From IMG/VR virus record IMGVR_UViG_3300035698_015022, positions 1 through 42,993 of that record: a stretch of DNA of 42,993 nt; one strand, given 5' to 3'. Both the position numbers and the translations under genes were made by a program. This DNA comes from a virus. Each line of letters opens with the position of its first letter. Position 1 is the stretch's first letter. Shown piece after piece: positions 1-42,993 of this stretch. The notes under the pieces were generated by a model that saw only the letters and a list, made by a program, of their open reading frames with translations, did no database searches and was not told where the DNA came from.

Positions 1-814
1 TACTCAGATCCATTATTATTCCCAGAGTATCAATCTTGTTGCCTAACTGCCGGGCAACAGCGCTTCTCTCTACATTTAGAAGGGCAATTTCTCTTTCTGC
101 GCGCTTCTGCAATACTCCTTTGGCCCTTCCAATCTCTCTGGTTGAAATCAACTTCTCTCCGGCCTCTTCTGCCTGAACCAACAACTCTGTGTTTATCCTG
201 TCTATGTTAGCGTCTATGTCTGCCAATTCTGTTTCTAAGGGTTCTATCCCGAGCTTTGCCTTCTCCTGGGTAAAGAGATCCATTAAAGAAACAGGAGCTG
301 GGGCTTCAGTTTCAAGCCCTTCCTCAATATCTGCCAGTATCGTTGCTGAATCTCTAATGTCAATATCGGCATCTTCTCCAATGGAATCAAAAATGGTCTG
401 GGCAAGTTCGTTTGCCTCGCCTGCATCTTGATCCACAGGTGGCATAGCAGTGCTTGCTATTTCTGCCTTTATCCTTGAGCTTGTCACGACTTCCCCTCTT
501 GCTTTGATTGCCTCACTTGCGTTATACCAATCCCAAGAAGGATAACCCGATGGAGGGGGACCTGTTTGAGTTGGAGCTGTTGGCTTAGCCTCTGCTATTG
601 GTGCAGGTGTGGGTGTTGGCGTAGGAGTAGGCGTAGGAGTAGGCGTAGGAGTAGGCGTAGGCGTTGGTGTAGGCGCCACAGGTGCAGCCCCTGCTGCAGG
701 TGCAGGCCTAATAATTTCAAAACGTTTGCCTGTCTCTGGGTCTCTTGCACCCCATTCGTGGATACGTCCATCAGGTAATACTTTGCTTCCTATTATTGTC
801 TTGTCTATTGGCAT
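1..814 (-). CDS. tail-associated protein with Thr-Pro linker and coiled coil (3' end cut by window edge)
   Basis: An open reading frame begins with ATG at 814 (MPIDKTIIGSKVLPDG) and stays open for 271 codons to the left edge. The N-terminal 40 residues are globular-looking. Next come an Ala/Pro stretch and eleven Thr-Pro dipeptides at about residues 49-70, a classic extended linker. The remainder is acidic and helical, ending in an Arg/Glu-rich coiled-coil-like segment around residues 200-271. It follows the fibre gene at 826 with an 11-base gap, so it belongs to the tail operon. I do not recognise a family. The truncated gene at the right edge (42582-42993) may be its C-terminal half. The plus-strand Gly-Val-rich frames here are shadows of the Thr-Pro codons. 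Confidence 0.75.
   Translation of the reverse strand, partial: MPIDKTIIGSKVLPDGRIHEWGARDPETGKRFEIIRPAPAAGAAPVAPTPTPTPTPTPTPTPTPTPTPTPAPIAEAKPTAPTQTGPPPSGYPSWDWYNASEAIKARGEVVTSSRIKAEIASTAMPPVDQDAGEANELAQTIFDSIGEDADIDIRDSATILADIEEGLETEAPAPVSLMDLFTQEKAKLGIEPLETELADIDANIDRINTELLVQAEEAGEKLISTREIGRAKGVLQKRAEREIALLNVERSAVARQLGNKIDTLGIIMDLS
621..662. repeat. 12-bp tandem repeat coding a Thr-Pro linker
   Basis: Three exact copies of GTAGGAGTAGGC and a half copy stand head to tail on the plus strand. On the minus strand they encode part of the (Thr-Pro)11 linker of the 814 gene. Because the unit is a multiple of three, slippage would change linker length without breaking the frame. Confidence 0.85.
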
Positions 815-825
815 ATTAAATATTT

Positions 826-2133
826 TTAAGTTTTAACTTCTTTTTTTTCTAACACATCTATTTTCTCTAAAAGCTCTTTTTGACCTTTAATTAACATACC
901 GATAATCGGTTTTAAATCTATATGCTTCTCTGCATTTTTTCTCCTTTCAACTATAAACTCCTTCGGAAAGGCCTTAGTGTCAAAGCAGAGAACATCATTC
1001 ACCGTTGTAGCCTTCTTTATCTTTTTTAACTGGGTAAGCCCTGATTCAAATGTCGGGATTGGAGAGGCATCGTTTCTTTCATCATACCAACAGAGGTCTG
1101 CCCACGCCGCATCTCCACGACGAACCCTCACAGTATCATCAGTGGTGTAATAATACATCTGCCCGACATACAGATTCGTTGTAGGAAAACCGTTACTATT
1201 CCAAAGCCGCATTCTTGTTAAAAACTTTGTCTGATATGAATATGTGTCTATCAATTCAGTTGTGCCACCATAAATACTACCTGTTATGTAAAGATTCCTC
1301 CATCCAATACCAGAAATACCTAAGTCGAGAGTAGCATTTGCGCTTGGAACAAAATGCACATACGAAGCATTCACCAATTCTAAAGAAGCAAAACGGAGAT
1401 TGCCATTGTGATAATTGTAAACTCCTGTCTCAGAGTAAAATTTAATCGTTGCACTGTCAGCAGTAAGTTCAATCCCTGTAGTTCCAACCACAAGCAGAGT
1501 GCCTGTCCCATTATCTACAAGATAACTTTTAAGACTATCTGCGGCGTTCCACCAAGTCAGAAATGAAGCATATCCGCCAACAGTTGCTATTTCGAGTCGC
1601 GCATTTCCTGTTGTAGCAGTCCTGTATTTTCTTCCTGTTATTATTCCAGCAGTAATATAATCACCAGACAAAGTAGATCCGGCCCCCATTGTTATTGCCC
1701 CACTGATTATTGCTCCAGCGGCAGTTAAAACTCCTGCCTGTGTGATTGTAACAGCTGGTGCTCCTGTTGGCCCAGCTGTAAAAGCTGTAGCCCCACTTGA
1801 TAAGATAGTAGTATTTCCTCCTGCCGTAGCAGACAACGAGGTTGCCCCAATAGTCCAGCCTCCAATAGTCCCTGCGGTTGCTGTGATAGTTCCTGCAATG
1901 TTAGCGCCAGTTGCAGCCAATATCCCCAAAGGCGTAACCCTGAAAGAAGCATTGGCAAAAACAGCAGCGCCAAGCCATATCCCATTTTTATCAGCTTTAA
2001 ATACAGTATCTCCAGAACCTATGGCCAACTCTTTTAATTTTTTTAAATGAGCAAACCCCATCCTCTCTTGGGCTTGAGCTTGCAATATATCGTATTTTTC
2101 ATCAAATAAAGGTTTTCCTTCTATTAAAATCAC
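826..2133 (-). CDS. tail fibre or spike-like protein
   Basis: 435 residues. An N-terminal helical segment (about 1-40) is followed by a Gly/Ala/Thr-rich beta-repeat region (about 45-170). Its TITATAGTIGGWTIG-type repeats are common in phage tail fibres. Residues 170-350 look like a beta-structured distal domain. The C-terminal 80 residues become charged and helical (ERRKNAEKHIDLKP, then a Leu/Glu/Lys coiled coil), which resembles a trimerisation or chaperone-type tail end, although no S74 peptidase motif can be read with certainty. It lacks a signal peptide, unlike several neighbours. The start overlaps the stop of the upstream hub candidate by four bases. The likely role is host recognition on the virion. 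Confidence 0.7.
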   Translation of the reverse strand: MILIEGKPLFDEKYDILQAQAQERMGFAHLKKLKELAIGSGDTVFKADKNGIWLGAAVFANASFRVTPLGILAATGANIAGTITATAGTIGGWTIGATSLSATAGGNTTILSSGATAFTAGPTGAPAVTITQAGVLTAAGAIISGAITMGAGSTLSGDYITAGIITGRKYRTATTGNARLEIATVGGYASFLTWWNAADSLKSYLVDNGTGTLLVVGTTGIELTADSATIKFYSETGVYNYHNGNLRFASLELVNASYVHFVPSANATLDLGISGIGWRNLYITGSIYGGTTELIDTYSYQTKFLTRMRLWNSNGFPTTNLYVGQMYYYTTDDTVRVRRGDAAWADLCWYDERNDASPIPTFESGLTQLKKIKKATTVNDVLCFDTKAFPKEFIVERRKNAEKHIDLKPIIGMLIKGQKELLEKIDVLEKKEVKT

Positions 2134-3575
2134 GATTGTCTTTTTACATTATCTCCATAACCAAAATTCTCTACTTCCGGAGCATCATTTGAATTTACAG
2201 TAAAGTCAATTCTTATTTGAAGCGCGGCAACCTCGGGGATGGTCCCTTCTGTAGTTTTTACCTGCATCAGCTTTGTATCATCAACAACAGTTACCGCATC
2301 GGAAAAAGATGCCTCATGTTTCTTTTTATACTTAAACCCAATCGCTGTGCTCGCTGGCAGGCTCACATAATCTGCGAAGAAATCCGAAGCGGTCTTTAGA
2401 AAGGATCTGGCACCTGCCTCTGTCAGGACCATTGTCTCAATGTAAGCAGAGGCGTATTTAGCGCTCCAGTTTAGCTTATCTACCCCAACCGAAGTAGCAC
2501 TTTCCCACGAAACAAGTAAATCCGCTCCTACGGCCAACACAGCCCCTATAACAACACTTGAAAGACCTGCCGACACCGGATAGGATAAATCAAGAACCTT
2601 TAGATAATCTTTAGAGTAAGAACCTAAGCTATAAACTCCTTGTTCTGTTGGGTTGCCTGCGCCATTTGAGAACCCAAATACTGGGATTGTCAATAGAGTA
2701 GAAACTGCTTGAGGGTAAACCTCACCATATTTTTCAGGACTCCATTCACCGGGTATCCTTTTATCAGGAACTAATCTTACTCCATCATAAAAGTAGATCC
2801 TGCCATATTTCCCTGCCTGGGCATATACATAATTGTCATCTCTAATAAAAGCGTTGATCCCATTTTCTTCGATGGAATCTGAGGTCTGCCAACTCTCGTC
2901 ATCATAGGTATCCCAACGTATTATTTCAGTTTTATTGACATGATCATCAATGTAGGTGCCAATAAGAAGGTCAATATCAAACTCAATCATTGTCTTTATC
3001 CTATATGGTGTTCTTAAATCCAGAGCATTTGCAGTAAATTGGTGGCCGGTATCTTCATAAACCTTAGCAACATAATTAGCATCTCCTATAAAGAGCCTTA
3101 ATCCTCGCACTACCATTGGATGAAACTCTGCATCTTTATTTGTAAAGGTAGCCCAATCCTCTTCTGCGTTAGTAGTCCAATGTGCCAGAGTAGCGATATC
3201 TGCTATTGGTATTCTATGAAGGCTTTCTGCGGTAGCCCAGTAAATATACCCATCATATTCGGCTGCTCCTAAGCAACCATCAGCTCCGGTGGCAACAGTT
3301 GTATGAACCAAAAGCCAGGTGCCTGTTGTTGACCTTCTCCATATCTTTCCAGTCGTGTAGGAGAACCAAAATGTTTCTCCGCTTGATACTGCAAGGCGCA
3401 CTCTACACAAAGCATCTACGGTTGATCCGCTCTCTTTTGCTAATGCCTGGTGGATTTTAATAAGGCCGGGAGTGCTATGAACATCTATCCCGACCATTTT
3501 AGCCACGCTTCCCAGTATCCCTGAAAACTTACTATCGGCTAAACCTTTTAAACCTTGTGGAAATAATACAGGCAT
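2130..3575 (-). CDS. tail hub or nozzle candidate, beta-propeller-like
   Basis: 481 residues. Repeated Tyr/Trp-rich strands of the type DGYIYWATAESLHRIP, GLRLFIGDANYVAKVYE and DNYVYAQAGKYGRIYFYDG at about residues 105-270 look like blades of a beta-propeller. A more immunoglobulin-like C-terminal part with VENFGYGDN closes the protein. P22 gp10 (a tail accessory factor of similar length) and the T7 nozzle gp12 have comparable architecture, so I suggest a tail nozzle or hub. This rests on fold-like pattern, length and position next to fibre genes. No signal peptide is visible. It overlaps both neighbours by one to four bases, showing tight translational coupling. Confidence 0.5.
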   Translation of the reverse strand: MPVLFPQGLKGLADSKFSGILGSVAKMVGIDVHSTPGLIKIHQALAKESGSTVDALCRVRLAVSSGETFWFSYTTGKIWRRSTTGTWLLVHTTVATGADGCLGAAEYDGYIYWATAESLHRIPIADIATLAHWTTNAEEDWATFTNKDAEFHPMVVRGLRLFIGDANYVAKVYEDTGHQFTANALDLRTPYRIKTMIEFDIDLLIGTYIDDHVNKTEIIRWDTYDDESWQTSDSIEENGINAFIRDDNYVYAQAGKYGRIYFYDGVRLVPDKRIPGEWSPEKYGEVYPQAVSTLLTIPVFGFSNGAGNPTEQGVYSLGSYSKDYLKVLDLSYPVSAGLSSVVIGAVLAVGADLLVSWESATSVGVDKLNWSAKYASAYIETMVLTEAGARSFLKTASDFFADYVSLPASTAIGFKYKKKHEASFSDAVTVVDDTKLMQVKTTEGTIPEVAALQIRIDFTVNSNDAPEVENFGYGDNVKRQS

Positions 3576-3829
3576 TATTTTTTCTCTTTATTTTCTTTTT
3601 TCTTTTTAACTTTTAATAAAGTAATTGTCTGCTTTCCATCGCTAATATCAAATGGTTTTCCTTTATGGGCTAAATCCATAAGATGATTCATTAATTCCCC
3701 AGCTCCTAATTGAGCGCCCTTTTGTGTTATTTCTCCTTTGATCCTTTTATAGGCCTGCCAAATATTATAGATAACAAGAGCCACAACAACGATTGGTATT
3801 AAAAGTTCACTAATTAAGTTAGTCATCAT
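3575..3829 (-). CDS. small single-pass membrane protein
   Basis: 84 residues. A hydrophobic N-terminal helix (LISELLIPIVVVALVIYNIW, about 5-24) is followed by a basic stretch, a Gly/Leu helical segment and a Lys/Glu-rich tail. It overlaps the preceding small exported protein by four bases and ends at the first base of the hub candidate's start. The family is not recognised. The topology would fit a spanin-like, holin-like or anchoring role, but nothing in the sequence decides between these. Confidence 0.65.
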   Translation of the reverse strand: MMTNLISELLIPIVVVALVIYNIWQAYKRIKGEITQKGAQLGAGELMNHLMDLAHKGKPFDISDGKQTITLLKVKKKKENKEKK

Positions 3830-4068
3830 AATTGTTTTTTAATTAAAATATTTATCCCTCCTCCAAACTCTATTCCCCCAAAACCTACTTCTAAATCCTC
3901 TAACACTTCAGCCTGCTCCGCCGTTATACAGATCTCCTCCTGTTGTTTTGTGATAATCACATAATCACATTCGGGCCTTCCCATCTCGGCCCCAATATAA
4001 ACGCTTCCTCCAAGAAGGAGAGCTATTATTGCTGCTTTTAGCTTTTTTAATATTTCTTTTATTTGCAT
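3826..4068 (-). CDS. small exported or membrane-anchored protein
   Basis: 80 residues. The basic N-terminus is followed by a hydrophobic segment with small residues (KAAIIALLLGGSVYIGAEMG, about 11-30), then an acidic domain with two cysteines (GRPECDY and EEICITAEQAE). The C-terminus is Gly-rich. This is a signal-peptide or signal-anchor pattern. The start lies inside the 3' end of the beta-helix gene (10-base overlap). Function unknown. It is one of five consecutive exported-looking products, interrupted only by two small virion-type genes. Confidence 0.6.
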   Translation of the reverse strand: MQIKEILKKLKAAIIALLLGGSVYIGAEMGRPECDYVIITKQQEEICITAEQAEVLEDLEVGFGGIEFGGGINILIKKQL

Positions 4069-5405
4069 GTTGCTGGTTTAGTTGTTGTAGCTGTTAATGC
4101 TCCATTTAAAGCAGTGACATATGTTAGTCCTCCCCCATCACTGTCTCCCATTACCAGACAGCCAGAATCATCTGCGTCTCCTATATAAACAGTGGTTGAA
4201 GCAGTATCGTCTAAAACATTCAAATCTTCAAAAGTAGCAATAGGAGCAACAAATTCTCCCGTATCTGCACGAAAGTAGAATACAACAGTATTTGACCCAT
4301 CTCCCCTCAATATAGAGAAATAAACAGCGCCAGTAGTATTACAACTTCTAAATAATCTAATCTGTGCTGTGCTTGACGCATCGCCAGGCATAGCATCTAA
4401 ATTTCCTATAATGTTTCCGCTTGTGTTTGTCCATTTCAAGTATTTATTCGCAGTCATCTCTATATGATCTCCTATCTTTGTTATTGGAGTTGTATGATTC
4501 AAGAACGAAACAAAGGTTTCTGTGCCACTGTCTGTTAAAAATGTAGTTGTGTAACTGCTGCCATTCCCTTTTATGACATTGTATTGTCCAGAATTTATTA
4601 CTACTCCCTTATCAAGAAGTTCTAACCAACCATCAAATTCATTCGTATCTCCTGTAATGTTCACCCCAGTAGCGCTTGTTGCGCTCTCTATGGCAAGATT
4701 TTTTGCTGTATTCCTATTCCCTGTCATTATTAAACCAGTGCTACTTGCGTGATTATAAGGATAAATTCTTCCTCCAATAATATGATTAAAATTGTGGGCA
4801 ATGTTTATTGAAGTTGCGCAATCATAAATATATGGATTATAAACAGTGTTATAAAGAATAGCGGTTTGGAGAAGCATTCCCGTATCAAATTTCTCCATCA
4901 CTGGATTTTCAATTGTTGAATACAGGTTTCTATACCAGTGAATCCCAATGCCTTGACGTGTAGTTGTCTGCTTGAAATGAGGATTAACAATCCTAACATT
5001 TAATAAATTGCCCCCTGCTGAAGTTTTTAAGAAGGCTGCATCAAAATCTCCTTGGATTATCGCACCCTTATCAAAAATTAAATCCGTATAAGAAACCTTT
5101 ATGAAAATAGTTGTTGCAATATTGTAAGTTCCTCTTTTTATATAAACAGTTCCTCCCTCAGCAGGCAAAGAGTCAATAGCCGCCTGTATCTGAACATCAT
5201 CAGCAGTTCCGTTACAAACGTAATCTCCTACTTTACCCGAGGGAGCAACAGTTACAACGGGAAGCAGATCCGTAATATACTCATGATAAATAATATCTCC
5301 CTCTCCTAAATCACTGATCTGTTGTAAAGTATAGGCACCACTAACTCCTGCAACTAAGAAAAGAATAATTAATCCGGGGAATAAGTATCTTAATGTTTTT
5401 TTCAT
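4059..5405 (-). CDS. exported right-handed beta-helix (pectate-lyase-like) protein
   Basis: 448 residues. Residues 1-24 form a clean signal peptide: KK, a hydrophobic core LFPGLIILFLVAGV, then SGA before Tyr. Residues 55-110 match the entry into pectate-lyase/tailspike beta-helices (ADDVQIQAAIDSLPAEGGTV, then IKRGTY), followed by many short Asn/Gly/Ile rungs to about residue 290. The last 130 residues form a different beta domain. Such helices bind or cleave polysaccharides in phage tailspikes, but a cleavable signal peptide is unexpected for a virion protein. No catalytic residues can be assigned by eye. Confidence 0.7.
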   Translation of the reverse strand: MKKTLRYLFPGLIILFLVAGVSGAYTLQQISDLGEGDIIYHEYITDLLPVVTVAPSGKVGDYVCNGTADDVQIQAAIDSLPAEGGTVYIKRGTYNIATTIFIKVSYTDLIFDKGAIIQGDFDAAFLKTSAGGNLLNVRIVNPHFKQTTTRQGIGIHWYRNLYSTIENPVMEKFDTGMLLQTAILYNTVYNPYIYDCATSINIAHNFNHIIGGRIYPYNHASSTGLIMTGNRNTAKNLAIESATSATGVNITGDTNEFDGWLELLDKGVVINSGQYNVIKGNGSSYTTTFLTDSGTETFVSFLNHTTPITKIGDHIEMTANKYLKWTNTSGNIIGNLDAMPGDASSTAQIRLFRSCNTTGAVYFSILRGDGSNTVVFYFRADTGEFVAPIATFEDLNVLDDTASTTVYIGDADDSGCLVMGDSDGGGLTYVTALNGALTATTTKPATCK

Positions 5406-5406
5406 A

Positions 5407-5577
5407 TTAAGGTTTAGTTTGTTTTGTAAAAGTGGTTGCTGGCTTAATCTGTTTTGTGGGATTAGCTATCGGTTTAGGTTGCTTCTTTTTCGTGCCAAAC
5501 TTTGCTTTTCCAAACTGTGCCACTCCGAATCTTGGCGATCTTGGGCTAACTGGTTTTTCTTGTTTGGTGAAAGCCAT
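5407..5577 (-). CDS. small basic protein with Phe-Gly motifs
   Basis: 56 residues from the ATG at 5577, which follows the stop of the adaptor candidate (5579) by one base (TAGAATG). An alternative start at 5598 would overlap the adaptor gene and is less attractive. The protein carries three closely spaced FG motifs (RFGVAQFGKAKFG) and a Lys/Pro/Thr-rich low-complexity tail. Similar short FG-rich proteins occur among phage structural genes, but I do not know a function. Confidence 0.5.
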   Translation of the reverse strand: MAFTKQEKPVSPRSPRFGVAQFGKAKFGTKKKQPKPIANPTKQIKPATTFTKQTKP

Positions 5578-5578
5578 T

Positions 5579-6295
5579 CTAATAATCATATCCATCATCT
5601 CCCCTGTGACTGGCAGGGGGTAATGCGCCCACTATTTCTTCATCTAAGTTGGGAATAGAGAACTCATCTAAGGTCGCCTCTAAATCTCTATCGTATTCTA
5701 AGTCTTTCCGGCTCAAAGCCATATCATTATTGTTTTTGTATTCTATTCCTACCCTTCTGGCCCAAAGTTCGTGGAACTCCCTGGGGAAACCATGAGTAGT
5801 GGTAGTAGGATCAACCGATAAATCAGCGAGTCCTTCTAAGTCCGCCAAATCAGCAGGAAAAGCATTATAAACCAATTTAAACCCATCTGTTACCTCAACA
5901 ATTGTGCCTGAAAGAATGTAGATTGCCTGTCGCCTTATAAAGTATCGCGGATCTAAATTATCAAAGTCGTTTACTATTTTGGACTCCTGAAGCACATCAG
6001 CATAATGTCTTCTGGCAAGCGGAGTAGCTATAACGTAATCTCCGGCAGCAGAGAACTTTAATTCAAGAGAAACTATATTATTTAAGACATCGCTTGGAAA
6101 AGCATACTCTCGTTGATCATCAGCCAAATCATCTAAGGAAGGGATATTCCATATCTCGGACCTTCTTTGCTGGATCTTGGAAGCAATTTCATCTTTGAAG
6201 ATATTGGCATAGACCAACATATCGGCAAGTGTAAATGTCGTGGTATTGGTCTTTGTCTTTTTGTGAACTAAAGCGGCAAGTTGTACTCCGGTCAT
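5579..6295 (-). CDS. head-tail adaptor/connector-like protein
   Basis: 238 residues, mostly helical at the N-terminus (about 20-60), with a middle segment of the type REYAFPSDVLNNIVSLELKF (about 62-81). Many phage adaptor proteins have this sort of segment, with a Tyr-Pro-Ser-Asp strand leading into a beta domain. The C-terminus is acidic. It sits among tail genes rather than directly after the capsid gene. A gp4- or T7-gp11-like adaptor role is my inference from pattern and context; alternatives include another portal-vertex protein. Confidence 0.45.
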   Translation of the reverse strand: MTGVQLAALVHKKTKTNTTTFTLADMLVYANIFKDEIASKIQQRRSEIWNIPSLDDLADDQREYAFPSDVLNNIVSLELKFSAAGDYVIATPLARRHYADVLQESKIVNDFDNLDPRYFIRRQAIYILSGTIVEVTDGFKLVYNAFPADLADLEGLADLSVDPTTTTHGFPREFHELWARRVGIEYKNNNDMALSRKDLEYDRDLEATLDEFSIPNLDEEIVGALPPASHRGDDGYDY

Positions 6296-6313
6296 TTTTA
6301 TTTATTTATTTTA

Positions 6314-7954
6314 TTAATAGTCCATTATTATTCTTCTTCCTCTCCCATAGATAAGAAGCGCATCGTTTTGAATAAGATAACAAGCATTTATCCAATACTG
6401 GTTTCTGGCTTCATTGGAAACTCTTATCTCGTCCATTTTACCATTCCAAGGATATGAGGAAAGGTTGGTTGCCATGCCAATAATAACATCGCTATTAGTA
6501 GGAGTGTTCTGCTCTTTTGCAACAGGAGTTCCAACCTGAACTCCATTTTCATAGATTGAAATGTTCGTCCCATCATAAACAAAGGCAATGTGAACCCATT
6601 GAGCAAACTTAGTAAAAGTATAGTAGGTATAACCACCATTGTAATAAAATCTAAAAGTGTCATTGTTCCAAAGGTTTATGTACAAATTCGTTCCATCTTT
6701 ATGAAGGAAAATTCGGTAAGCTGAGGTATCAAGAGCATAGAGCCAAGAAGAAATTGTAAAGTTCCCATTAAATTCTAATCCTGTTCCATTTCCAACATTT
6801 ATGTAGTCGGCATCTCCGTCAGATTCCTGCCCGTTGGATATTTTACCAACAACTTCAATTGGCTCGTCTGGCCCTTTCTTTGCTCCATCATTATCGTTAG
6901 CTGTGCTGTCGGCTATATTAGAATTATCTGGGTCATCGTGCGCATGTTGAGTCATCTTGTAACTACTATTCCAAACATTTTCAGCTATTACGTCACCAGA
7001 ATCCCCGATATAATCATCGTTATCTATATGGCCTGCATCATAATAAAGATAAAGTTCTGTGTCGGTTGAACTTGAAATGAGCCAATCTGATTTAGATACC
7101 CAAAGCCAGGACTTCTCATTAGCATCGTCCCATTCCTCTATCTCCCCATAGAGTTGAGTTTCCCCATCTGCTTTAGTAAGGGCAATCTTCTTTCTGTTAT
7201 CATTAGAGGTTAGTTCGTCAAATACAGCAGAAACATCATCAGACCTTAGACCAGAAGAAGCGCTTAAATAGACAAGCACAGGGAAATGCGTAAGATCGTC
7301 ACCTACTAAAGACGAATCAACTGTAATCTTTAATCTTTGACCCCAACCTGATAAAACTGGGTCTAAATGTCCATATCCGCCATCATCTCCTACCGCCTCT
7401 AAAAAAAACTTCTCTTTCGTCCAAAAAGGGTATTTTATAGTCATCTGCAAGTATCTTGTTTCTCCTTTGGGAACAAAATAGCTTACGCTGTTTTTAGCTA
7501 TAAAGCCCTTTTTAGATTTCTCTTTTAACCTTCCTTTAGCTAACCGATTGTCAAACCTTTCTCTATCAAACTCGCTAATCTCTATATCTTGCCACTCGTC
7601 TCCTATAATCTCTTTTGCTACTGTCATTGTCTTTGTTTCATCGGCAAAATATGCCTGAATGTCTATTGTCTGCCCTTTATTACTGTTGTTCGTAATTGAA
7701 ACATAGACAATATCTTTGCCTGGCGATCCATAAATTTCCTTGTCCGTTCTAATAATTAAATCCTCTCCAGATAAGTTGTCTGTATATGGAAACTCAATTA
7801 TCTCTCCATTAACCTCTACAGAAGGAATAGCAGTAGAATAGTTTGAGGTAGCAAAGGCAAGCACAATCACTCCTGTGGCAACTAAAAGCTGTTTCCATTT
7901 CCTCTTTGTCCACTCCCAGGCATTCTTTAGTTTTGTTTTTATTTTATCAATCAT
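6314..7954 (-). CDS. membrane-anchored DUF2341/LamG-type surface protein
   Basis: 546 residues. A basic start (KIKTKLKNAWEWTKRKWK) leads into one hydrophobic helix (QLLVATGVIVLAFATSNYST, about 22-41), giving an anchor or uncleaved signal. A beta domain at about 45-190 precedes a DUF2341-type module: LKITVDSSLVGDDLTHFPVL, then ELYLYYDAGHIDN (about 208-330). A LamG/concanavalin-like jelly roll follows (about 380-530), with the hallmarks FTISSWLYA, WVHIAFVYDG, ISIYENG and GKMDEIRVSNEAR. Both modules occur in bacterial cell-surface adhesins and bind glycans or proteins. The gene overlaps the giant gene by eight bases. Confidence 0.75.
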   Translation of the reverse strand: MIDKIKTKLKNAWEWTKRKWKQLLVATGVIVLAFATSNYSTAIPSVEVNGEIIEFPYTDNLSGEDLIIRTDKEIYGSPGKDIVYVSITNNSNKGQTIDIQAYFADETKTMTVAKEIIGDEWQDIEISEFDRERFDNRLAKGRLKEKSKKGFIAKNSVSYFVPKGETRYLQMTIKYPFWTKEKFFLEAVGDDGGYGHLDPVLSGWGQRLKITVDSSLVGDDLTHFPVLVYLSASSGLRSDDVSAVFDELTSNDNRKKIALTKADGETQLYGEIEEWDDANEKSWLWVSKSDWLISSSTDTELYLYYDAGHIDNDDYIGDSGDVIAENVWNSSYKMTQHAHDDPDNSNIADSTANDNDGAKKGPDEPIEVVGKISNGQESDGDADYINVGNGTGLEFNGNFTISSWLYALDTSAYRIFLHKDGTNLYINLWNNDTFRFYYNGGYTYYTFTKFAQWVHIAFVYDGTNISIYENGVQVGTPVAKEQNTPTNSDVIIGMATNLSSYPWNGKMDEIRVSNEARNQYWINACYLIQNDALLIYGRGRRIIMDY

Positions 7955-10900
7955 CGTAAGTATAATAGATGCAAATGCTAACCCAAGTTGGGACGTTTGT
8001 TATAGAGTCCACTACTAAATCAATTTCACTATCTGCAGCTATTGAAGCATCAGCAAAGGTAGTGGTTGACGCTTCCCCTGCTGCAGGAGCAAGAGATGCG
8101 TTCATAATGTTGCCAGGAGTTCCATCGTCTTCCTGTAAGTTGAAGGTTACTGTCTGATCTGACTCAGCCCAGATTTCTGTTATGGTAACCGCTAAAGTCG
8201 GTCTCCAAAGAGATTTCAAGTCATCTGCTGCTACTGGGTCTTCAATGTATTTACAATCGTGGTCTGAATCTGTGGTAGTTGAAACGACTCCCGAATCTGC
8301 CCTTAGAAGTCCTGTCCAAGAGGTAGGAAGGGTCAATCCCCCGACTATAGTTGTGTTCCCCGTATAATCCACTGAAAACCTTTCTGATCCTCCCACTCCA
8401 AGATTCATAAGGTCTCCTGAAGTGTTTTGAAAATCAGCAGATATTCCTGTTGCTGAAATTGCCTCTGAGTCAATCTCAAAAGCTATTCCATCACCATTCT
8501 GGTCTGATAGAAGATTACTACCTGTGCCCACATTTATAACCGCTACTACGCTTTTATTAGAACTTGATGCGTGACCTTGGTAAAAGGTTGCCAAATTAGC
8601 ATTTGTTTGGGCAACCGTTGAATATACATACAATAAATATTTGTCTCCTGCTGATTCTACAGTTTGTCTTAATCTTAAACCAAAATTAGTTGAAGCATTG
8701 CCTAAATACATTGCTTCAGGATTATTGGTTAGATCGTTTTGTGCAATTGTTAAAGGAACATAATTGTCCCCATCATCAACTGTCATTGTTAGGGCTCCTG
8801 TCATAGCATCCCCAGCGGTTAAAACAAAAGCATCATCTACATTGAAAGTAGTCCCATCCAAGGTTAAATTAGTTCCTCCTAAATATGTTGTGTTATTATC
8901 AGCCAGATATTCTGTGGAAGAAGCTATAAAAGCATTATCAATTACAGTTCCTTCCCAAACACCTGTTCCAACTATTCCGTCCTTATCAATGGCAAATTTC
9001 TCTGAACCATTTATTTCTGCCTGAAAGAAATCTCCACCAAACCCTGTTTCCATATCAGCATGGAATGCTATTGCTCCTGCATTGGCTGTATTACCAACAA
9101 TCTGTATTCCCTCCATTGCTTGGTTTGCCCCACCAACATCAATTCTTAAAAGTTTAGATGCCCCAGATTGAGTATCTGAAACCATCATAACTGTCAAAGC
9201 TGCTGTATTCACATTGTTAGCGCCAGATATTGACATCGCAGTTCCCCCTGCCGCCATTTGACGGATGTGCATTGCTGTTCCCCACGGTTGAGAATCTGCG
9301 TCCCAATCTCCTCCTTGAGCATTGTTATTTGTCAACATAATGCCAGAGTTTACGCCTGTGCCAGTATTATTACCTATTACTCCTGTCATTAGTGCCACTC
9401 CTGCGGTTGAGGATGTGTTCTCTGTATCTAAGTTTAATAAAATAAGTTCATTCGAAGTTGTATCTGTTGATAGAGTTAATCCGTCTCCTGTTGTCCCAGA
9501 TATGTCGCTTCCCCACGCCAAACTATCCGTAGTTGTTGACCAAGTTCCAGAATCCATCCTAAGCATTCCCGTCCAATCTGAAGTATCCAATCCTGTTCCG
9601 CCCCTAATATTGTCAACCGCAGTTCCTTCCCAGGTCCCAGTAGCAATAGTGCCAACCTCAGTAATAGCTGATTGTAGGAAATGTTCGTCAGCTGAAAAAT
9701 TATCTAAAGCATCGTGGTTGCAGGTAATTACTCCGTCTGAATCAATGGTGCAGTCATTGCTCATAGCCACTCCTACAGGATCATCTGAAACATTGCCGAC
9801 ATAAATATAATTATCTGTTAAGACCATATCAGTTAGTTCGTCCCAATCGGCACTAACTCCTATATCATCAGCAAATTCGCTTAAATTAGAATAAGTTGTA
9901 TCAGCCAGATATTCTGTGGAAGAGGCAATAAATCCGTTTGCTATTGCCGTGCCTTCCCAGATACCAGTTTCAATTGTTCCAAGCGTAATAATTGTAGTTG
10001 TCCCAGTATTTGCCTCTAAAGCCATAGTTCCAAGCTCTAAACTCGTTCTGCCCGTAGCAGCTACGAGATTATCAGATGTCCCCGTCCAGTAAATGTCCGC
10101 CAAGAACTCTGTTGAGGAAGCTATTGTCGTAACAATGCTCGTAGTCCCTGATCCTGTGACTCCTCCCGTTAAGGTTATGCTCTCGTTCCCAGTTAGAAAA
10201 GTATCATCCAAAGAACAACCTTGATCAGTCCCATCACAAGAAAAATCTCCAAAATCAGTATTTGATAGTTCGTCTTCTGAGATGTCTGCACCAAAGTCGT
10301 TGTCTAAGTTAATTGTAAATCCAGACAAGGTTAAACCAGTGCCGGCCACTAAATCAGTTGATGTCCCAATCTCCCAGGTAGCCCCTGTGGTGGCGTAGGA
10401 GCTATCATTTGTCCATAATGAGATATTTCCCCCTGCGGTAGTTAAGGTCCCAACTGTGTCTATCGTGGTTGTTCCTGTGTTAGCTTCTAAGGCCATTGTC
10501 CCTAACTCAAGAGATGTTCTTCCTGTGGCTGCTACTAAGTTTGTCGAAGTGCCAGTCCAGAAAATATCAGTGTTTGTATCAATCAAGTATTCAGTTGAGG
10601 AAGCTATAAAAGCATCAGCTATTACTGTGCCTTCCCAGGTTCCAGTTGCTATTGTCCCAATAGAAGTTAAAGACGAGAGAGTGGCTACGGTATTATCTAT
10701 AAATCCTTGCCCAGACCAGTCTCCCCAGCCAAAGGCGGTATTCCAGTCAGTTGTTGAGGCGTCAGTCGGGATATTATATCCAGCCGTCAAGGTTAAAGCT
10801 AAGGTTCCAGAAGTTGTAATTGGATTATCACCGATAGTCAATCCCGTAGGCACCGACATATCTACCGAAGTCACTGTGCCACTTCCAACCGTAGTAGTTG

Positions 10901-13900
10901 AAACAACTCCCGAATCTGCTCGTAAAACACCCGTCAGTCCAGTGTCTATTGTCAAAGCTCCAGTAATTCCTACTGTTGAATCAAACTGAACAGCGTCCTC
11001 CTCGTTTATTAAGGTTTTATTTGCCACTATGTTATTAAGTTCAGTAAAAGTGTTAATAGATGAACTTGCCAGTAAAATCTCGTCTGTCACCCACGCCTGT
11101 AATTCTGAAAAAGTATTTATGTCCTCATCTTGCATATAAGCAGAAAGAGCAGCCGTGGTAATAAAAGTTGAAGTAGTATTATCATATTGAGAAAGGTCAT
11201 CGGTAACTACAAAATCCATATCGTCAGTGCCATCTTGGTATGTCACCGTAATTAAAGTATGAGTTCCTGTGGTAGTGGCTACCATTGTTCCAGCAAAATC
11301 CTCTACCTGTTCTTGGGTTAAGGTAGCCCCTGCATCAGAATTACAAACTAAATCTGTGCCATCAAAAAGGCAGAACTTTCCAGTAGTCATAGTCCCCTCC
11401 TTTATTGAGAATACTTCGCTTGTTAAATCCAATAGGGTTCCAGTAGCAGAATAGGTTGTGTCGGTGTCTGCCAAATACTCTGTTGAAGAAGCAAGGTAGG
11501 CATCAGCCAATGCTGTGTCTAAGGTCAAAGAAGTAGCGTCTATCGCTCCTGCAGAGGTTACTGTAAATTGGTCAGCGTTTCCTACTGTTAATAATTGAGA
11601 AGGACTCGTCGTCCCGATGCCGACGAGGCCGGCATTCATAACTAACGTGTTATCGTAAAGAGTATTGGATTCTCTGGTATTAAATGCAAAATATCCGTCA
11701 GAGTCCCATTTGAAGTTTCCATAATTTTGAGCATCATTACCTACTCGCAATATAACGTCACCAGAATCACTTTGAACGTGTAATTTTGTACCCGGCCCCG
11801 TTGTCCCTATCCCGACGTTGCCGCTTACGGTTAAATCCGAACTTAAAGTTGTTGTAGCCGCAAAACTATGGAGTCCTGTCCAGTCAAAAGCATCTCCTTC
11901 GCTTAATTCTTCATTTGAAATAGAGTCATTAGGCACAGTAATTCCAGTCGTAAAAGTTGGAGAAGTGCCGAATACCATTTTTCCAGTTCCTGTTTCATCA
12001 TCAACTAAATCTAACCAAGCCAAAGAAGTTGTTGCTTCTAAAGTAAATACTGTTCCATTCAGAACCACAGGATTGAGCGCTGTATATGTAGTATTATCGT
12101 CTGCTTCGCAAGCCAAATCATCTCCGCTAAGATAATAATGATTTCCTGCGGCACAAGCGGTTGAGAAAAGTATATCTTCTTCATCTACTGAGTCATTTGG
12201 AATTGTCAAACCACCTACGATTGTAGTGGTGGCTAAAGTAGAAGCTCCAGTAACAGTTAGAACTGAAGTAGTAGCAGTCCCTATCCCAGTTATATTATAA
12301 CCTCCAACATCCCAGTTGCCAGTTAAGGCCCTTGAACCTGCAGCTAATAAGTATTGAGTGTGGTCATCGTCATCAAGTCCTCCAAGCGAACCGTGGTCTG
12401 ATACAGATGTTCCAACAAAGAAAGTATCACTCACCATTTGGATTGTTGGAAAACTTCCACCCGCTTGTGGAGCAACTATCTTTCCTATTAAAAGTCCAAA
12501 ATCTGTTAAGTGGTCTGGTTTTGTTGGTTCTGTTGCGGTTTCAGCATCTCCTAACGCAGAAGTAGTTTCTCCATATCTTACATAAACATCATTATCATCT
12601 GCGTGTTTATAAACCCAAAATGTTCCATATCTATTATTTCCAACATTGCCAAGAGTTCCATCTCCGTCATCATAATGGGCATAATCAATTACAGTGCTTG
12701 TCGCTGATTCTGTCCAGCCACCACTACCATCTCTATAAACAGGAATAAACCCAGTCGTACTGTTGTAGGAATCTATAACGACTCTGTTTATCCCAGCATA
12801 AGCAATCCCAGCTGTCATTGTAAAATTATTAGTCCCAGAATAAGCAATAGTTGAACCACTCTCCAATTCTATGGCTCTCAATTCTCCTGCCCTTAAATGA
12901 AGTCCAAAAAATCCATCCTGAAACTTGAATCCCCCGTTAATATAATGAACATTATCAGAAGTATCTTTCCTTACTTTACCAAGAGATATACTTGTTCTGA
13001 CGGCGATATAAGGATTTGACTCATTAAGAGAAATTGTTGGCGAACCGCCATTGTAATTCAAAGATATAAAATAAGTTGTGCTTGAGGCAGTTATCGCTTC
13101 ATTGTCTTGTTCTGCTAAGGTCACATAAGCCAAAGTCCCAGTAACCGAGTCAGTAGTTCTCATTAGAGCAGTCAAAGCCCCAACCTTATAAGTCCCGGCA
13201 TTAGTTCCCTCGGTAATCACTCCTCCAGTTAAAATCATTGGAGAGAGCGGTTGATCAATAAAATATGATTTGTCAGGCATATCATCTAAACTCACTTGGC
13301 TGGCACCTGTTCCCCAGTCAATCATAGTGTCATGGACAGTATCTGCCCCTATCGTAGTTGTGATTGAAGTAGTCCCAGAACCCGAGACATCTCCTGATAG
13401 GGTTATTGTTTCGTTTCCTGTTAAATAGCCAGAATCATTAGTCCATAAAGAAATATTTCCGACTGCCGAACTTAGATAAGATATAGTTGTAGTTGCAAGA
13501 GTAGATGTTCCCTCAACCGTTAATGCTCCAGTCATCGTGTCTCCAGCAGTTAAAACATAAGAATCGGTAGCAATCTGGTAATAAGAACTTGAAGCAGCTA
13601 ACCATACTGGGTCAGATTCTGTAGTTAAAAAACTATCAGCCGAATTAAGATTTCCTGTAATAGTTAAATCTCCTGAAGAAACATCCATCCAGAACTCGGC
13701 AGTAGATGTAGCATCAGAACCCAACGCCAAATCAGAAGCAGTATCTGTTAAATAACTAAATCCTGTTGAGGTTGAGAATAAACCACCGTTTCCACCAGCA
13801 GGAGTAGAAGTTCCCCAAACTCCATTTGTAATATATGTATATCCAGTCCAGTCAGATGTGTCTTGTCCTGTGCCTCCCTGCGTCGGAAAAAGTTTAGTAG

Positions 13901-13985
13901 CTCCTATCACCGTTAAAGGGATAAATAAGATAATAAGAATAAATAAGACAACTTGTTTTGCTATTCTTCTTATATGTTTTTTCAT
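7947..13985 (-). CDS. giant repetitive adhesin/fibre-like protein with signal peptide
   Basis: 2012 residues, Ser/Thr/Gly-rich. Residues 1-30 are a strong signal peptide (basic HIRRIAKQ, hydrophobic VVLFILIILFIPLTVI, GAT). The rest is an array of short beta repeats. Units include FIASSTEYLAD-like (at least five), GTMALEANTGTTTI (twice, about residues 1160 and 1315), NISLWTNDSGYLT-like, and GIGTTGPGTKLHV/GIGTTSPSQLLTV near residues 720-800. The last ~105 residues form a separate beta-sandwich-like domain ending in ICIYYTYDD. The GIGTTSP and ASTLATTTI idioms are, from memory, common in predicted surface proteins of Patescibacteria. It could be a tail fibre or a surface protein made during infection; the signal peptide favours export. 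Confidence 0.7.
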   Translation of the reverse strand: MKKHIRRIAKQVVLFILIILFIPLTVIGATKLFPTQGGTGQDTSDWTGYTYITNGVWGTSTPAGGNGGLFSTSTGFSYLTDTASDLALGSDATSTAEFWMDVSSGDLTITGNLNSADSFLTTESDPVWLAASSSYYQIATDSYVLTAGDTMTGALTVEGTSTLATTTISYLSSAVGNISLWTNDSGYLTGNETITLSGDVSGSGTTSITTTIGADTVHDTMIDWGTGASQVSLDDMPDKSYFIDQPLSPMILTGGVITEGTNAGTYKVGALTALMRTTDSVTGTLAYVTLAEQDNEAITASSTTYFISLNYNGGSPTISLNESNPYIAVRTSISLGKVRKDTSDNVHYINGGFKFQDGFFGLHLRAGELRAIELESGSTIAYSGTNNFTMTAGIAYAGINRVVIDSYNSTTGFIPVYRDGSGGWTESATSTVIDYAHYDDGDGTLGNVGNNRYGTFWVYKHADDNDVYVRYGETTSALGDAETATEPTKPDHLTDFGLLIGKIVAPQAGGSFPTIQMVSDTFFVGTSVSDHGSLGGLDDDDHTQYLLAAGSRALTGNWDVGGYNITGIGTATTSVLTVTGASTLATTTIVGGLTIPNDSVDEEDILFSTACAAGNHYYLSGDDLACEADDNTTYTALNPVVLNGTVFTLEATTSLAWLDLVDDETGTGKMVFGTSPTFTTGITVPNDSISNEELSEGDAFDWTGLHSFAATTTLSSDLTVSGNVGIGTTGPGTKLHVQSDSGDVILRVGNDAQNYGNFKWDSDGYFAFNTRESNTLYDNTLVMNAGLVGIGTTSPSQLLTVGNADQFTVTSAGAIDATSLTLDTALADAYLASSTEYLADTDTTYSATGTLLDLTSEVFSIKEGTMTTGKFCLFDGTDLVCNSDAGATLTQEQVEDFAGTMVATTTGTHTLITVTYQDGTDDMDFVVTDDLSQYDNTTSTFITTAALSAYMQDEDINTFSELQAWVTDEILLASSSINTFTELNNIVANKTLINEEDAVQFDSTVGITGALTIDTGLTGVLRADSGVVSTTTVGSGTVTSVDMSVPTGLTIGDNPITTSGTLALTLTAGYNIPTDASTTDWNTAFGWGDWSGQGFIDNTVATLSSLTSIGTIATGTWEGTVIADAFIASSTEYLIDTNTDIFWTGTSTNLVAATGRTSLELGTMALEANTGTTTIDTVGTLTTAGGNISLWTNDSSYATTGATWEIGTSTDLVAGTGLTLSGFTINLDNDFGADISEDELSNTDFGDFSCDGTDQGCSLDDTFLTGNESITLTGGVTGSGTTSIVTTIASSTEFLADIYWTGTSDNLVAATGRTSLELGTMALEANTGTTTIITLGTIETGIWEGTAIANGFIASSTEYLADTTYSNLSEFADDIGVSADWDELTDMVLTDNYIYVGNVSDDPVGVAMSNDCTIDSDGVITCNHDALDNFSADEHFLQSAITEVGTIATGTWEGTAVDNIRGGTGLDTSDWTGMLRMDSGTWSTTTDSLAWGSDISGTTGDGLTLSTDTTSNELILLNLDTENTSSTAGVALMTGVIGNNTGTGVNSGIMLTNNNAQGGDWDADSQPWGTAMHIRQMAAGGTAMSISGANNVNTAALTVMMVSDTQSGASKLLRIDVGGANQAMEGIQIVGNTANAGAIAFHADMETGFGGDFFQAEINGSEKFAIDKDGIVGTGVWEGTVIDNAFIASSTEYLADNNTTYLGGTNLTLDGTTFNVDDAFVLTAGDAMTGALTMTVDDGDNYVPLTIAQNDLTNNPEAMYLGNASTNFGLRLRQTVESAGDKYLLYVYSTVAQTNANLATFYQGHASSSNKSVVAVINVGTGSNLLSDQNGDGIAFEIDSEAISATGISADFQNTSGDLMNLGVGGSERFSVDYTGNTTIVGGLTLPTSWTGLLRADSGVVSTTTDSDHDCKYIEDPVAADDLKSLWRPTLAVTITEIWAESDQTVTFNLQEDDGTPGNIMNASLAPAAGEASTTTFADASIAADSEIDLVVDSITNVPTWVSICIYYTYDD

Positions 13986-14347
13986 GTATAAATTATGGCT
14001 CGATGCCCACTCCCTGTGGGCGGAGCATTAACATAAGTAATTGTGGTTCCGACCAGAGTATAATCTTCTCCTCCTGGTGTTTGAAAAGCTCCATTCAAAT
14101 AAAGAGCAAAAAGATTCGCGCTTGTTATGGTAAAGATTTTATTCGCTCCATTTACCAATCCAGTAGGGATTTCAGGAGTATAAGTTCCTCCCCCTCCTGG
14201 GATCGTCTCGGTCACATCGCTTCCAACATTAGCACCTGCAACCCCGGCCCCTGCAAAATCAATAGACCGAAGATTAGTTACTATACTAACGCCTTCGTCT
14301 TTGACTGTTACAGGTCCACCCATCTCTTGCGGATTCCTAAATGACAT
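13982..14347 (-). CDS. fibre adaptor-like small structural protein
   Basis: 121 residues. The central motif VKDEGVSIVTNLRSIDFAGA followed by GVAGANVGSDVTETIPGGGG is a recurrent short module in phage fibre and baseplate-type proteins. The C-terminal half (TGLVNGANKIFTI, LFALYLNGAFQTPGGEDYTL) looks like a small beta domain seen in tail or head fibres. It lies between the coiled-coil protein and the giant gene, overlapping the latter's start by four bases. Likely structural; the exact place in the particle is unknown. Confidence 0.6.
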   Translation of the reverse strand: MSFRNPQEMGGPVTVKDEGVSIVTNLRSIDFAGAGVAGANVGSDVTETIPGGGGTYTPEIPTGLVNGANKIFTITSANLFALYLNGAFQTPGGEDYTLVGTTITYVNAPPTGSGHRAIIYT

Positions 14348-14348
14348 A

Positions 14349-15221
14349 TTAGATAATGATGTGAGTAATCTTTCTATTAAAATGTTTCTCCAGTTCGGCC
14401 TTTACTTTCCTCAAGTCCTTCTCCTTGTCTTTAACCCAACTCTCTTTTTCAGAAATGAGACCGTCTCTCCCGTTTAACTCCTTTGTTCTCTCGGCCATTT
14501 TCTCTTCAAAATCACTCATTACTTTAGAAGATTCATTCTTAAACTTCTCAAACTTCTGTTGCTGGAGATCGTAATCGAGCACCACTCTAACTACTTTCTC
14601 TTGAAATTCTTTGAGTTTCTTTTTCACTGCGGTTCTCTTGGCTTCTGAAGAAGCTATCTCTCTATCAAGGGAATCTGCCAATGCCTTCTTGCCGGACAAT
14701 GAATCTCTAACCTTCTCTAAATCCTTAATCTCTTTTTTGAGAGAACCAACCTTAATCCCTAAACTCTCAATTCCACCCCTTAAATCTCCCTCCTGAGCCT
14801 TTAGGTTAACGGTTGTGCCTTCAACACCAAGTAACTCATCGTTCATTTTAGACTTCTCCTTCTCTAATCTTCCTAATTCTTTTTCTGCTTCTGCTGTTTC
14901 CCCAGACAATTCTGCTTGCAAGCTCTTTTTTTCTCGAGAGTATTTCTCTTCTAAGACGAAGAGATCTTTCTCTTTTGCTTCGACCTTGCCAGACAATGAT
15001 AAAAGCCCGGCCTGAAACTTTTCCTTTTTATCTTCTAAATTCTTGAGTTCCTCCTTGACATCCTTAACCTTTGTTTTCCTTGCCTGTATTTCCAATAGGC
15101 CTTTTTTGGTTTCTCCGCGCTTAATACCTAAAACCTCAATCTCTTGTTCCAGAGTTTTTTTCTTCAACTCTAAATCTTTAGGCCCTGGTGTGAAACCTGT
15201 TTGGCGAGTTTTAAATGACAT
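14349..15221 (-). CDS. long coiled-coil protein
   Basis: 290 residues, almost entirely Lys/Glu/Leu heptad-like sequence from about residue 18 to 275, with no globular domain visible. It starts with MSFKTRQTGFTPGP; the next gene begins MSFRNPQEM, so the first residues are alike. Compositional similarity to a tape measure is noted, but it is short and lacks hydrophobic segments, so a fibre shaft or internal scaffold is equally possible. It is separated from both neighbours by one or two bases. Confidence 0.6.
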   Translation of the reverse strand: MSFKTRQTGFTPGPKDLELKKKTLEQEIEVLGIKRGETKKGLLEIQARKTKVKDVKEELKNLEDKKEKFQAGLLSLSGKVEAKEKDLFVLEEKYSREKKSLQAELSGETAEAEKELGRLEKEKSKMNDELLGVEGTTVNLKAQEGDLRGGIESLGIKVGSLKKEIKDLEKVRDSLSGKKALADSLDREIASSEAKRTAVKKKLKEFQEKVVRVVLDYDLQQQKFEKFKNESSKVMSDFEEKMAERTKELNGRDGLISEKESWVKDKEKDLRKVKAELEKHFNRKITHIII

Positions 15222-15222
15222 T

Positions 15223-15612
15223 TTATGATACGCCTACAACGGCGTCTATTTTTAATAAAGAATTGTCAACGGTTCCAATTCCTTTGGCAGAAACTTTAAT
15301 GAGATGGGCTTTAATCGGAATAGCTAAGACATAGCTGCCAGCATCTCCAAATCTATGTATTCCCGCAGATTCAGTAGATTCAGTACCATCAATTGCTGAG
15401 AATGTTTCTTGATAGTAGGTTATGCCATCATGAGAAAACTCAACCTTAACCTCAATGCGACTTAAAGAACCTATAGTAAATGCCAAAAACAGCATTAACT
15501 GATTGTATCTTTCACAATCCTTGAGAACTGTGCCAGCGATAAAGCCAGTCGTCAAAATAGTAGATGCCCTGACCGACTTAATTTCGTATGTTTGAACAAT
15601 AGGGTTTGACAA
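15223..15612 (-). CDS. small beta-rich virion-type protein, TTG start
   Basis: 129 residues read from a TTG codon (TTG TCA AAC CCT). No ATG is available upstream in frame before a TGA three codons earlier. The region SRIEVKVEFSHDGITYYQE is a fibronectin-like strand pair often seen in phage structural proteins, and the rest is beta-rich. The upstream neighbour is a decayed HNH endonuclease whose frame runs into this gene. The odd start may therefore be a scar of that insertion. Confidence 0.6.
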   Translation of the reverse strand: MSNPIVQTYEIKSVRASTILTTGFIAGTVLKDCERYNQLMLFLAFTIGSLSRIEVKVEFSHDGITYYQETFSAIDGTESTESAGIHRFGDAGSYVLAIPIKAHLIKVSAKGIGTVDNSLLKIDAVVGVS

Positions 15613-15845
15613 AGTAGTTCATTTGATACTGACACCAATTCCTCAAAAATAGGAATTAGCCGTTTCTCTTCAGCCCTCTTCCGAGGATGATGGGCTTGGC
15701 ATAATGTGATGCCATTATTAATTTTATATCTTAATTCTGGATATTGTTCCCAACCTTTAATGTGATGAACAATATTATATCCAGAACAATTTTCGTTCTT
15801 TAGGCGACAAGCATTTTTGTTTGTATCCTTTTTTAGGCATAATAA
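15552..15845 (-). pseudogene. HNH homing endonuclease remnant
   Basis: Between the beta-helix gene and the 15612 gene, one minus frame encodes CLKKDTNKNACRLKNENCSG, then YNIVHHIKGWEQYPELRY and NNGITLCQAHHPRKRAEEKR. This is a good HNH core with paired cysteines, the VHHI histidines and the NNGITLC Asn. The frame opens directly after a TAA with no start codon. An ATG at 15840 (MPKKGYKQ) is in another frame that stops after 22 codons. The N-terminal half expected of a free-standing HNH enzyme is missing. The homologous part ends near 15613; the rest of the frame only reads into the next gene. It is most likely a degenerate mobile endonuclease. Confidence 0.7.
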
Positions 15846-15867
15846 TTAGTTATTTTAATTATTTAAG

Positions 15868-15922
15868 TTTGGGCTGGAGGGGAGAAATAACCTCCCCTCC
15901 AATTGCTTCCGTCGAACCCAAA
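15868..15922 (-). terminator. two-tier hairpin after the beta-helix gene
   Basis: A perfect 9-bp stem (876-884 with 892-900, GGAGGGGAG/CTCCCCTCC, 7-base loop) is enclosed by a second 6-bp helix (868-873 with 917-922, TTTGGG/CCCAAA). It lies 22 bases past the stop of the beta-helix gene. There is no U-run on the minus strand after it, so it may be an mRNA 3'-end stabiliser or a weak terminator rather than a classical intrinsic terminator. Confidence 0.5.
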
Positions 15923-15943
15923 TTCAAAGTCACAAGGAAAGAC

Positions 15944-16969
15944 TTAGGATTCTGCTCCAGCGGCAGCTTCTGAAATGAAGTAGTTTGAACCCTCGGTAGC
16001 ATGTCCTGGCCATCCGTGGTGGTTTCCAGAGGTAAAGTCAGTGCCTAATAACTTAACAGTATTCGCACAGGCGAAAAAGTTATTCATTACAGACATCACT
16101 CCGGTAGAACCGGCTACATTGTAGATAGCATAGGCAAATGCATGGCTTGTTCTGTCTCCGAAGTAATTATCGTAAATCATTGCGCCGATTGCTGAGTTAG
16201 CCGCGCCATAAGCATAAATACCATAGCCACCATTGTCAGCTAAAACAGTATTCCTTCTTATAACAGTACTTTCGTTTGAGGCATTACCTGGTCCCATAAA
16301 GATAGCTGCCAGAGTTTGTCGTTCAAAAACATTATCTTCGACAATAACTCCAAGCCTTGAACCATCTAAATAGACACCGTACTGTCCTTCCGATCCACCT
16401 CTAAAGAAGTTGTGGTGAACCCAGCAACCAGTTGCATTGGCTGTCGTTTCCCCAGAAGAAGTGCTATATAATCCGCCACCAACATAGACTCCTGAATATC
16501 CACCACCGCCATCAAACATAAACCCAGTGATTTCTACCCCACCAGAAAGAACTGTAAATCCAGCCCCCTGACTTCCAGCTAATCCCAAAGGCCCAATAGG
16601 ATATTTGGTAGTAGCGTCAGACATTCTAATTCTTGCTCCATAATCTGCTTGAGCGCCACCTGGACCCATAATCTTTAGTCCATCTTGATCGTCAGCAACA
16701 AGAACATTCTCGGTCCACTTTCCTCTTCCTACAACAACCATATCTCCAACATCATCTCTACCCTGATCAACTGCTGATTGAATAGTCGTATAAACTGCCT
16801 CCACCCCGTCTTCATAAGCAGGATGTTCTGCTGCAAATTGAGTATAGTTAGGAGCATCTGACTTCATAGCCCAATATACTCTTCCAAGTAATTTAGCATC
16901 TCTAATAAACTCAGGATCAAGCATTTGGTGTCGAACTGCTCGCGATAAACCATCAGAAAATTTACTCAT
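15944..16969 (-). CDS. right-handed beta-helix virion protein
   Basis: 341 residues from the ATG at 16969; a longer frame from TTG at 16984 adds five residues and has no advantage. The N-terminal ~60 residues (FSDGLSRAVRHQMLDPEFIRDAKLLGRVYWA) are helical and resemble a capsid- or tail-attachment segment. From about residue 60 onward the sequence shows a beta-helix: TTIQSAVDQG, VVVGRGKWTENV, then repeated Gly/Asn/Val rungs such as GVYVGGG, NATGCWVHHNFFRGG, VIVEDNVFERQ and VIRRNTV. There is no signal peptide, in contrast to the helix protein at 4059. It could be a head fibre or spike. Confidence 0.7.
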   Translation of the reverse strand: MSKFSDGLSRAVRHQMLDPEFIRDAKLLGRVYWAMKSDAPNYTQFAAEHPAYEDGVEAVYTTIQSAVDQGRDDVGDMVVVGRGKWTENVLVADDQDGLKIMGPGGAQADYGARIRMSDATTKYPIGPLGLAGSQGAGFTVLSGGVEITGFMFDGGGGYSGVYVGGGLYSTSSGETTANATGCWVHHNFFRGGSEGQYGVYLDGSRLGVIVEDNVFERQTLAAIFMGPGNASNESTVIRRNTVLADNGGYGIYAYGAANSAIGAMIYDNYFGDRTSHAFAYAIYNVAGSTGVMSVMNNFFACANTVKLLGTDFTSGNHHGWPGHATEGSNYFISEAAAGAES

Positions 16970-17046
16970 TTTAGTTTTTAACAAACATCATAGAAGAGTG
17001 TCGAATCTCTGATATTTGTTAATTAGTTGATTATCTTTCGACCTTT

Positions 17047-17499
17047 TTATGCAAACCTCATAGGAGGCACAGCATTGATATAAACGGCACCCGGAACAAC
17101 TGTGCCATCGTCAAGATCAGTAGTTCCACCAACAAAGTTCCCTGTGCCTGTTGGGTTTATAACAATAAACCCGATCACAGCCTCATCTGCAGGGGTAACA
17201 GGAAATACAACAGCGTCAATGGTGGCCCCTTCAGTCCCCATATTGCAACTGACGTTTCCATCGCTATCAACCGCAAAGACAAACACGTTGAACTTAGCGT
17301 TTGTTACAGTGCCAGAAAGAGCTGTTAAGTCAGCAGCTGCTAACACATACATCTTTCCGTCTATGAAGTAATAAACATCGTTTGCTGTCAGGGCAAGAGT
17401 CGCAGTGGCTGCAATCGCTAACGCACCGCTATTCATTACGTGTTTTTCCAGAAGGTCTATGAGGTTTTGACGACTTAGACCGAAAATTGGATCATTCAT
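17047..17499 (-). CDS. small structural protein, copy B of a tandem pair
   Basis: 150 residues, closely similar along its whole length to the product of 17532-17978. Shared stretches include FGLS, QNLIDLLEKHV, MGTEGATIDAVVFP and the C-terminus NAVPPMRFA. The N-terminal helix (about 8-24) is followed by a beta-rich, Ala/Val/Thr-rich domain. The position after the capsid gene and the beta-rich composition suggest a decoration protein or head fibre. That role is inferred; no family is recognised. Confidence 0.65.
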   Translation of the reverse strand: MNDPIFGLSRQNLIDLLEKHVMNSGALAIAATATLALTANDVYYFIDGKMYVLAAADLTALSGTVTNAKFNVFVFAVDSDGNVSCNMGTEGATIDAVVFPVTPADEAVIGFIVINPTGTGNFVGGTTDLDDGTVVPGAVYINAVPPMRFA

Positions 17500-17531
17500 A
17501 ATAGTAAGTTAATTTTTAAATCTTTCTCGAC

Positions 17532-17978
17532 CTACGCAAACCTCATTGGCGGAACAGCGTTAACGTAAACAGCAGTAATGTTTGCCCCATCTAAGAAAGA
17601 AGTTCCTCCAACAAAATTAACATTCGCTGGAGTAAGGTAAACAAATCCGATTACTGCTGACGCAGCAGGAGTTGTGGGAAAAACAACGGCATCTATCGTA
17701 GCCCCTTCTGTCCCCATTGCTGTTGCTACTGTTCCAGCAGCATTAACAGTGAAAACAAAGACGTTAACCTTGCCATTAGTTATTGTTCCAGATAGAGCAG
17801 CCATATCACCAGCAGCTTTTGTATAGAGTTTTCCACCAATAAAGTAATAAACAGCACTTGCTGTTTTAGCGGCTACATTACTACCGGCCTTAATGGCTAA
17901 GCCACCACTATTGAGAACATGCTTTTCTAATAGGTCTATAAGATTTTGGTCACTTAAACCAAATACTGGGTCATTCAT
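17532..17978 (-). CDS. small structural protein, copy A of a tandem pair
   Basis: 148 residues, paralogous to the next gene (more than half identical by eye, identical first four and last nine residues). Copies differ mostly in the central strands (KAGSNVAAKTASAVYYF here) and near the C-terminus (NVNFVGGTSFLDGANIT). The gap between copies is 32 bases and contains the GTCGA element. A tandem duplication followed by divergence is the simplest origin; a role on the capsid surface is likely but unproven. Confidence 0.65.
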   Translation of the reverse strand: MNDPVFGLSDQNLIDLLEKHVLNSGGLAIKAGSNVAAKTASAVYYFIGGKLYTKAAGDMAALSGTITNGKVNVFVFTVNAAGTVATAMGTEGATIDAVVFPTTPAASAVIGFVYLTPANVNFVGGTSFLDGANITAVYVNAVPPMRFA

Positions 17979-18013
17979 GGTAATAAATTGAGTTATGGTT
18001 AATTATTCGACTT

Positions 18014-18553
18014 TTAGACGTTTAGGTCGCTTAAACCCTCTCCACTCCTTCTTTTTGGATGATTCGGGTTTGCTAAATTAAATCCCTCTCTAAGAGCTGC
18101 AACTGTTTGCTTCTGAGAGTTCATTATAACCTCGGCGACCTGTTTTGGAACCATCACATAGGTTCCCTTTTGGATATTTAAACGATAGCCGTTTAAAGTA
18201 ACAGGAAAGGTGCTTTTTGTATTCTCCTTACCCTCTAAAGGAATAAGAATGCTTACCTTTGGCTGCTTGGCAAGTCTCTCTCTCATTCTCTCTGCCTTGC
18301 TTCCAACAGGAGCATGTCCCGCAGTTAAACCATCAGTCTCCACTTTAGAAACTTTGGGAGATTCATCTCCTGCTTCGGCTTCTTCTTCTTCTTCTTCTTT
18401 AGGTTCTTCAGGAAGTTCTGGTTTTACCTCTTCCTTGGGAGGTTTCAGGGCCTCGATAAGCTCGTCGCGTATCATTTCCTCAAACCCTACTACCTCCTTG
18501 TCCTCTGCCATCTTTCGTAAGACAGCGAGTTTCAATTTCGTTAAACTTGACAT
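18014..18553 (-). CDS. capsid-associated protein downstream of the major capsid gene
   Basis: 179 residues from the ATG at 18553; a GTG at 18592 would add 13 residues without a better leader. The N-terminal helix (LTKLKLAVLRKMAEDKEVVG) leads to an acidic low-complexity linker (Pro/Glu/Lys, about 40-65). A basic segment (KAERMRERLAKQPK) and a compact C-terminal domain follow (VTLNGYRLNIQKGTYVMVPK, QVAEVIMNSQ). That last module recurs next to capsid genes of podoviruses as far as I recall. Function unknown; structural by context. Confidence 0.6.
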   Translation of the reverse strand: MSSLTKLKLAVLRKMAEDKEVVGFEEMIRDELIEALKPPKEEVKPELPEEPKEEEEEEAEAGDESPKVSKVETDGLTAGHAPVGSKAERMRERLAKQPKVSILIPLEGKENTKSTFPVTLNGYRLNIQKGTYVMVPKQVAEVIMNSQKQTVAALREGFNLANPNHPKRRSGEGLSDLNV

Positions 18554-18610
18554 ACTACGTTGATGAAGGATGAGATAATTTAGATATCCCACCCTTCACA
18601 AGTTACTTGA

Positions 18611-19573
18611 TTAGCTTGAAACAGCGTGTTCAATACGAAGCAAAAAGGCCTGATTCAGAATTACTGCCACAAATGTTGCTTTCCATCCGGAAGTTTGGCG
18701 CTGATTCAATGGATCTGTTGAACCACCAGAACCAAGAGCTTTGACAATGTTCTTCATTGCTTCCCCTGAAATCCTGCTGATACCATAGGCTTCAGCAGCA
18801 AGGATAAGGGTTCCATAAACATCAATGCTTCCAGCACCTGAGCCTGTAAAGACTTTGGCGTTTGTGGATTCAATGAAACGAACCTCGTCAAGTGTTCCCA
18901 CTTCACCCTCCATTGCTTTCTTCTGTCCGTATTCCTCTATCCTGATAAATCCTGGAATGTTCTTGAGATCAAAGGTGGTATTCGGATGGACAATTCCAAT
19001 AAAGCAAGATGGCAAGGGGCTGGTATTGAAACCAGTGCTGGCATCAACCATTGAGGTAATCTTCCTTGCGTTAGCACCCTTTAGGGTCCTTACGGCCTCT
19101 TGAACCTCGGTCTTGGTAATCTTCATAGCAGCACTGACCTCACCTATAGCGCCAGCGGTTGAAGGCCATTGGACACTTGTGCATGCTGCTAATATCTCCC
19201 TGGTAAGCTGGTCAAGAGTATCGCCTGCTTGGACACCAAGTATCTCTGCTGTTTCAGTTAAGACTGGATCAAGCGTGGTAAACAATAACTTGTCAGTCAA
19301 GAGAACGTAGTCACCATATTGCTCAACTGTTGCTGGCACATCGGTAATTGCTAACTGGCTGCCAACTGGGGTCACACCCTCGGTTAGAGGAGTGGTCGCA
19401 GCTGTCAATAAGGTGTATCTACGAAACTTAATGTCATCTGTGTTATTGCGAGGAATGTCTCGCACCTGTGCCCATTTCGTATGAAGAAATAAAGGCACAG
19501 CCTTCATAAGAAGTTTTCGGTCGTAAAAATTATTTACGCCCTGGGTAACTTCACCTGTGGTTGTCATCGGCAT
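18611..19573 (-). CDS. major capsid protein, N4-gp56 type
   Basis: 320 residues. The N-terminal region reads NNFYDRKLLMKAVPLFLHTK, DIPRNNTDDIKFRRYTLL, then TPLTEGVTPVGSQ and TVEQYGDYVLLTDKL. This is the signature of the N4-gp56-type HK97-fold capsid family. The ~320-residue length is normal for the group. The C-terminus (SGWKATFVAVILNQAFLLRIEH) matches the closing P-domain/A-domain strand with a charged end. It follows the scaffold-like gene, as expected. MPM at the start offers two adjacent ATG codons; no Shine-Dalgarno is visible. Confidence 0.9.
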   Translation of the reverse strand: MPMTTTGEVTQGVNNFYDRKLLMKAVPLFLHTKWAQVRDIPRNNTDDIKFRRYTLLTAATTPLTEGVTPVGSQLAITDVPATVEQYGDYVLLTDKLLFTTLDPVLTETAEILGVQAGDTLDQLTREILAACTSVQWPSTAGAIGEVSAAMKITKTEVQEAVRTLKGANARKITSMVDASTGFNTSPLPSCFIGIVHPNTTFDLKNIPGFIRIEEYGQKKAMEGEVGTLDEVRFIESTNAKVFTGSGAGSIDVYGTLILAAEAYGISRISGEAMKNIVKALGSGGSTDPLNQRQTSGWKATFVAVILNQAFLLRIEHAVSS

Positions 19574-19605
19574 GTTAGTGAACTAAATTAAATTTTTTAA
19601 ATCGA

Positions 19606-20310
19606 CTATTCGAACTGACCTGTTCTCACTTTGTGGGACAATGCATTCACCTGCGCATCAGTCATCTTTGTCACATCAGGAATCTTAGGCAATGGCTTCT
19701 TTCTCTGACTGTTCCCACCTGTTTTACTCGTCTTTGCCTCTTCATCAGCTTCTTTCTTTTTCTCATCAAGTCTCATTTGCTTGGCGGCTAAGCCTAAATA
19801 AATGAACTCAACGGAGGCCGTGCTATAAGCAGGATGTTCCATATACTTGCGGATCTGTTTCTCTACCTTTTTCGCATCTGGATATTTCGCAAGCACATCT
19901 TTCAATTCCTGCTCATCAGATTGGCTTCTGACCTGTTGAAGGATTGGACTGATCTTTTCGCTTATCTTCCTATCAAGAACCTTTCTTCCCTCTGGGGTAA
20001 ACTCCTCTTCCTCTTCTTCTTTTTCCTTCTTTTTACTCTCCTCGAGTTTATCTATCTTTCTCTGTTTGCGATCAAGGATATAATCCTTTGCGCTTCTCCT
20101 ACCCTTTGGTTCTTCTGGTTCTTTTGGTTCTTTTGGTTTTTCCTTTTCTTTCTCTTCCTCTTTCTTTTCCTCAAAAGGGACCAATTCGCCATCTTCGCCT
20201 TTTAACGCCTCTCCTTCCTTCCCGGGGTCTTCTTTATACTTGACCCCTTCTACCTCGATGAATTTCTCTTCATCGGAACCATCTTGGTCTGGCATATTAT
20301 TATTACTCAT
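19606..20310 (-). CDS. scaffolding-type protein
   Basis: 234 residues, extremely charged. The N-terminal half is acidic with Glu/Lys/Pro runs (about 48-105). Helical segments RKVLDRKISEKISPILQQVR and ELKDVLAKYPDAKKVEKQIR lie at about 108-155. The C-terminus is basic and Lys/Pro-rich (QRKKPLPKIPDVTKMTDAQV). Position between portal and capsid, charge pattern and helicity fit a capsid assembly scaffold whose C-terminus contacts the shell. No protease is encoded nearby. The start at 20310 overlaps by ATGA an 11-codon frame beginning at 20340, which may couple translation. Confidence 0.7.
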   Translation of the reverse strand: MSNNNMPDQDGSDEEKFIEVEGVKYKEDPGKEGEALKGEDGELVPFEEKKEEEKEKEKPKEPKEPEEPKGRRSAKDYILDRKQRKIDKLEESKKKEKEEEEEEFTPEGRKVLDRKISEKISPILQQVRSQSDEQELKDVLAKYPDAKKVEKQIRKYMEHPAYSTASVEFIYLGLAAKQMRLDEKKKEADEEAKTSKTGGNSQRKKPLPKIPDVTKMTDAQVNALSHKVRTGQFE

Positions 20311-20381
20311 CGCTTGTTACTGGGCCATGCCGTAACCCACATTTGCGATGGATTATCTCGATGCTCGACTAAGCACCGGCT

Positions 20382-20672
20382 TTAACTGTAAGGATCAAGA
20401 CTTGGTGGAAATTCTTCTGCCTTCTCATATCCTTTAATCAAATCGTCTGGTAAATCCCTTAATCTAACCCTGTCGTTTCTTTTTCCCTGTAATTCTTTTA
20501 AAGTATCATCCTTATCCCACTCTATATCTCCGTGTAGCTTTGCTTCTGTTTCTCTGACGTTTTCCTCCAGTGCCTTAACAATAATCTTCCAACCTATGTG
20601 ATCTTTCAATCTTTCTAAGTGGGCAATAAGTTTGTCTCTTTTATCTGTTTTATCTTTAAAAATATCTACCAT
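20382..20672 (-). CDS. small helical protein after the portal
   Basis: 96 residues, predicted helical and highly charged (KLIAHLERLKDHIGWKIIVK, then ALEENVRETEAKLH). It ends FPPSLDPYS. It begins four bases after the portal stop. Short proteins of this kind follow portals in many podovirus-like genomes, but I cannot name a family; a role in head assembly is only suggested by position. Confidence 0.6.
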   Translation of the reverse strand: MVDIFKDKTDKRDKLIAHLERLKDHIGWKIIVKALEENVRETEAKLHGDIEWDKDDTLKELQGKRNDRVRLRDLPDDLIKGYEKAEEFPPSLDPYS

Positions 20673-20676
20673 AAGT

Positions 20677-22659
20677 TTAAGCGTTTACTTTCTCTTTAGC
20701 TGCTCCCTGATTTATTCTTTGATCAGTTCTTTGGCCTCCTTCTGCTTTTGGTGAAGCCACTGGTGCAAATCCAGGAAGCAATCCCTGTTCCTCTTGGGGA
20801 TATAACTCGGGTCTTTCCTTCTTTTTCATCATCATCATTTTATGGGCTTCAATGTGGGCCAGTTTTGCTGGTGTGTCTGCTGCCTTGTTGTGAATCTCGA
20901 TATGAATAATGTCATCATCTAAAGGGTGGAGTTTGGGAAGTTTTCTGTCATCTATTTTCTGGTTCTCGTCTTCTGCCCTCATTTCATCAATAGTAGGTGG
21001 AAACATTAAACTAAGTTCGGCCTTGCTTCTTCCTTGAATGCTCCCCAGTCTGCGCATTACAAAACGACGGTTTGTCATTGGGTCCTGAATTGCTATCTGA
21101 GCAAAAGCAGAAAACTCTTGGAACTCTTTTTGGCGATTCGCCTCTGCTATATAACTGCCTTCAACAATAATATCAGGATCAATCCTGGACACTAAATTCT
21201 CTCTTGTCAGCTCTCTCCATACAGGAGCGAGAGGCCCTTGGATCCTGATAACCTTTTTATCAATCTCTTCTTTAAAGTGTTTTTTATAAAGCCAATAGTG
21301 CTGTCTCCAAAACCTCTTCTCTGACCAGCCGAAGATCCGTGATGCTAATGAGTGCCTAACGTCTTTACCTGCTACAATCATCTGTGACTCTCCTAATGTC
21401 CTTGCCTTTTCTGGCTGAACACCTTGGCTGATCTCTGGAGCGGCAACTGCCTTTTGTGCTGCCAAATCAAGAATGTCAAGGATTAAATTTACTTGCTGAT
21501 GGAAAAGTGATTTTTGAATTGGGGCTACAGTGTTGGCAACATCTCCCTTTACTGGAACAAACTTATTAAACCTAAAGTCAAGGTCTTTTGGATTTGTAAT
21601 CTTTCTCTTATTAAACAAATACATTGGATACAGGTCTGCTTTAGCTGACTCCATACCCAGGTTGATCATTACAGACCTTGCCCTTTGCTTGTCTTCAATC
21701 AGATCGGGGATGCTGACCCTATCTCCGTGAGACATAGGAAATAACACTCTATCAATCACCGGCCAGAACTTTAGTGGTTTTCCTTTTGCTTCTGTAAGTT
21801 CCTCATAACGAACAAGGAGGTTTCTGTTATTGGCCCAGGTAGTAAGATACTTTTTGCCATCAATGGTAGTCCACCACTCCAAGAGTTGATATTCGTAATT
21901 CTCATCCAGGGCCTCTTCTTTGTATTTCATTAACTCTCTCCCTTGAGCGCTCCTGCGTTCCTCTTTGGCTTTATCAATAAGACTTTTAATGTCTTTGTCT
22001 TTTTTAACAAACCCAACATTGAAGTAAGAACCGTGGTTTTCCATCTGGGATTTCGATAAACTTATCTCCCTGCCCCAGAATCTTGCAGCTCCATAGCCCT
22101 TCTGGTTTCCATTGGTTGAGGTTGCCCTGGTATCTCTAAGAAATGTCATTGGGTCCATTACCTCAGCGACTGGACACATTACGCCTTCCTCTCTGTCAAA
22201 TTCGTGTAATAACATATAGCCTTCCCCAAAGAATGCAGCATCCCAGTCCCACTCATAATCTAATTCGTCTTTCTCCATGATCGAGTGATCATTCTTTGCT
22301 AAAGCGTTCAGGTTCTCTGCAGCCTCATCATCTCCATCCTCTCTACCGAGATACTTTACTCCAAGCCGGTCATCATAGAGAGGTGCTAATACAGTGTTAA
22401 AAACGCTGAAAAGCAAGGGGTCTCCCACCTTGCTTTGGTCTCGCTTTTGATTATTATAAAGTTTTAAGCGCCGTAATTGTTCGGCTCTCTTTGATTCGAG
22501 TCCTTCAGAACACAAAAGAAACTCCTTTCCGACCTGCATTCTCAACCTGTTCTCCTTTTCTGGAGTTAGTCCCGACTCACCCCTTTTTGTCTCTTCTTCG
22601 TTCCCTTCATTATCTTCATAACCTTTTTCCAAATCATCTTTTGGCACTCTTCTAAACAA
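20677..22659 (-). CDS. portal protein
   Basis: About 660 residues. The N-terminal acidic segment is followed by portal-type features: LRRLKLYNNQKRDQ, PLLFSVFNTVLAPLYDD (about 80-100), an EWDWDAAFFGEGYMLLHEFD strand (about 130-150), and VMDPMTFLRDTRA. A Gln/Ala-rich helix region follows near 400-430 (LILDILDLAAQKAVAAPEI, LGESQMIVAGKDVRHSLASR). The C-terminal region is helical and ends in a Gln/Ala/Lys tail. It sits between TerL and the scaffold in normal order. The first codon is TTG at 22659 or GTG at 22647; no in-frame ATG exists nearby, and a hairpin overlaps the likely ribosome-binding site. Confidence 0.85.
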   Translation of the reverse strand: MFRRVPKDDLEKGYEDNEGNEEETKRGESGLTPEKENRLRMQVGKEFLLCSEGLESKRAEQLRRLKLYNNQKRDQSKVGDPLLFSVFNTVLAPLYDDRLGVKYLGREDGDDEAAENLNALAKNDHSIMEKDELDYEWDWDAAFFGEGYMLLHEFDREEGVMCPVAEVMDPMTFLRDTRATSTNGNQKGYGAARFWGREISLSKSQMENHGSYFNVGFVKKDKDIKSLIDKAKEERRSAQGRELMKYKEEALDENYEYQLLEWWTTIDGKKYLTTWANNRNLLVRYEELTEAKGKPLKFWPVIDRVLFPMSHGDRVSIPDLIEDKQRARSVMINLGMESAKADLYPMYLFNKRKITNPKDLDFRFNKFVPVKGDVANTVAPIQKSLFHQQVNLILDILDLAAQKAVAAPEISQGVQPEKARTLGESQMIVAGKDVRHSLASRIFGWSEKRFWRQHYWLYKKHFKEEIDKKVIRIQGPLAPVWRELTRENLVSRIDPDIIVEGSYIAEANRQKEFQEFSAFAQIAIQDPMTNRRFVMRRLGSIQGRSKAELSLMFPPTIDEMRAEDENQKIDDRKLPKLHPLDDDIIHIEIHNKAADTPAKLAHIEAHKMMMMKKKERPELYPQEEQGLLPGFAPVASPKAEGGQRTDQRINQGAAKEKVNA

Positions 22660-22661
22660 AA

Positions 22662-22679
22662 AGCTCCAACTAAGGAGCT
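22662..22679 (-). terminator. hairpin with U-run overlapping the portal start
   Basis: The minus strand reads AGCTCC-TTAGTT-GGAGCT followed by TTTTTGTTT, which has the form of a short intrinsic terminator. The right arm also contains GGAG, the only Shine-Dalgarno-like sequence before the portal TTG at 22659. The element could act as an attenuator, a partial terminator, or a hairpin masking the ribosome-binding site. The rest of the 89-base gap holds a second small GC hairpin (GGGGG/CCTCC with TTAAG loop) and no gene. Confidence 0.5.
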
Positions 22680-22748
22680 AAAATCCCACTTGCTATCGTT
22701 TCTGATTGTGGAGGCTTAACCCCCTAATAATTTCTGGATCTTTTCTGG

Positions 22749-23006
22749 TTATTTAATTTTTTTCTTCTTTAACTCTTTTATAACAGTCCGGGCAGCGGTG
22801 GTCAACAACTGAATAGTAACATCAAGTTGTTTCTTTGTATAGTGTTCCCTAAGAAACAATTTCCGATACCATTGGGGCTTAATCAAGAAGAACTGTGTAT
22901 AAAGTTCGTTTCTGTATATTACCAAGAATTCAAAAACATTGTCAAGTCTCCGGATGTAGATAGGACACTTTTTATACTCTAACTTCTTTAGGATTTGGAT
23001 TTTCAT
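22749..23006 (-). CDS. small basic protein between TerL and portal
   Basis: 85 residues, rich in aromatic and basic residues (EYKKCPIYIRRLDNVFEFLV, YRNELYTQFFLIKPQWYRKL). Residues 55-80 form a helix ending in a Lys cluster. It begins directly after the terminase stop codon. The family is not recognised. Its conserved position in the packaging operon suggests a head or packaging accessory role. Confidence 0.6.
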   Translation of the reverse strand: MKIQILKKLEYKKCPIYIRRLDNVFEFLVIYRNELYTQFFLIKPQWYRKLFLREHYTKKQLDVTIQLLTTAARTVIKELKKKKIK

Positions 23007-24563
23007 TTATGCGTAAGGATCTAATTTTGGTTCAGTCCCTATGGCCAACTCTTTACCAACTTTCCTCATAAGAACCCAATCTATTTCCTGAACAAGGATC
23101 CTGCCCAGGTTCTCAACTTGATGATCGTCTTTATCTTGTGGCTGCTCTTTAGGGCTTTTGCGCTCTGCCATCTTGCCTCTCCAATCATCCCACTGGTAAT
23201 GCTCAAACTCATAAATCATTCTCTCGCAGGTATCAAAAACATAAATCTCTGGACTCACTAACATTTCTTTTCCTACCATCTCAAAATCCAATGCGTCTCT
23301 AATTCTCCTGTCTGCTCTGGCCCGGCTCTTGGTCCCTTTCATATAATCTAAATCGTGATTGTTATATAACTCGGCCGCCAATGTTTCGTGTTCTGGCGCG
23401 TCTTTGTGTTTGTCTTCTATAAACGCTGAAGGATCTGCGAGTCTTAACACAATCCTAAACCTGTCTGCTTTGCTGATAATGCGAGATCCGAGTTCTGGTG
23501 TCTTATACTTCCCATAAAGCTCATCAACTATAAACTTATTGCCCTTCCGGTCAGTTGCAACCCATAAAACAGCATCAGGGTTTCTGGGATGGGGATCAAG
23601 CGCCTCTACTACCACATAATCCTCTTTGGTAACCTTAAATGGTTTTATAACGTGAACCTTCCTGCTGAACTTCTTAAAGATAAGACCTATTAAGTGGTGG
23701 AACTTTCCGTAAACCCTGGCTTGCATATCCTCCTCGTCATACTCTGCGATCATTCGCTCAATGTCCTTGTGCTTCAATCTTCCCCTGATTCCGTGTTTTA
23801 TACAGTTTGCTTCAACATCTGCTTGCACAAAATCTCTCTGGCCCTGTTTGTCTCCTGGGTATCTAAGAATATGATCATACATCCAAGCGCTTCCTGTTAA
23901 GGGAGTAGCTGTGATAAATATAATCCCACCCATTCTCATACGCGCCACTGTGGCCTTAAAGATTGCAAGAGGTGGCGGCTCATCAAACCAGGCATATCCT
24001 AAAGTGGCTGACTCAAACTCTTTCGGGGACTGCTCGTAAGTCATCACTTCAAAATGGAAGCCGGTATCGGTTTTCCAGTTATACTCATAGTTCTTTCCTG
24101 ACTTCTTGGTGTTATATCTTCCCTGGGGTAGCCACTTATGAAGCTCTGGAACGAGTGTCTGGGTGATTGTGGTGGGGTCTGAAACAACCCTGCCGCGCTT
24201 GGGATATGGAAACTTCTTAAAGAGAGGCAACTCAATCGCTTTTCTCACTCCTGACTGACCTGTCTCTTCATGTGTCCATTTAAACTCCTCTTCTGCAAAC
24301 CAGGGATTTCCTGACGGGCCAAACATTATATGGGCCAGGATGTTAGCACCTGCCGCAGTTTTACCAATACCATTGGCCGCAGAAAGCAAACAAACAAAAA
24401 CCCCATCTGATCCAACCATCTCAATAAACTCCTCTACCTTTCCATTTGGAACAAAATACTTATGAGGATTTGCTTTTCTTCTTAGAAGAAGGCTTTTTAC
24501 TAAGTCCTCTGAGCTTGCGTCTTTCAAGCTCTTCTTCGATTTGTTGATCTGTGAGGTCTTCAT
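23007..24563 (-). CDS. terL: terminase large subunit (ATPase-nuclease)
   Basis: 518 residues. This motor translocates and cuts DNA at the portal. Walker A is at residues 61-69 (SAANGIGKT). Walker B is at 190-195 (YAWFDE), and the coupling motif FITATP is at 216-221. The C-terminal RNase-H-like nuclease carries D323 (ALDPH), D377 (RLADPS) and the DKDDHQVE acid cluster at 477-484. The length is typical. The ATG lies 104 bases inside the 3' end of the small subunit gene. A later start would remove the LLLRRKANPHKYFVPN region that normally precedes the ATPase core, so the overlap is probably real. Confidence 0.93.
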   Translation of the reverse strand: MKTSQINKSKKSLKDASSEDLVKSLLLRRKANPHKYFVPNGKVEEFIEMVGSDGVFVCLLSAANGIGKTAAGANILAHIMFGPSGNPWFAEEEFKWTHEETGQSGVRKAIELPLFKKFPYPKRGRVVSDPTTITQTLVPELHKWLPQGRYNTKKSGKNYEYNWKTDTGFHFEVMTYEQSPKEFESATLGYAWFDEPPPLAIFKATVARMRMGGIIFITATPLTGSAWMYDHILRYPGDKQGQRDFVQADVEANCIKHGIRGRLKHKDIERMIAEYDEEDMQARVYGKFHHLIGLIFKKFSRKVHVIKPFKVTKEDYVVVEALDPHPRNPDAVLWVATDRKGNKFIVDELYGKYKTPELGSRIISKADRFRIVLRLADPSAFIEDKHKDAPEHETLAAELYNNHDLDYMKGTKSRARADRRIRDALDFEMVGKEMLVSPEIYVFDTCERMIYEFEHYQWDDWRGKMAERKSPKEQPQDKDDHQVENLGRILVQEIDWVLMRKVGKELAIGTEPKLDPYA

Positions 24564-24924
24564 TTGGATCTATTATTTTGATTTGTTGTGGAGTATATTT
24601 GCCCTTTAATTTATAAGCCATATCCAATCCTTTTCCTACTGCTTGAGTGTCTAATTCTTTTGTTCTAACAACTTCCCATTTCTTCTTTTTAGAATTATAT
24701 TTAACAAGACCTTCTTTTTTATTTAAAAGCCCCTGATGTTTTTTAGCCAAATCTTTATCTGGTAAATACTTTTCCATCAATTCTTGCCAACCTTTACTCT
24801 CAGTTAAAGATTTAGGATTGTGAGCTGTTTTAGAAGAATAACCAGCCTCCCTCATACCTTTACTGATATTTCCCCTATTTTCCCCTATTTTCTTTACTGC
24901 TTTTTTTTGTTTAATTGTTGCCAT
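24460..24924 (-). CDS. terS: terminase small subunit
   Basis: 154 residues. The N-terminal HTH-like region (KQKKAVKKIGENRGNISKGM, REAGYSSKTAHNPKSLTESK, about 5-45) has the typical small-terminase pattern with YSxxTA and the following helices (WQELMEKYLPDKDLAKKHQG). A central beta insert with VKYNSKKKKWEVV precedes an oligomerisation-type helix and an acidic then Lys/Ser-rich tail. It recognises packaging sites and hands DNA to TerL. Immediate linkage and overlap with TerL support the call. Confidence 0.85.
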   Translation of the reverse strand: MATIKQKKAVKKIGENRGNISKGMREAGYSSKTAHNPKSLTESKGWQELMEKYLPDKDLAKKHQGLLNKKEGLVKYNSKKKKWEVVRTKELDTQAVGKGLDMAYKLKGKYTPQQIKIIDPNEDLTDQQIEEELERRKLRGLSKKPSSKKKSKSS

Positions 24925-24954
24925 TTTTCCATTTTTAACTTCTTGTGATTGATT

Positions 24955-25371
24955 CTAAGAGAGGTTAGATTTGTCAGTTGACTCCTTGTTCGACTTTTTA
25001 AATTCCTTTTCTATCTCTTCTATAATTCCTTTAATTTTTTCTTGTTTGGGCCTTGAGGAAAAATTCCAATAACAACTAAATTTATACCCCACTGTAGTTC
25101 TTATTTTTAATGGATCGGCTGATCCTTCCTTTTTTATTATTACTCTAAGAGAAGGAATATCCATAAACAAAGAATACTTTTTCATTAGGTTCCAAACTAT
25201 ATCCCAACAATTTTCTCTTAGTGTTTCTATACTTTCTTCTCTTACTACTGGATCTGAAATATCTACATCCAATAGGGTAAAGTGATTTCCAAATTGTAAA
25301 GACCTCGGAATAAGTATGTTTTTTCTAACTAAGAAAGTTTCTATTTTTAATGGTAATTTATTTCTCCACAT
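24955..25371 (-). CDS. hypothetical protein upstream of terminase
   Basis: 138 residues. The sequence mixes beta-type segments (NHFTLLDVDISDPVV, SLRVIIKKEG, KIRTTVGYKFSCYWNF) with a C-terminal charged helix (KIKGIIEEIEKEFKKSNKES). I do not recognise it. It lies 30 bases before TerS, and AT content and codon use look like those of its neighbours. It may be a DNA-binding or packaging accessory, but nothing proves this. Confidence 0.55.
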   Translation of the reverse strand: MWRNKLPLKIETFLVRKNILIPRSLQFGNHFTLLDVDISDPVVREESIETLRENCWDIVWNLMKKYSLFMDIPSLRVIIKKEGSADPLKIRTTVGYKFSCYWNFSSRPKQEKIKGIIEEIEKEFKKSNKESTDKSNLS

Positions 25372-25386
25372 GGTTTTTTAGTTTTC

Positions 25387-25734
25387 TCATTTTTTCTCTT
25401 CCCATAATCTCTTTGATTGCTTCATACACCTTCTGCACATATACTTTGGGGTCCCGGGCAAACCTGATTGGAGTGTCCAAGCGTGAATGCCAAAGATACA
25501 AAGAATGCGCTTCCATAAAACTATAATCTTAAATATCGCTACTCTTACTATCTTGCGTAAAGTCCATTTCTGTTTGATATTTGTTGGTTCGGTCTTTACT
25601 CTTACTCCCTTCAACTTTCTTAGAGATCTTTTTATTACAGTTTTTTTCTTTAGAAATTCAATTCTTCTCTGGCGTTCATAAAGGCCTCTCCTCTTTTGTC
25701 TCTTTTGGTTGCGTAGTAATTTCTCTTTATTCAT
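25387..25734 (-). CDS. basic protein with C-terminal zinc-knuckle-like motif (DUF1660-like)
   Basis: 115 residues. The N-terminal 60 residues are extremely basic (KRQKRRGLYERQRRIEFLKK). A short hydrophobic helix (VRVAIFKIIVLWKRILCIFG) follows. The C-terminus contains Cys, His and a paired cysteine (LCIFGIHAW, then YMCRRCMKQ) spaced as in the small prophage DUF1660 family, which reads C-x-x-x-G-H-x-W ... C-x-x-C. A nucleic-acid-binding role is plausible. It overlaps the KH gene by eight bases. Confidence 0.55.
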   Translation of the reverse strand: MNKEKLLRNQKRQKRRGLYERQRRIEFLKKKTVIKRSLRKLKGVRVKTEPTNIKQKWTLRKIVRVAIFKIIVLWKRILCIFGIHAWTLQSGLPGTPKYMCRRCMKQSKRLWEEKK

Positions 25735-25978
25735 TTAGCGGTTCTTCAATTTTTAATGACACCATAACGTTGTGATTATAGCCCATCAACTTTAAAAGGA
25801 GTTTGATCGCGCTTGCATTCTTTCCTCCCTTTCCTATTACCAAGCCCATATCAGCTTTATCTACCCAAAGTTTTAAAAAGACCCCTCTCTGATCTACCTG
25901 GCGCTCTATCTTTACATCAGCCGGAGTTTTGACAATGGCTTTGATAATGGTTTCTAAAAGCTCTTGATCTTTTTCCAT
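25727..25978 (-). CDS. KH-domain RNA-binding protein, KhpA-like
   Basis: 83 residues, the length of bacterial KhpA (YlqC). The whole protein is one type II KH domain: helix LLETIIKAIVKTPADVKIE, strand GVFLKLWVD, then the GxxG loop at residues 49-52 within DMGLVIGKGGKNASAIKLLL, and the final strand NVMVSLKIEEP. KhpA proteins bind RNA and modulate translation and cell division factors in their hosts. Phage copies are unusual. The DMGxVIG and NLKI-EP-like wording recalls KhpA of Patescibacteria, from memory. It lies in the accessory block just before the packaging genes. Confidence 0.85.
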   Translation of the reverse strand: MEKDQELLETIIKAIVKTPADVKIERQVDQRGVFLKLWVDKADMGLVIGKGGKNASAIKLLLKLMGYNHNVMVSLKIEEPLNE

Positions 25979-25987
25979 AGCAATAAT

Positions 25988-26122
25988 TCAGTTAATACTA
26001 ATTTTTCTCTTTAAGGCAGCGTCTAACCTCCTTTTTTCGCTGGCTGTCAGATATACACAATAACCTTTCCAACAATATCTATCTTTTATTTTTACCCAGA
26101 ATTTTACATTGATTTTTTCCAT
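25988..26122 (-). CDS. 44-residue protein, short hidden gene
   Basis: ATG at 26122 to TGA at 25988. The product begins MEKINVKFWVKIKDRYCWKG and continues YCVYLTASEKRRLDAALKRK before ISIN. It has two cysteines, an N-terminal beta-type part and a basic helix. It fits exactly between the stop at 26127 and the KH gene start at 25978, leaving nine-base gaps or smaller, which supports it. Function unknown. Confidence 0.6.
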   Translation of the reverse strand: MEKINVKFWVKIKDRYCWKGYCVYLTASEKRRLDAALKRKISIN

Positions 26123-26126
26123 AATT

Positions 26127-26396
26127 TTATTCTTCCTTAGAAGCTGGCCTTGATGTTACTATGAAGGTGTAGATTGTTGACTCTCCTTGTTTGGGATCGT
26201 CGTCTCTCTTGAGTTCAAAGGTTCTGTTCCGAATGAGAAAATTGATTGCATTCATTTCTCCCTGGGTTACCCATTTTGTTTCCCACTTTGTTCTTAACGG
26301 CACAAATGCAGCGTTATAGATAGTGTAAACCAGACAGAGAGAAATTACTATAATTCCTGCCAGCAAGAAAAGTTTTTTTGTAATATTTTTGTTCAT
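26127..26396 (-). CDS. small single-pass membrane protein
   Basis: 89 residues. The N-terminal KKLFLLAGIIVISLCLVYTI helix (about 7-26) is a signal anchor. A soluble domain of about 60 residues follows (TKWVTQGEMNAINFLIRNRT, STIYTFIVTSRP) and ends in acidic residues. It is the first gene after the 26503 hairpin and a candidate -10 element, so it may start a transcription unit. No family recognised. Confidence 0.6.
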   Translation of the reverse strand: MNKNITKKLFLLAGIIVISLCLVYTIYNAAFVPLRTKWETKWVTQGEMNAINFLIRNRTFELKRDDDPKQGESTIYTFIVTSRPASKEE

Positions 26397-26467
26397 GTCT
26401 TGTCTTTGTTATTTTTTAATGATTGGCCCGACTTTTTCTGTAACTTCCTTCGACCTTTGGCGTCTCA

Positions 26468-26473
26468 ATTATA
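26468..26473 (-). promoter_or_regulatory. candidate -10 element (TATAAT)
   Basis: The minus strand contains a perfect TATAAT in the 137-base gap between 26534 and 26396, a region that holds no ORF of note. A convincing -35 box is missing at 16-18 bases upstream (the nearest TTG-type hexamer, TTGTTT, is 14 bases away). Only moderate support exists for a promoter feeding the KH and terminase genes. Confidence 0.3.
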
Positions 26474-26502
26474 AGGGATCTCCTATAAAACAAACATTTT
26501 GT

Positions 26503-26532
26503 GCCCCCCAAGCTAAATAACGGGGGCTTTTT
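26503..26532 (+). terminator. GC hairpin with U-run in plus orientation
   Basis: GCCCCC (503-508) pairs with GGGGGC (522-527) around a 13-base loop. On the plus strand it is followed by TTTTT (528-532). It therefore looks like an intrinsic terminator for transcripts moving rightwards. On the minus strand the same stem lacks a clean U-run. It sits six bases past the stop codon of the 26749 gene, so it may still serve as that operon's 3' end. Confidence 0.5.
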
Positions 26533-26533
26533 G

Positions 26534-26749
26534 TTATAAACTCTCTATATATCTAATGATTACTTCTCTTAATGTCTTATTGTCTATCCAAAAAAGAGTA
26601 TCTGCAATCTCTGCCTCATCTCCTGTTTCCATTACATCTTTAAGAGAATTATAAATTATCTCTCCCCATCTCTGGCCATAGATCTTGCTTCTTGGCATTC
26701 TTACTTTCCTTAGTTGATTATAATAGTATTTCTTTGCAGCTGTGGTCAT
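26534..26749 (-). CDS. small helical protein
   Basis: 71 residues, mostly helical and basic at the N-terminus (TTAAKKYYYNQLRKVRMPRS), acidic further on (DVMETGDEAEIADTLFWIDN). The start shares one base with the HNH stop codon (TAATG), so translation is coupled. No family recognised; it belongs to the accessory region. Confidence 0.55.
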   Translation of the reverse strand: MTTAAKKYYYNQLRKVRMPRSKIYGQRWGEIIYNSLKDVMETGDEAEIADTLFWIDNKTLREVIIRYIESL

Positions 26750-27468
26750 TATCTTATATTAGTAATTGTACCATTTTCATTTATTAACCTGATTCCTTTT
26801 GGGATATAGCCATCTTCTGTTCCCACAAATTCACCCTTTTGCGGCTCAATCATTACCGCTTTATTCTTCCCAAAACTTGTATATATTTTATGGCAAAACT
26901 CACAAAGAGTTAATCCGTTACTTACCACAAATCTTAATTTTGGATAATCAGACCACTTTTTAAGATGGTGTGGATGTAGCTTTTCGCCTTTTCGTTCACA
27001 AATCCAACAGGTATAATCGTCTCTTTCAAAAACCGACTCTCTCCAGTTTTTAAATTCTATACTTTTTCTTAGTCGTTTACTTAATGGGGTAACTCCTCCT
27101 TTCCAATTTGGGCCCTTCTTCCCTTTAAACATTTTACTTAACCTTATCCTTGTTGCTTCTGAATGGTGTCTCCCCAACATTCCATAGGTAGGGTCATGCC
27201 CCATATTCGCTTCACTAATTTTCTTTTTTGTTTCTTCTGAATGATGTTTTCCAATCATCCATTTCCCAACCCCTGATTTCTTGTGTGATTTTCTTATCTT
27301 CTGTTTTGTTTCCTCACTTGTTCTTTTGCTCCACATTGGATTTTTTTCTCCTTTCTTAGCATTACTTACTTTTTTCTTAATCCTTTTGGCTTTTTCTTTG
27401 CCATATATTTCTTCATAAGTCATTCCTTTTATGGAAGATGGTTCTCCTTTCTTAAACCCTTGTGCCAT
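26749..27468 (-). CDS. HNH homing endonuclease with NUMOD3 repeats and captured C-terminal tail
   Basis: 239 residues. Three NUMOD3-like DNA-binding repeats occur at about 47-61, 73-87 and 99-112 (for example GKHHSEETKKKISEA). The HNH nuclease spans about 141-195, with C154/C157, H165-P-H-H168, N184 and C189/C192 (NGLTLCEFCH). Residues 207-238 (IEPQKGEFVG...GIRLINENGTITNI) are a divergent copy of the C-terminus of the upstream gene product, also visible at DNA level. Such free-standing enzymes cut phage genomes lacking them and spread by repair. The tail copy points to insertion at that gene's 3' end. Confidence 0.88.
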   Translation of the reverse strand: MAQGFKKGEPSSIKGMTYEEIYGKEKAKRIKKKVSNAKKGEKNPMWSKRTSEETKQKIRKSHKKSGVGKWMIGKHHSEETKKKISEANMGHDPTYGMLGRHHSEATRIRLSKMFKGKKGPNWKGGVTPLSKRLRKSIEFKNWRESVFERDDYTCWICERKGEKLHPHHLKKWSDYPKLRFVVSNGLTLCEFCHKIYTSFGKNKAVMIEPQKGEFVGTEDGYIPKGIRLINENGTITNIR

Positions 27469-27478
27469 ATTGTTATAA

Positions 27479-28057
27479 TTAAAATTTGTCTATACCGATA
27501 TTCGTAATTGTCTCATTCTTATTTATTAACCTAATCCCAGTAAAAGTATAACCATCATTTATTTTTACAAACTCTCCCCTTTGGGGTTCAATTATCACGC
27601 CAACCATAGCATGAGATGTTGTAGAGTCCCCTTGCTTACCCCTGATAACAACACTTTCAATCCCTTTTCTTCTAAGGTCTAAAACAAAATCTCTACTATA
27701 TTGTGTGCAGTCGTATTTGCCAACCTCATAGTTAAGGGGATTACTCATTATCAGCATTGTTGAGTAGAGAGGATAGAGCTTATCAATAATATAATCAGCA
27801 AATCTTGTTCCATTGTGGGGATATACTATAACTGTTTCTTTTGGTGGACAGTTCGGACAATCAGGGCAATCTTCACAAGTATCGCACACAACATTAAGAC
27901 AAGGTTCGCACTCTTGACACTCCTCGCAAATGCAGTTCTCTTGAATACACTCAGGGTAAACTTGCGCTTCTTGCTTGTTGTTATTTATTATTGTAAGCAA
28001 ACCAACTGTTATAAATCCTGCCCATGCCATTAATACTAAAACATCTTTTATTCTCAT
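27479..28057 (-). CDS. membrane-anchored Cys-rich protein with papain/transglutaminase-like domain
   Basis: 192 residues. An N-terminal anchor (DVLVLMAWAGFITVGLLTII, about 5-24) is followed by a stalk with eleven cysteines between residues 37 and 70, often spaced C-x-x-C. The domain at about 80-170 contains KYDCTQYSRDFVLDL (C117) and STTSHAMVGVIIEP (H149). This Cys...His order and context resembles transglutaminase-like or NlpC/CHAP-type hydrolases; a third catalytic residue may be E157 or D168. It would face outside the membrane and could act on peptidoglycan or surface proteins. Its last ~30 residues are mirrored in the adjacent HNH protein. Confidence 0.6.
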   Translation of the reverse strand: MRIKDVLVLMAWAGFITVGLLTIINNNKQEAQVYPECIQENCICEECQECEPCLNVVCDTCEDCPDCPNCPPKETVIVYPHNGTRFADYIIDKLYPLYSTMLIMSNPLNYEVGKYDCTQYSRDFVLDLRRKGIESVVIRGKQGDSTTSHAMVGVIIEPQRGEFVKINDGYTFTGIRLINKNETITNIGIDKF

Positions 28058-28416
28058 TGTTTTATTCTAGTTAATTTTATCACTACTCTCGGATTCTCAA
28101 CTGAAATCCTTTTCTTAACTGTTAGCTCTTGAACCTGCTTGTCATCCTCATAGACGATCCCTTCTAAAGAATCTAAAATTAATTTGTTGTAATTATCAAC
28201 ATCACGCCTGCGCCTGTCTTTGAAGAACAAGATGATCTCCATAGCACAATCAACCAACATAACCTTCCCCTTATACTGGCTTTGGACCTCTAATTGATAT
28301 TGCTCTTTTATTGCCTTGCCTTCTTTGGTCATATACAGGACAGGGCGAGCTCCCCTACAGACAGATCTGTAGATATGTTGCGTGCTTAAAGGTTGACCAT
28401 TGAGGACTATCTTCAT
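28054..28416 (-). CDS. rusA: RusA-type Holliday junction resolvase
   Basis: 120 residues, the usual RusA length. The catalytic acidic set is visible in DRRRRDVDNYNKLILDSLEG (D72, D74 and D82) and VYEDDKQV (D91/D92), with basic residues for DNA contact. RusA resolves four-way junctions in phage replication and recombination before packaging. The ATG at 28416 has a leader (AACTAACATAAAACAATG) repeated upstream of another short frame at 28943. The stop overlaps the next start as ATGA. Confidence 0.9.
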   Translation of the reverse strand: MKIVLNGQPLSTQHIYRSVCRGARPVLYMTKEGKAIKEQYQLEVQSQYKGKVMLVDCAMEIILFFKDRRRRDVDNYNKLILDSLEGIVYEDDKQVQELTVKKRISVENPRVVIKLTRIKQ

Positions 28417-28448
28417 TGTTTTATGTTAGTTAAGCTGTATTTCTCTTT

Positions 28449-28526
28449 TTAGTTAAAGACAATTGCCCACAATAAAAGACCTACTATAATGATTATTGCT
28501 ATTCCAAGAAAAGTAGATTCGTCCAT
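28449..28526 (-). CDS. 25-residue transmembrane peptide
   Basis: ATG at 28526, TAA at 28449. The product MDESTFLGIAIIIIVGLLLW continues AIVFN: an acidic start and one hydrophobic helix. The leader before it (TTAACAAAATAAGAATATG) is the same, with one mismatch, as that before the ATG at 28904, supporting translation. It could be a holin-like or regulatory membrane peptide; no family can be assigned to so short a protein. Confidence 0.5.
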   Translation of the reverse strand: MDESTFLGIAIIIIVGLLLWAIVFN

Positions 28527-28538
28527 ATTCTTATTTTG

Positions 28539-28904
28539 TTAATTTGTGGCTTTATTGGTTTGATATTGTTTTCTCTGTTTCTCAAACGCTTCAGGGAACA
28601 ATTCTCTTACAGCGTTAAAATCCTCATCTGGTTTGTCTTTCCCACTATATTCCGAGATAATATAGAAACCAGTTATTGCTACTCCACATGAACCATCATC
28701 AAGAATCCTTAATCCTGCTTGATCCCCCTCCTCAAGAAACATTACTCCTTCGCTTGAGATTATCGGTCGCCTGCATTCCTCTTGAAGGCACACAGGACAA
28801 TCTTGTTTCCCTTGTTGGCAACTATTTAACATCCCAGCTAAAATGACTGCCACAGAAGCGGCTATCGCCACCAATCCTATTATCGCCATTGTTTCTCCTT
28901 TCAT
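28539..28904 (-). CDS. exported or anchored small Cys protein
   Basis: 121 residues from ATG 28904, or 116 from the ATG at 28889, which has an excellent Shine-Dalgarno (AAAGGAG, five bases away). The ATG at 28904 has a leader shared with the 28526 peptide, so both starts remain possible. The hydrophobic N-terminus (AIIGLVAIAASVAVILAGML) precedes NSC, a lipobox-like spot, then CPVCLQEEC. The soluble part (about 45-115) is acidic. Function unknown; surface location likely. Confidence 0.6.
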   Translation of the reverse strand: MKGETMAIIGLVAIAASVAVILAGMLNSCQQGKQDCPVCLQEECRRPIISSEGVMFLEEGDQAGLRILDDGSCGVAITGFYIISEYSGKDKPDEDFNAVRELFPEAFEKQRKQYQTNKATN

Positions 28905-28940
28905 ATTCTTATTTAGTTAACTTATTAAGCTCCTCTCTCT

Positions 28941-29069
28941 TCATTGTTTTATGTTAGTTAGTTCTCTCCCCCACTCACAAAGACAGGCCAAACTGATAAC
29001 AATAAAAAGCAGAGGGGATAGCACCGTAAGAAGGACTACTCGGGATAGGGTGATTAGGGCTTGTTTCAT
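28941..29069 (-). CDS. 42-residue hydrophobic protein
   Basis: ATG at 29069 overlaps the stop of the Panacea-like gene (ATGA); TGA at 28941. MKQALITLSRVVLLTVLSPL continues LFIVISLACLC, a basic start with a long hydrophobic core and cysteines, then CEWGRELTNIKQ. It looks like a membrane or lipoprotein-type peptide. Between this gene and 28904 lies only an 11-codon frame (start 28943) carrying the RusA-type leader. Confidence 0.45.
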   Translation of the reverse strand: MKQALITLSRVVLLTVLSPLLFIVISLACLCEWGRELTNIKQ

Positions 29070-29260
29070 AGTTCTTTTCTATAGGAAAATCCCATTAAAT
29101 GTTCTTCGTGCTTCTCATAAAAATCAAAGTCGCAGAAATAAAGCAAGGTTTGGAGTTTCTTTTCTGATTTTGGTCCCAACTTGTTTAAAAGATACAAAAT
29201 CACCTGTTGGGCTTTTTTTTTATTAAACTTGGGTTTTGGGTTTCTTATATAGTTAGTCAT
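29066..29260 (-). CDS. truncated Panacea (DUF4065/SocA-like) domain protein
   Basis: 64 residues. KAQQVILYLLNKLGPKSEKK and LQTLLYFCDFDFYEKHEEHL plus MGFSY match the N-terminal part of Panacea domains, whose usual pattern is K-L-LYF-D-x-Y followed by TG-x-Y. Full-length domains are about twice as long, and the expected Gly-Pro-Val motif and C-terminal helices are absent. Panacea proteins are antitoxins or chaperone-like adaptors in toxin-antitoxin and phage-defence contexts. No toxin-like neighbour is evident. It may be an anti-defence decoy or a degraded remnant. Confidence 0.65.
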   Translation of the reverse strand: MTNYIRNPKPKFNKKKAQQVILYLLNKLGPKSEKKLQTLLYFCDFDFYEKHEEHLMGFSYRKEL

Positions 29261-29264
29261 ATCT

Positions 29265-29561
29265 TTATAAAAACTTTTCTATGTATTTTAATCTTTCTTC
29301 ATCTGGTAGTAAGACCATTTGTTGAAGATGATAACACCATTCCGCCATTGCGCCTGTTTCTGTCCCAAATTTCCAAGAAATCCAATCTTCATCTTTGTCG
29401 CTCCAAATCGCTTTAGCAAAGTCGTGGGAAAAGATAGTATGGGTTATTTCCCAAGGATACCATTTTTCAACATCAATTTCGTTAACCCATTCAAAGTTTC
29501 CTTTCCATCCATTCTTAACCGCTTTCTCTATTACTTTTTTTAGTATATGTTCGTTGGTCAT
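29265..29561 (-). CDS. hypothetical phage protein, Trp-rich
   Basis: 98 residues, acidic and rich in Trp (NGWKGNFEWVNEIDVEKWYP, then FAKAIWSDKDEDWISWKFGT). A helical C-terminus (MAEWCYHLQQMVLLPDEERL) follows. Short Trp-rich proteins of this look are widespread in environmental phages without known function. The leader AAAGATATG is shared with the next gene. Confidence 0.6.
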   Translation of the reverse strand: MTNEHILKKVIEKAVKNGWKGNFEWVNEIDVEKWYPWEITHTIFSHDFAKAIWSDKDEDWISWKFGTETGAMAEWCYHLQQMVLLPDEERLKYIEKFL

Positions 29562-29588
29562 ATCTTTACAATTCCTTGTTTATGGAAA

Positions 29589-29888
29589 TTAACTATTAAA
29601 ATCATATTCTTGGTTACTGTCGGTATCTGTCGGCTGGTCTTTATAATTCTGGACTTCTACAGTTTGGGTTTCATAAGAATTCTTAGACGGAATGAGCTTT
29701 GCATCAACTAAAAGATTTTCAACTCCTTCAACTATTGAATCAGGCGCTACTTCGCCAGTAATAACCCCAAAGGTATTTAACCTATCCTTCTTTCTATCAA
29801 ATACACCAATTACAAGATACCCATTAACTTTCTCATCAATTATTAAGTTAAGATATTTGTTTATCTTCTTAATTGTTTTCTCTTTCAT
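29589..29888 (-). CDS. hypothetical early protein
   Basis: 99 residues. The helix (KTIKKINKYLNLIIDEKV) is followed by a beta part (NGYLVIGVFDRKKDRLNTFG) and an acidic, Gln/Asp-rich tail. The leader AATAACAATAAGAGATATG is nearly identical to those of three other short genes upstream. Function unknown. The 174-base gap before it holds the structured RNA candidate. Confidence 0.6.
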   Translation of the reverse strand: MKEKTIKKINKYLNLIIDEKVNGYLVIGVFDRKKDRLNTFGVITGEVAPDSIVEGVENLLVDAKLIPSKNSYETQTVEVQNYKDQPTDTDSNQEYDFNS

Positions 29889-29921
29889 ATCTCTTATTGT
29901 TATTAAATTATTCTCTAAGGT

Positions 29922-30034
29922 GGTGGGCTGGCTCTACCTGTAGCGTGCCAGATGCTTATGGGTTAGTCCCTTTGTAAAGCTCAATGGTAATCTACCTTCT
30001 ACGCACTTCTTGCTATACCACTTGTTAGCCCACC
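29922..30034 (-). ncRNA. structured RNA candidate in intergenic gap
   Basis: Ends pair over eight bases (GGTGGGCT at 29922-29929 with AGCCCACC at 30027-30034). Inside, on the minus strand, are GGTAGATTACC and GGGACTAACCC hairpins and a CTGGC...GCCAG stem adjacent to the closing helix. The pattern suggests a multi-branched RNA of about 113 bases. It begins with tRNA-like GGUGGGC-UA but has no recognisable T-arm or anticodon arm, so I do not call a tRNA. One frame across it (about 40 codons, ANKWYSKKCVEGRLPLSFTK, then GLTHKHLARYR) lacks a start codon; a decayed coding fragment is the alternative. Confidence 0.4.
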
Positions 30035-30062
30035 GCCCTAAAGAACAATTACTCTCTTATAG

Positions 30063-30191
30063 TTATTTAATTATTCTCTCTTTCGTATTTTTAAATTGAT
30101 TCTTTACAGTAATAGCATCAACGTCTATTTTCTTGATTACTATTGTGCCAATTTTAATTTTATTTCCTTTTTTTGTCCTTTCTTTCTCCAT
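30063..30191 (-). CDS. 42-residue basic protein, short hidden gene
   Basis: ATG at 30191, TAA at 30063. The product starts MEKERTKKGNKIKIGTIVIK and continues KIDVDAITVKNQFKNTKERI. It is beta-rich and basic. The leader AATAACAATAAGAGATATGG matches those at 30630 and 29888, which strongly supports expression. Function unknown. Confidence 0.6.
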   Translation of the reverse strand: MEKERTKKGNKIKIGTIVIKKIDVDAITVKNQFKNTKERIIK

Positions 30192-30209
30192 ATCTCTTAT
30201 TGTTATTGG

Positions 30210-30377
30210 TTAGGAGTTAAGGAGTTTGATTTCTACCTTTTTCACTTTGTCATCCTCGTCTGAATAGAACTTAGCTTCTCTTTTTGTTGTAAAAATCCAA
30301 TAATGCATACTACCACTGACTATCATCTTTCCTCTTTTATTTACTATCGCCCACGCTTCTATTGTTTTTTCTTTCAT
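30210..30377 (-). CDS. 55-residue hypothetical protein, short hidden gene
   Basis: ATG at 30377, TAA at 30210. MKEKTIEAWAIVNKRGKMIV leads to SGSMHYWIFTTKREAKFYSD and an acidic/basic tail. The strand-turn-strand composition is typical of small phage accessory proteins. The start lies 41 bases inside the upstream gene's 3' end; the leader AATAACCTTATATG is a shortened version of the recurrent motif. Confidence 0.55.
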   Translation of the reverse strand: MKEKTIEAWAIVNKRGKMIVSGSMHYWIFTTKREAKFYSDEDDKVKKVEIKLLNS

Positions 30378-30630
30378 ATAAGGTTATTTTTTGGAATCTA
30401 AAGAGTTCATAAATTGTTCCCTCAATTCCAAGCCATTTTTTCATATCTTTAATTGCCCTCAAATAATTAAATGATTTTCTAAGTGGTTCAGTAATTTTCA
30501 CTCTCTCTTCTAATTCGTTAAGCAAACAAGCTATATCTATTTTGCCCTCTTTAAGCAAAATCGCCCTTTCTCTTTTTCTTATTTCTTTGAAAAGGATATT
30601 TTGTAATTGATTTAGTTCTTCTTTCTCCAT
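30337..30630 (-). CDS. hypothetical helical early protein
   Basis: 97 residues, helical and basic (EELNQLQNILFKEIRKRERA, CLLNELEERVKITEPLRKSF). A C-terminal part contains KKWLGIEGTIYELFRFQ. The strong repeated leader precedes it. It overlaps the next short gene by 41 bases. No family recognised. Confidence 0.55.
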   Translation of the reverse strand: MEKEELNQLQNILFKEIRKRERAILLKEGKIDIACLLNELEERVKITEPLRKSFNYLRAIKDMKKWLGIEGTIYELFRFQKITLYERKNNRSVGDSK

Positions 30631-30661
30631 ATCTCTTATTGTTATTTTTTAATTAATTAGA

Positions 30662-30702
30662 GAGAGAACAATCAAGGCTAACCGCACATATACTATTCTC
30701 TC
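30662..30702 (-). other. intergenic hairpin
   Basis: GAGAGAA (662-668) can pair with TTCTCTC (696-702) across a 27-base loop. The right arm overlaps the stop codon region of the 30884 gene. Without a U-run it is only a weak candidate for a 3'-end structure. Confidence 0.25.
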
Positions 30703-30884
30703 CCGACTACTTTAAAAAACTTTGATTTTCCGCACTCACACATACGACTTTTTATCCTTGGGCCTATAAGATAATAATAAGCAGTAGACAGGGCGAATCC
30801 AGATACTTCACGAAACTCCTTTATAGTAAATTCCTTTCCTTTAAGCTTTTCTAATGCTTCCTCAAATTCTTTTGTTTTTCTCAT
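30693..30884 (-). CDS. small HTH-like protein
   Basis: 63 residues. EFTIKEFREVSGFALSTAYY fits a helix-turn-helix, followed by YLIGPRIKSRMCECGKSKFF with a C-x-C pair near the end. It may bind DNA as a small regulator. The recurrent leader (AATAACAAAAGAGATATG) precedes its ATG. It lies just after the strong 30908-30948 hairpin. Confidence 0.5.
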   Translation of the reverse strand: MRKTKEFEEALEKLKGKEFTIKEFREVSGFALSTAYYYLIGPRIKSRMCECGKSKFFKVVGRE

Positions 30885-30907
30885 ATCTCTTTTGTTATTT
30901 TAAACTC

Positions 30908-30948
30908 TCCCCCACCTAATAAATACTTTGTATCTACTAAGTGGGGGA
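30908..30948 (-). terminator. perfect 19-bp hairpin (terminator or processing site)
   Basis: In the minus-strand RNA, all 19 positions of 30930-30948 pair with 30908-30926 around an AAA loop: sixteen Watson-Crick pairs and three G-U wobbles. It is by far the strongest hairpin in the accessory region. It is followed by GAGUUUAAAA rather than a U-run, so it may be a processing site or 3'-stabiliser that divides the early operon after the 31123 gene. Confidence 0.6.
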
Positions 30949-30961
30949 TTCTGATAGGGGG

Positions 30962-31123
30962 TTAGGCAACTTTCTTGTCTTCTGTTTTCTTGTCTGCTTC
31001 GTCTTCTATGGCTTCGTTCAACAGTTCTTCTGCTCCTTTGATGGCCCGTGCCACGTTATGTCCTTGCTCACTTAATCTGTATAGAGCAAAGAGTCGTGCC
31101 TTGCGCATGCTTACCGTTGACAT
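30962..31123 (-). CDS. 53-residue helical protein with strong Shine-Dalgarno
   Basis: ATG at 31123, TAA at 30962. The leader AAAGGAGGAAAAATG is the best ribosome-binding site in the window. The protein (MSTVSMRKARLFALYRLSEQ, GHNVARAIKGAEELLNEAIE, then an Asp/Lys/Glu tail) is helical and amphipathic. A strong initiation signal suggests high expression early in infection. No family recognised; an inhibitor or DNA-associated role is possible but not shown. Confidence 0.7.
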   Translation of the reverse strand: MSTVSMRKARLFALYRLSEQGHNVARAIKGAEELLNEAIEDEADKKTEDKKVA

Positions 31124-31177
31124 TTTTCCTCCTTTCTTTGGTTTCCCCCCATATTCAGTTAAAAAGAACTTTCCTTG

Positions 31178-31318
31178 TTATTCAATATTTTCCATTATCC
31201 ATATAAAAAATCCAAAAAGGGTAAGAGAGGTATTATTAAAAATCATTCCCATTGCTATTAAGAAAAGACCCATCCACATCATAGCTTTATCAATTCCTTT
31301 TTTCTTTTTCTTTTTCAT
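31178..31318 (-). CDS. 46-residue membrane protein
   Basis: ATG at 31318, TAA at 31178. MKKKKKKGIDKAMMWMGLFL then IAMGMIFNNTSLTLFGFFIW gives a very basic start and one long or two short hydrophobic helices. It starts four bases after the stop of the transglycosylase gene, so it may be its holin-like partner, although no clear ribosome-binding site is visible. Confidence 0.5.
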   Translation of the reverse strand: MKKKKKKGIDKAMMWMGLFLIAMGMIFNNTSLTLFGFFIWIMENIE

Positions 31319-31321
31319 ACT

Positions 31322-31804
31322 TTAATCTATATTATATGGCCCGGAGTAAGGAGCCCAATGCCTTATCCCCTCATTTTCTAAAAGCCAGCGAGCACATTCT
31401 AAATTATCTTCTGCGTTAAACGGATCTATCGTCTTTCCAAGATTCCTCTCACAGTATTTCACTGTTGAGGGAATAAGTTGAGTTAGGCCCTGCCCTGATC
31501 CGCAACCAGCATAAGAACATACACTTGGATCGCCGCCACTCTCTCTCTTGATTATTTGCTCAAGCGCGTCTTCCACCTCTACTAAAGATCCAAGAACCAT
31601 AGGGCGGTGGAGTGGCGCTACTCCTATCAAGCTGTTTCCTTGCATTAAAAGCATTTCTTTCTTGGGCCATTCAAGGATCGGCAGCACCTCATTCCTCATC
31701 TCCCTTACTGCTTGGAACATTATCAATCCCATAAGGATAAAGATAAGCATTGCCCAAGCAATAATGACTATTGCAAATGTTTTAAGATTCGGAGGTTCCT
31801 CCAT
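31322..31804 (-). CDS. membrane-anchored lytic transglycosylase (SLT-like)
   Basis: 160 residues. The N-terminal anchor FAIVIIAWAMLIFILMGLIM (about 10-29) precedes a lysozyme-like domain. The catalytic Glu is E88 in IIKRESGGDPSVCSYAGCGS; GQGLTQLIPSTVKYC (about 104-118) is the usual second motif, and NLECARWLL plus GIRHWAPYSG complete the SLT core. Four cysteines in the domain may form disulfides outside the cell. It would cleave peptidoglycan from the membrane, either for lysis or for local wall opening. It lies in the early replication block, away from the second lysozyme-like gene. Confidence 0.8.
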   Translation of the reverse strand: MEEPPNLKTFAIVIIAWAMLIFILMGLIMFQAVREMRNEVLPILEWPKKEMLLMQGNSLIGVAPLHRPMVLGSLVEVEDALEQIIKRESGGDPSVCSYAGCGSGQGLTQLIPSTVKYCERNLGKTIDPFNAEDNLECARWLLENEGIRHWAPYSGPYNID

Positions 31805-31817
31805 TTCTTTTGTTAAT

Positions 31818-32267
31818 TTATAAAACTGTCTCGCTAAACCTTTTAGCTTTTAAATCATCCTCACTAAGATCGCCCGTGTTTTTTGCTGTCTTAGTAAGGT
31901 TTGTTCCCCACCTAATATCAAAGTTGACCATATTGCCACGACCTCTTCTGTTGATGCTATATCTATCTATTGCCAGGGGATCATATTCGTAGAGGTGGCC
32001 ACTCTTTTTGATATACATTACTATTCTCTTGTTTTTCCTTATGGCCAGTTTCCAGATTCTCTCACTAACCGATACTATATTTCCATAAGATGAAAACTTA
32101 GCCACAAGATACTCTGGCCCCACATCAATCGCTATCTTCCCATATTTATCCGCAACAGAATTGGAGAAGTTAACTTTGAACAGCTCTTGGTATTTGCCAA
32201 ATGCTTCTCCAAGCAGATTTCCCCTGCCCATCTTTATTGGAACATCTTTTAAGTCGTCTTTAAACAT
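31818..32267 (-). CDS. hypothetical protein downstream of replication initiator
   Basis: 149 residues, basic and beta-rich (YGKIAIDVGPEYLVAKFSSY, SERIWKLAIRKNKRIVMYIK). A C-terminal motif GDLSEDDLKAKRFSETVL follows. It overlaps the O-like gene by eight bases, which suggests a replication-linked role such as a loader or single-strand-binding factor, but no family is recognised. Confidence 0.5.
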   Translation of the reverse strand: MFKDDLKDVPIKMGRGNLLGEAFGKYQELFKVNFSNSVADKYGKIAIDVGPEYLVAKFSSYGNIVSVSERIWKLAIRKNKRIVMYIKKSGHLYEYDPLAIDRYSINRRGRGNMVNFDIRWGTNLTKTAKNTGDLSEDDLKAKRFSETVL

Positions 32268-32841
32268 TAAACCCTTTTGCTTTTAGGTTTTTTCTTACTT
32301 TTCCTACCGCCTCTTTAACCTTTTGACGATCTATATCGTCTGTTTCTTCTAAAGCTCTCTGAAACTTCTCCTCTTTTGCTTTGTTTTTATTTTTAGGAGT
32401 ATATTTTGTATAAGAGTTTCTTTTGTAGTCTTTGATTTTCAAAGCGGCGTCTTTGTTGTTTTTCAAAGAGGCCTCTTTGTTTTTCAAAGAGGTTGGAACT
32501 CTACTAAGAAATATCTTCCCTAAACGATAATAAATCTTCTGACCACTTCTTTTCTCTGGAGTATCTAAAACTTGTCCTCTTTCATCTCTGGCCTCTATCC
32601 AACCCTGCTTGATACAGTTATCAATCGCTGCTGATATTGCTTGCGATGCCCTGCCCGTAAATTGCATTATTTGAGTATGAGAGATCCAGTCCTCTTCTTT
32701 CCTCATTCCAGTTTCAGTATCCTCAATCCAACCTAATGTTTTACGGGCTACCAATAAAACCACTCTTAACTCTGTGTCCTTCATCTTCTGCATCTCGCCA
32801 TTAAAGAGATTATTTGGGATTTGAGTGGTGTTTGGGATCAT
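32260..32841 (-). CDS. lambda-O-like replication protein with winged helix
   Basis: 193 residues. The first ~110 residues match the phage replication protein O N-terminal pattern: TQIPNNLFNGEMQKMKDTEL, RVVLLVARKTLGW, then SHTQIMQFTGRASQAISAAI and NCIKQGWIEA, a winged helix that binds origin iterons. The C-terminal part is Lys/Glu-rich, includes short repeats (SLKNKEA, SLKNNKDA, ALKIKD) and ends in a basic helix. The repeats are encoded by the palindrome array. It overlaps the nuclease gene by ATGA. No DnaC-like loader or polymerase is seen, so host machinery is probably recruited. Confidence 0.75.
   Translation of the reverse strand: MIPNTTQIPNNLFNGEMQKMKDTELRVVLLVARKTLGWIEDTETGMRKEEDWISHTQIMQFTGRASQAISAAIDNCIKQGWIEARDERGQVLDTPEKRSGQKIYYRLGKIFLSRVPTSLKNKEASLKNNKDAALKIKDYKRNSYTKYTPKNKNKAKEEKFQRALEETDDIDRQKVKEAVGKVRKNLKAKGFNV
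32440..32496. repeat. iteron-like palindrome array, candidate replication origin
   Basis: CAAAGCGGCGTCTTTG (440-455, one mismatch pair), CAAAGAGGCCTCTTTG (464-479, a perfect 16-bp palindrome) and CAAAGAGGTTGG (485-496, half) are spaced 24 and 21 bases apart by T-rich spacers. They lie inside the O-like gene, next to an AT-rich stretch at about 32385-32440. Lambdoid phages keep their origin iterons inside O in the same way. Confidence 0.5.
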
Positions 32842-33617
32842 CGTTTTAGTTCTTTCAATCTATTACAAATCTGCAAGGCAGCAAGAAAAGCCTTTTGATC
32901 TTTTTTATTCTCCTTAAATTCCCTGAAGTTAAACGCTCCTGTCTTTTTCCCAAACGCTATCACTATTCTGTGGCTAAGTTTCTCTCCGGTTTCTTCTTCA
33001 TAGGCCAACTGATAACCTCCAGTTTGAAAGGCGCTTTCAACATAAATTGGGACCTCTATCACTTCTCCTGTTACTTTGTCTATCTTTTCATTGGTGCTTT
33101 TAAAGTCCACTAAAACCTTTTCCCCATTTCCATTCCTTGCGATTGCATCCAAAATACCGATAAAGTTCTTCTTCCTGCTATAGACAATCCTTTCTGATTC
33201 AATCCATTTGAATTGATGTTCCTTCTGGAATTTTAGAAAGCCATTGATACCATTCACAACTCCTTCGTCTTCAGGTATATCTGGATTCTTGTCCTTGATC
33301 CAAGCAGAAGCCCATTCGTGGATCTCTGTTCCAATATCTTTCGCTTCTTTTTGCGCTCTGCGATATTCCTTCTTAGCTGTTTCAATTAGTTCCAACTTCT
33401 GGCTTTCTTTCTTGATCTTCTTAATATCCCAGTTGTCTGTAAGGTAAAGGCCCATCATCTTTATCGCCCAGCCCATTAAAGCGCCTGACTTGTCAATAGT
33501 CCCAGTTGCTTTTGTAACCGATGTGATGTGTTTACCTTTACTATCGCGGAAGATATGGCGATTTTCGTCAAAGGTAATTATTGCTTTGCCTTTATAAAGA
33601 TTGAGTTCTTTAATCAT
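32838..33617 (-). CDS. PD-(D/E)XK exonuclease (RecB/Cas4-like)
   Basis: 259 residues. Nuclease motifs are in order: H100 in GTEIHEW, D157 in GILDAI, D171-F-K173 in VLVDFKST, and the QTGGYQLAYEEETGEK motif (Q198, Y202). This is the RecB-type nuclease core. The gene directly precedes the O-like gene and follows the annealing-protein candidate. That pairing is typical of phage two-component recombination, in which the nuclease resects ends and the partner anneals strands. Confidence 0.85.
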   Translation of the reverse strand: MIKELNLYKGKAIITFDENRHIFRDSKGKHITSVTKATGTIDKSGALMGWAIKMMGLYLTDNWDIKKIKKESQKLELIETAKKEYRRAQKEAKDIGTEIHEWASAWIKDKNPDIPEDEGVVNGINGFLKFQKEHQFKWIESERIVYSRKKNFIGILDAIARNGNGEKVLVDFKSTNEKIDKVTGEVIEVPIYVESAFQTGGYQLAYEEETGEKLSHRIVIAFGKKTGAFNFREFKENKKDQKAFLAALQICNRLKELKR

Positions 33618-33620
33618 AAA

Positions 33621-34298
33621 TTATTTTTTGACTTCGCTATTTAACAACGAAGCAATTATAATTCCAGCGTGCCTTTCTGTTATGTCAAAGTTGTCTAACT
33701 GAAGGCCTGTTCTCTTTTTTATGTCGGCCAATTTTTGTATATCGGTTCTCCCTTTGAGCATTTTCTTTAACTCCTCAATCTTTTTAACTTTAATTAAGGA
33801 TGATTGTGCCTTTGGTGCTGGAGGCGCGGTAGCCGCTGTTACAACCCCTGGCTTCATCTCTTCAGCTGGAGTTGGTTCATACCCGGACAGTTTCATTACC
33901 CATCCGATCAGATTCCTAAATGCTTTTCCAATCGCTCTTGTTTGGGCCATTGAAAGAATTGCATACTCATCAAAGGATTTCTTTTTCATCTCTGACTTTG
34001 AGCAAAGAGCGAACCCGGTGCTTGCTACAGAGCCATCTCTCGTATTGATGATCTCTACTTTGGCCATCCATTTTATCTCTGAATCTTTCCCAATGTTTTC
34101 TACGCTGACAACTCTTGGAAAGAACCCGAGAAGGCCACCAGCAAACTGCCATCCTTCAACCATCACATAGTTTCTCCCTGCAATCTCGGCATACAATTTG
34201 TTCTTTATGATATACCTCTTGAGAATCTTTGACATCGTTACTATCTGGGTTGGCCTGTCAAGATTATATTTTCTGATAGCTTTCGTTGTCTTAGTCAT
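33621..34298 (-). CDS. single-strand annealing/recombination protein candidate
   Basis: 225 residues. A beta-rich domain (AEIAGRNYVMVEGWQFAGGL, FFPRVVSVENIG, WMAKVEIINTRDG) is followed by the conserved helix ILSMAQTRAIGKAFRNLIGW and VMKLSGYEPTPAEEM (about 114-147). Then come an Ala/Pro/Thr linker and a C-terminal helical domain. The SMAQTRA...TPAEEM family stands beside RecB-like nucleases in many phages, and its layout resembles ERF/Rad52-type annealing proteins. Assignment is from pattern and synteny, not from a known catalytic motif. Confidence 0.55.
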   Translation of the reverse strand: MTKTTKAIRKYNLDRPTQIVTMSKILKRYIIKNKLYAEIAGRNYVMVEGWQFAGGLLGFFPRVVSVENIGKDSEIKWMAKVEIINTRDGSVASTGFALCSKSEMKKKSFDEYAILSMAQTRAIGKAFRNLIGWVMKLSGYEPTPAEEMKPGVVTAATAPPAPKAQSSLIKVKKIEELKKMLKGRTDIQKLADIKKRTGLQLDNFDITERHAGIIIASLLNSEVKK

Positions 34299-34311
34299 TT
34301 TATTTAAGGTC

Positions 34312-34357
34312 TGAGGGTTGAAACGGAATTAGTGACCCAAAACCGCTTCTCCCCTCA
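34312..34357 (-). promoter_or_regulatory. imperfect inverted repeat before the annealing-protein gene
   Basis: Arms 34312-34326 and 34343-34357 share TGAGGG and GAA-CGG blocks in inverse orientation, allowing about 12 of 15 pairs with a 16-base loop. It occupies the 76-base gap between the 34542 gene and the 34298 start. It could be an operator or leader hairpin; no U-run supports a terminator. Confidence 0.35.
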
Positions 34358-34374
34358 AATCTTGTCGCTAATTT

Positions 34375-34542
34375 TTATAATCCCTTCTCTTTTTCTATAT
34401 CGTAGGGTTCGATAGTTCCTCCAAGAGGATAATCTTCTGATCCTTCTTCCTCAAGATCTATTCCCTTTCTCTTGTAAGCAGGAGCAGTTATCATCTCCTC
34501 AAACTCCTTTTCTCCTTCTTGGCATACAAAATCTTTTTTCAT
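34375..34542 (-). CDS. 55-residue acidic protein, short hidden gene
   Basis: ATG at 34542 overlaps the stop of the HTH gene as ATGA; TAA at 34375. The protein (MKKDFVCQEGEKEFEEMITA, PAYKRKGIDLEEEGSEDYPL) is acidic, with one cysteine, and ends EPYDIEKEKGL. Translational coupling supports it. Function unknown. Confidence 0.6.
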   Translation of the reverse strand: MKKDFVCQEGEKEFEEMITAPAYKRKGIDLEEEGSEDYPLGGTIEPYDIEKEKGL

Positions 34543-34727
34543 TTAGAGTTGTTTGTTATTGGTTTATTAATCCGACCTTTCAATATCTGGGATATTCTCC
34601 CAATCGATAAATTGAATATCTTTGCGACCTCATCCAAAAGAAAACCCTCCTTGTAAAGTTGGGCTATAACCACATCTCTTCTCCTTTTGATAATTTGGCT
34701 TCTTGTTCTTCTTGTTTCTTTTCCCAT
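34539..34727 (-). CDS. small HTH DNA-binding protein
   Basis: 62 residues. A basic arm (KETRRTRSQIIKRRRDVVIA) is followed by a helix-turn-helix of the resolvase/sigma region 4 type (LYKEGFLLDEVAKIFNLSIG, RISQILKGR). It is the first gene after the promoter at 34754-34781, a natural place for an early regulator, perhaps autoregulatory. No repressor-type dimerisation domain is present. Confidence 0.7.
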   Translation of the reverse strand: MGKETRRTRSQIIKRRRDVVIAQLYKEGFLLDEVAKIFNLSIGRISQILKGRINKPITNNSK

Positions 34728-34753
34728 TTTAGTTTGTTTTTAGTTCTGTTTTA

Positions 34754-34781
34754 ATTTTATCATATCAAAAACCTTTGTCAA
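34754..34781 (-). promoter_or_regulatory. sigma-70-type promoter for the early block
   Basis: On the minus strand TTGACA (34776-34781) is separated by 16 bases from TAAAAT (34754-34759). Transcription would begin near 34747, about 20 bases before the HTH gene at 34727. The promoter lies directly after the terminator at 34793-34817. This is the clearest promoter in the window. Confidence 0.7.
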
Positions 34782-34792
34782 CTGTTGATAAC

Positions 34793-34817
34793 TAAAAAGC
34801 CGACTTTCATCGGCTTT
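34793..34817 (-). terminator. intrinsic terminator after the lysis block
   Basis: AAAGCCGA-TGAAAG-TCGGCTTT forms an 8-bp stem with a 6-base loop, followed on the minus strand by TTAG. The stem itself ends in TTT, giving a five-T run. It separates the polyvalent/lysis genes from the early promoter just downstream. Confidence 0.8.
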
Positions 34818-34905
34818 CAAGAGGTTTACTCTTCTCCTTCCTCCGCGCCTTCTTCCTGGCCTTCTTTTTGGCCAAGTTCTTCTGTTTGTTCCGTTTTCTC
34901 TTCAT
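34807..34905 (-). CDS. possible 32-residue basic peptide (or frameshift tail of the holin-like gene)
   Basis: ATG at 34905 follows the holin-like stop by two bases and gives MKRKRNKQKNLAKKKARKKA then RRKEKSKPLESR, ending inside the terminator loop. The overlapping +1 frame gives an acidic stretch, DEEKTEQTEELGQKEGQEEG then AEEGEE, ending at 34826 just before the terminator. It has no start codon but would fuse to the holin-like protein by a +1 shift at its stop. I cannot decide between the two readings; both come from GAA/AAG-rich DNA. Confidence 0.3.
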   Translation of the reverse strand: MKRKRNKQKNLAKKKARKKARRKEKSKPLESR

Positions 34906-34907
34906 CT

Positions 34908-35135
34908 TTACTCTTTATCTCTTGCCGCTTTCAGCTCAGGCAAGTTTACATTAACAAATTTAGTTACCTCCCCAGCCACCAGTCCTATCAACGTAACAAC
35001 AAATGGATCCAGATTAAGCAGACCCAGGCTTGCCATTACCTCTTCCAAGAACATTATAATAAGCATTCCCCCCGCCCTCCAGAGGTAGGATATAGCTCTA
35101 TGTTTCAGCTTTTCTTTTACTTCTTGACTCAACAT
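34908..35135 (-). CDS. holin-like membrane protein
   Basis: 75 residues. A basic amphipathic start (QEVKEKLKHRAISYLWRAGG) is followed by hydrophobic segments MLIIMFLEEVMASLGLL and FVVTLIGLVAGEVTKFV (about 24-60) and a charged tail. Size, two possible membrane segments, and position after a lysozyme-like gene fit a holin. No specific holin family is recognised. Confidence 0.6.
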   Translation of the reverse strand: MLSQEVKEKLKHRAISYLWRAGGMLIIMFLEEVMASLGLLNLDPFVVTLIGLVAGEVTKFVNVNLPELKAARDKE

Positions 35136-35149
35136 ACATCTTTTAGCCC

Positions 35150-35171
35150 AAAATCGCCACAGGGCAATTTT
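35150..35171 (-). other. hairpin between lysozyme-like and holin-like genes
   Basis: The minus-strand RNA pairs AAAAUUGCC (35163-35171) with GGCGAUUUU (35150-35158) around CUGU: nine pairs, one of them G-U. The U-run lies within the stem rather than after it, so a terminator is doubtful. It may modulate expression of the holin-like gene downstream. Confidence 0.4.
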
Positions 35172-35200
35172 AGAGCGATAACTTGATATACCTACGACCT

Positions 35201-35794
35201 TTATACTAACTTATACCCTCTAAACTTTTTAATATAACTCGCTATTGATGTTCCATAGGTATCCTTCCTTGCGTGTCCTGTTTCCAAAAACACCCTGACC
35301 CCTCCTATGCCCCCCAGGTGCGCTCCTGCGATAAGTCCTGAAAGCGTAATATGCACCCCTGCTATGTATGTATTAAGGTAGGACCCAAATCTTGACTGAA
35401 TCTGTCCGGTTAAATCCTCAACGTGTCTTTTGAAAATCTTATCCTGAAGATTGGGGTTATACAAAAGTATCAGTTTAGAATATCCTGACTTCCAACGAAA
35501 GCACCTGTTAGAAAATCCAGTAGTCCCTGGTATTCTTGTCGTGTATCCAAGATCGCAAAGCCGGGCCATTCCAAACTGGTATTTTCCAATATAACCAAAC
35601 GGATTGACTACTTGATAGTTTCCTCCTGACTCTCTCCTCCCAAGGGCTTCCTGAAAGGCGTAATAATTCTTTTCTTTTTCCTTTTTTAGAGATAAAGCCC
35701 GAACCCGTTTTTGTAGATCAAAGATTTTAAGAGTAATAAGTTTAATCATCTTTTTAAGTAATGATAATAATATTTTTTCCTCTTTATTATTCAT
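35201..35794 (-). CDS. lysozyme-like peptidoglycan hydrolase
   Basis: 197 residues. A basic, partly hydrophobic helical N-terminus (about 1-42) precedes a lysozyme-superfamily core: FQEALGRRESGGNYQVVNPF with E55 as the probable acid, then GYIGKYQFGMARLCDLGY. The C-terminal half is helical (IFKRHVEDLTGQIQ, then SGLIAGAHLGGIGGVRVFLE). It starts immediately after the stop of the small membrane protein. It is probably the endolysin or a virion wall hydrolase accompanying the ejected protein; its neighbours do not settle which. Confidence 0.7.
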   Translation of the reverse strand: MNNKEEKILLSLLKKMIKLITLKIFDLQKRVRALSLKKEKEKNYYAFQEALGRRESGGNYQVVNPFGYIGKYQFGMARLCDLGYTTRIPGTTGFSNRCFRWKSGYSKLILLYNPNLQDKIFKRHVEDLTGQIQSRFGSYLNTYIAGVHITLSGLIAGAHLGGIGGVRVFLETGHARKDTYGTSIASYIKKFRGYKLV

Positions 35795-36034
35795 TTAATG
35801 ATGGTTATTTTTCTCTAAAAACTTGAGCAACGCTTCTATAGTAAAGGCTAATTTCTGATGAGACTTCTCAAGATGATGCCTGCTTTCAATATCATGGCTT
35901 AAATGGTTCTTTATGAGAAGGTTCATGTTCTCGTCTTGTTTGGTCACGAATCTTAAAAACTCCTTAACCACTAAGTATAGAACTGCTGATATGAAGATCG
36001 TTGCGCCAAATTGTGCAAACTCTGCTAAGGCCAT
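35795..36034 (-). CDS. small membrane protein with helical cytoplasmic tail
   Basis: 79 residues. The N-terminal segment GATIFISAVLYLVVKEFLRF (about 10-29) spans the membrane; the rest (HDIESRHHLEKSHQKLAFTI, EALLKFLEKN) is an amphipathic coiled-coil-like tail. BhlA/XhlA-type haemolysin/holin proteins have this layout. With the following lysozyme-like gene it probably forms a lysis pair. Confidence 0.55.
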   Translation of the reverse strand: MALAEFAQFGATIFISAVLYLVVKEFLRFVTKQDENMNLLIKNHLSHDIESRHHLEKSHQKLAFTIEALLKFLEKNNHH

Positions 36035-36049
36035 AGTTTCAAATTCATC

Positions 36050-39000
36050 TTATCTTCCTAATCTTCTCTCGAGAGATTCGACAGTCTCTCCTCTTTCTTC
36101 GGTTACCATCCACCTCTCAATATCATCGGGCTGGATAGTTGCCATCTTCTTATTTCTATTCCACTCCTTAGTGGTAAATTTTTCGTCTAACTCATCATTT
36201 CTTTTCCGCATCAATTCTTCCAACCTGTTTGTAGCTTGTTCATTGTAATCCTTGATCATTCCCACTAATTCCTGATCCTTCTTTAAATCAGCCATATTTT
36301 TATGTTCCTTCTTTTCGATTCTGGTCATAATCTTTTCTTTCATTCTAATGTAATCGCTTTTTCTTACCTTCTCGCCAAAAAACTCATTATATTCAACATA
36401 GGTGTAAGGCATCAACTTACTTAATTCCTCATGCATTTTCCTATACTCTACTGCTTCCTTAGTCATCTGTCCTACAAATAACTGTATGAACGATTCCTCT
36501 GGAGATACGCCTTTCCTTAACTTTCCCTCCGCAGAATAGTAGCCACCTTCTTTCAGGGCCTTTAAGAAGTTATCACCTCTTTTCAATTCTACACCGGCAG
36601 GTAAATGGGTTAGCCACTCTTTCCTAAATCTTTCTGCTGCAGCTTCTCTGTCCCCTCTGGCAATATCATAAAGGGACTCCACAACCAATTCTAAATCCTT
36701 TAGAACTGGAACCTCGTCAGGATTGGTAATGGTTCTCCAGATAGCCAATGGCAAGAACCAGTAGGCCGCCATCTGCTTTTTAACCTTTTCTGCTCCCCAG
36801 AGATATAAAGGAATAGCCAATAATAGGAACTTAACCCATTTGGCAAGCCCGGGATTTTTAACAGGATTCATTCCAGAAGAAGGATGTTTCTTGGCATAAT
36901 CAAGGGCCTCCTTGCCCCAGTCCATAAAGAGTTCCATTTCAAGTATCATCCACTGTTTAAATTGGTATAGAGGCCGCCCTACAACGGTTTGAGAAGCTAA
37001 GGGGGATTGCGCCTTTCCATACAACCCCTGGGTTTTTCCTAACAATCGTCTAACTTCTGTCCGAGTTTTGAGACTTAATTCTCCAGACTTAAACTCGTCT
37101 TCAGGAATCAAGGCCAGAGTAGGAATACCTCGCAGATAGAACTCTCCCATCTTCATAAAGATATAAAGGTTTCTTTCTATCGCGGTTAGCTTGTTCCACA
37201 TCCCTTCTGCAGGGTCCAACCAAAAACTCTGTTCTGTGTATCCGTATTTGTCGAGAATCATTCTTCCTTGTTTGGTGATCAGTCGTTTGTGGCCCAAAGC
37301 GAATTGAGTAACGGGCATTTCGGCAAAGCTGTTTAAGGTTCCACCTATCACATTGACAAACCCTGAACCAAGATTAAGTGCCAGCAATCTTAAATACTCA
37401 TAGCGGACTGCCATGTCAGAGATGTTGTGCGCTTTTCTTCCCCACTTATAATCTAATGGCCTTCCCCGAATGTTTTGAAGCCACTTTCTAAGATAGATTT
37501 GCTTATTGCCTGGCAAGAATCTTCTCATCCTGAGAACATCAGGCATAACAGGATCAAAATGCTTTTTAAAGTAATAAACCTGGGCGTAAGCGCCGACTGC
37601 CCTGTATATTCTCTTGCTATAAGCATTGTATTCGTTTCTGGGCAGGGCAAAAGGACTAAACTTTTCTGCGCCAAGGATATACTCTAAGTTAGCAACAATA
37701 CTCGGAGCAATTCCTGCCTCTCTTCTAATGGGTAAAAGAACCTCTTTTAAGGCCTGTGCCAGCCCTTCTTTTGCAATCTTCTCGGTAAATGTCTGAGGAG
37801 TATGGGTAAAATACTTCTTCCTTATTCTCCTTGGCTTCATTACAGAGAGAGAATCCTCCCACCACTTTTTAAGAAACTCTGCCAACTTCTTTGTTTCGGG
37901 ACCCGGAGCTTCTATCTCTTGTTCTATGTATCTAACTACATTCTCATCTACATTTTTATTTTCTTTCTTTGCGGCCTTATATAACTCAGTCAGCTTTTTA
38001 TTGAGCTTTATCAAGTCCATTCGCATATCCTCTTCTTGTGTTGATATTTGATGATAAATCTTATCTAATATCGGTGATCCTTTGAAAACATCTCGAGGCG
38101 CTCTCAATAAACTTATGATGTATTTAATGTCTTTCTCTCTAACGTTTCTTAAAACATCGCCAGTAGTAACTGCTCTCCTTTTAAGAAGCGAAGGCGGAAT
38201 AAAATCACTCATTGCATCCAATGTTTCTTTATCTACCAATGTAATCTGGCCAAACTTATCAGGAGTAAGACCTATCAATGTTGTATGAAGTTCGTCAAGC
38301 TGTTCCTCGCTTAAATTCTCAAGCCGGGTTCTTTTTTCACCAGTAAAGCCATTTCTAAGTTGACTCAAGACATAACGGTTGATACCCCTTGTTTCTGCGG
38401 TCTCATTAACCCTTTTTATTCTCTCTACCATTTCAGGAGTAAGAGCCTGTTTTTGTTTTACTGCCCTTGGTTTTTTAACAAACTCCTCCATTACTTCGGG
38501 TTTCCACAATACTGTCAGCTTTGGATATTCCATAACCCAGCCCCTGATAACCATATCGTCTAAAACCTCCTTGTATTCTACAGGAACTGGTTCGCCCTTT
38601 CTAACAGTATCCATTACTTCTTTTTCTATCTTGGTTGGCGCTCTTGTGGTTACCCAATACTCTTCTGATTTATCTCTAAGAAAGGTTGTCAATCGGAACA
38701 ATCTGTTTTTCTCTTCAACAGACATTTCGTTCCATCTCTTTTTAAATTCTTTATTCGTTCTTAACTTTTTCTCTATTTCCTTATTGGTTAACCTTTGCCT
38801 GTATATCCCTTTCTTTTCTCTAAAAAGATGTTGTAAAGATGTTCCTTGTCCTTCCTTTACCGTAACCGCATCAAGAATCTCAAGGCTCGCATAGGTATGC
38901 AATAGGTCTTTTACTTCTTTAAGAAAACTGACCTGATTATCAAGATCAATGTTGCTGGCTATTATTGCTTGTGTGGCATTGCTATAGATAGCCCCTCGCA

Positions 39001-42000
39001 AGATATCACCTGCAAACTTTTTTAAACCAACATCTAAAGAGAAGCCCTTGATATCAACCCTACTGACTATGTTCCTGGAATTCAGATAAATAATTACCAC
39101 TGTTTTAGCTTTTTTATCCAATATAGCCCTGGTAAGGCTTGCTACATCTTCTGGAGTAAGAATCTTTTTTCCATATAGGTGTGGGTTTTCCCGGACAGTC
39201 TGCTGAGGTTCTACCACTCTTATTTTTATCTTCCCATCTACTCTTTCTTTGAATTTAATAGTATCACTATGGAACTTCCCTTTTTGGGTCCCAAAGAATC
39301 CAAATTCTACAGTATTCATTATGACATGCCCTCTATTCTCAATGCCTAAGATCTCTCCTGTTTCTTGCAATCGGCGCTGTATTGCCAAATCCTCTTCCGA
39401 GGGATCTACTTTTCCTGAAGGGTGATTGTGAACAAAATAATTACTTTTGGCTCTTGATAAAACACTACTCTTAAACGCTTCCATAGGATTGACCAGGTTA
39501 GCATTTGTGCTTCCAATAGAAACATTGTCAACATTTATGATTTGACCCTTGTCGTCTAAATTAACAACAAAAAACTTCTCCCTGCTTTCGTTCTTTAGTT
39601 CTTTAAAAAGGACTGCTATATCTTGGGGAGATTTCACTTCTTGCTGACCGGTAAGAATAAACCCTTTGTCTCGCAGTTTCAGGGATATAACGGACTCTCT
39701 CTTGATCCCTGGCACTTGCTTTTGCATCTCACCTCTCTTTCCATATTTGACCCTTTTATCTGCTACGCCTTCCACATTTTTCTTGGCCTGCTCTCGCAGT
39801 TCTTCAATGGTGTATCTTTTCTTGTCTGTTTCCAACCAGCTCTCATAAGCACTCCTGGCTGTTTCAGAGTCAGGATAGCCAAGCTCTTCAGACATATCAT
39901 CTCCGTTCCTACTAAAAATACTTTTCCCTACTCCTGTAACCTCTGGCAATTCTCCTGTCTTTTTATTAGCGTATTTATGTAGAGTGGCAACTGGGTTCTC
40001 TTTTGCCACTTCCAACCTGATTTCCTGTTCTGCTTTTAATCTTTGAAATTCTGTTTCTATGTCTATATCTTTTTTCTCAATAGGAGTTTCGGCCTCAATC
40101 GCCTTCATTACTCTTTCATATATAGCTTTGCTTACCTCCTCCTCAGTAACCCCGAGTTTCCTGAATGTCGCCTGTTCTTTTTTAGGCAATTCAGAAACTT
40201 TTACTGTTTGTTCCAATTCTTCAGCCCATTTTTCAAAGGTTTCTTCTGGGACTGTTACTTTTTCTATTTTTTCCACAGGTTTTACAGGTTTAGCTTTAAT
40301 TTCTTTAACAATCTCATTAACTGCTCGTTCCATCCCAAAAAAATCAACTTCTGCCAATTCTGGATGTCTCAATACGTGACTATGGATTATTTCATGAAGC
40401 AAGGTATCACCTAAATCTTTTTCGCCCTTTTCGAGTAGCACCCAATGATTACCCTTACCATCAATGTGTAATCTGCCGCCCTCTCCCTCGCGCGCTCCAG
40501 TAAATTCTACTTCTTTAATTCCTTTAATATCTAAACCTTTCCTGATATCAGCAGGAATTTTATCTAACGCTTCCTCGTATAGTTTCTGTATTTTGGGATC
40601 TCTACTAAGCACTTTCTCTACTTTTTCCACGGGTTTAACTTCTGGTTTAACTTCTTTAGTGGCTTGGTTGTAAAAGTCGGTAAGTTGTTGTTTGGTTTGT
40701 TTTATTTCTACGGCAACTGGCACACTCTCAACATTTTCTTTTTTATATGCCTCAAAGCGATGATTCCCGTCTAAAATTACACCTTCTTCATTAATTACTA
40801 TGGGGGGCAGTTCTTCTCCTTCTTTTATTGCTCGCATCAAATCTTTCCCATATTCGGTTTCCCATTCATAGGGTTGAACAAAATCTGTTTGCTCTAATTC
40901 ATATATTGATCTATTTTCTAATCTAAAAAGAGATTTTTTAGATTCTTTCGGAATATCATTTCCCAATTTTGTTATTTCATCTGAAGTTTTCAAACTTTCT
41001 ACAAACTCCTCTGCACTCTTATACTTCCTTGCCTCTACGGCTAATGGTTCTAATTCTTTGGAGATTTTTTCTGGGATAACTTCTTTCTTCTCTTCAAGGA
41101 AAATCTCCTCCACTTTGATCTCTTCTTCTTCTCCTGGTCTAACTTCTGGTTTGACCTCTATTACTGGGACTTCGGGTTTAACCTCTGGTTCCACTTCCCC
41201 AGGTGGCAATGGAATAACCTCTGGCGCTGGGATTCTCTCAGCCAAGAGTTTCTTAACGTCTGGAGCAGGAAGAGGTATTGGCACCACTGGCAAAGGAGCA
41301 GGCTGGCTTACAGTAATTGTAGGCAATACTCGTTTTAAACTCTCTTCTAACATAAGGGTATGAGACCTGACAGGAGAAAAATTAACCCACTCTTTCAGTC
41401 CTCCTAATGCAAAGTTTCGTGCAGGAAAATCCAAACCTGCAGGCATTGGAATCTCTACTTTACAAAACGCTTTATTCTGAATCTGCAAAAGAGGCTCAGT
41501 CACCTCAAAACCTTTTACCATCCTGCCATGTGGAGTTTCTGTTATAGTAACCCACTTGTTAGGATGTCCTTTTACTCCTGCGTGCCACTCCTTATAACCG
41601 AACCTTGAATACCCTCTGGGAACTTCTGTTAGTTTTCCTGATCTGACTAATTTATTGGCGAGAACTTCCTGCTTGTATGGCGGAACCTCAATAACCGTTT
41701 CAATCGTTGGTCTTTTAATAAGAGCTTCGATATAAACAGGCATTCCGAAGAAGGTAACAAAAGGTAAAGACCTGGCCATTTGTTGAGTAACAACAAGAGC
41801 TTTAGCTTCTATTTCACTAAGCCCCATGTTTGTATATTGTTCTCGTTGGGTTCTTGTTCCTGTAAGAGGGCCAAGCCAATCTCCTATCGTCCCTGGCAGT
41901 TTTACTTCTCCCAGCGACATGTTGGTTATTTCCTCTACCGCACCGATTGTAGGAGTGGCTATAAACTGGATAGCGTCTTTGGGATATGATTTTATTAACC

Positions 42001-42565
42001 CCCAGAGATTCTTTCCCAATTCGTTTTCAAACCATTCTAATTTGTCATTAAATGGGAGTTCTTTCCAAGCCTTGTTTTCTTCTGCGATTGCCCTGATGTT
42101 CTCATCTTTAAAGCCAGGGAACATTTCTTTAAGAGTATCGAGTGTAGCTGCTGGTAATTCTCTCACAACTTCCATTGGAGTAATCGGCCCCTCTACTGGA
42201 ACTTCTTTCCATGTAGGTAATGGTAATGGAGCAACCTCTCCCTCTTTAGAAACAGGCATTTCTTTCTCTGTCCAAACCCCGGTAGTCTGATCCTTAACCA
42301 TTGTCGTTTTGACTTCTACTGCTTTCCTTTCTACTGGAGCTTCCTCTTCTCTTCCTGTTTCCGATAAAAACCTGTCATAGCTGGAGGCATATTTTTTCGG
42401 AACTTCCTCAACCGGAGGTTTTTTGAAAATCTTTTCTTCGACACCTTTTGGCAAAACAAACCTAACCGCTCTTTTCCAAAACGGCTCTTCAATAGGAGTT
42501 TCTACAGGAGGTTTCTCTTCCTCCTTCTCTTTCCTTGATTCTAAAAAACGCTTATAAGAATCCAT
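36050..42565 (-). CDS. 2171-residue polyvalent internal virion/ejection protein
   Basis: Regions in order: disordered charged N-terminus (1-110); unassigned domain (110-430); Pro/Glu-rich linker (430-490); ParB/sulfiredoxin-like domain (about 550-630, DGNHRFEAYK at 599-608); zinc-metallopeptidase-like domain (about 660-770, HEIIH at 724-728); RadC/JAB domain (about 985-1095, VHNHPSG at 1045-1051); a second RadC-like domain lacking the catalytic motif (about 1135-1245, ASNIDLDNQ near 1203-1211); long helical regions; a hydrophobic segment (about 1910-1950); a charged C-terminus. Phages and conjugative elements use such polyvalent proteins, injected with DNA, to counter host defences. Position before the lysis genes fits an ejected core protein of a podovirus. 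Confidence 0.8.
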   Translation of the reverse strand: MDSYKRFLESRKEKEEEKPPVETPIEEPFWKRAVRFVLPKGVEEKIFKKPPVEEVPKKYASSYDRFLSETGREEEAPVERKAVEVKTTMVKDQTTGVWTEKEMPVSKEGEVAPLPLPTWKEVPVEGPITPMEVVRELPAATLDTLKEMFPGFKDENIRAIAEENKAWKELPFNDKLEWFENELGKNLWGLIKSYPKDAIQFIATPTIGAVEEITNMSLGEVKLPGTIGDWLGPLTGTRTQREQYTNMGLSEIEAKALVVTQQMARSLPFVTFFGMPVYIEALIKRPTIETVIEVPPYKQEVLANKLVRSGKLTEVPRGYSRFGYKEWHAGVKGHPNKWVTITETPHGRMVKGFEVTEPLLQIQNKAFCKVEIPMPAGLDFPARNFALGGLKEWVNFSPVRSHTLMLEESLKRVLPTITVSQPAPLPVVPIPLPAPDVKKLLAERIPAPEVIPLPPGEVEPEVKPEVPVIEVKPEVRPGEEEEIKVEEIFLEEKKEVIPEKISKELEPLAVEARKYKSAEEFVESLKTSDEITKLGNDIPKESKKSLFRLENRSIYELEQTDFVQPYEWETEYGKDLMRAIKEGEELPPIVINEEGVILDGNHRFEAYKKENVESVPVAVEIKQTKQQLTDFYNQATKEVKPEVKPVEKVEKVLSRDPKIQKLYEEALDKIPADIRKGLDIKGIKEVEFTGAREGEGGRLHIDGKGNHWVLLEKGEKDLGDTLLHEIIHSHVLRHPELAEVDFFGMERAVNEIVKEIKAKPVKPVEKIEKVTVPEETFEKWAEELEQTVKVSELPKKEQATFRKLGVTEEEVSKAIYERVMKAIEAETPIEKKDIDIETEFQRLKAEQEIRLEVAKENPVATLHKYANKKTGELPEVTGVGKSIFSRNGDDMSEELGYPDSETARSAYESWLETDKKRYTIEELREQAKKNVEGVADKRVKYGKRGEMQKQVPGIKRESVISLKLRDKGFILTGQQEVKSPQDIAVLFKELKNESREKFFVVNLDDKGQIINVDNVSIGSTNANLVNPMEAFKSSVLSRAKSNYFVHNHPSGKVDPSEEDLAIQRRLQETGEILGIENRGHVIMNTVEFGFFGTQKGKFHSDTIKFKERVDGKIKIRVVEPQQTVRENPHLYGKKILTPEDVASLTRAILDKKAKTVVIIYLNSRNIVSRVDIKGFSLDVGLKKFAGDILRGAIYSNATQAIIASNIDLDNQVSFLKEVKDLLHTYASLEILDAVTVKEGQGTSLQHLFREKKGIYRQRLTNKEIEKKLRTNKEFKKRWNEMSVEEKNRLFRLTTFLRDKSEEYWVTTRAPTKIEKEVMDTVRKGEPVPVEYKEVLDDMVIRGWVMEYPKLTVLWKPEVMEEFVKKPRAVKQKQALTPEMVERIKRVNETAETRGINRYVLSQLRNGFTGEKRTRLENLSEEQLDELHTTLIGLTPDKFGQITLVDKETLDAMSDFIPPSLLKRRAVTTGDVLRNVREKDIKYIISLLRAPRDVFKGSPILDKIYHQISTQEEDMRMDLIKLNKKLTELYKAAKKENKNVDENVVRYIEQEIEAPGPETKKLAEFLKKWWEDSLSVMKPRRIRKKYFTHTPQTFTEKIAKEGLAQALKEVLLPIRREAGIAPSIVANLEYILGAEKFSPFALPRNEYNAYSKRIYRAVGAYAQVYYFKKHFDPVMPDVLRMRRFLPGNKQIYLRKWLQNIRGRPLDYKWGRKAHNISDMAVRYEYLRLLALNLGSGFVNVIGGTLNSFAEMPVTQFALGHKRLITKQGRMILDKYGYTEQSFWLDPAEGMWNKLTAIERNLYIFMKMGEFYLRGIPTLALIPEDEFKSGELSLKTRTEVRRLLGKTQGLYGKAQSPLASQTVVGRPLYQFKQWMILEMELFMDWGKEALDYAKKHPSSGMNPVKNPGLAKWVKFLLLAIPLYLWGAEKVKKQMAAYWFLPLAIWRTITNPDEVPVLKDLELVVESLYDIARGDREAAAERFRKEWLTHLPAGVELKRGDNFLKALKEGGYYSAEGKLRKGVSPEESFIQLFVGQMTKEAVEYRKMHEELSKLMPYTYVEYNEFFGEKVRKSDYIRMKEKIMTRIEKKEHKNMADLKKDQELVGMIKDYNEQATNRLEELMRKRNDELDEKFTTKEWNRNKKMATIQPDDIERWMVTEERGETVESLERRLGR

Positions 42566-42581
42566 AATGTTTATGATATTA

Positions 42582-42993
42582 TTACCATTCTCCTTCTCCT
42601 TCCTTCGTCTGCTCTAATACCCAGTAAAAATATGCTTCATTTGATTCTGCTTTTTCAAGATTTCTTTCCATAGTTTCACCAGTATCATCTTGTGTAATCC
42701 AAGCCCTCACCTTTGATTTTTCGCTTGAAGTGGGTTTAAATCCTTTATCATCCTCTTTCGGTGCAACCTTTCCTTTAAATATGGTTTCAACACTCATCTT
42801 ACCATCTGGGCTAATTAATAAAACATCGTAATAAGAGTTTCCTGCCTCGTCTGTCCTTGTTGTAACTGTTTGGATTTTGTCTTCTGGGGCTATAGCTCCA
42901 ATTTGAGAGAAAATTCCACTTGGGAGTCCTGATTCGACTTCCATTTGGGCCACCTTCATTTTCTGATCATCAGTAAGGTCATCATAGGAAAGA
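42582..42993 (-). CDS. C-terminal part of a virion-type protein (5' end cut by window edge)
   Basis: The frame is open to the right edge: LSYDDLTDDQKMKVAQMEVE, SGLPSGIFSQIGAIAPEDKI, then a beta-rich segment (YYDVLLISPDGKMSVETIFK) and an acidic C-terminus ending GEGEW. An internal ATG at 42959 exists, but the residues upstream look coding. The wording 'DDLTDDQ...GLPSG' suits a protein that continues a coiled-coil partner. Joined to the truncated gene at 1-814 it would make one protein of about 409 residues if one base were restored. It precedes the polyvalent gene by 16 bases. Confidence 0.7.
   Translation of the reverse strand, partial: LSYDDLTDDQKMKVAQMEVESGLPSGIFSQIGAIAPEDKIQTVTTRTDEAGNSYYDVLLISPDGKMSVETIFKGKVAPKEDDKGFKPTSSEKSKVRAWITQDDTGETMERNLEKAESNEAYFYWVLEQTKEGEGEW

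Follow-up and report, generated by a model that had tools for sequence, protein, structure and literature searches.

Possible Sec-exported fibre and lectin proteins encoded in the structural operon of an SU10-type podovirus

Three genes of a podovirus, coding for proteins of 2012, 546 and 80 amino acids, may form a cassette of Sec-exported products that would remodel the surface of the infected cell, a reading whose probability we regard as evenly balanced. A spike of 448 aa probably belongs to this export cassette, whose genes are probably expressed late, as part of the structural operon. The window analyzed (G000) covers a whole virus record, 42,993 bases long, and all the genes located below lie on its minus strand. 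It was assigned to the SU10-type podoviruses from the presence, in order, of a SU10 portal (PF23899, E = 4e-18), an adaptor, a terminase and a matching major capsid protein (18611..19573; phrog_1357, E = 4e-70). The SU10-type head-tail adaptor (5579..6295), which carries no signal and lies within the cassette, was recognized from synteny and from a match to PF24175 that stayed below the curated cut-off (E = 2e-4). Capsid proteins related to that of the window (32-80% identity) were found in 56 viral contigs.

The initial annotation had attributed export signals to five products, and the five reading frames were all present where it had placed them. Their N-termini were evaluated by the charge of the n-region, by Kyte-Doolittle hydrophobicity and by the prokaryotic matrix of von Heijne, for which the usual cut-off is 3.5. 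The best 15-residue Kyte-Doolittle means within the first 50 residues were 3.29 for the 2012-aa fibre-like protein (7947..13985), 2.27 for the 546-aa protein with a signal or anchor and a lectin domain (6314..7954), 2.45 for the 448-aa beta-helix/tailspike-like protein (4059..5405; PHROG tail collar, E = 1e-6), 2.08 for an 80-aa two-Cys protein (3826..4068) and 2.81 for an 84-aa single-TM protein (3575..3829). The structural proteins named in the annotation as signal-free were indeed so, with no hydrophobic stretch: 0.37 for a 435-aa fibre-like protein, probably a virion fibre (826..2133), 1.26 for the putative tail nozzle protein that served as family marker, its name being inferred from position (2130..3575), and 0.37 for a 346-aa beta-helix protein, probably a virion spike (15944..16984, with an ATG start at 16969). 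These signal-free fibre candidates for the virion, encoded in the same window, were counted in favor of export of the others.

Features of SPase I substrates, namely a positive n-region, a hydrophobic h-region and small residues at -3/-1, were displayed by the 448-, 546- and 80-aa proteins with matrix scores above the cut-off (7.4 for cleavage between GVSGA and YTLQ, 6.6 between NYSTA and IPS, and 3.8, respectively). The n-region of the 546-aa protein is unusually long, and its segment (residues 1-42) is therefore predicted to be either a cleaved signal or a signal anchor. The 2012-aa protein scored 2.7 (between VIG and ATK, or between IGA and TK), which is under the cut-off, with an n-region charge of +5 and a textbook h-region. 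Predicted signal peptides span residues 1-29 of this protein (13899-13985) and 1-24 of the 448-aa protein, and the next possible starts of the three large genes fall inside or well past the signal, while no Shine-Dalgarno sequence was there to decide among start codons; for the 2012- and 546-aa proteins, relatives bear signals too. Thus, the N-termini of the 2012-, 546- and 448-aa proteins look like real export signals and that of the 80-aa protein is a probable one, so that four of the five claimed signals stood. No lipobox cysteine was present at the predicted cleavage sites, and no C-terminal anchor or cell-wall motif was found on the exported candidates.

The fifth claim did not hold. The 84-aa protein presented a matrix score of -1.0, an n-region charge of -1 and positive charges after the segment, which therefore suggest an N-out/C-in topology. 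In 10 of 18 members of the family a small TM protein was encoded directly before the nozzle, and some of these phages had no exported fibre. On account of these charges and of the holin-like slot kept across the family, the protein was rejected as a member of the export set; it is predicted to be a membrane protein of that slot, with a putative holin function.

A count of A-X-A motifs after the hydrophobic stretch (21 of 31 real sequences vs. 17.8 expected from shuffled ones) proved a permissive test without power, and was replaced by the weight matrix and charge. Across loci, the n-region charge averaged +2.5 in large proteins with hydrophobic N-termini (n = 30) vs. +0.3 in small membrane proteins (n = 36; p = 7e-7), and cleavage-site scores were also higher in the former (p = 0.01). 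Such features are of a secretory type, unlike a virion membrane helix, and argue against the alternative already raised in the initial annotation, that these are tail parts. According to it, the products would be virion fibres and the hydrophobic N-terminus, cleaved or not, an adaptation of the fibre base; the segment could conceivably serve maturation at a membrane, attachment to the virion at the membrane or outside it, or membrane insertion during DNA ejection. We consider this alternative rather unlikely.

In the 2012-aa protein, the fibre domain extends over residues about 245-538 (12372-13253), matches phage tail fibres, and is followed by GNVGIGTT repeats (near residues 725 and 789) and by a C-terminal beta domain (residues 1896-2012; 7950-8300). 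By sequence it is related to the annotated tail fibre of Stenotrophomonas phage DLP_6 and to a structural protein from the virion of a Rhodobacteraceae phage, both signal-free, and this homology favors virion fibres; an alignment including these cultured phages was too divergent to serve as query in the collection scan. The model of the domain reached a pLDDT of 65, with a core mostly at 75-90. Its fold neighbors in BFVD (E down to 2e-22) were mostly phage proteins, including fibre proteins and others named tropism-determinant, S74 or receptor-binding, which again favors a place in the particle; the best PDB match was the phi812 baseplate (E = 5.5e-4, with a low TM-score). On homology and modeling, we consider the domain a phage-type fibre module and probably a binding module. 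The gene is preceded by that of a 121-aa fibre-associated protein without signal (13982..14347; 62% identity to its counterpart at the same place in L002), whose stop overlaps the start of the 2012-aa gene, possibly as translational coupling.

The same domain was found in 38 viral contigs. When these related phages were searched for similar N-termini, as the initial annotation had proposed, fibre-domain proteins recurred both with and without a signal, in a bimodal distribution: N-termini were either hydrophobic (2.6-3.3 on the Kyte-Doolittle scale) or not (1.6 or less), with nothing in between. In a phylogeny of 35 fibre domains, the signal label changes about six times, at least two of these changes being forced by supported branches, and both states occur within the clade L189/L191/L193/L198 (support 100/100). 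L191 and L193 are near-identical phages sharing nine genes, most of them 75-95% identical; at one and the same tail locus they carry fibres with 85% identity over 311 residues, and the signal is present in L193 and absent from L191. The pair offers a natural comparison with and without signal, and two such similar domains at one tail locus also count in favor of virion fibres. Moreover, the same mature starts stand behind different signals: FPT..N..S.GD.I...WNA in L059, L066 and L220 (FPTALNSYSSGDIIKSAEWNAIE, FPAALNDFSEGDVIEEEDWNAIE and FPTTVNTWSDGDIIESDWANALE, respectively), LFPTQGGTG in the window and L002, and SP.GG.SP.TPSA.C in L009 and L219. Taken together, these comparisons indicate that signals on fibre proteins were repeatedly gained or lost, and not by chance.

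The partner gene follows the same pattern. Behind its signal or anchor, the 546-aa protein comprises an Ig-like N-domain (residues 47-200), a DUF2341-like domain (204-342) and a LamG/ConA lectin domain (379-526); in Pfam, LamG was clear (E = 8e-23) and DUF2341 sub-threshold (E = 0.15), and the AlphaFold model was unusable (pLDDT 35). The fibre-type protein and its LamG partner both bear signals in the window, L220, L070 and L009, and both lack them in L163, L168 and L191, a concordance with an exact probability of 1/35 (calculated by hand) that is to be read as a lead, the set having been picked after looking. That LamG partners are signal-bearing as well speaks against virion fibres.

Signal-bearing proteins recurred as a block in L220, L217, L009 and L070. 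In L220 the adaptor is followed by a 61-aa gene, a fibre of 619 aa and a LamG protein of 370 aa, both with signals, a two-Cys protein of 72 aa and the nozzle; in L217 the order is a GIGTT-repeat protein (fragment), a signal-bearing protein with N-domain and LamG (473 aa in the gene call, or 452 when counted from the likely start; 30% identity to the 546-aa protein), a 108-aa gene, a 76-aa two-Cys protein and nozzle. The 80-aa protein, predicted to be exported or anchored, shares with homologues in L216, L217 and L220 the two-Cys pattern PEC-YVI..EICIT..GFGG, and these homologues are located immediately upstream of the nozzle. The scan with the N-domain retrieved one other viral contig, L061, L217 being added via the nozzle scan, and no relative of the 448-aa protein with a signal was found. 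Large signal-bearing proteins lay just upstream of the nozzle in six of the 30 nozzle-bearing loci counted, namely in the window and in loci with a nozzle at least 51% identical to its own.

Other relatives are of siphovirus type. In L060 and L061, relatives of cassette proteins are encoded ahead of connector genes, or between these and the capsid genes. In L187, L189, L193 and L198 the signal-bearing fibre takes the tail-fibre slot, and lysis-type genes follow it where the contig continues. This slot was counted as the strongest argument against export; the position of the genes inside the structural operon, some of them in the sole tail-fibre slot, likewise favors virion fibres. The tail-part alternative thus drew on the phage fibre module and this slot, against the secretory-type charge and cleavage features. 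A broader idea, which we hold with some doubt, is that tailed phages of several kinds repeatedly make a tail fibre Sec-exported by a swap of signal peptide, forming a class of exported tail fibres. Some of these phages would add a lectin partner together with a small envelope protein of the two-Cys type, and infected cells would be repainted with the phage's binding domains.

The initial annotation had considered an episymbiotic host. Patescibacteria are tiny parasitic bacteria, some of whose members are episymbiotic, and an 83-aa KH protein of the window (25727..25978), used as host-lineage marker, is a KhpA (PF13083, E = 3e-17). It was matched in 176 of 192 Patescibacteria genomes, the better matches being mostly at 45-56% identity and the best at 51-56% (E down to 2e-24), vs. 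nine of 14 genomes from other groups at 29-38%. Since this KhpA is nearest to those of Patescibacteria, the host is likely a patescibacterium, in line with the proposed setting; it is likely rather than proven because the MAG bins with related phages disagree and a phage can acquire a gene. Bins of Bacteroidia, Rhizobiales and Ignavibacteriae holding related phage contigs were dropped as host evidence owing to that disagreement. The window and its close relatives make hardly any use of Shine-Dalgarno motifs (one of 27 genes vs. 1.9 expected by shuffling). An explanation by the host only was rejected, as signal-bearing fibres also occur in L184, L187 and L189, phages which, unlike these, use Shine-Dalgarno motifs strongly.

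Within one order of Patescibacteria, five of 45 genomes encoded homologues of the 546-aa protein, of about 590-740 aa, and few were found elsewhere. In four of these five genomes a giant repeat protein directly precedes the homologue, matching the gene order of the phage, and the pair adjoins housekeeping-looking genes (lepA, gatA and nusA, named by eye from the sequence). Gene order, domain order, size and the N-terminal signal of the second gene are alike in chromosome and phage (25-32% identity), and GIGTT was found in three of the four fragments of giants examined. In contrast, the chromosomal giants, each truncated at a contig end, terminate in a Pro/Thr-rich stalk that is absent from the 2012-aa protein, which ends in a phage-type beta domain. 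Because a phage-type fibre domain coexists with a chromosomal pair of matching order, the 2012/546 pair looks as if phage fibre modules had been combined with a pair of host surface proteins; the transfer may have run in either direction. These chromosomal homologues weigh against virion fibres. On the side against export, the missing stalk was counted along with the lack of an anchor, the sub-threshold score of the 2012-aa protein and the presence at only six of 30 nozzle loci. The surface-remodeling cassette put forward in the initial annotation thus gained from the signals, the recurrence of the block in relatives and the surface-type chromosomal pair, and lost the 84-aa protein.

The chromosomal pair bears on two further explanations. 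That the signals are functionless remnants, passively left behind when phage genes recombined with surface genes of the host, would agree with the mosaic architecture and the chromosomal homologues; repeated gain in unrelated phages, the concordance between partners and a signal character kept while the letters diverge make this highly improbable. The pair would also suit a lysogenic-conversion adhesin or cargo reinforcing the episymbiotic attachment of the host, as would the LamG/ConA lectins of Patescibacteriota phages proposed to boost adhesion (PMC12911398). That proposal did not consider export signals, no integrase was recognized among the window genes scanned, and structural-operon genes are probably expressed shortly before lysis, so that we deem lysogenic conversion improbable.

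Under the preferred reading, export to the infected-cell surface, the host Sec machinery would export the cassette proteins late in infection, and signal peptidase would free them or an uncleaved signal would anchor them at the surface. Fibre and lectin domains could then bind glycans of the infected-cell envelope or of a partner cell, so that receptors would be masked against superinfecting or re-adsorbing phage, and/or adhesion would be changed. Within surface remodeling, receptor masking would be our first choice and altered adhesion the second. Taken as a narrower explanation of its own, in which the exported fibre would mask the phage's own receptor for superinfection exclusion or protection from debris, as T5 Llp does, masking is unlikely in our estimation. 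The Llp precedent, a fibre domain that is probably a binding module and the structural-operon position favor it; Llp is, however, a small lipoprotein, and no phage in which copies of the fibre domain with and without a signal coexist was found among the contig DNA examined, which counts against a decoy, since a decoy of the phage's own receptor-binding protein might predict such copies.

If the export reading is true, phage fibres would work at two sites, the particle and the infected cell, with the signal peptide as the switch, and phages of episymbiotic Patescibacteria would have a testable route for changing cell-surface contacts. It also calls for caution, as homology alone cannot label LamG or fibre genes as virion parts or metabolic cargo.

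Superinfection-exclusion lipoproteins include Llp of T5 and Cor of T1 and phi80. Llp, encoded beside the receptor-binding protein, blocks FhuA (PMC9586334). The window proteins would resemble these in being phage proteins exported to the envelope, in T5 from a gene adjoining that of the receptor-binding protein, and differ in their large size, their fibre and lectin nature and the lack of a lipobox, Llp and Cor being small lipoproteins. PblA and PblB of Streptococcus phage SM1 are likewise phage proteins serving as bacterial surface adhesins; they reach the surface without a signal peptide, via permeabilization by holin and lysin (PMC2920869), whereas the window proteins have predicted signals. 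Closest in host group are the LamG/ConA lectin "auxiliary genes" of Patescibacteriota phages, also with a proposed role in surface adhesion, the enhancement of adhesion to the host (PMC12911398); the main text of that work mentions no signal peptides, while signals, partner genes and chromosomal counterparts accompany the lectin here, and genes of this kind may be structural. No Sec-signal-switched fibre or lectin genes in a structural operon appeared in the literature searched, most subscription journals lying outside it. Phage adhesins and phage proteins exported to the envelope are already known, and what would be new is Sec signals acting as a switch on fibre and lectin genes within that operon.

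Use of Shine-Dalgarno motifs differed among the phages carrying the fibre domain of the window's 2012-aa protein or belonging to its capsid family. Such motifs were almost absent from the window and from the viral contigs L003, L009, L060, L163, and L176, whereas they were strong in L184, L187, L189, and L191; this split hints at two host types among these phages. Related lipoproteins were encoded by L187 (2040-2594; lipobox LLSGC) and L189 (11218-11748; LLTGC), both of them phages with signal-bearing fibres, i.e., fibre-domain proteins with a hydrophobic N-terminus of export-signal type. A phage-encoded KhpA-type RNA-binding protein, located at 25727-25978 on the minus strand of the window, was present in 10 loci of this phage family, the window included.

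Two genes appeared interrupted in relatives of the window. The capsid match began only at residue 87/88 in 10 of them (L027, L029-L034, L036, L040, and L041), and in L040 a homing-endonuclease-like ORF lay between the N-terminal and the remaining part of the capsid. This common starting point, together with the gene order in L040, suggests that an intron or intein recurs at a single codon within the capsid gene. The large terminase was broken near residues 236/246 in L004, L006, and L021, with an HNH-endonuclease ORF between both halves in L004 and L006.

In the Patescibacteria chromosomal loci (L154, L204, L205, and L206), every giant repeat surface gene ran to the contig end; therefore, such genes are probably often truncated in MAGs.

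The window also encodes a 2171-aa polyvalent protein (36050-42565) with ParB-like and RadC domains; polyvalent proteins of this kind are thought to enter the cell by injection together with the phage genome.
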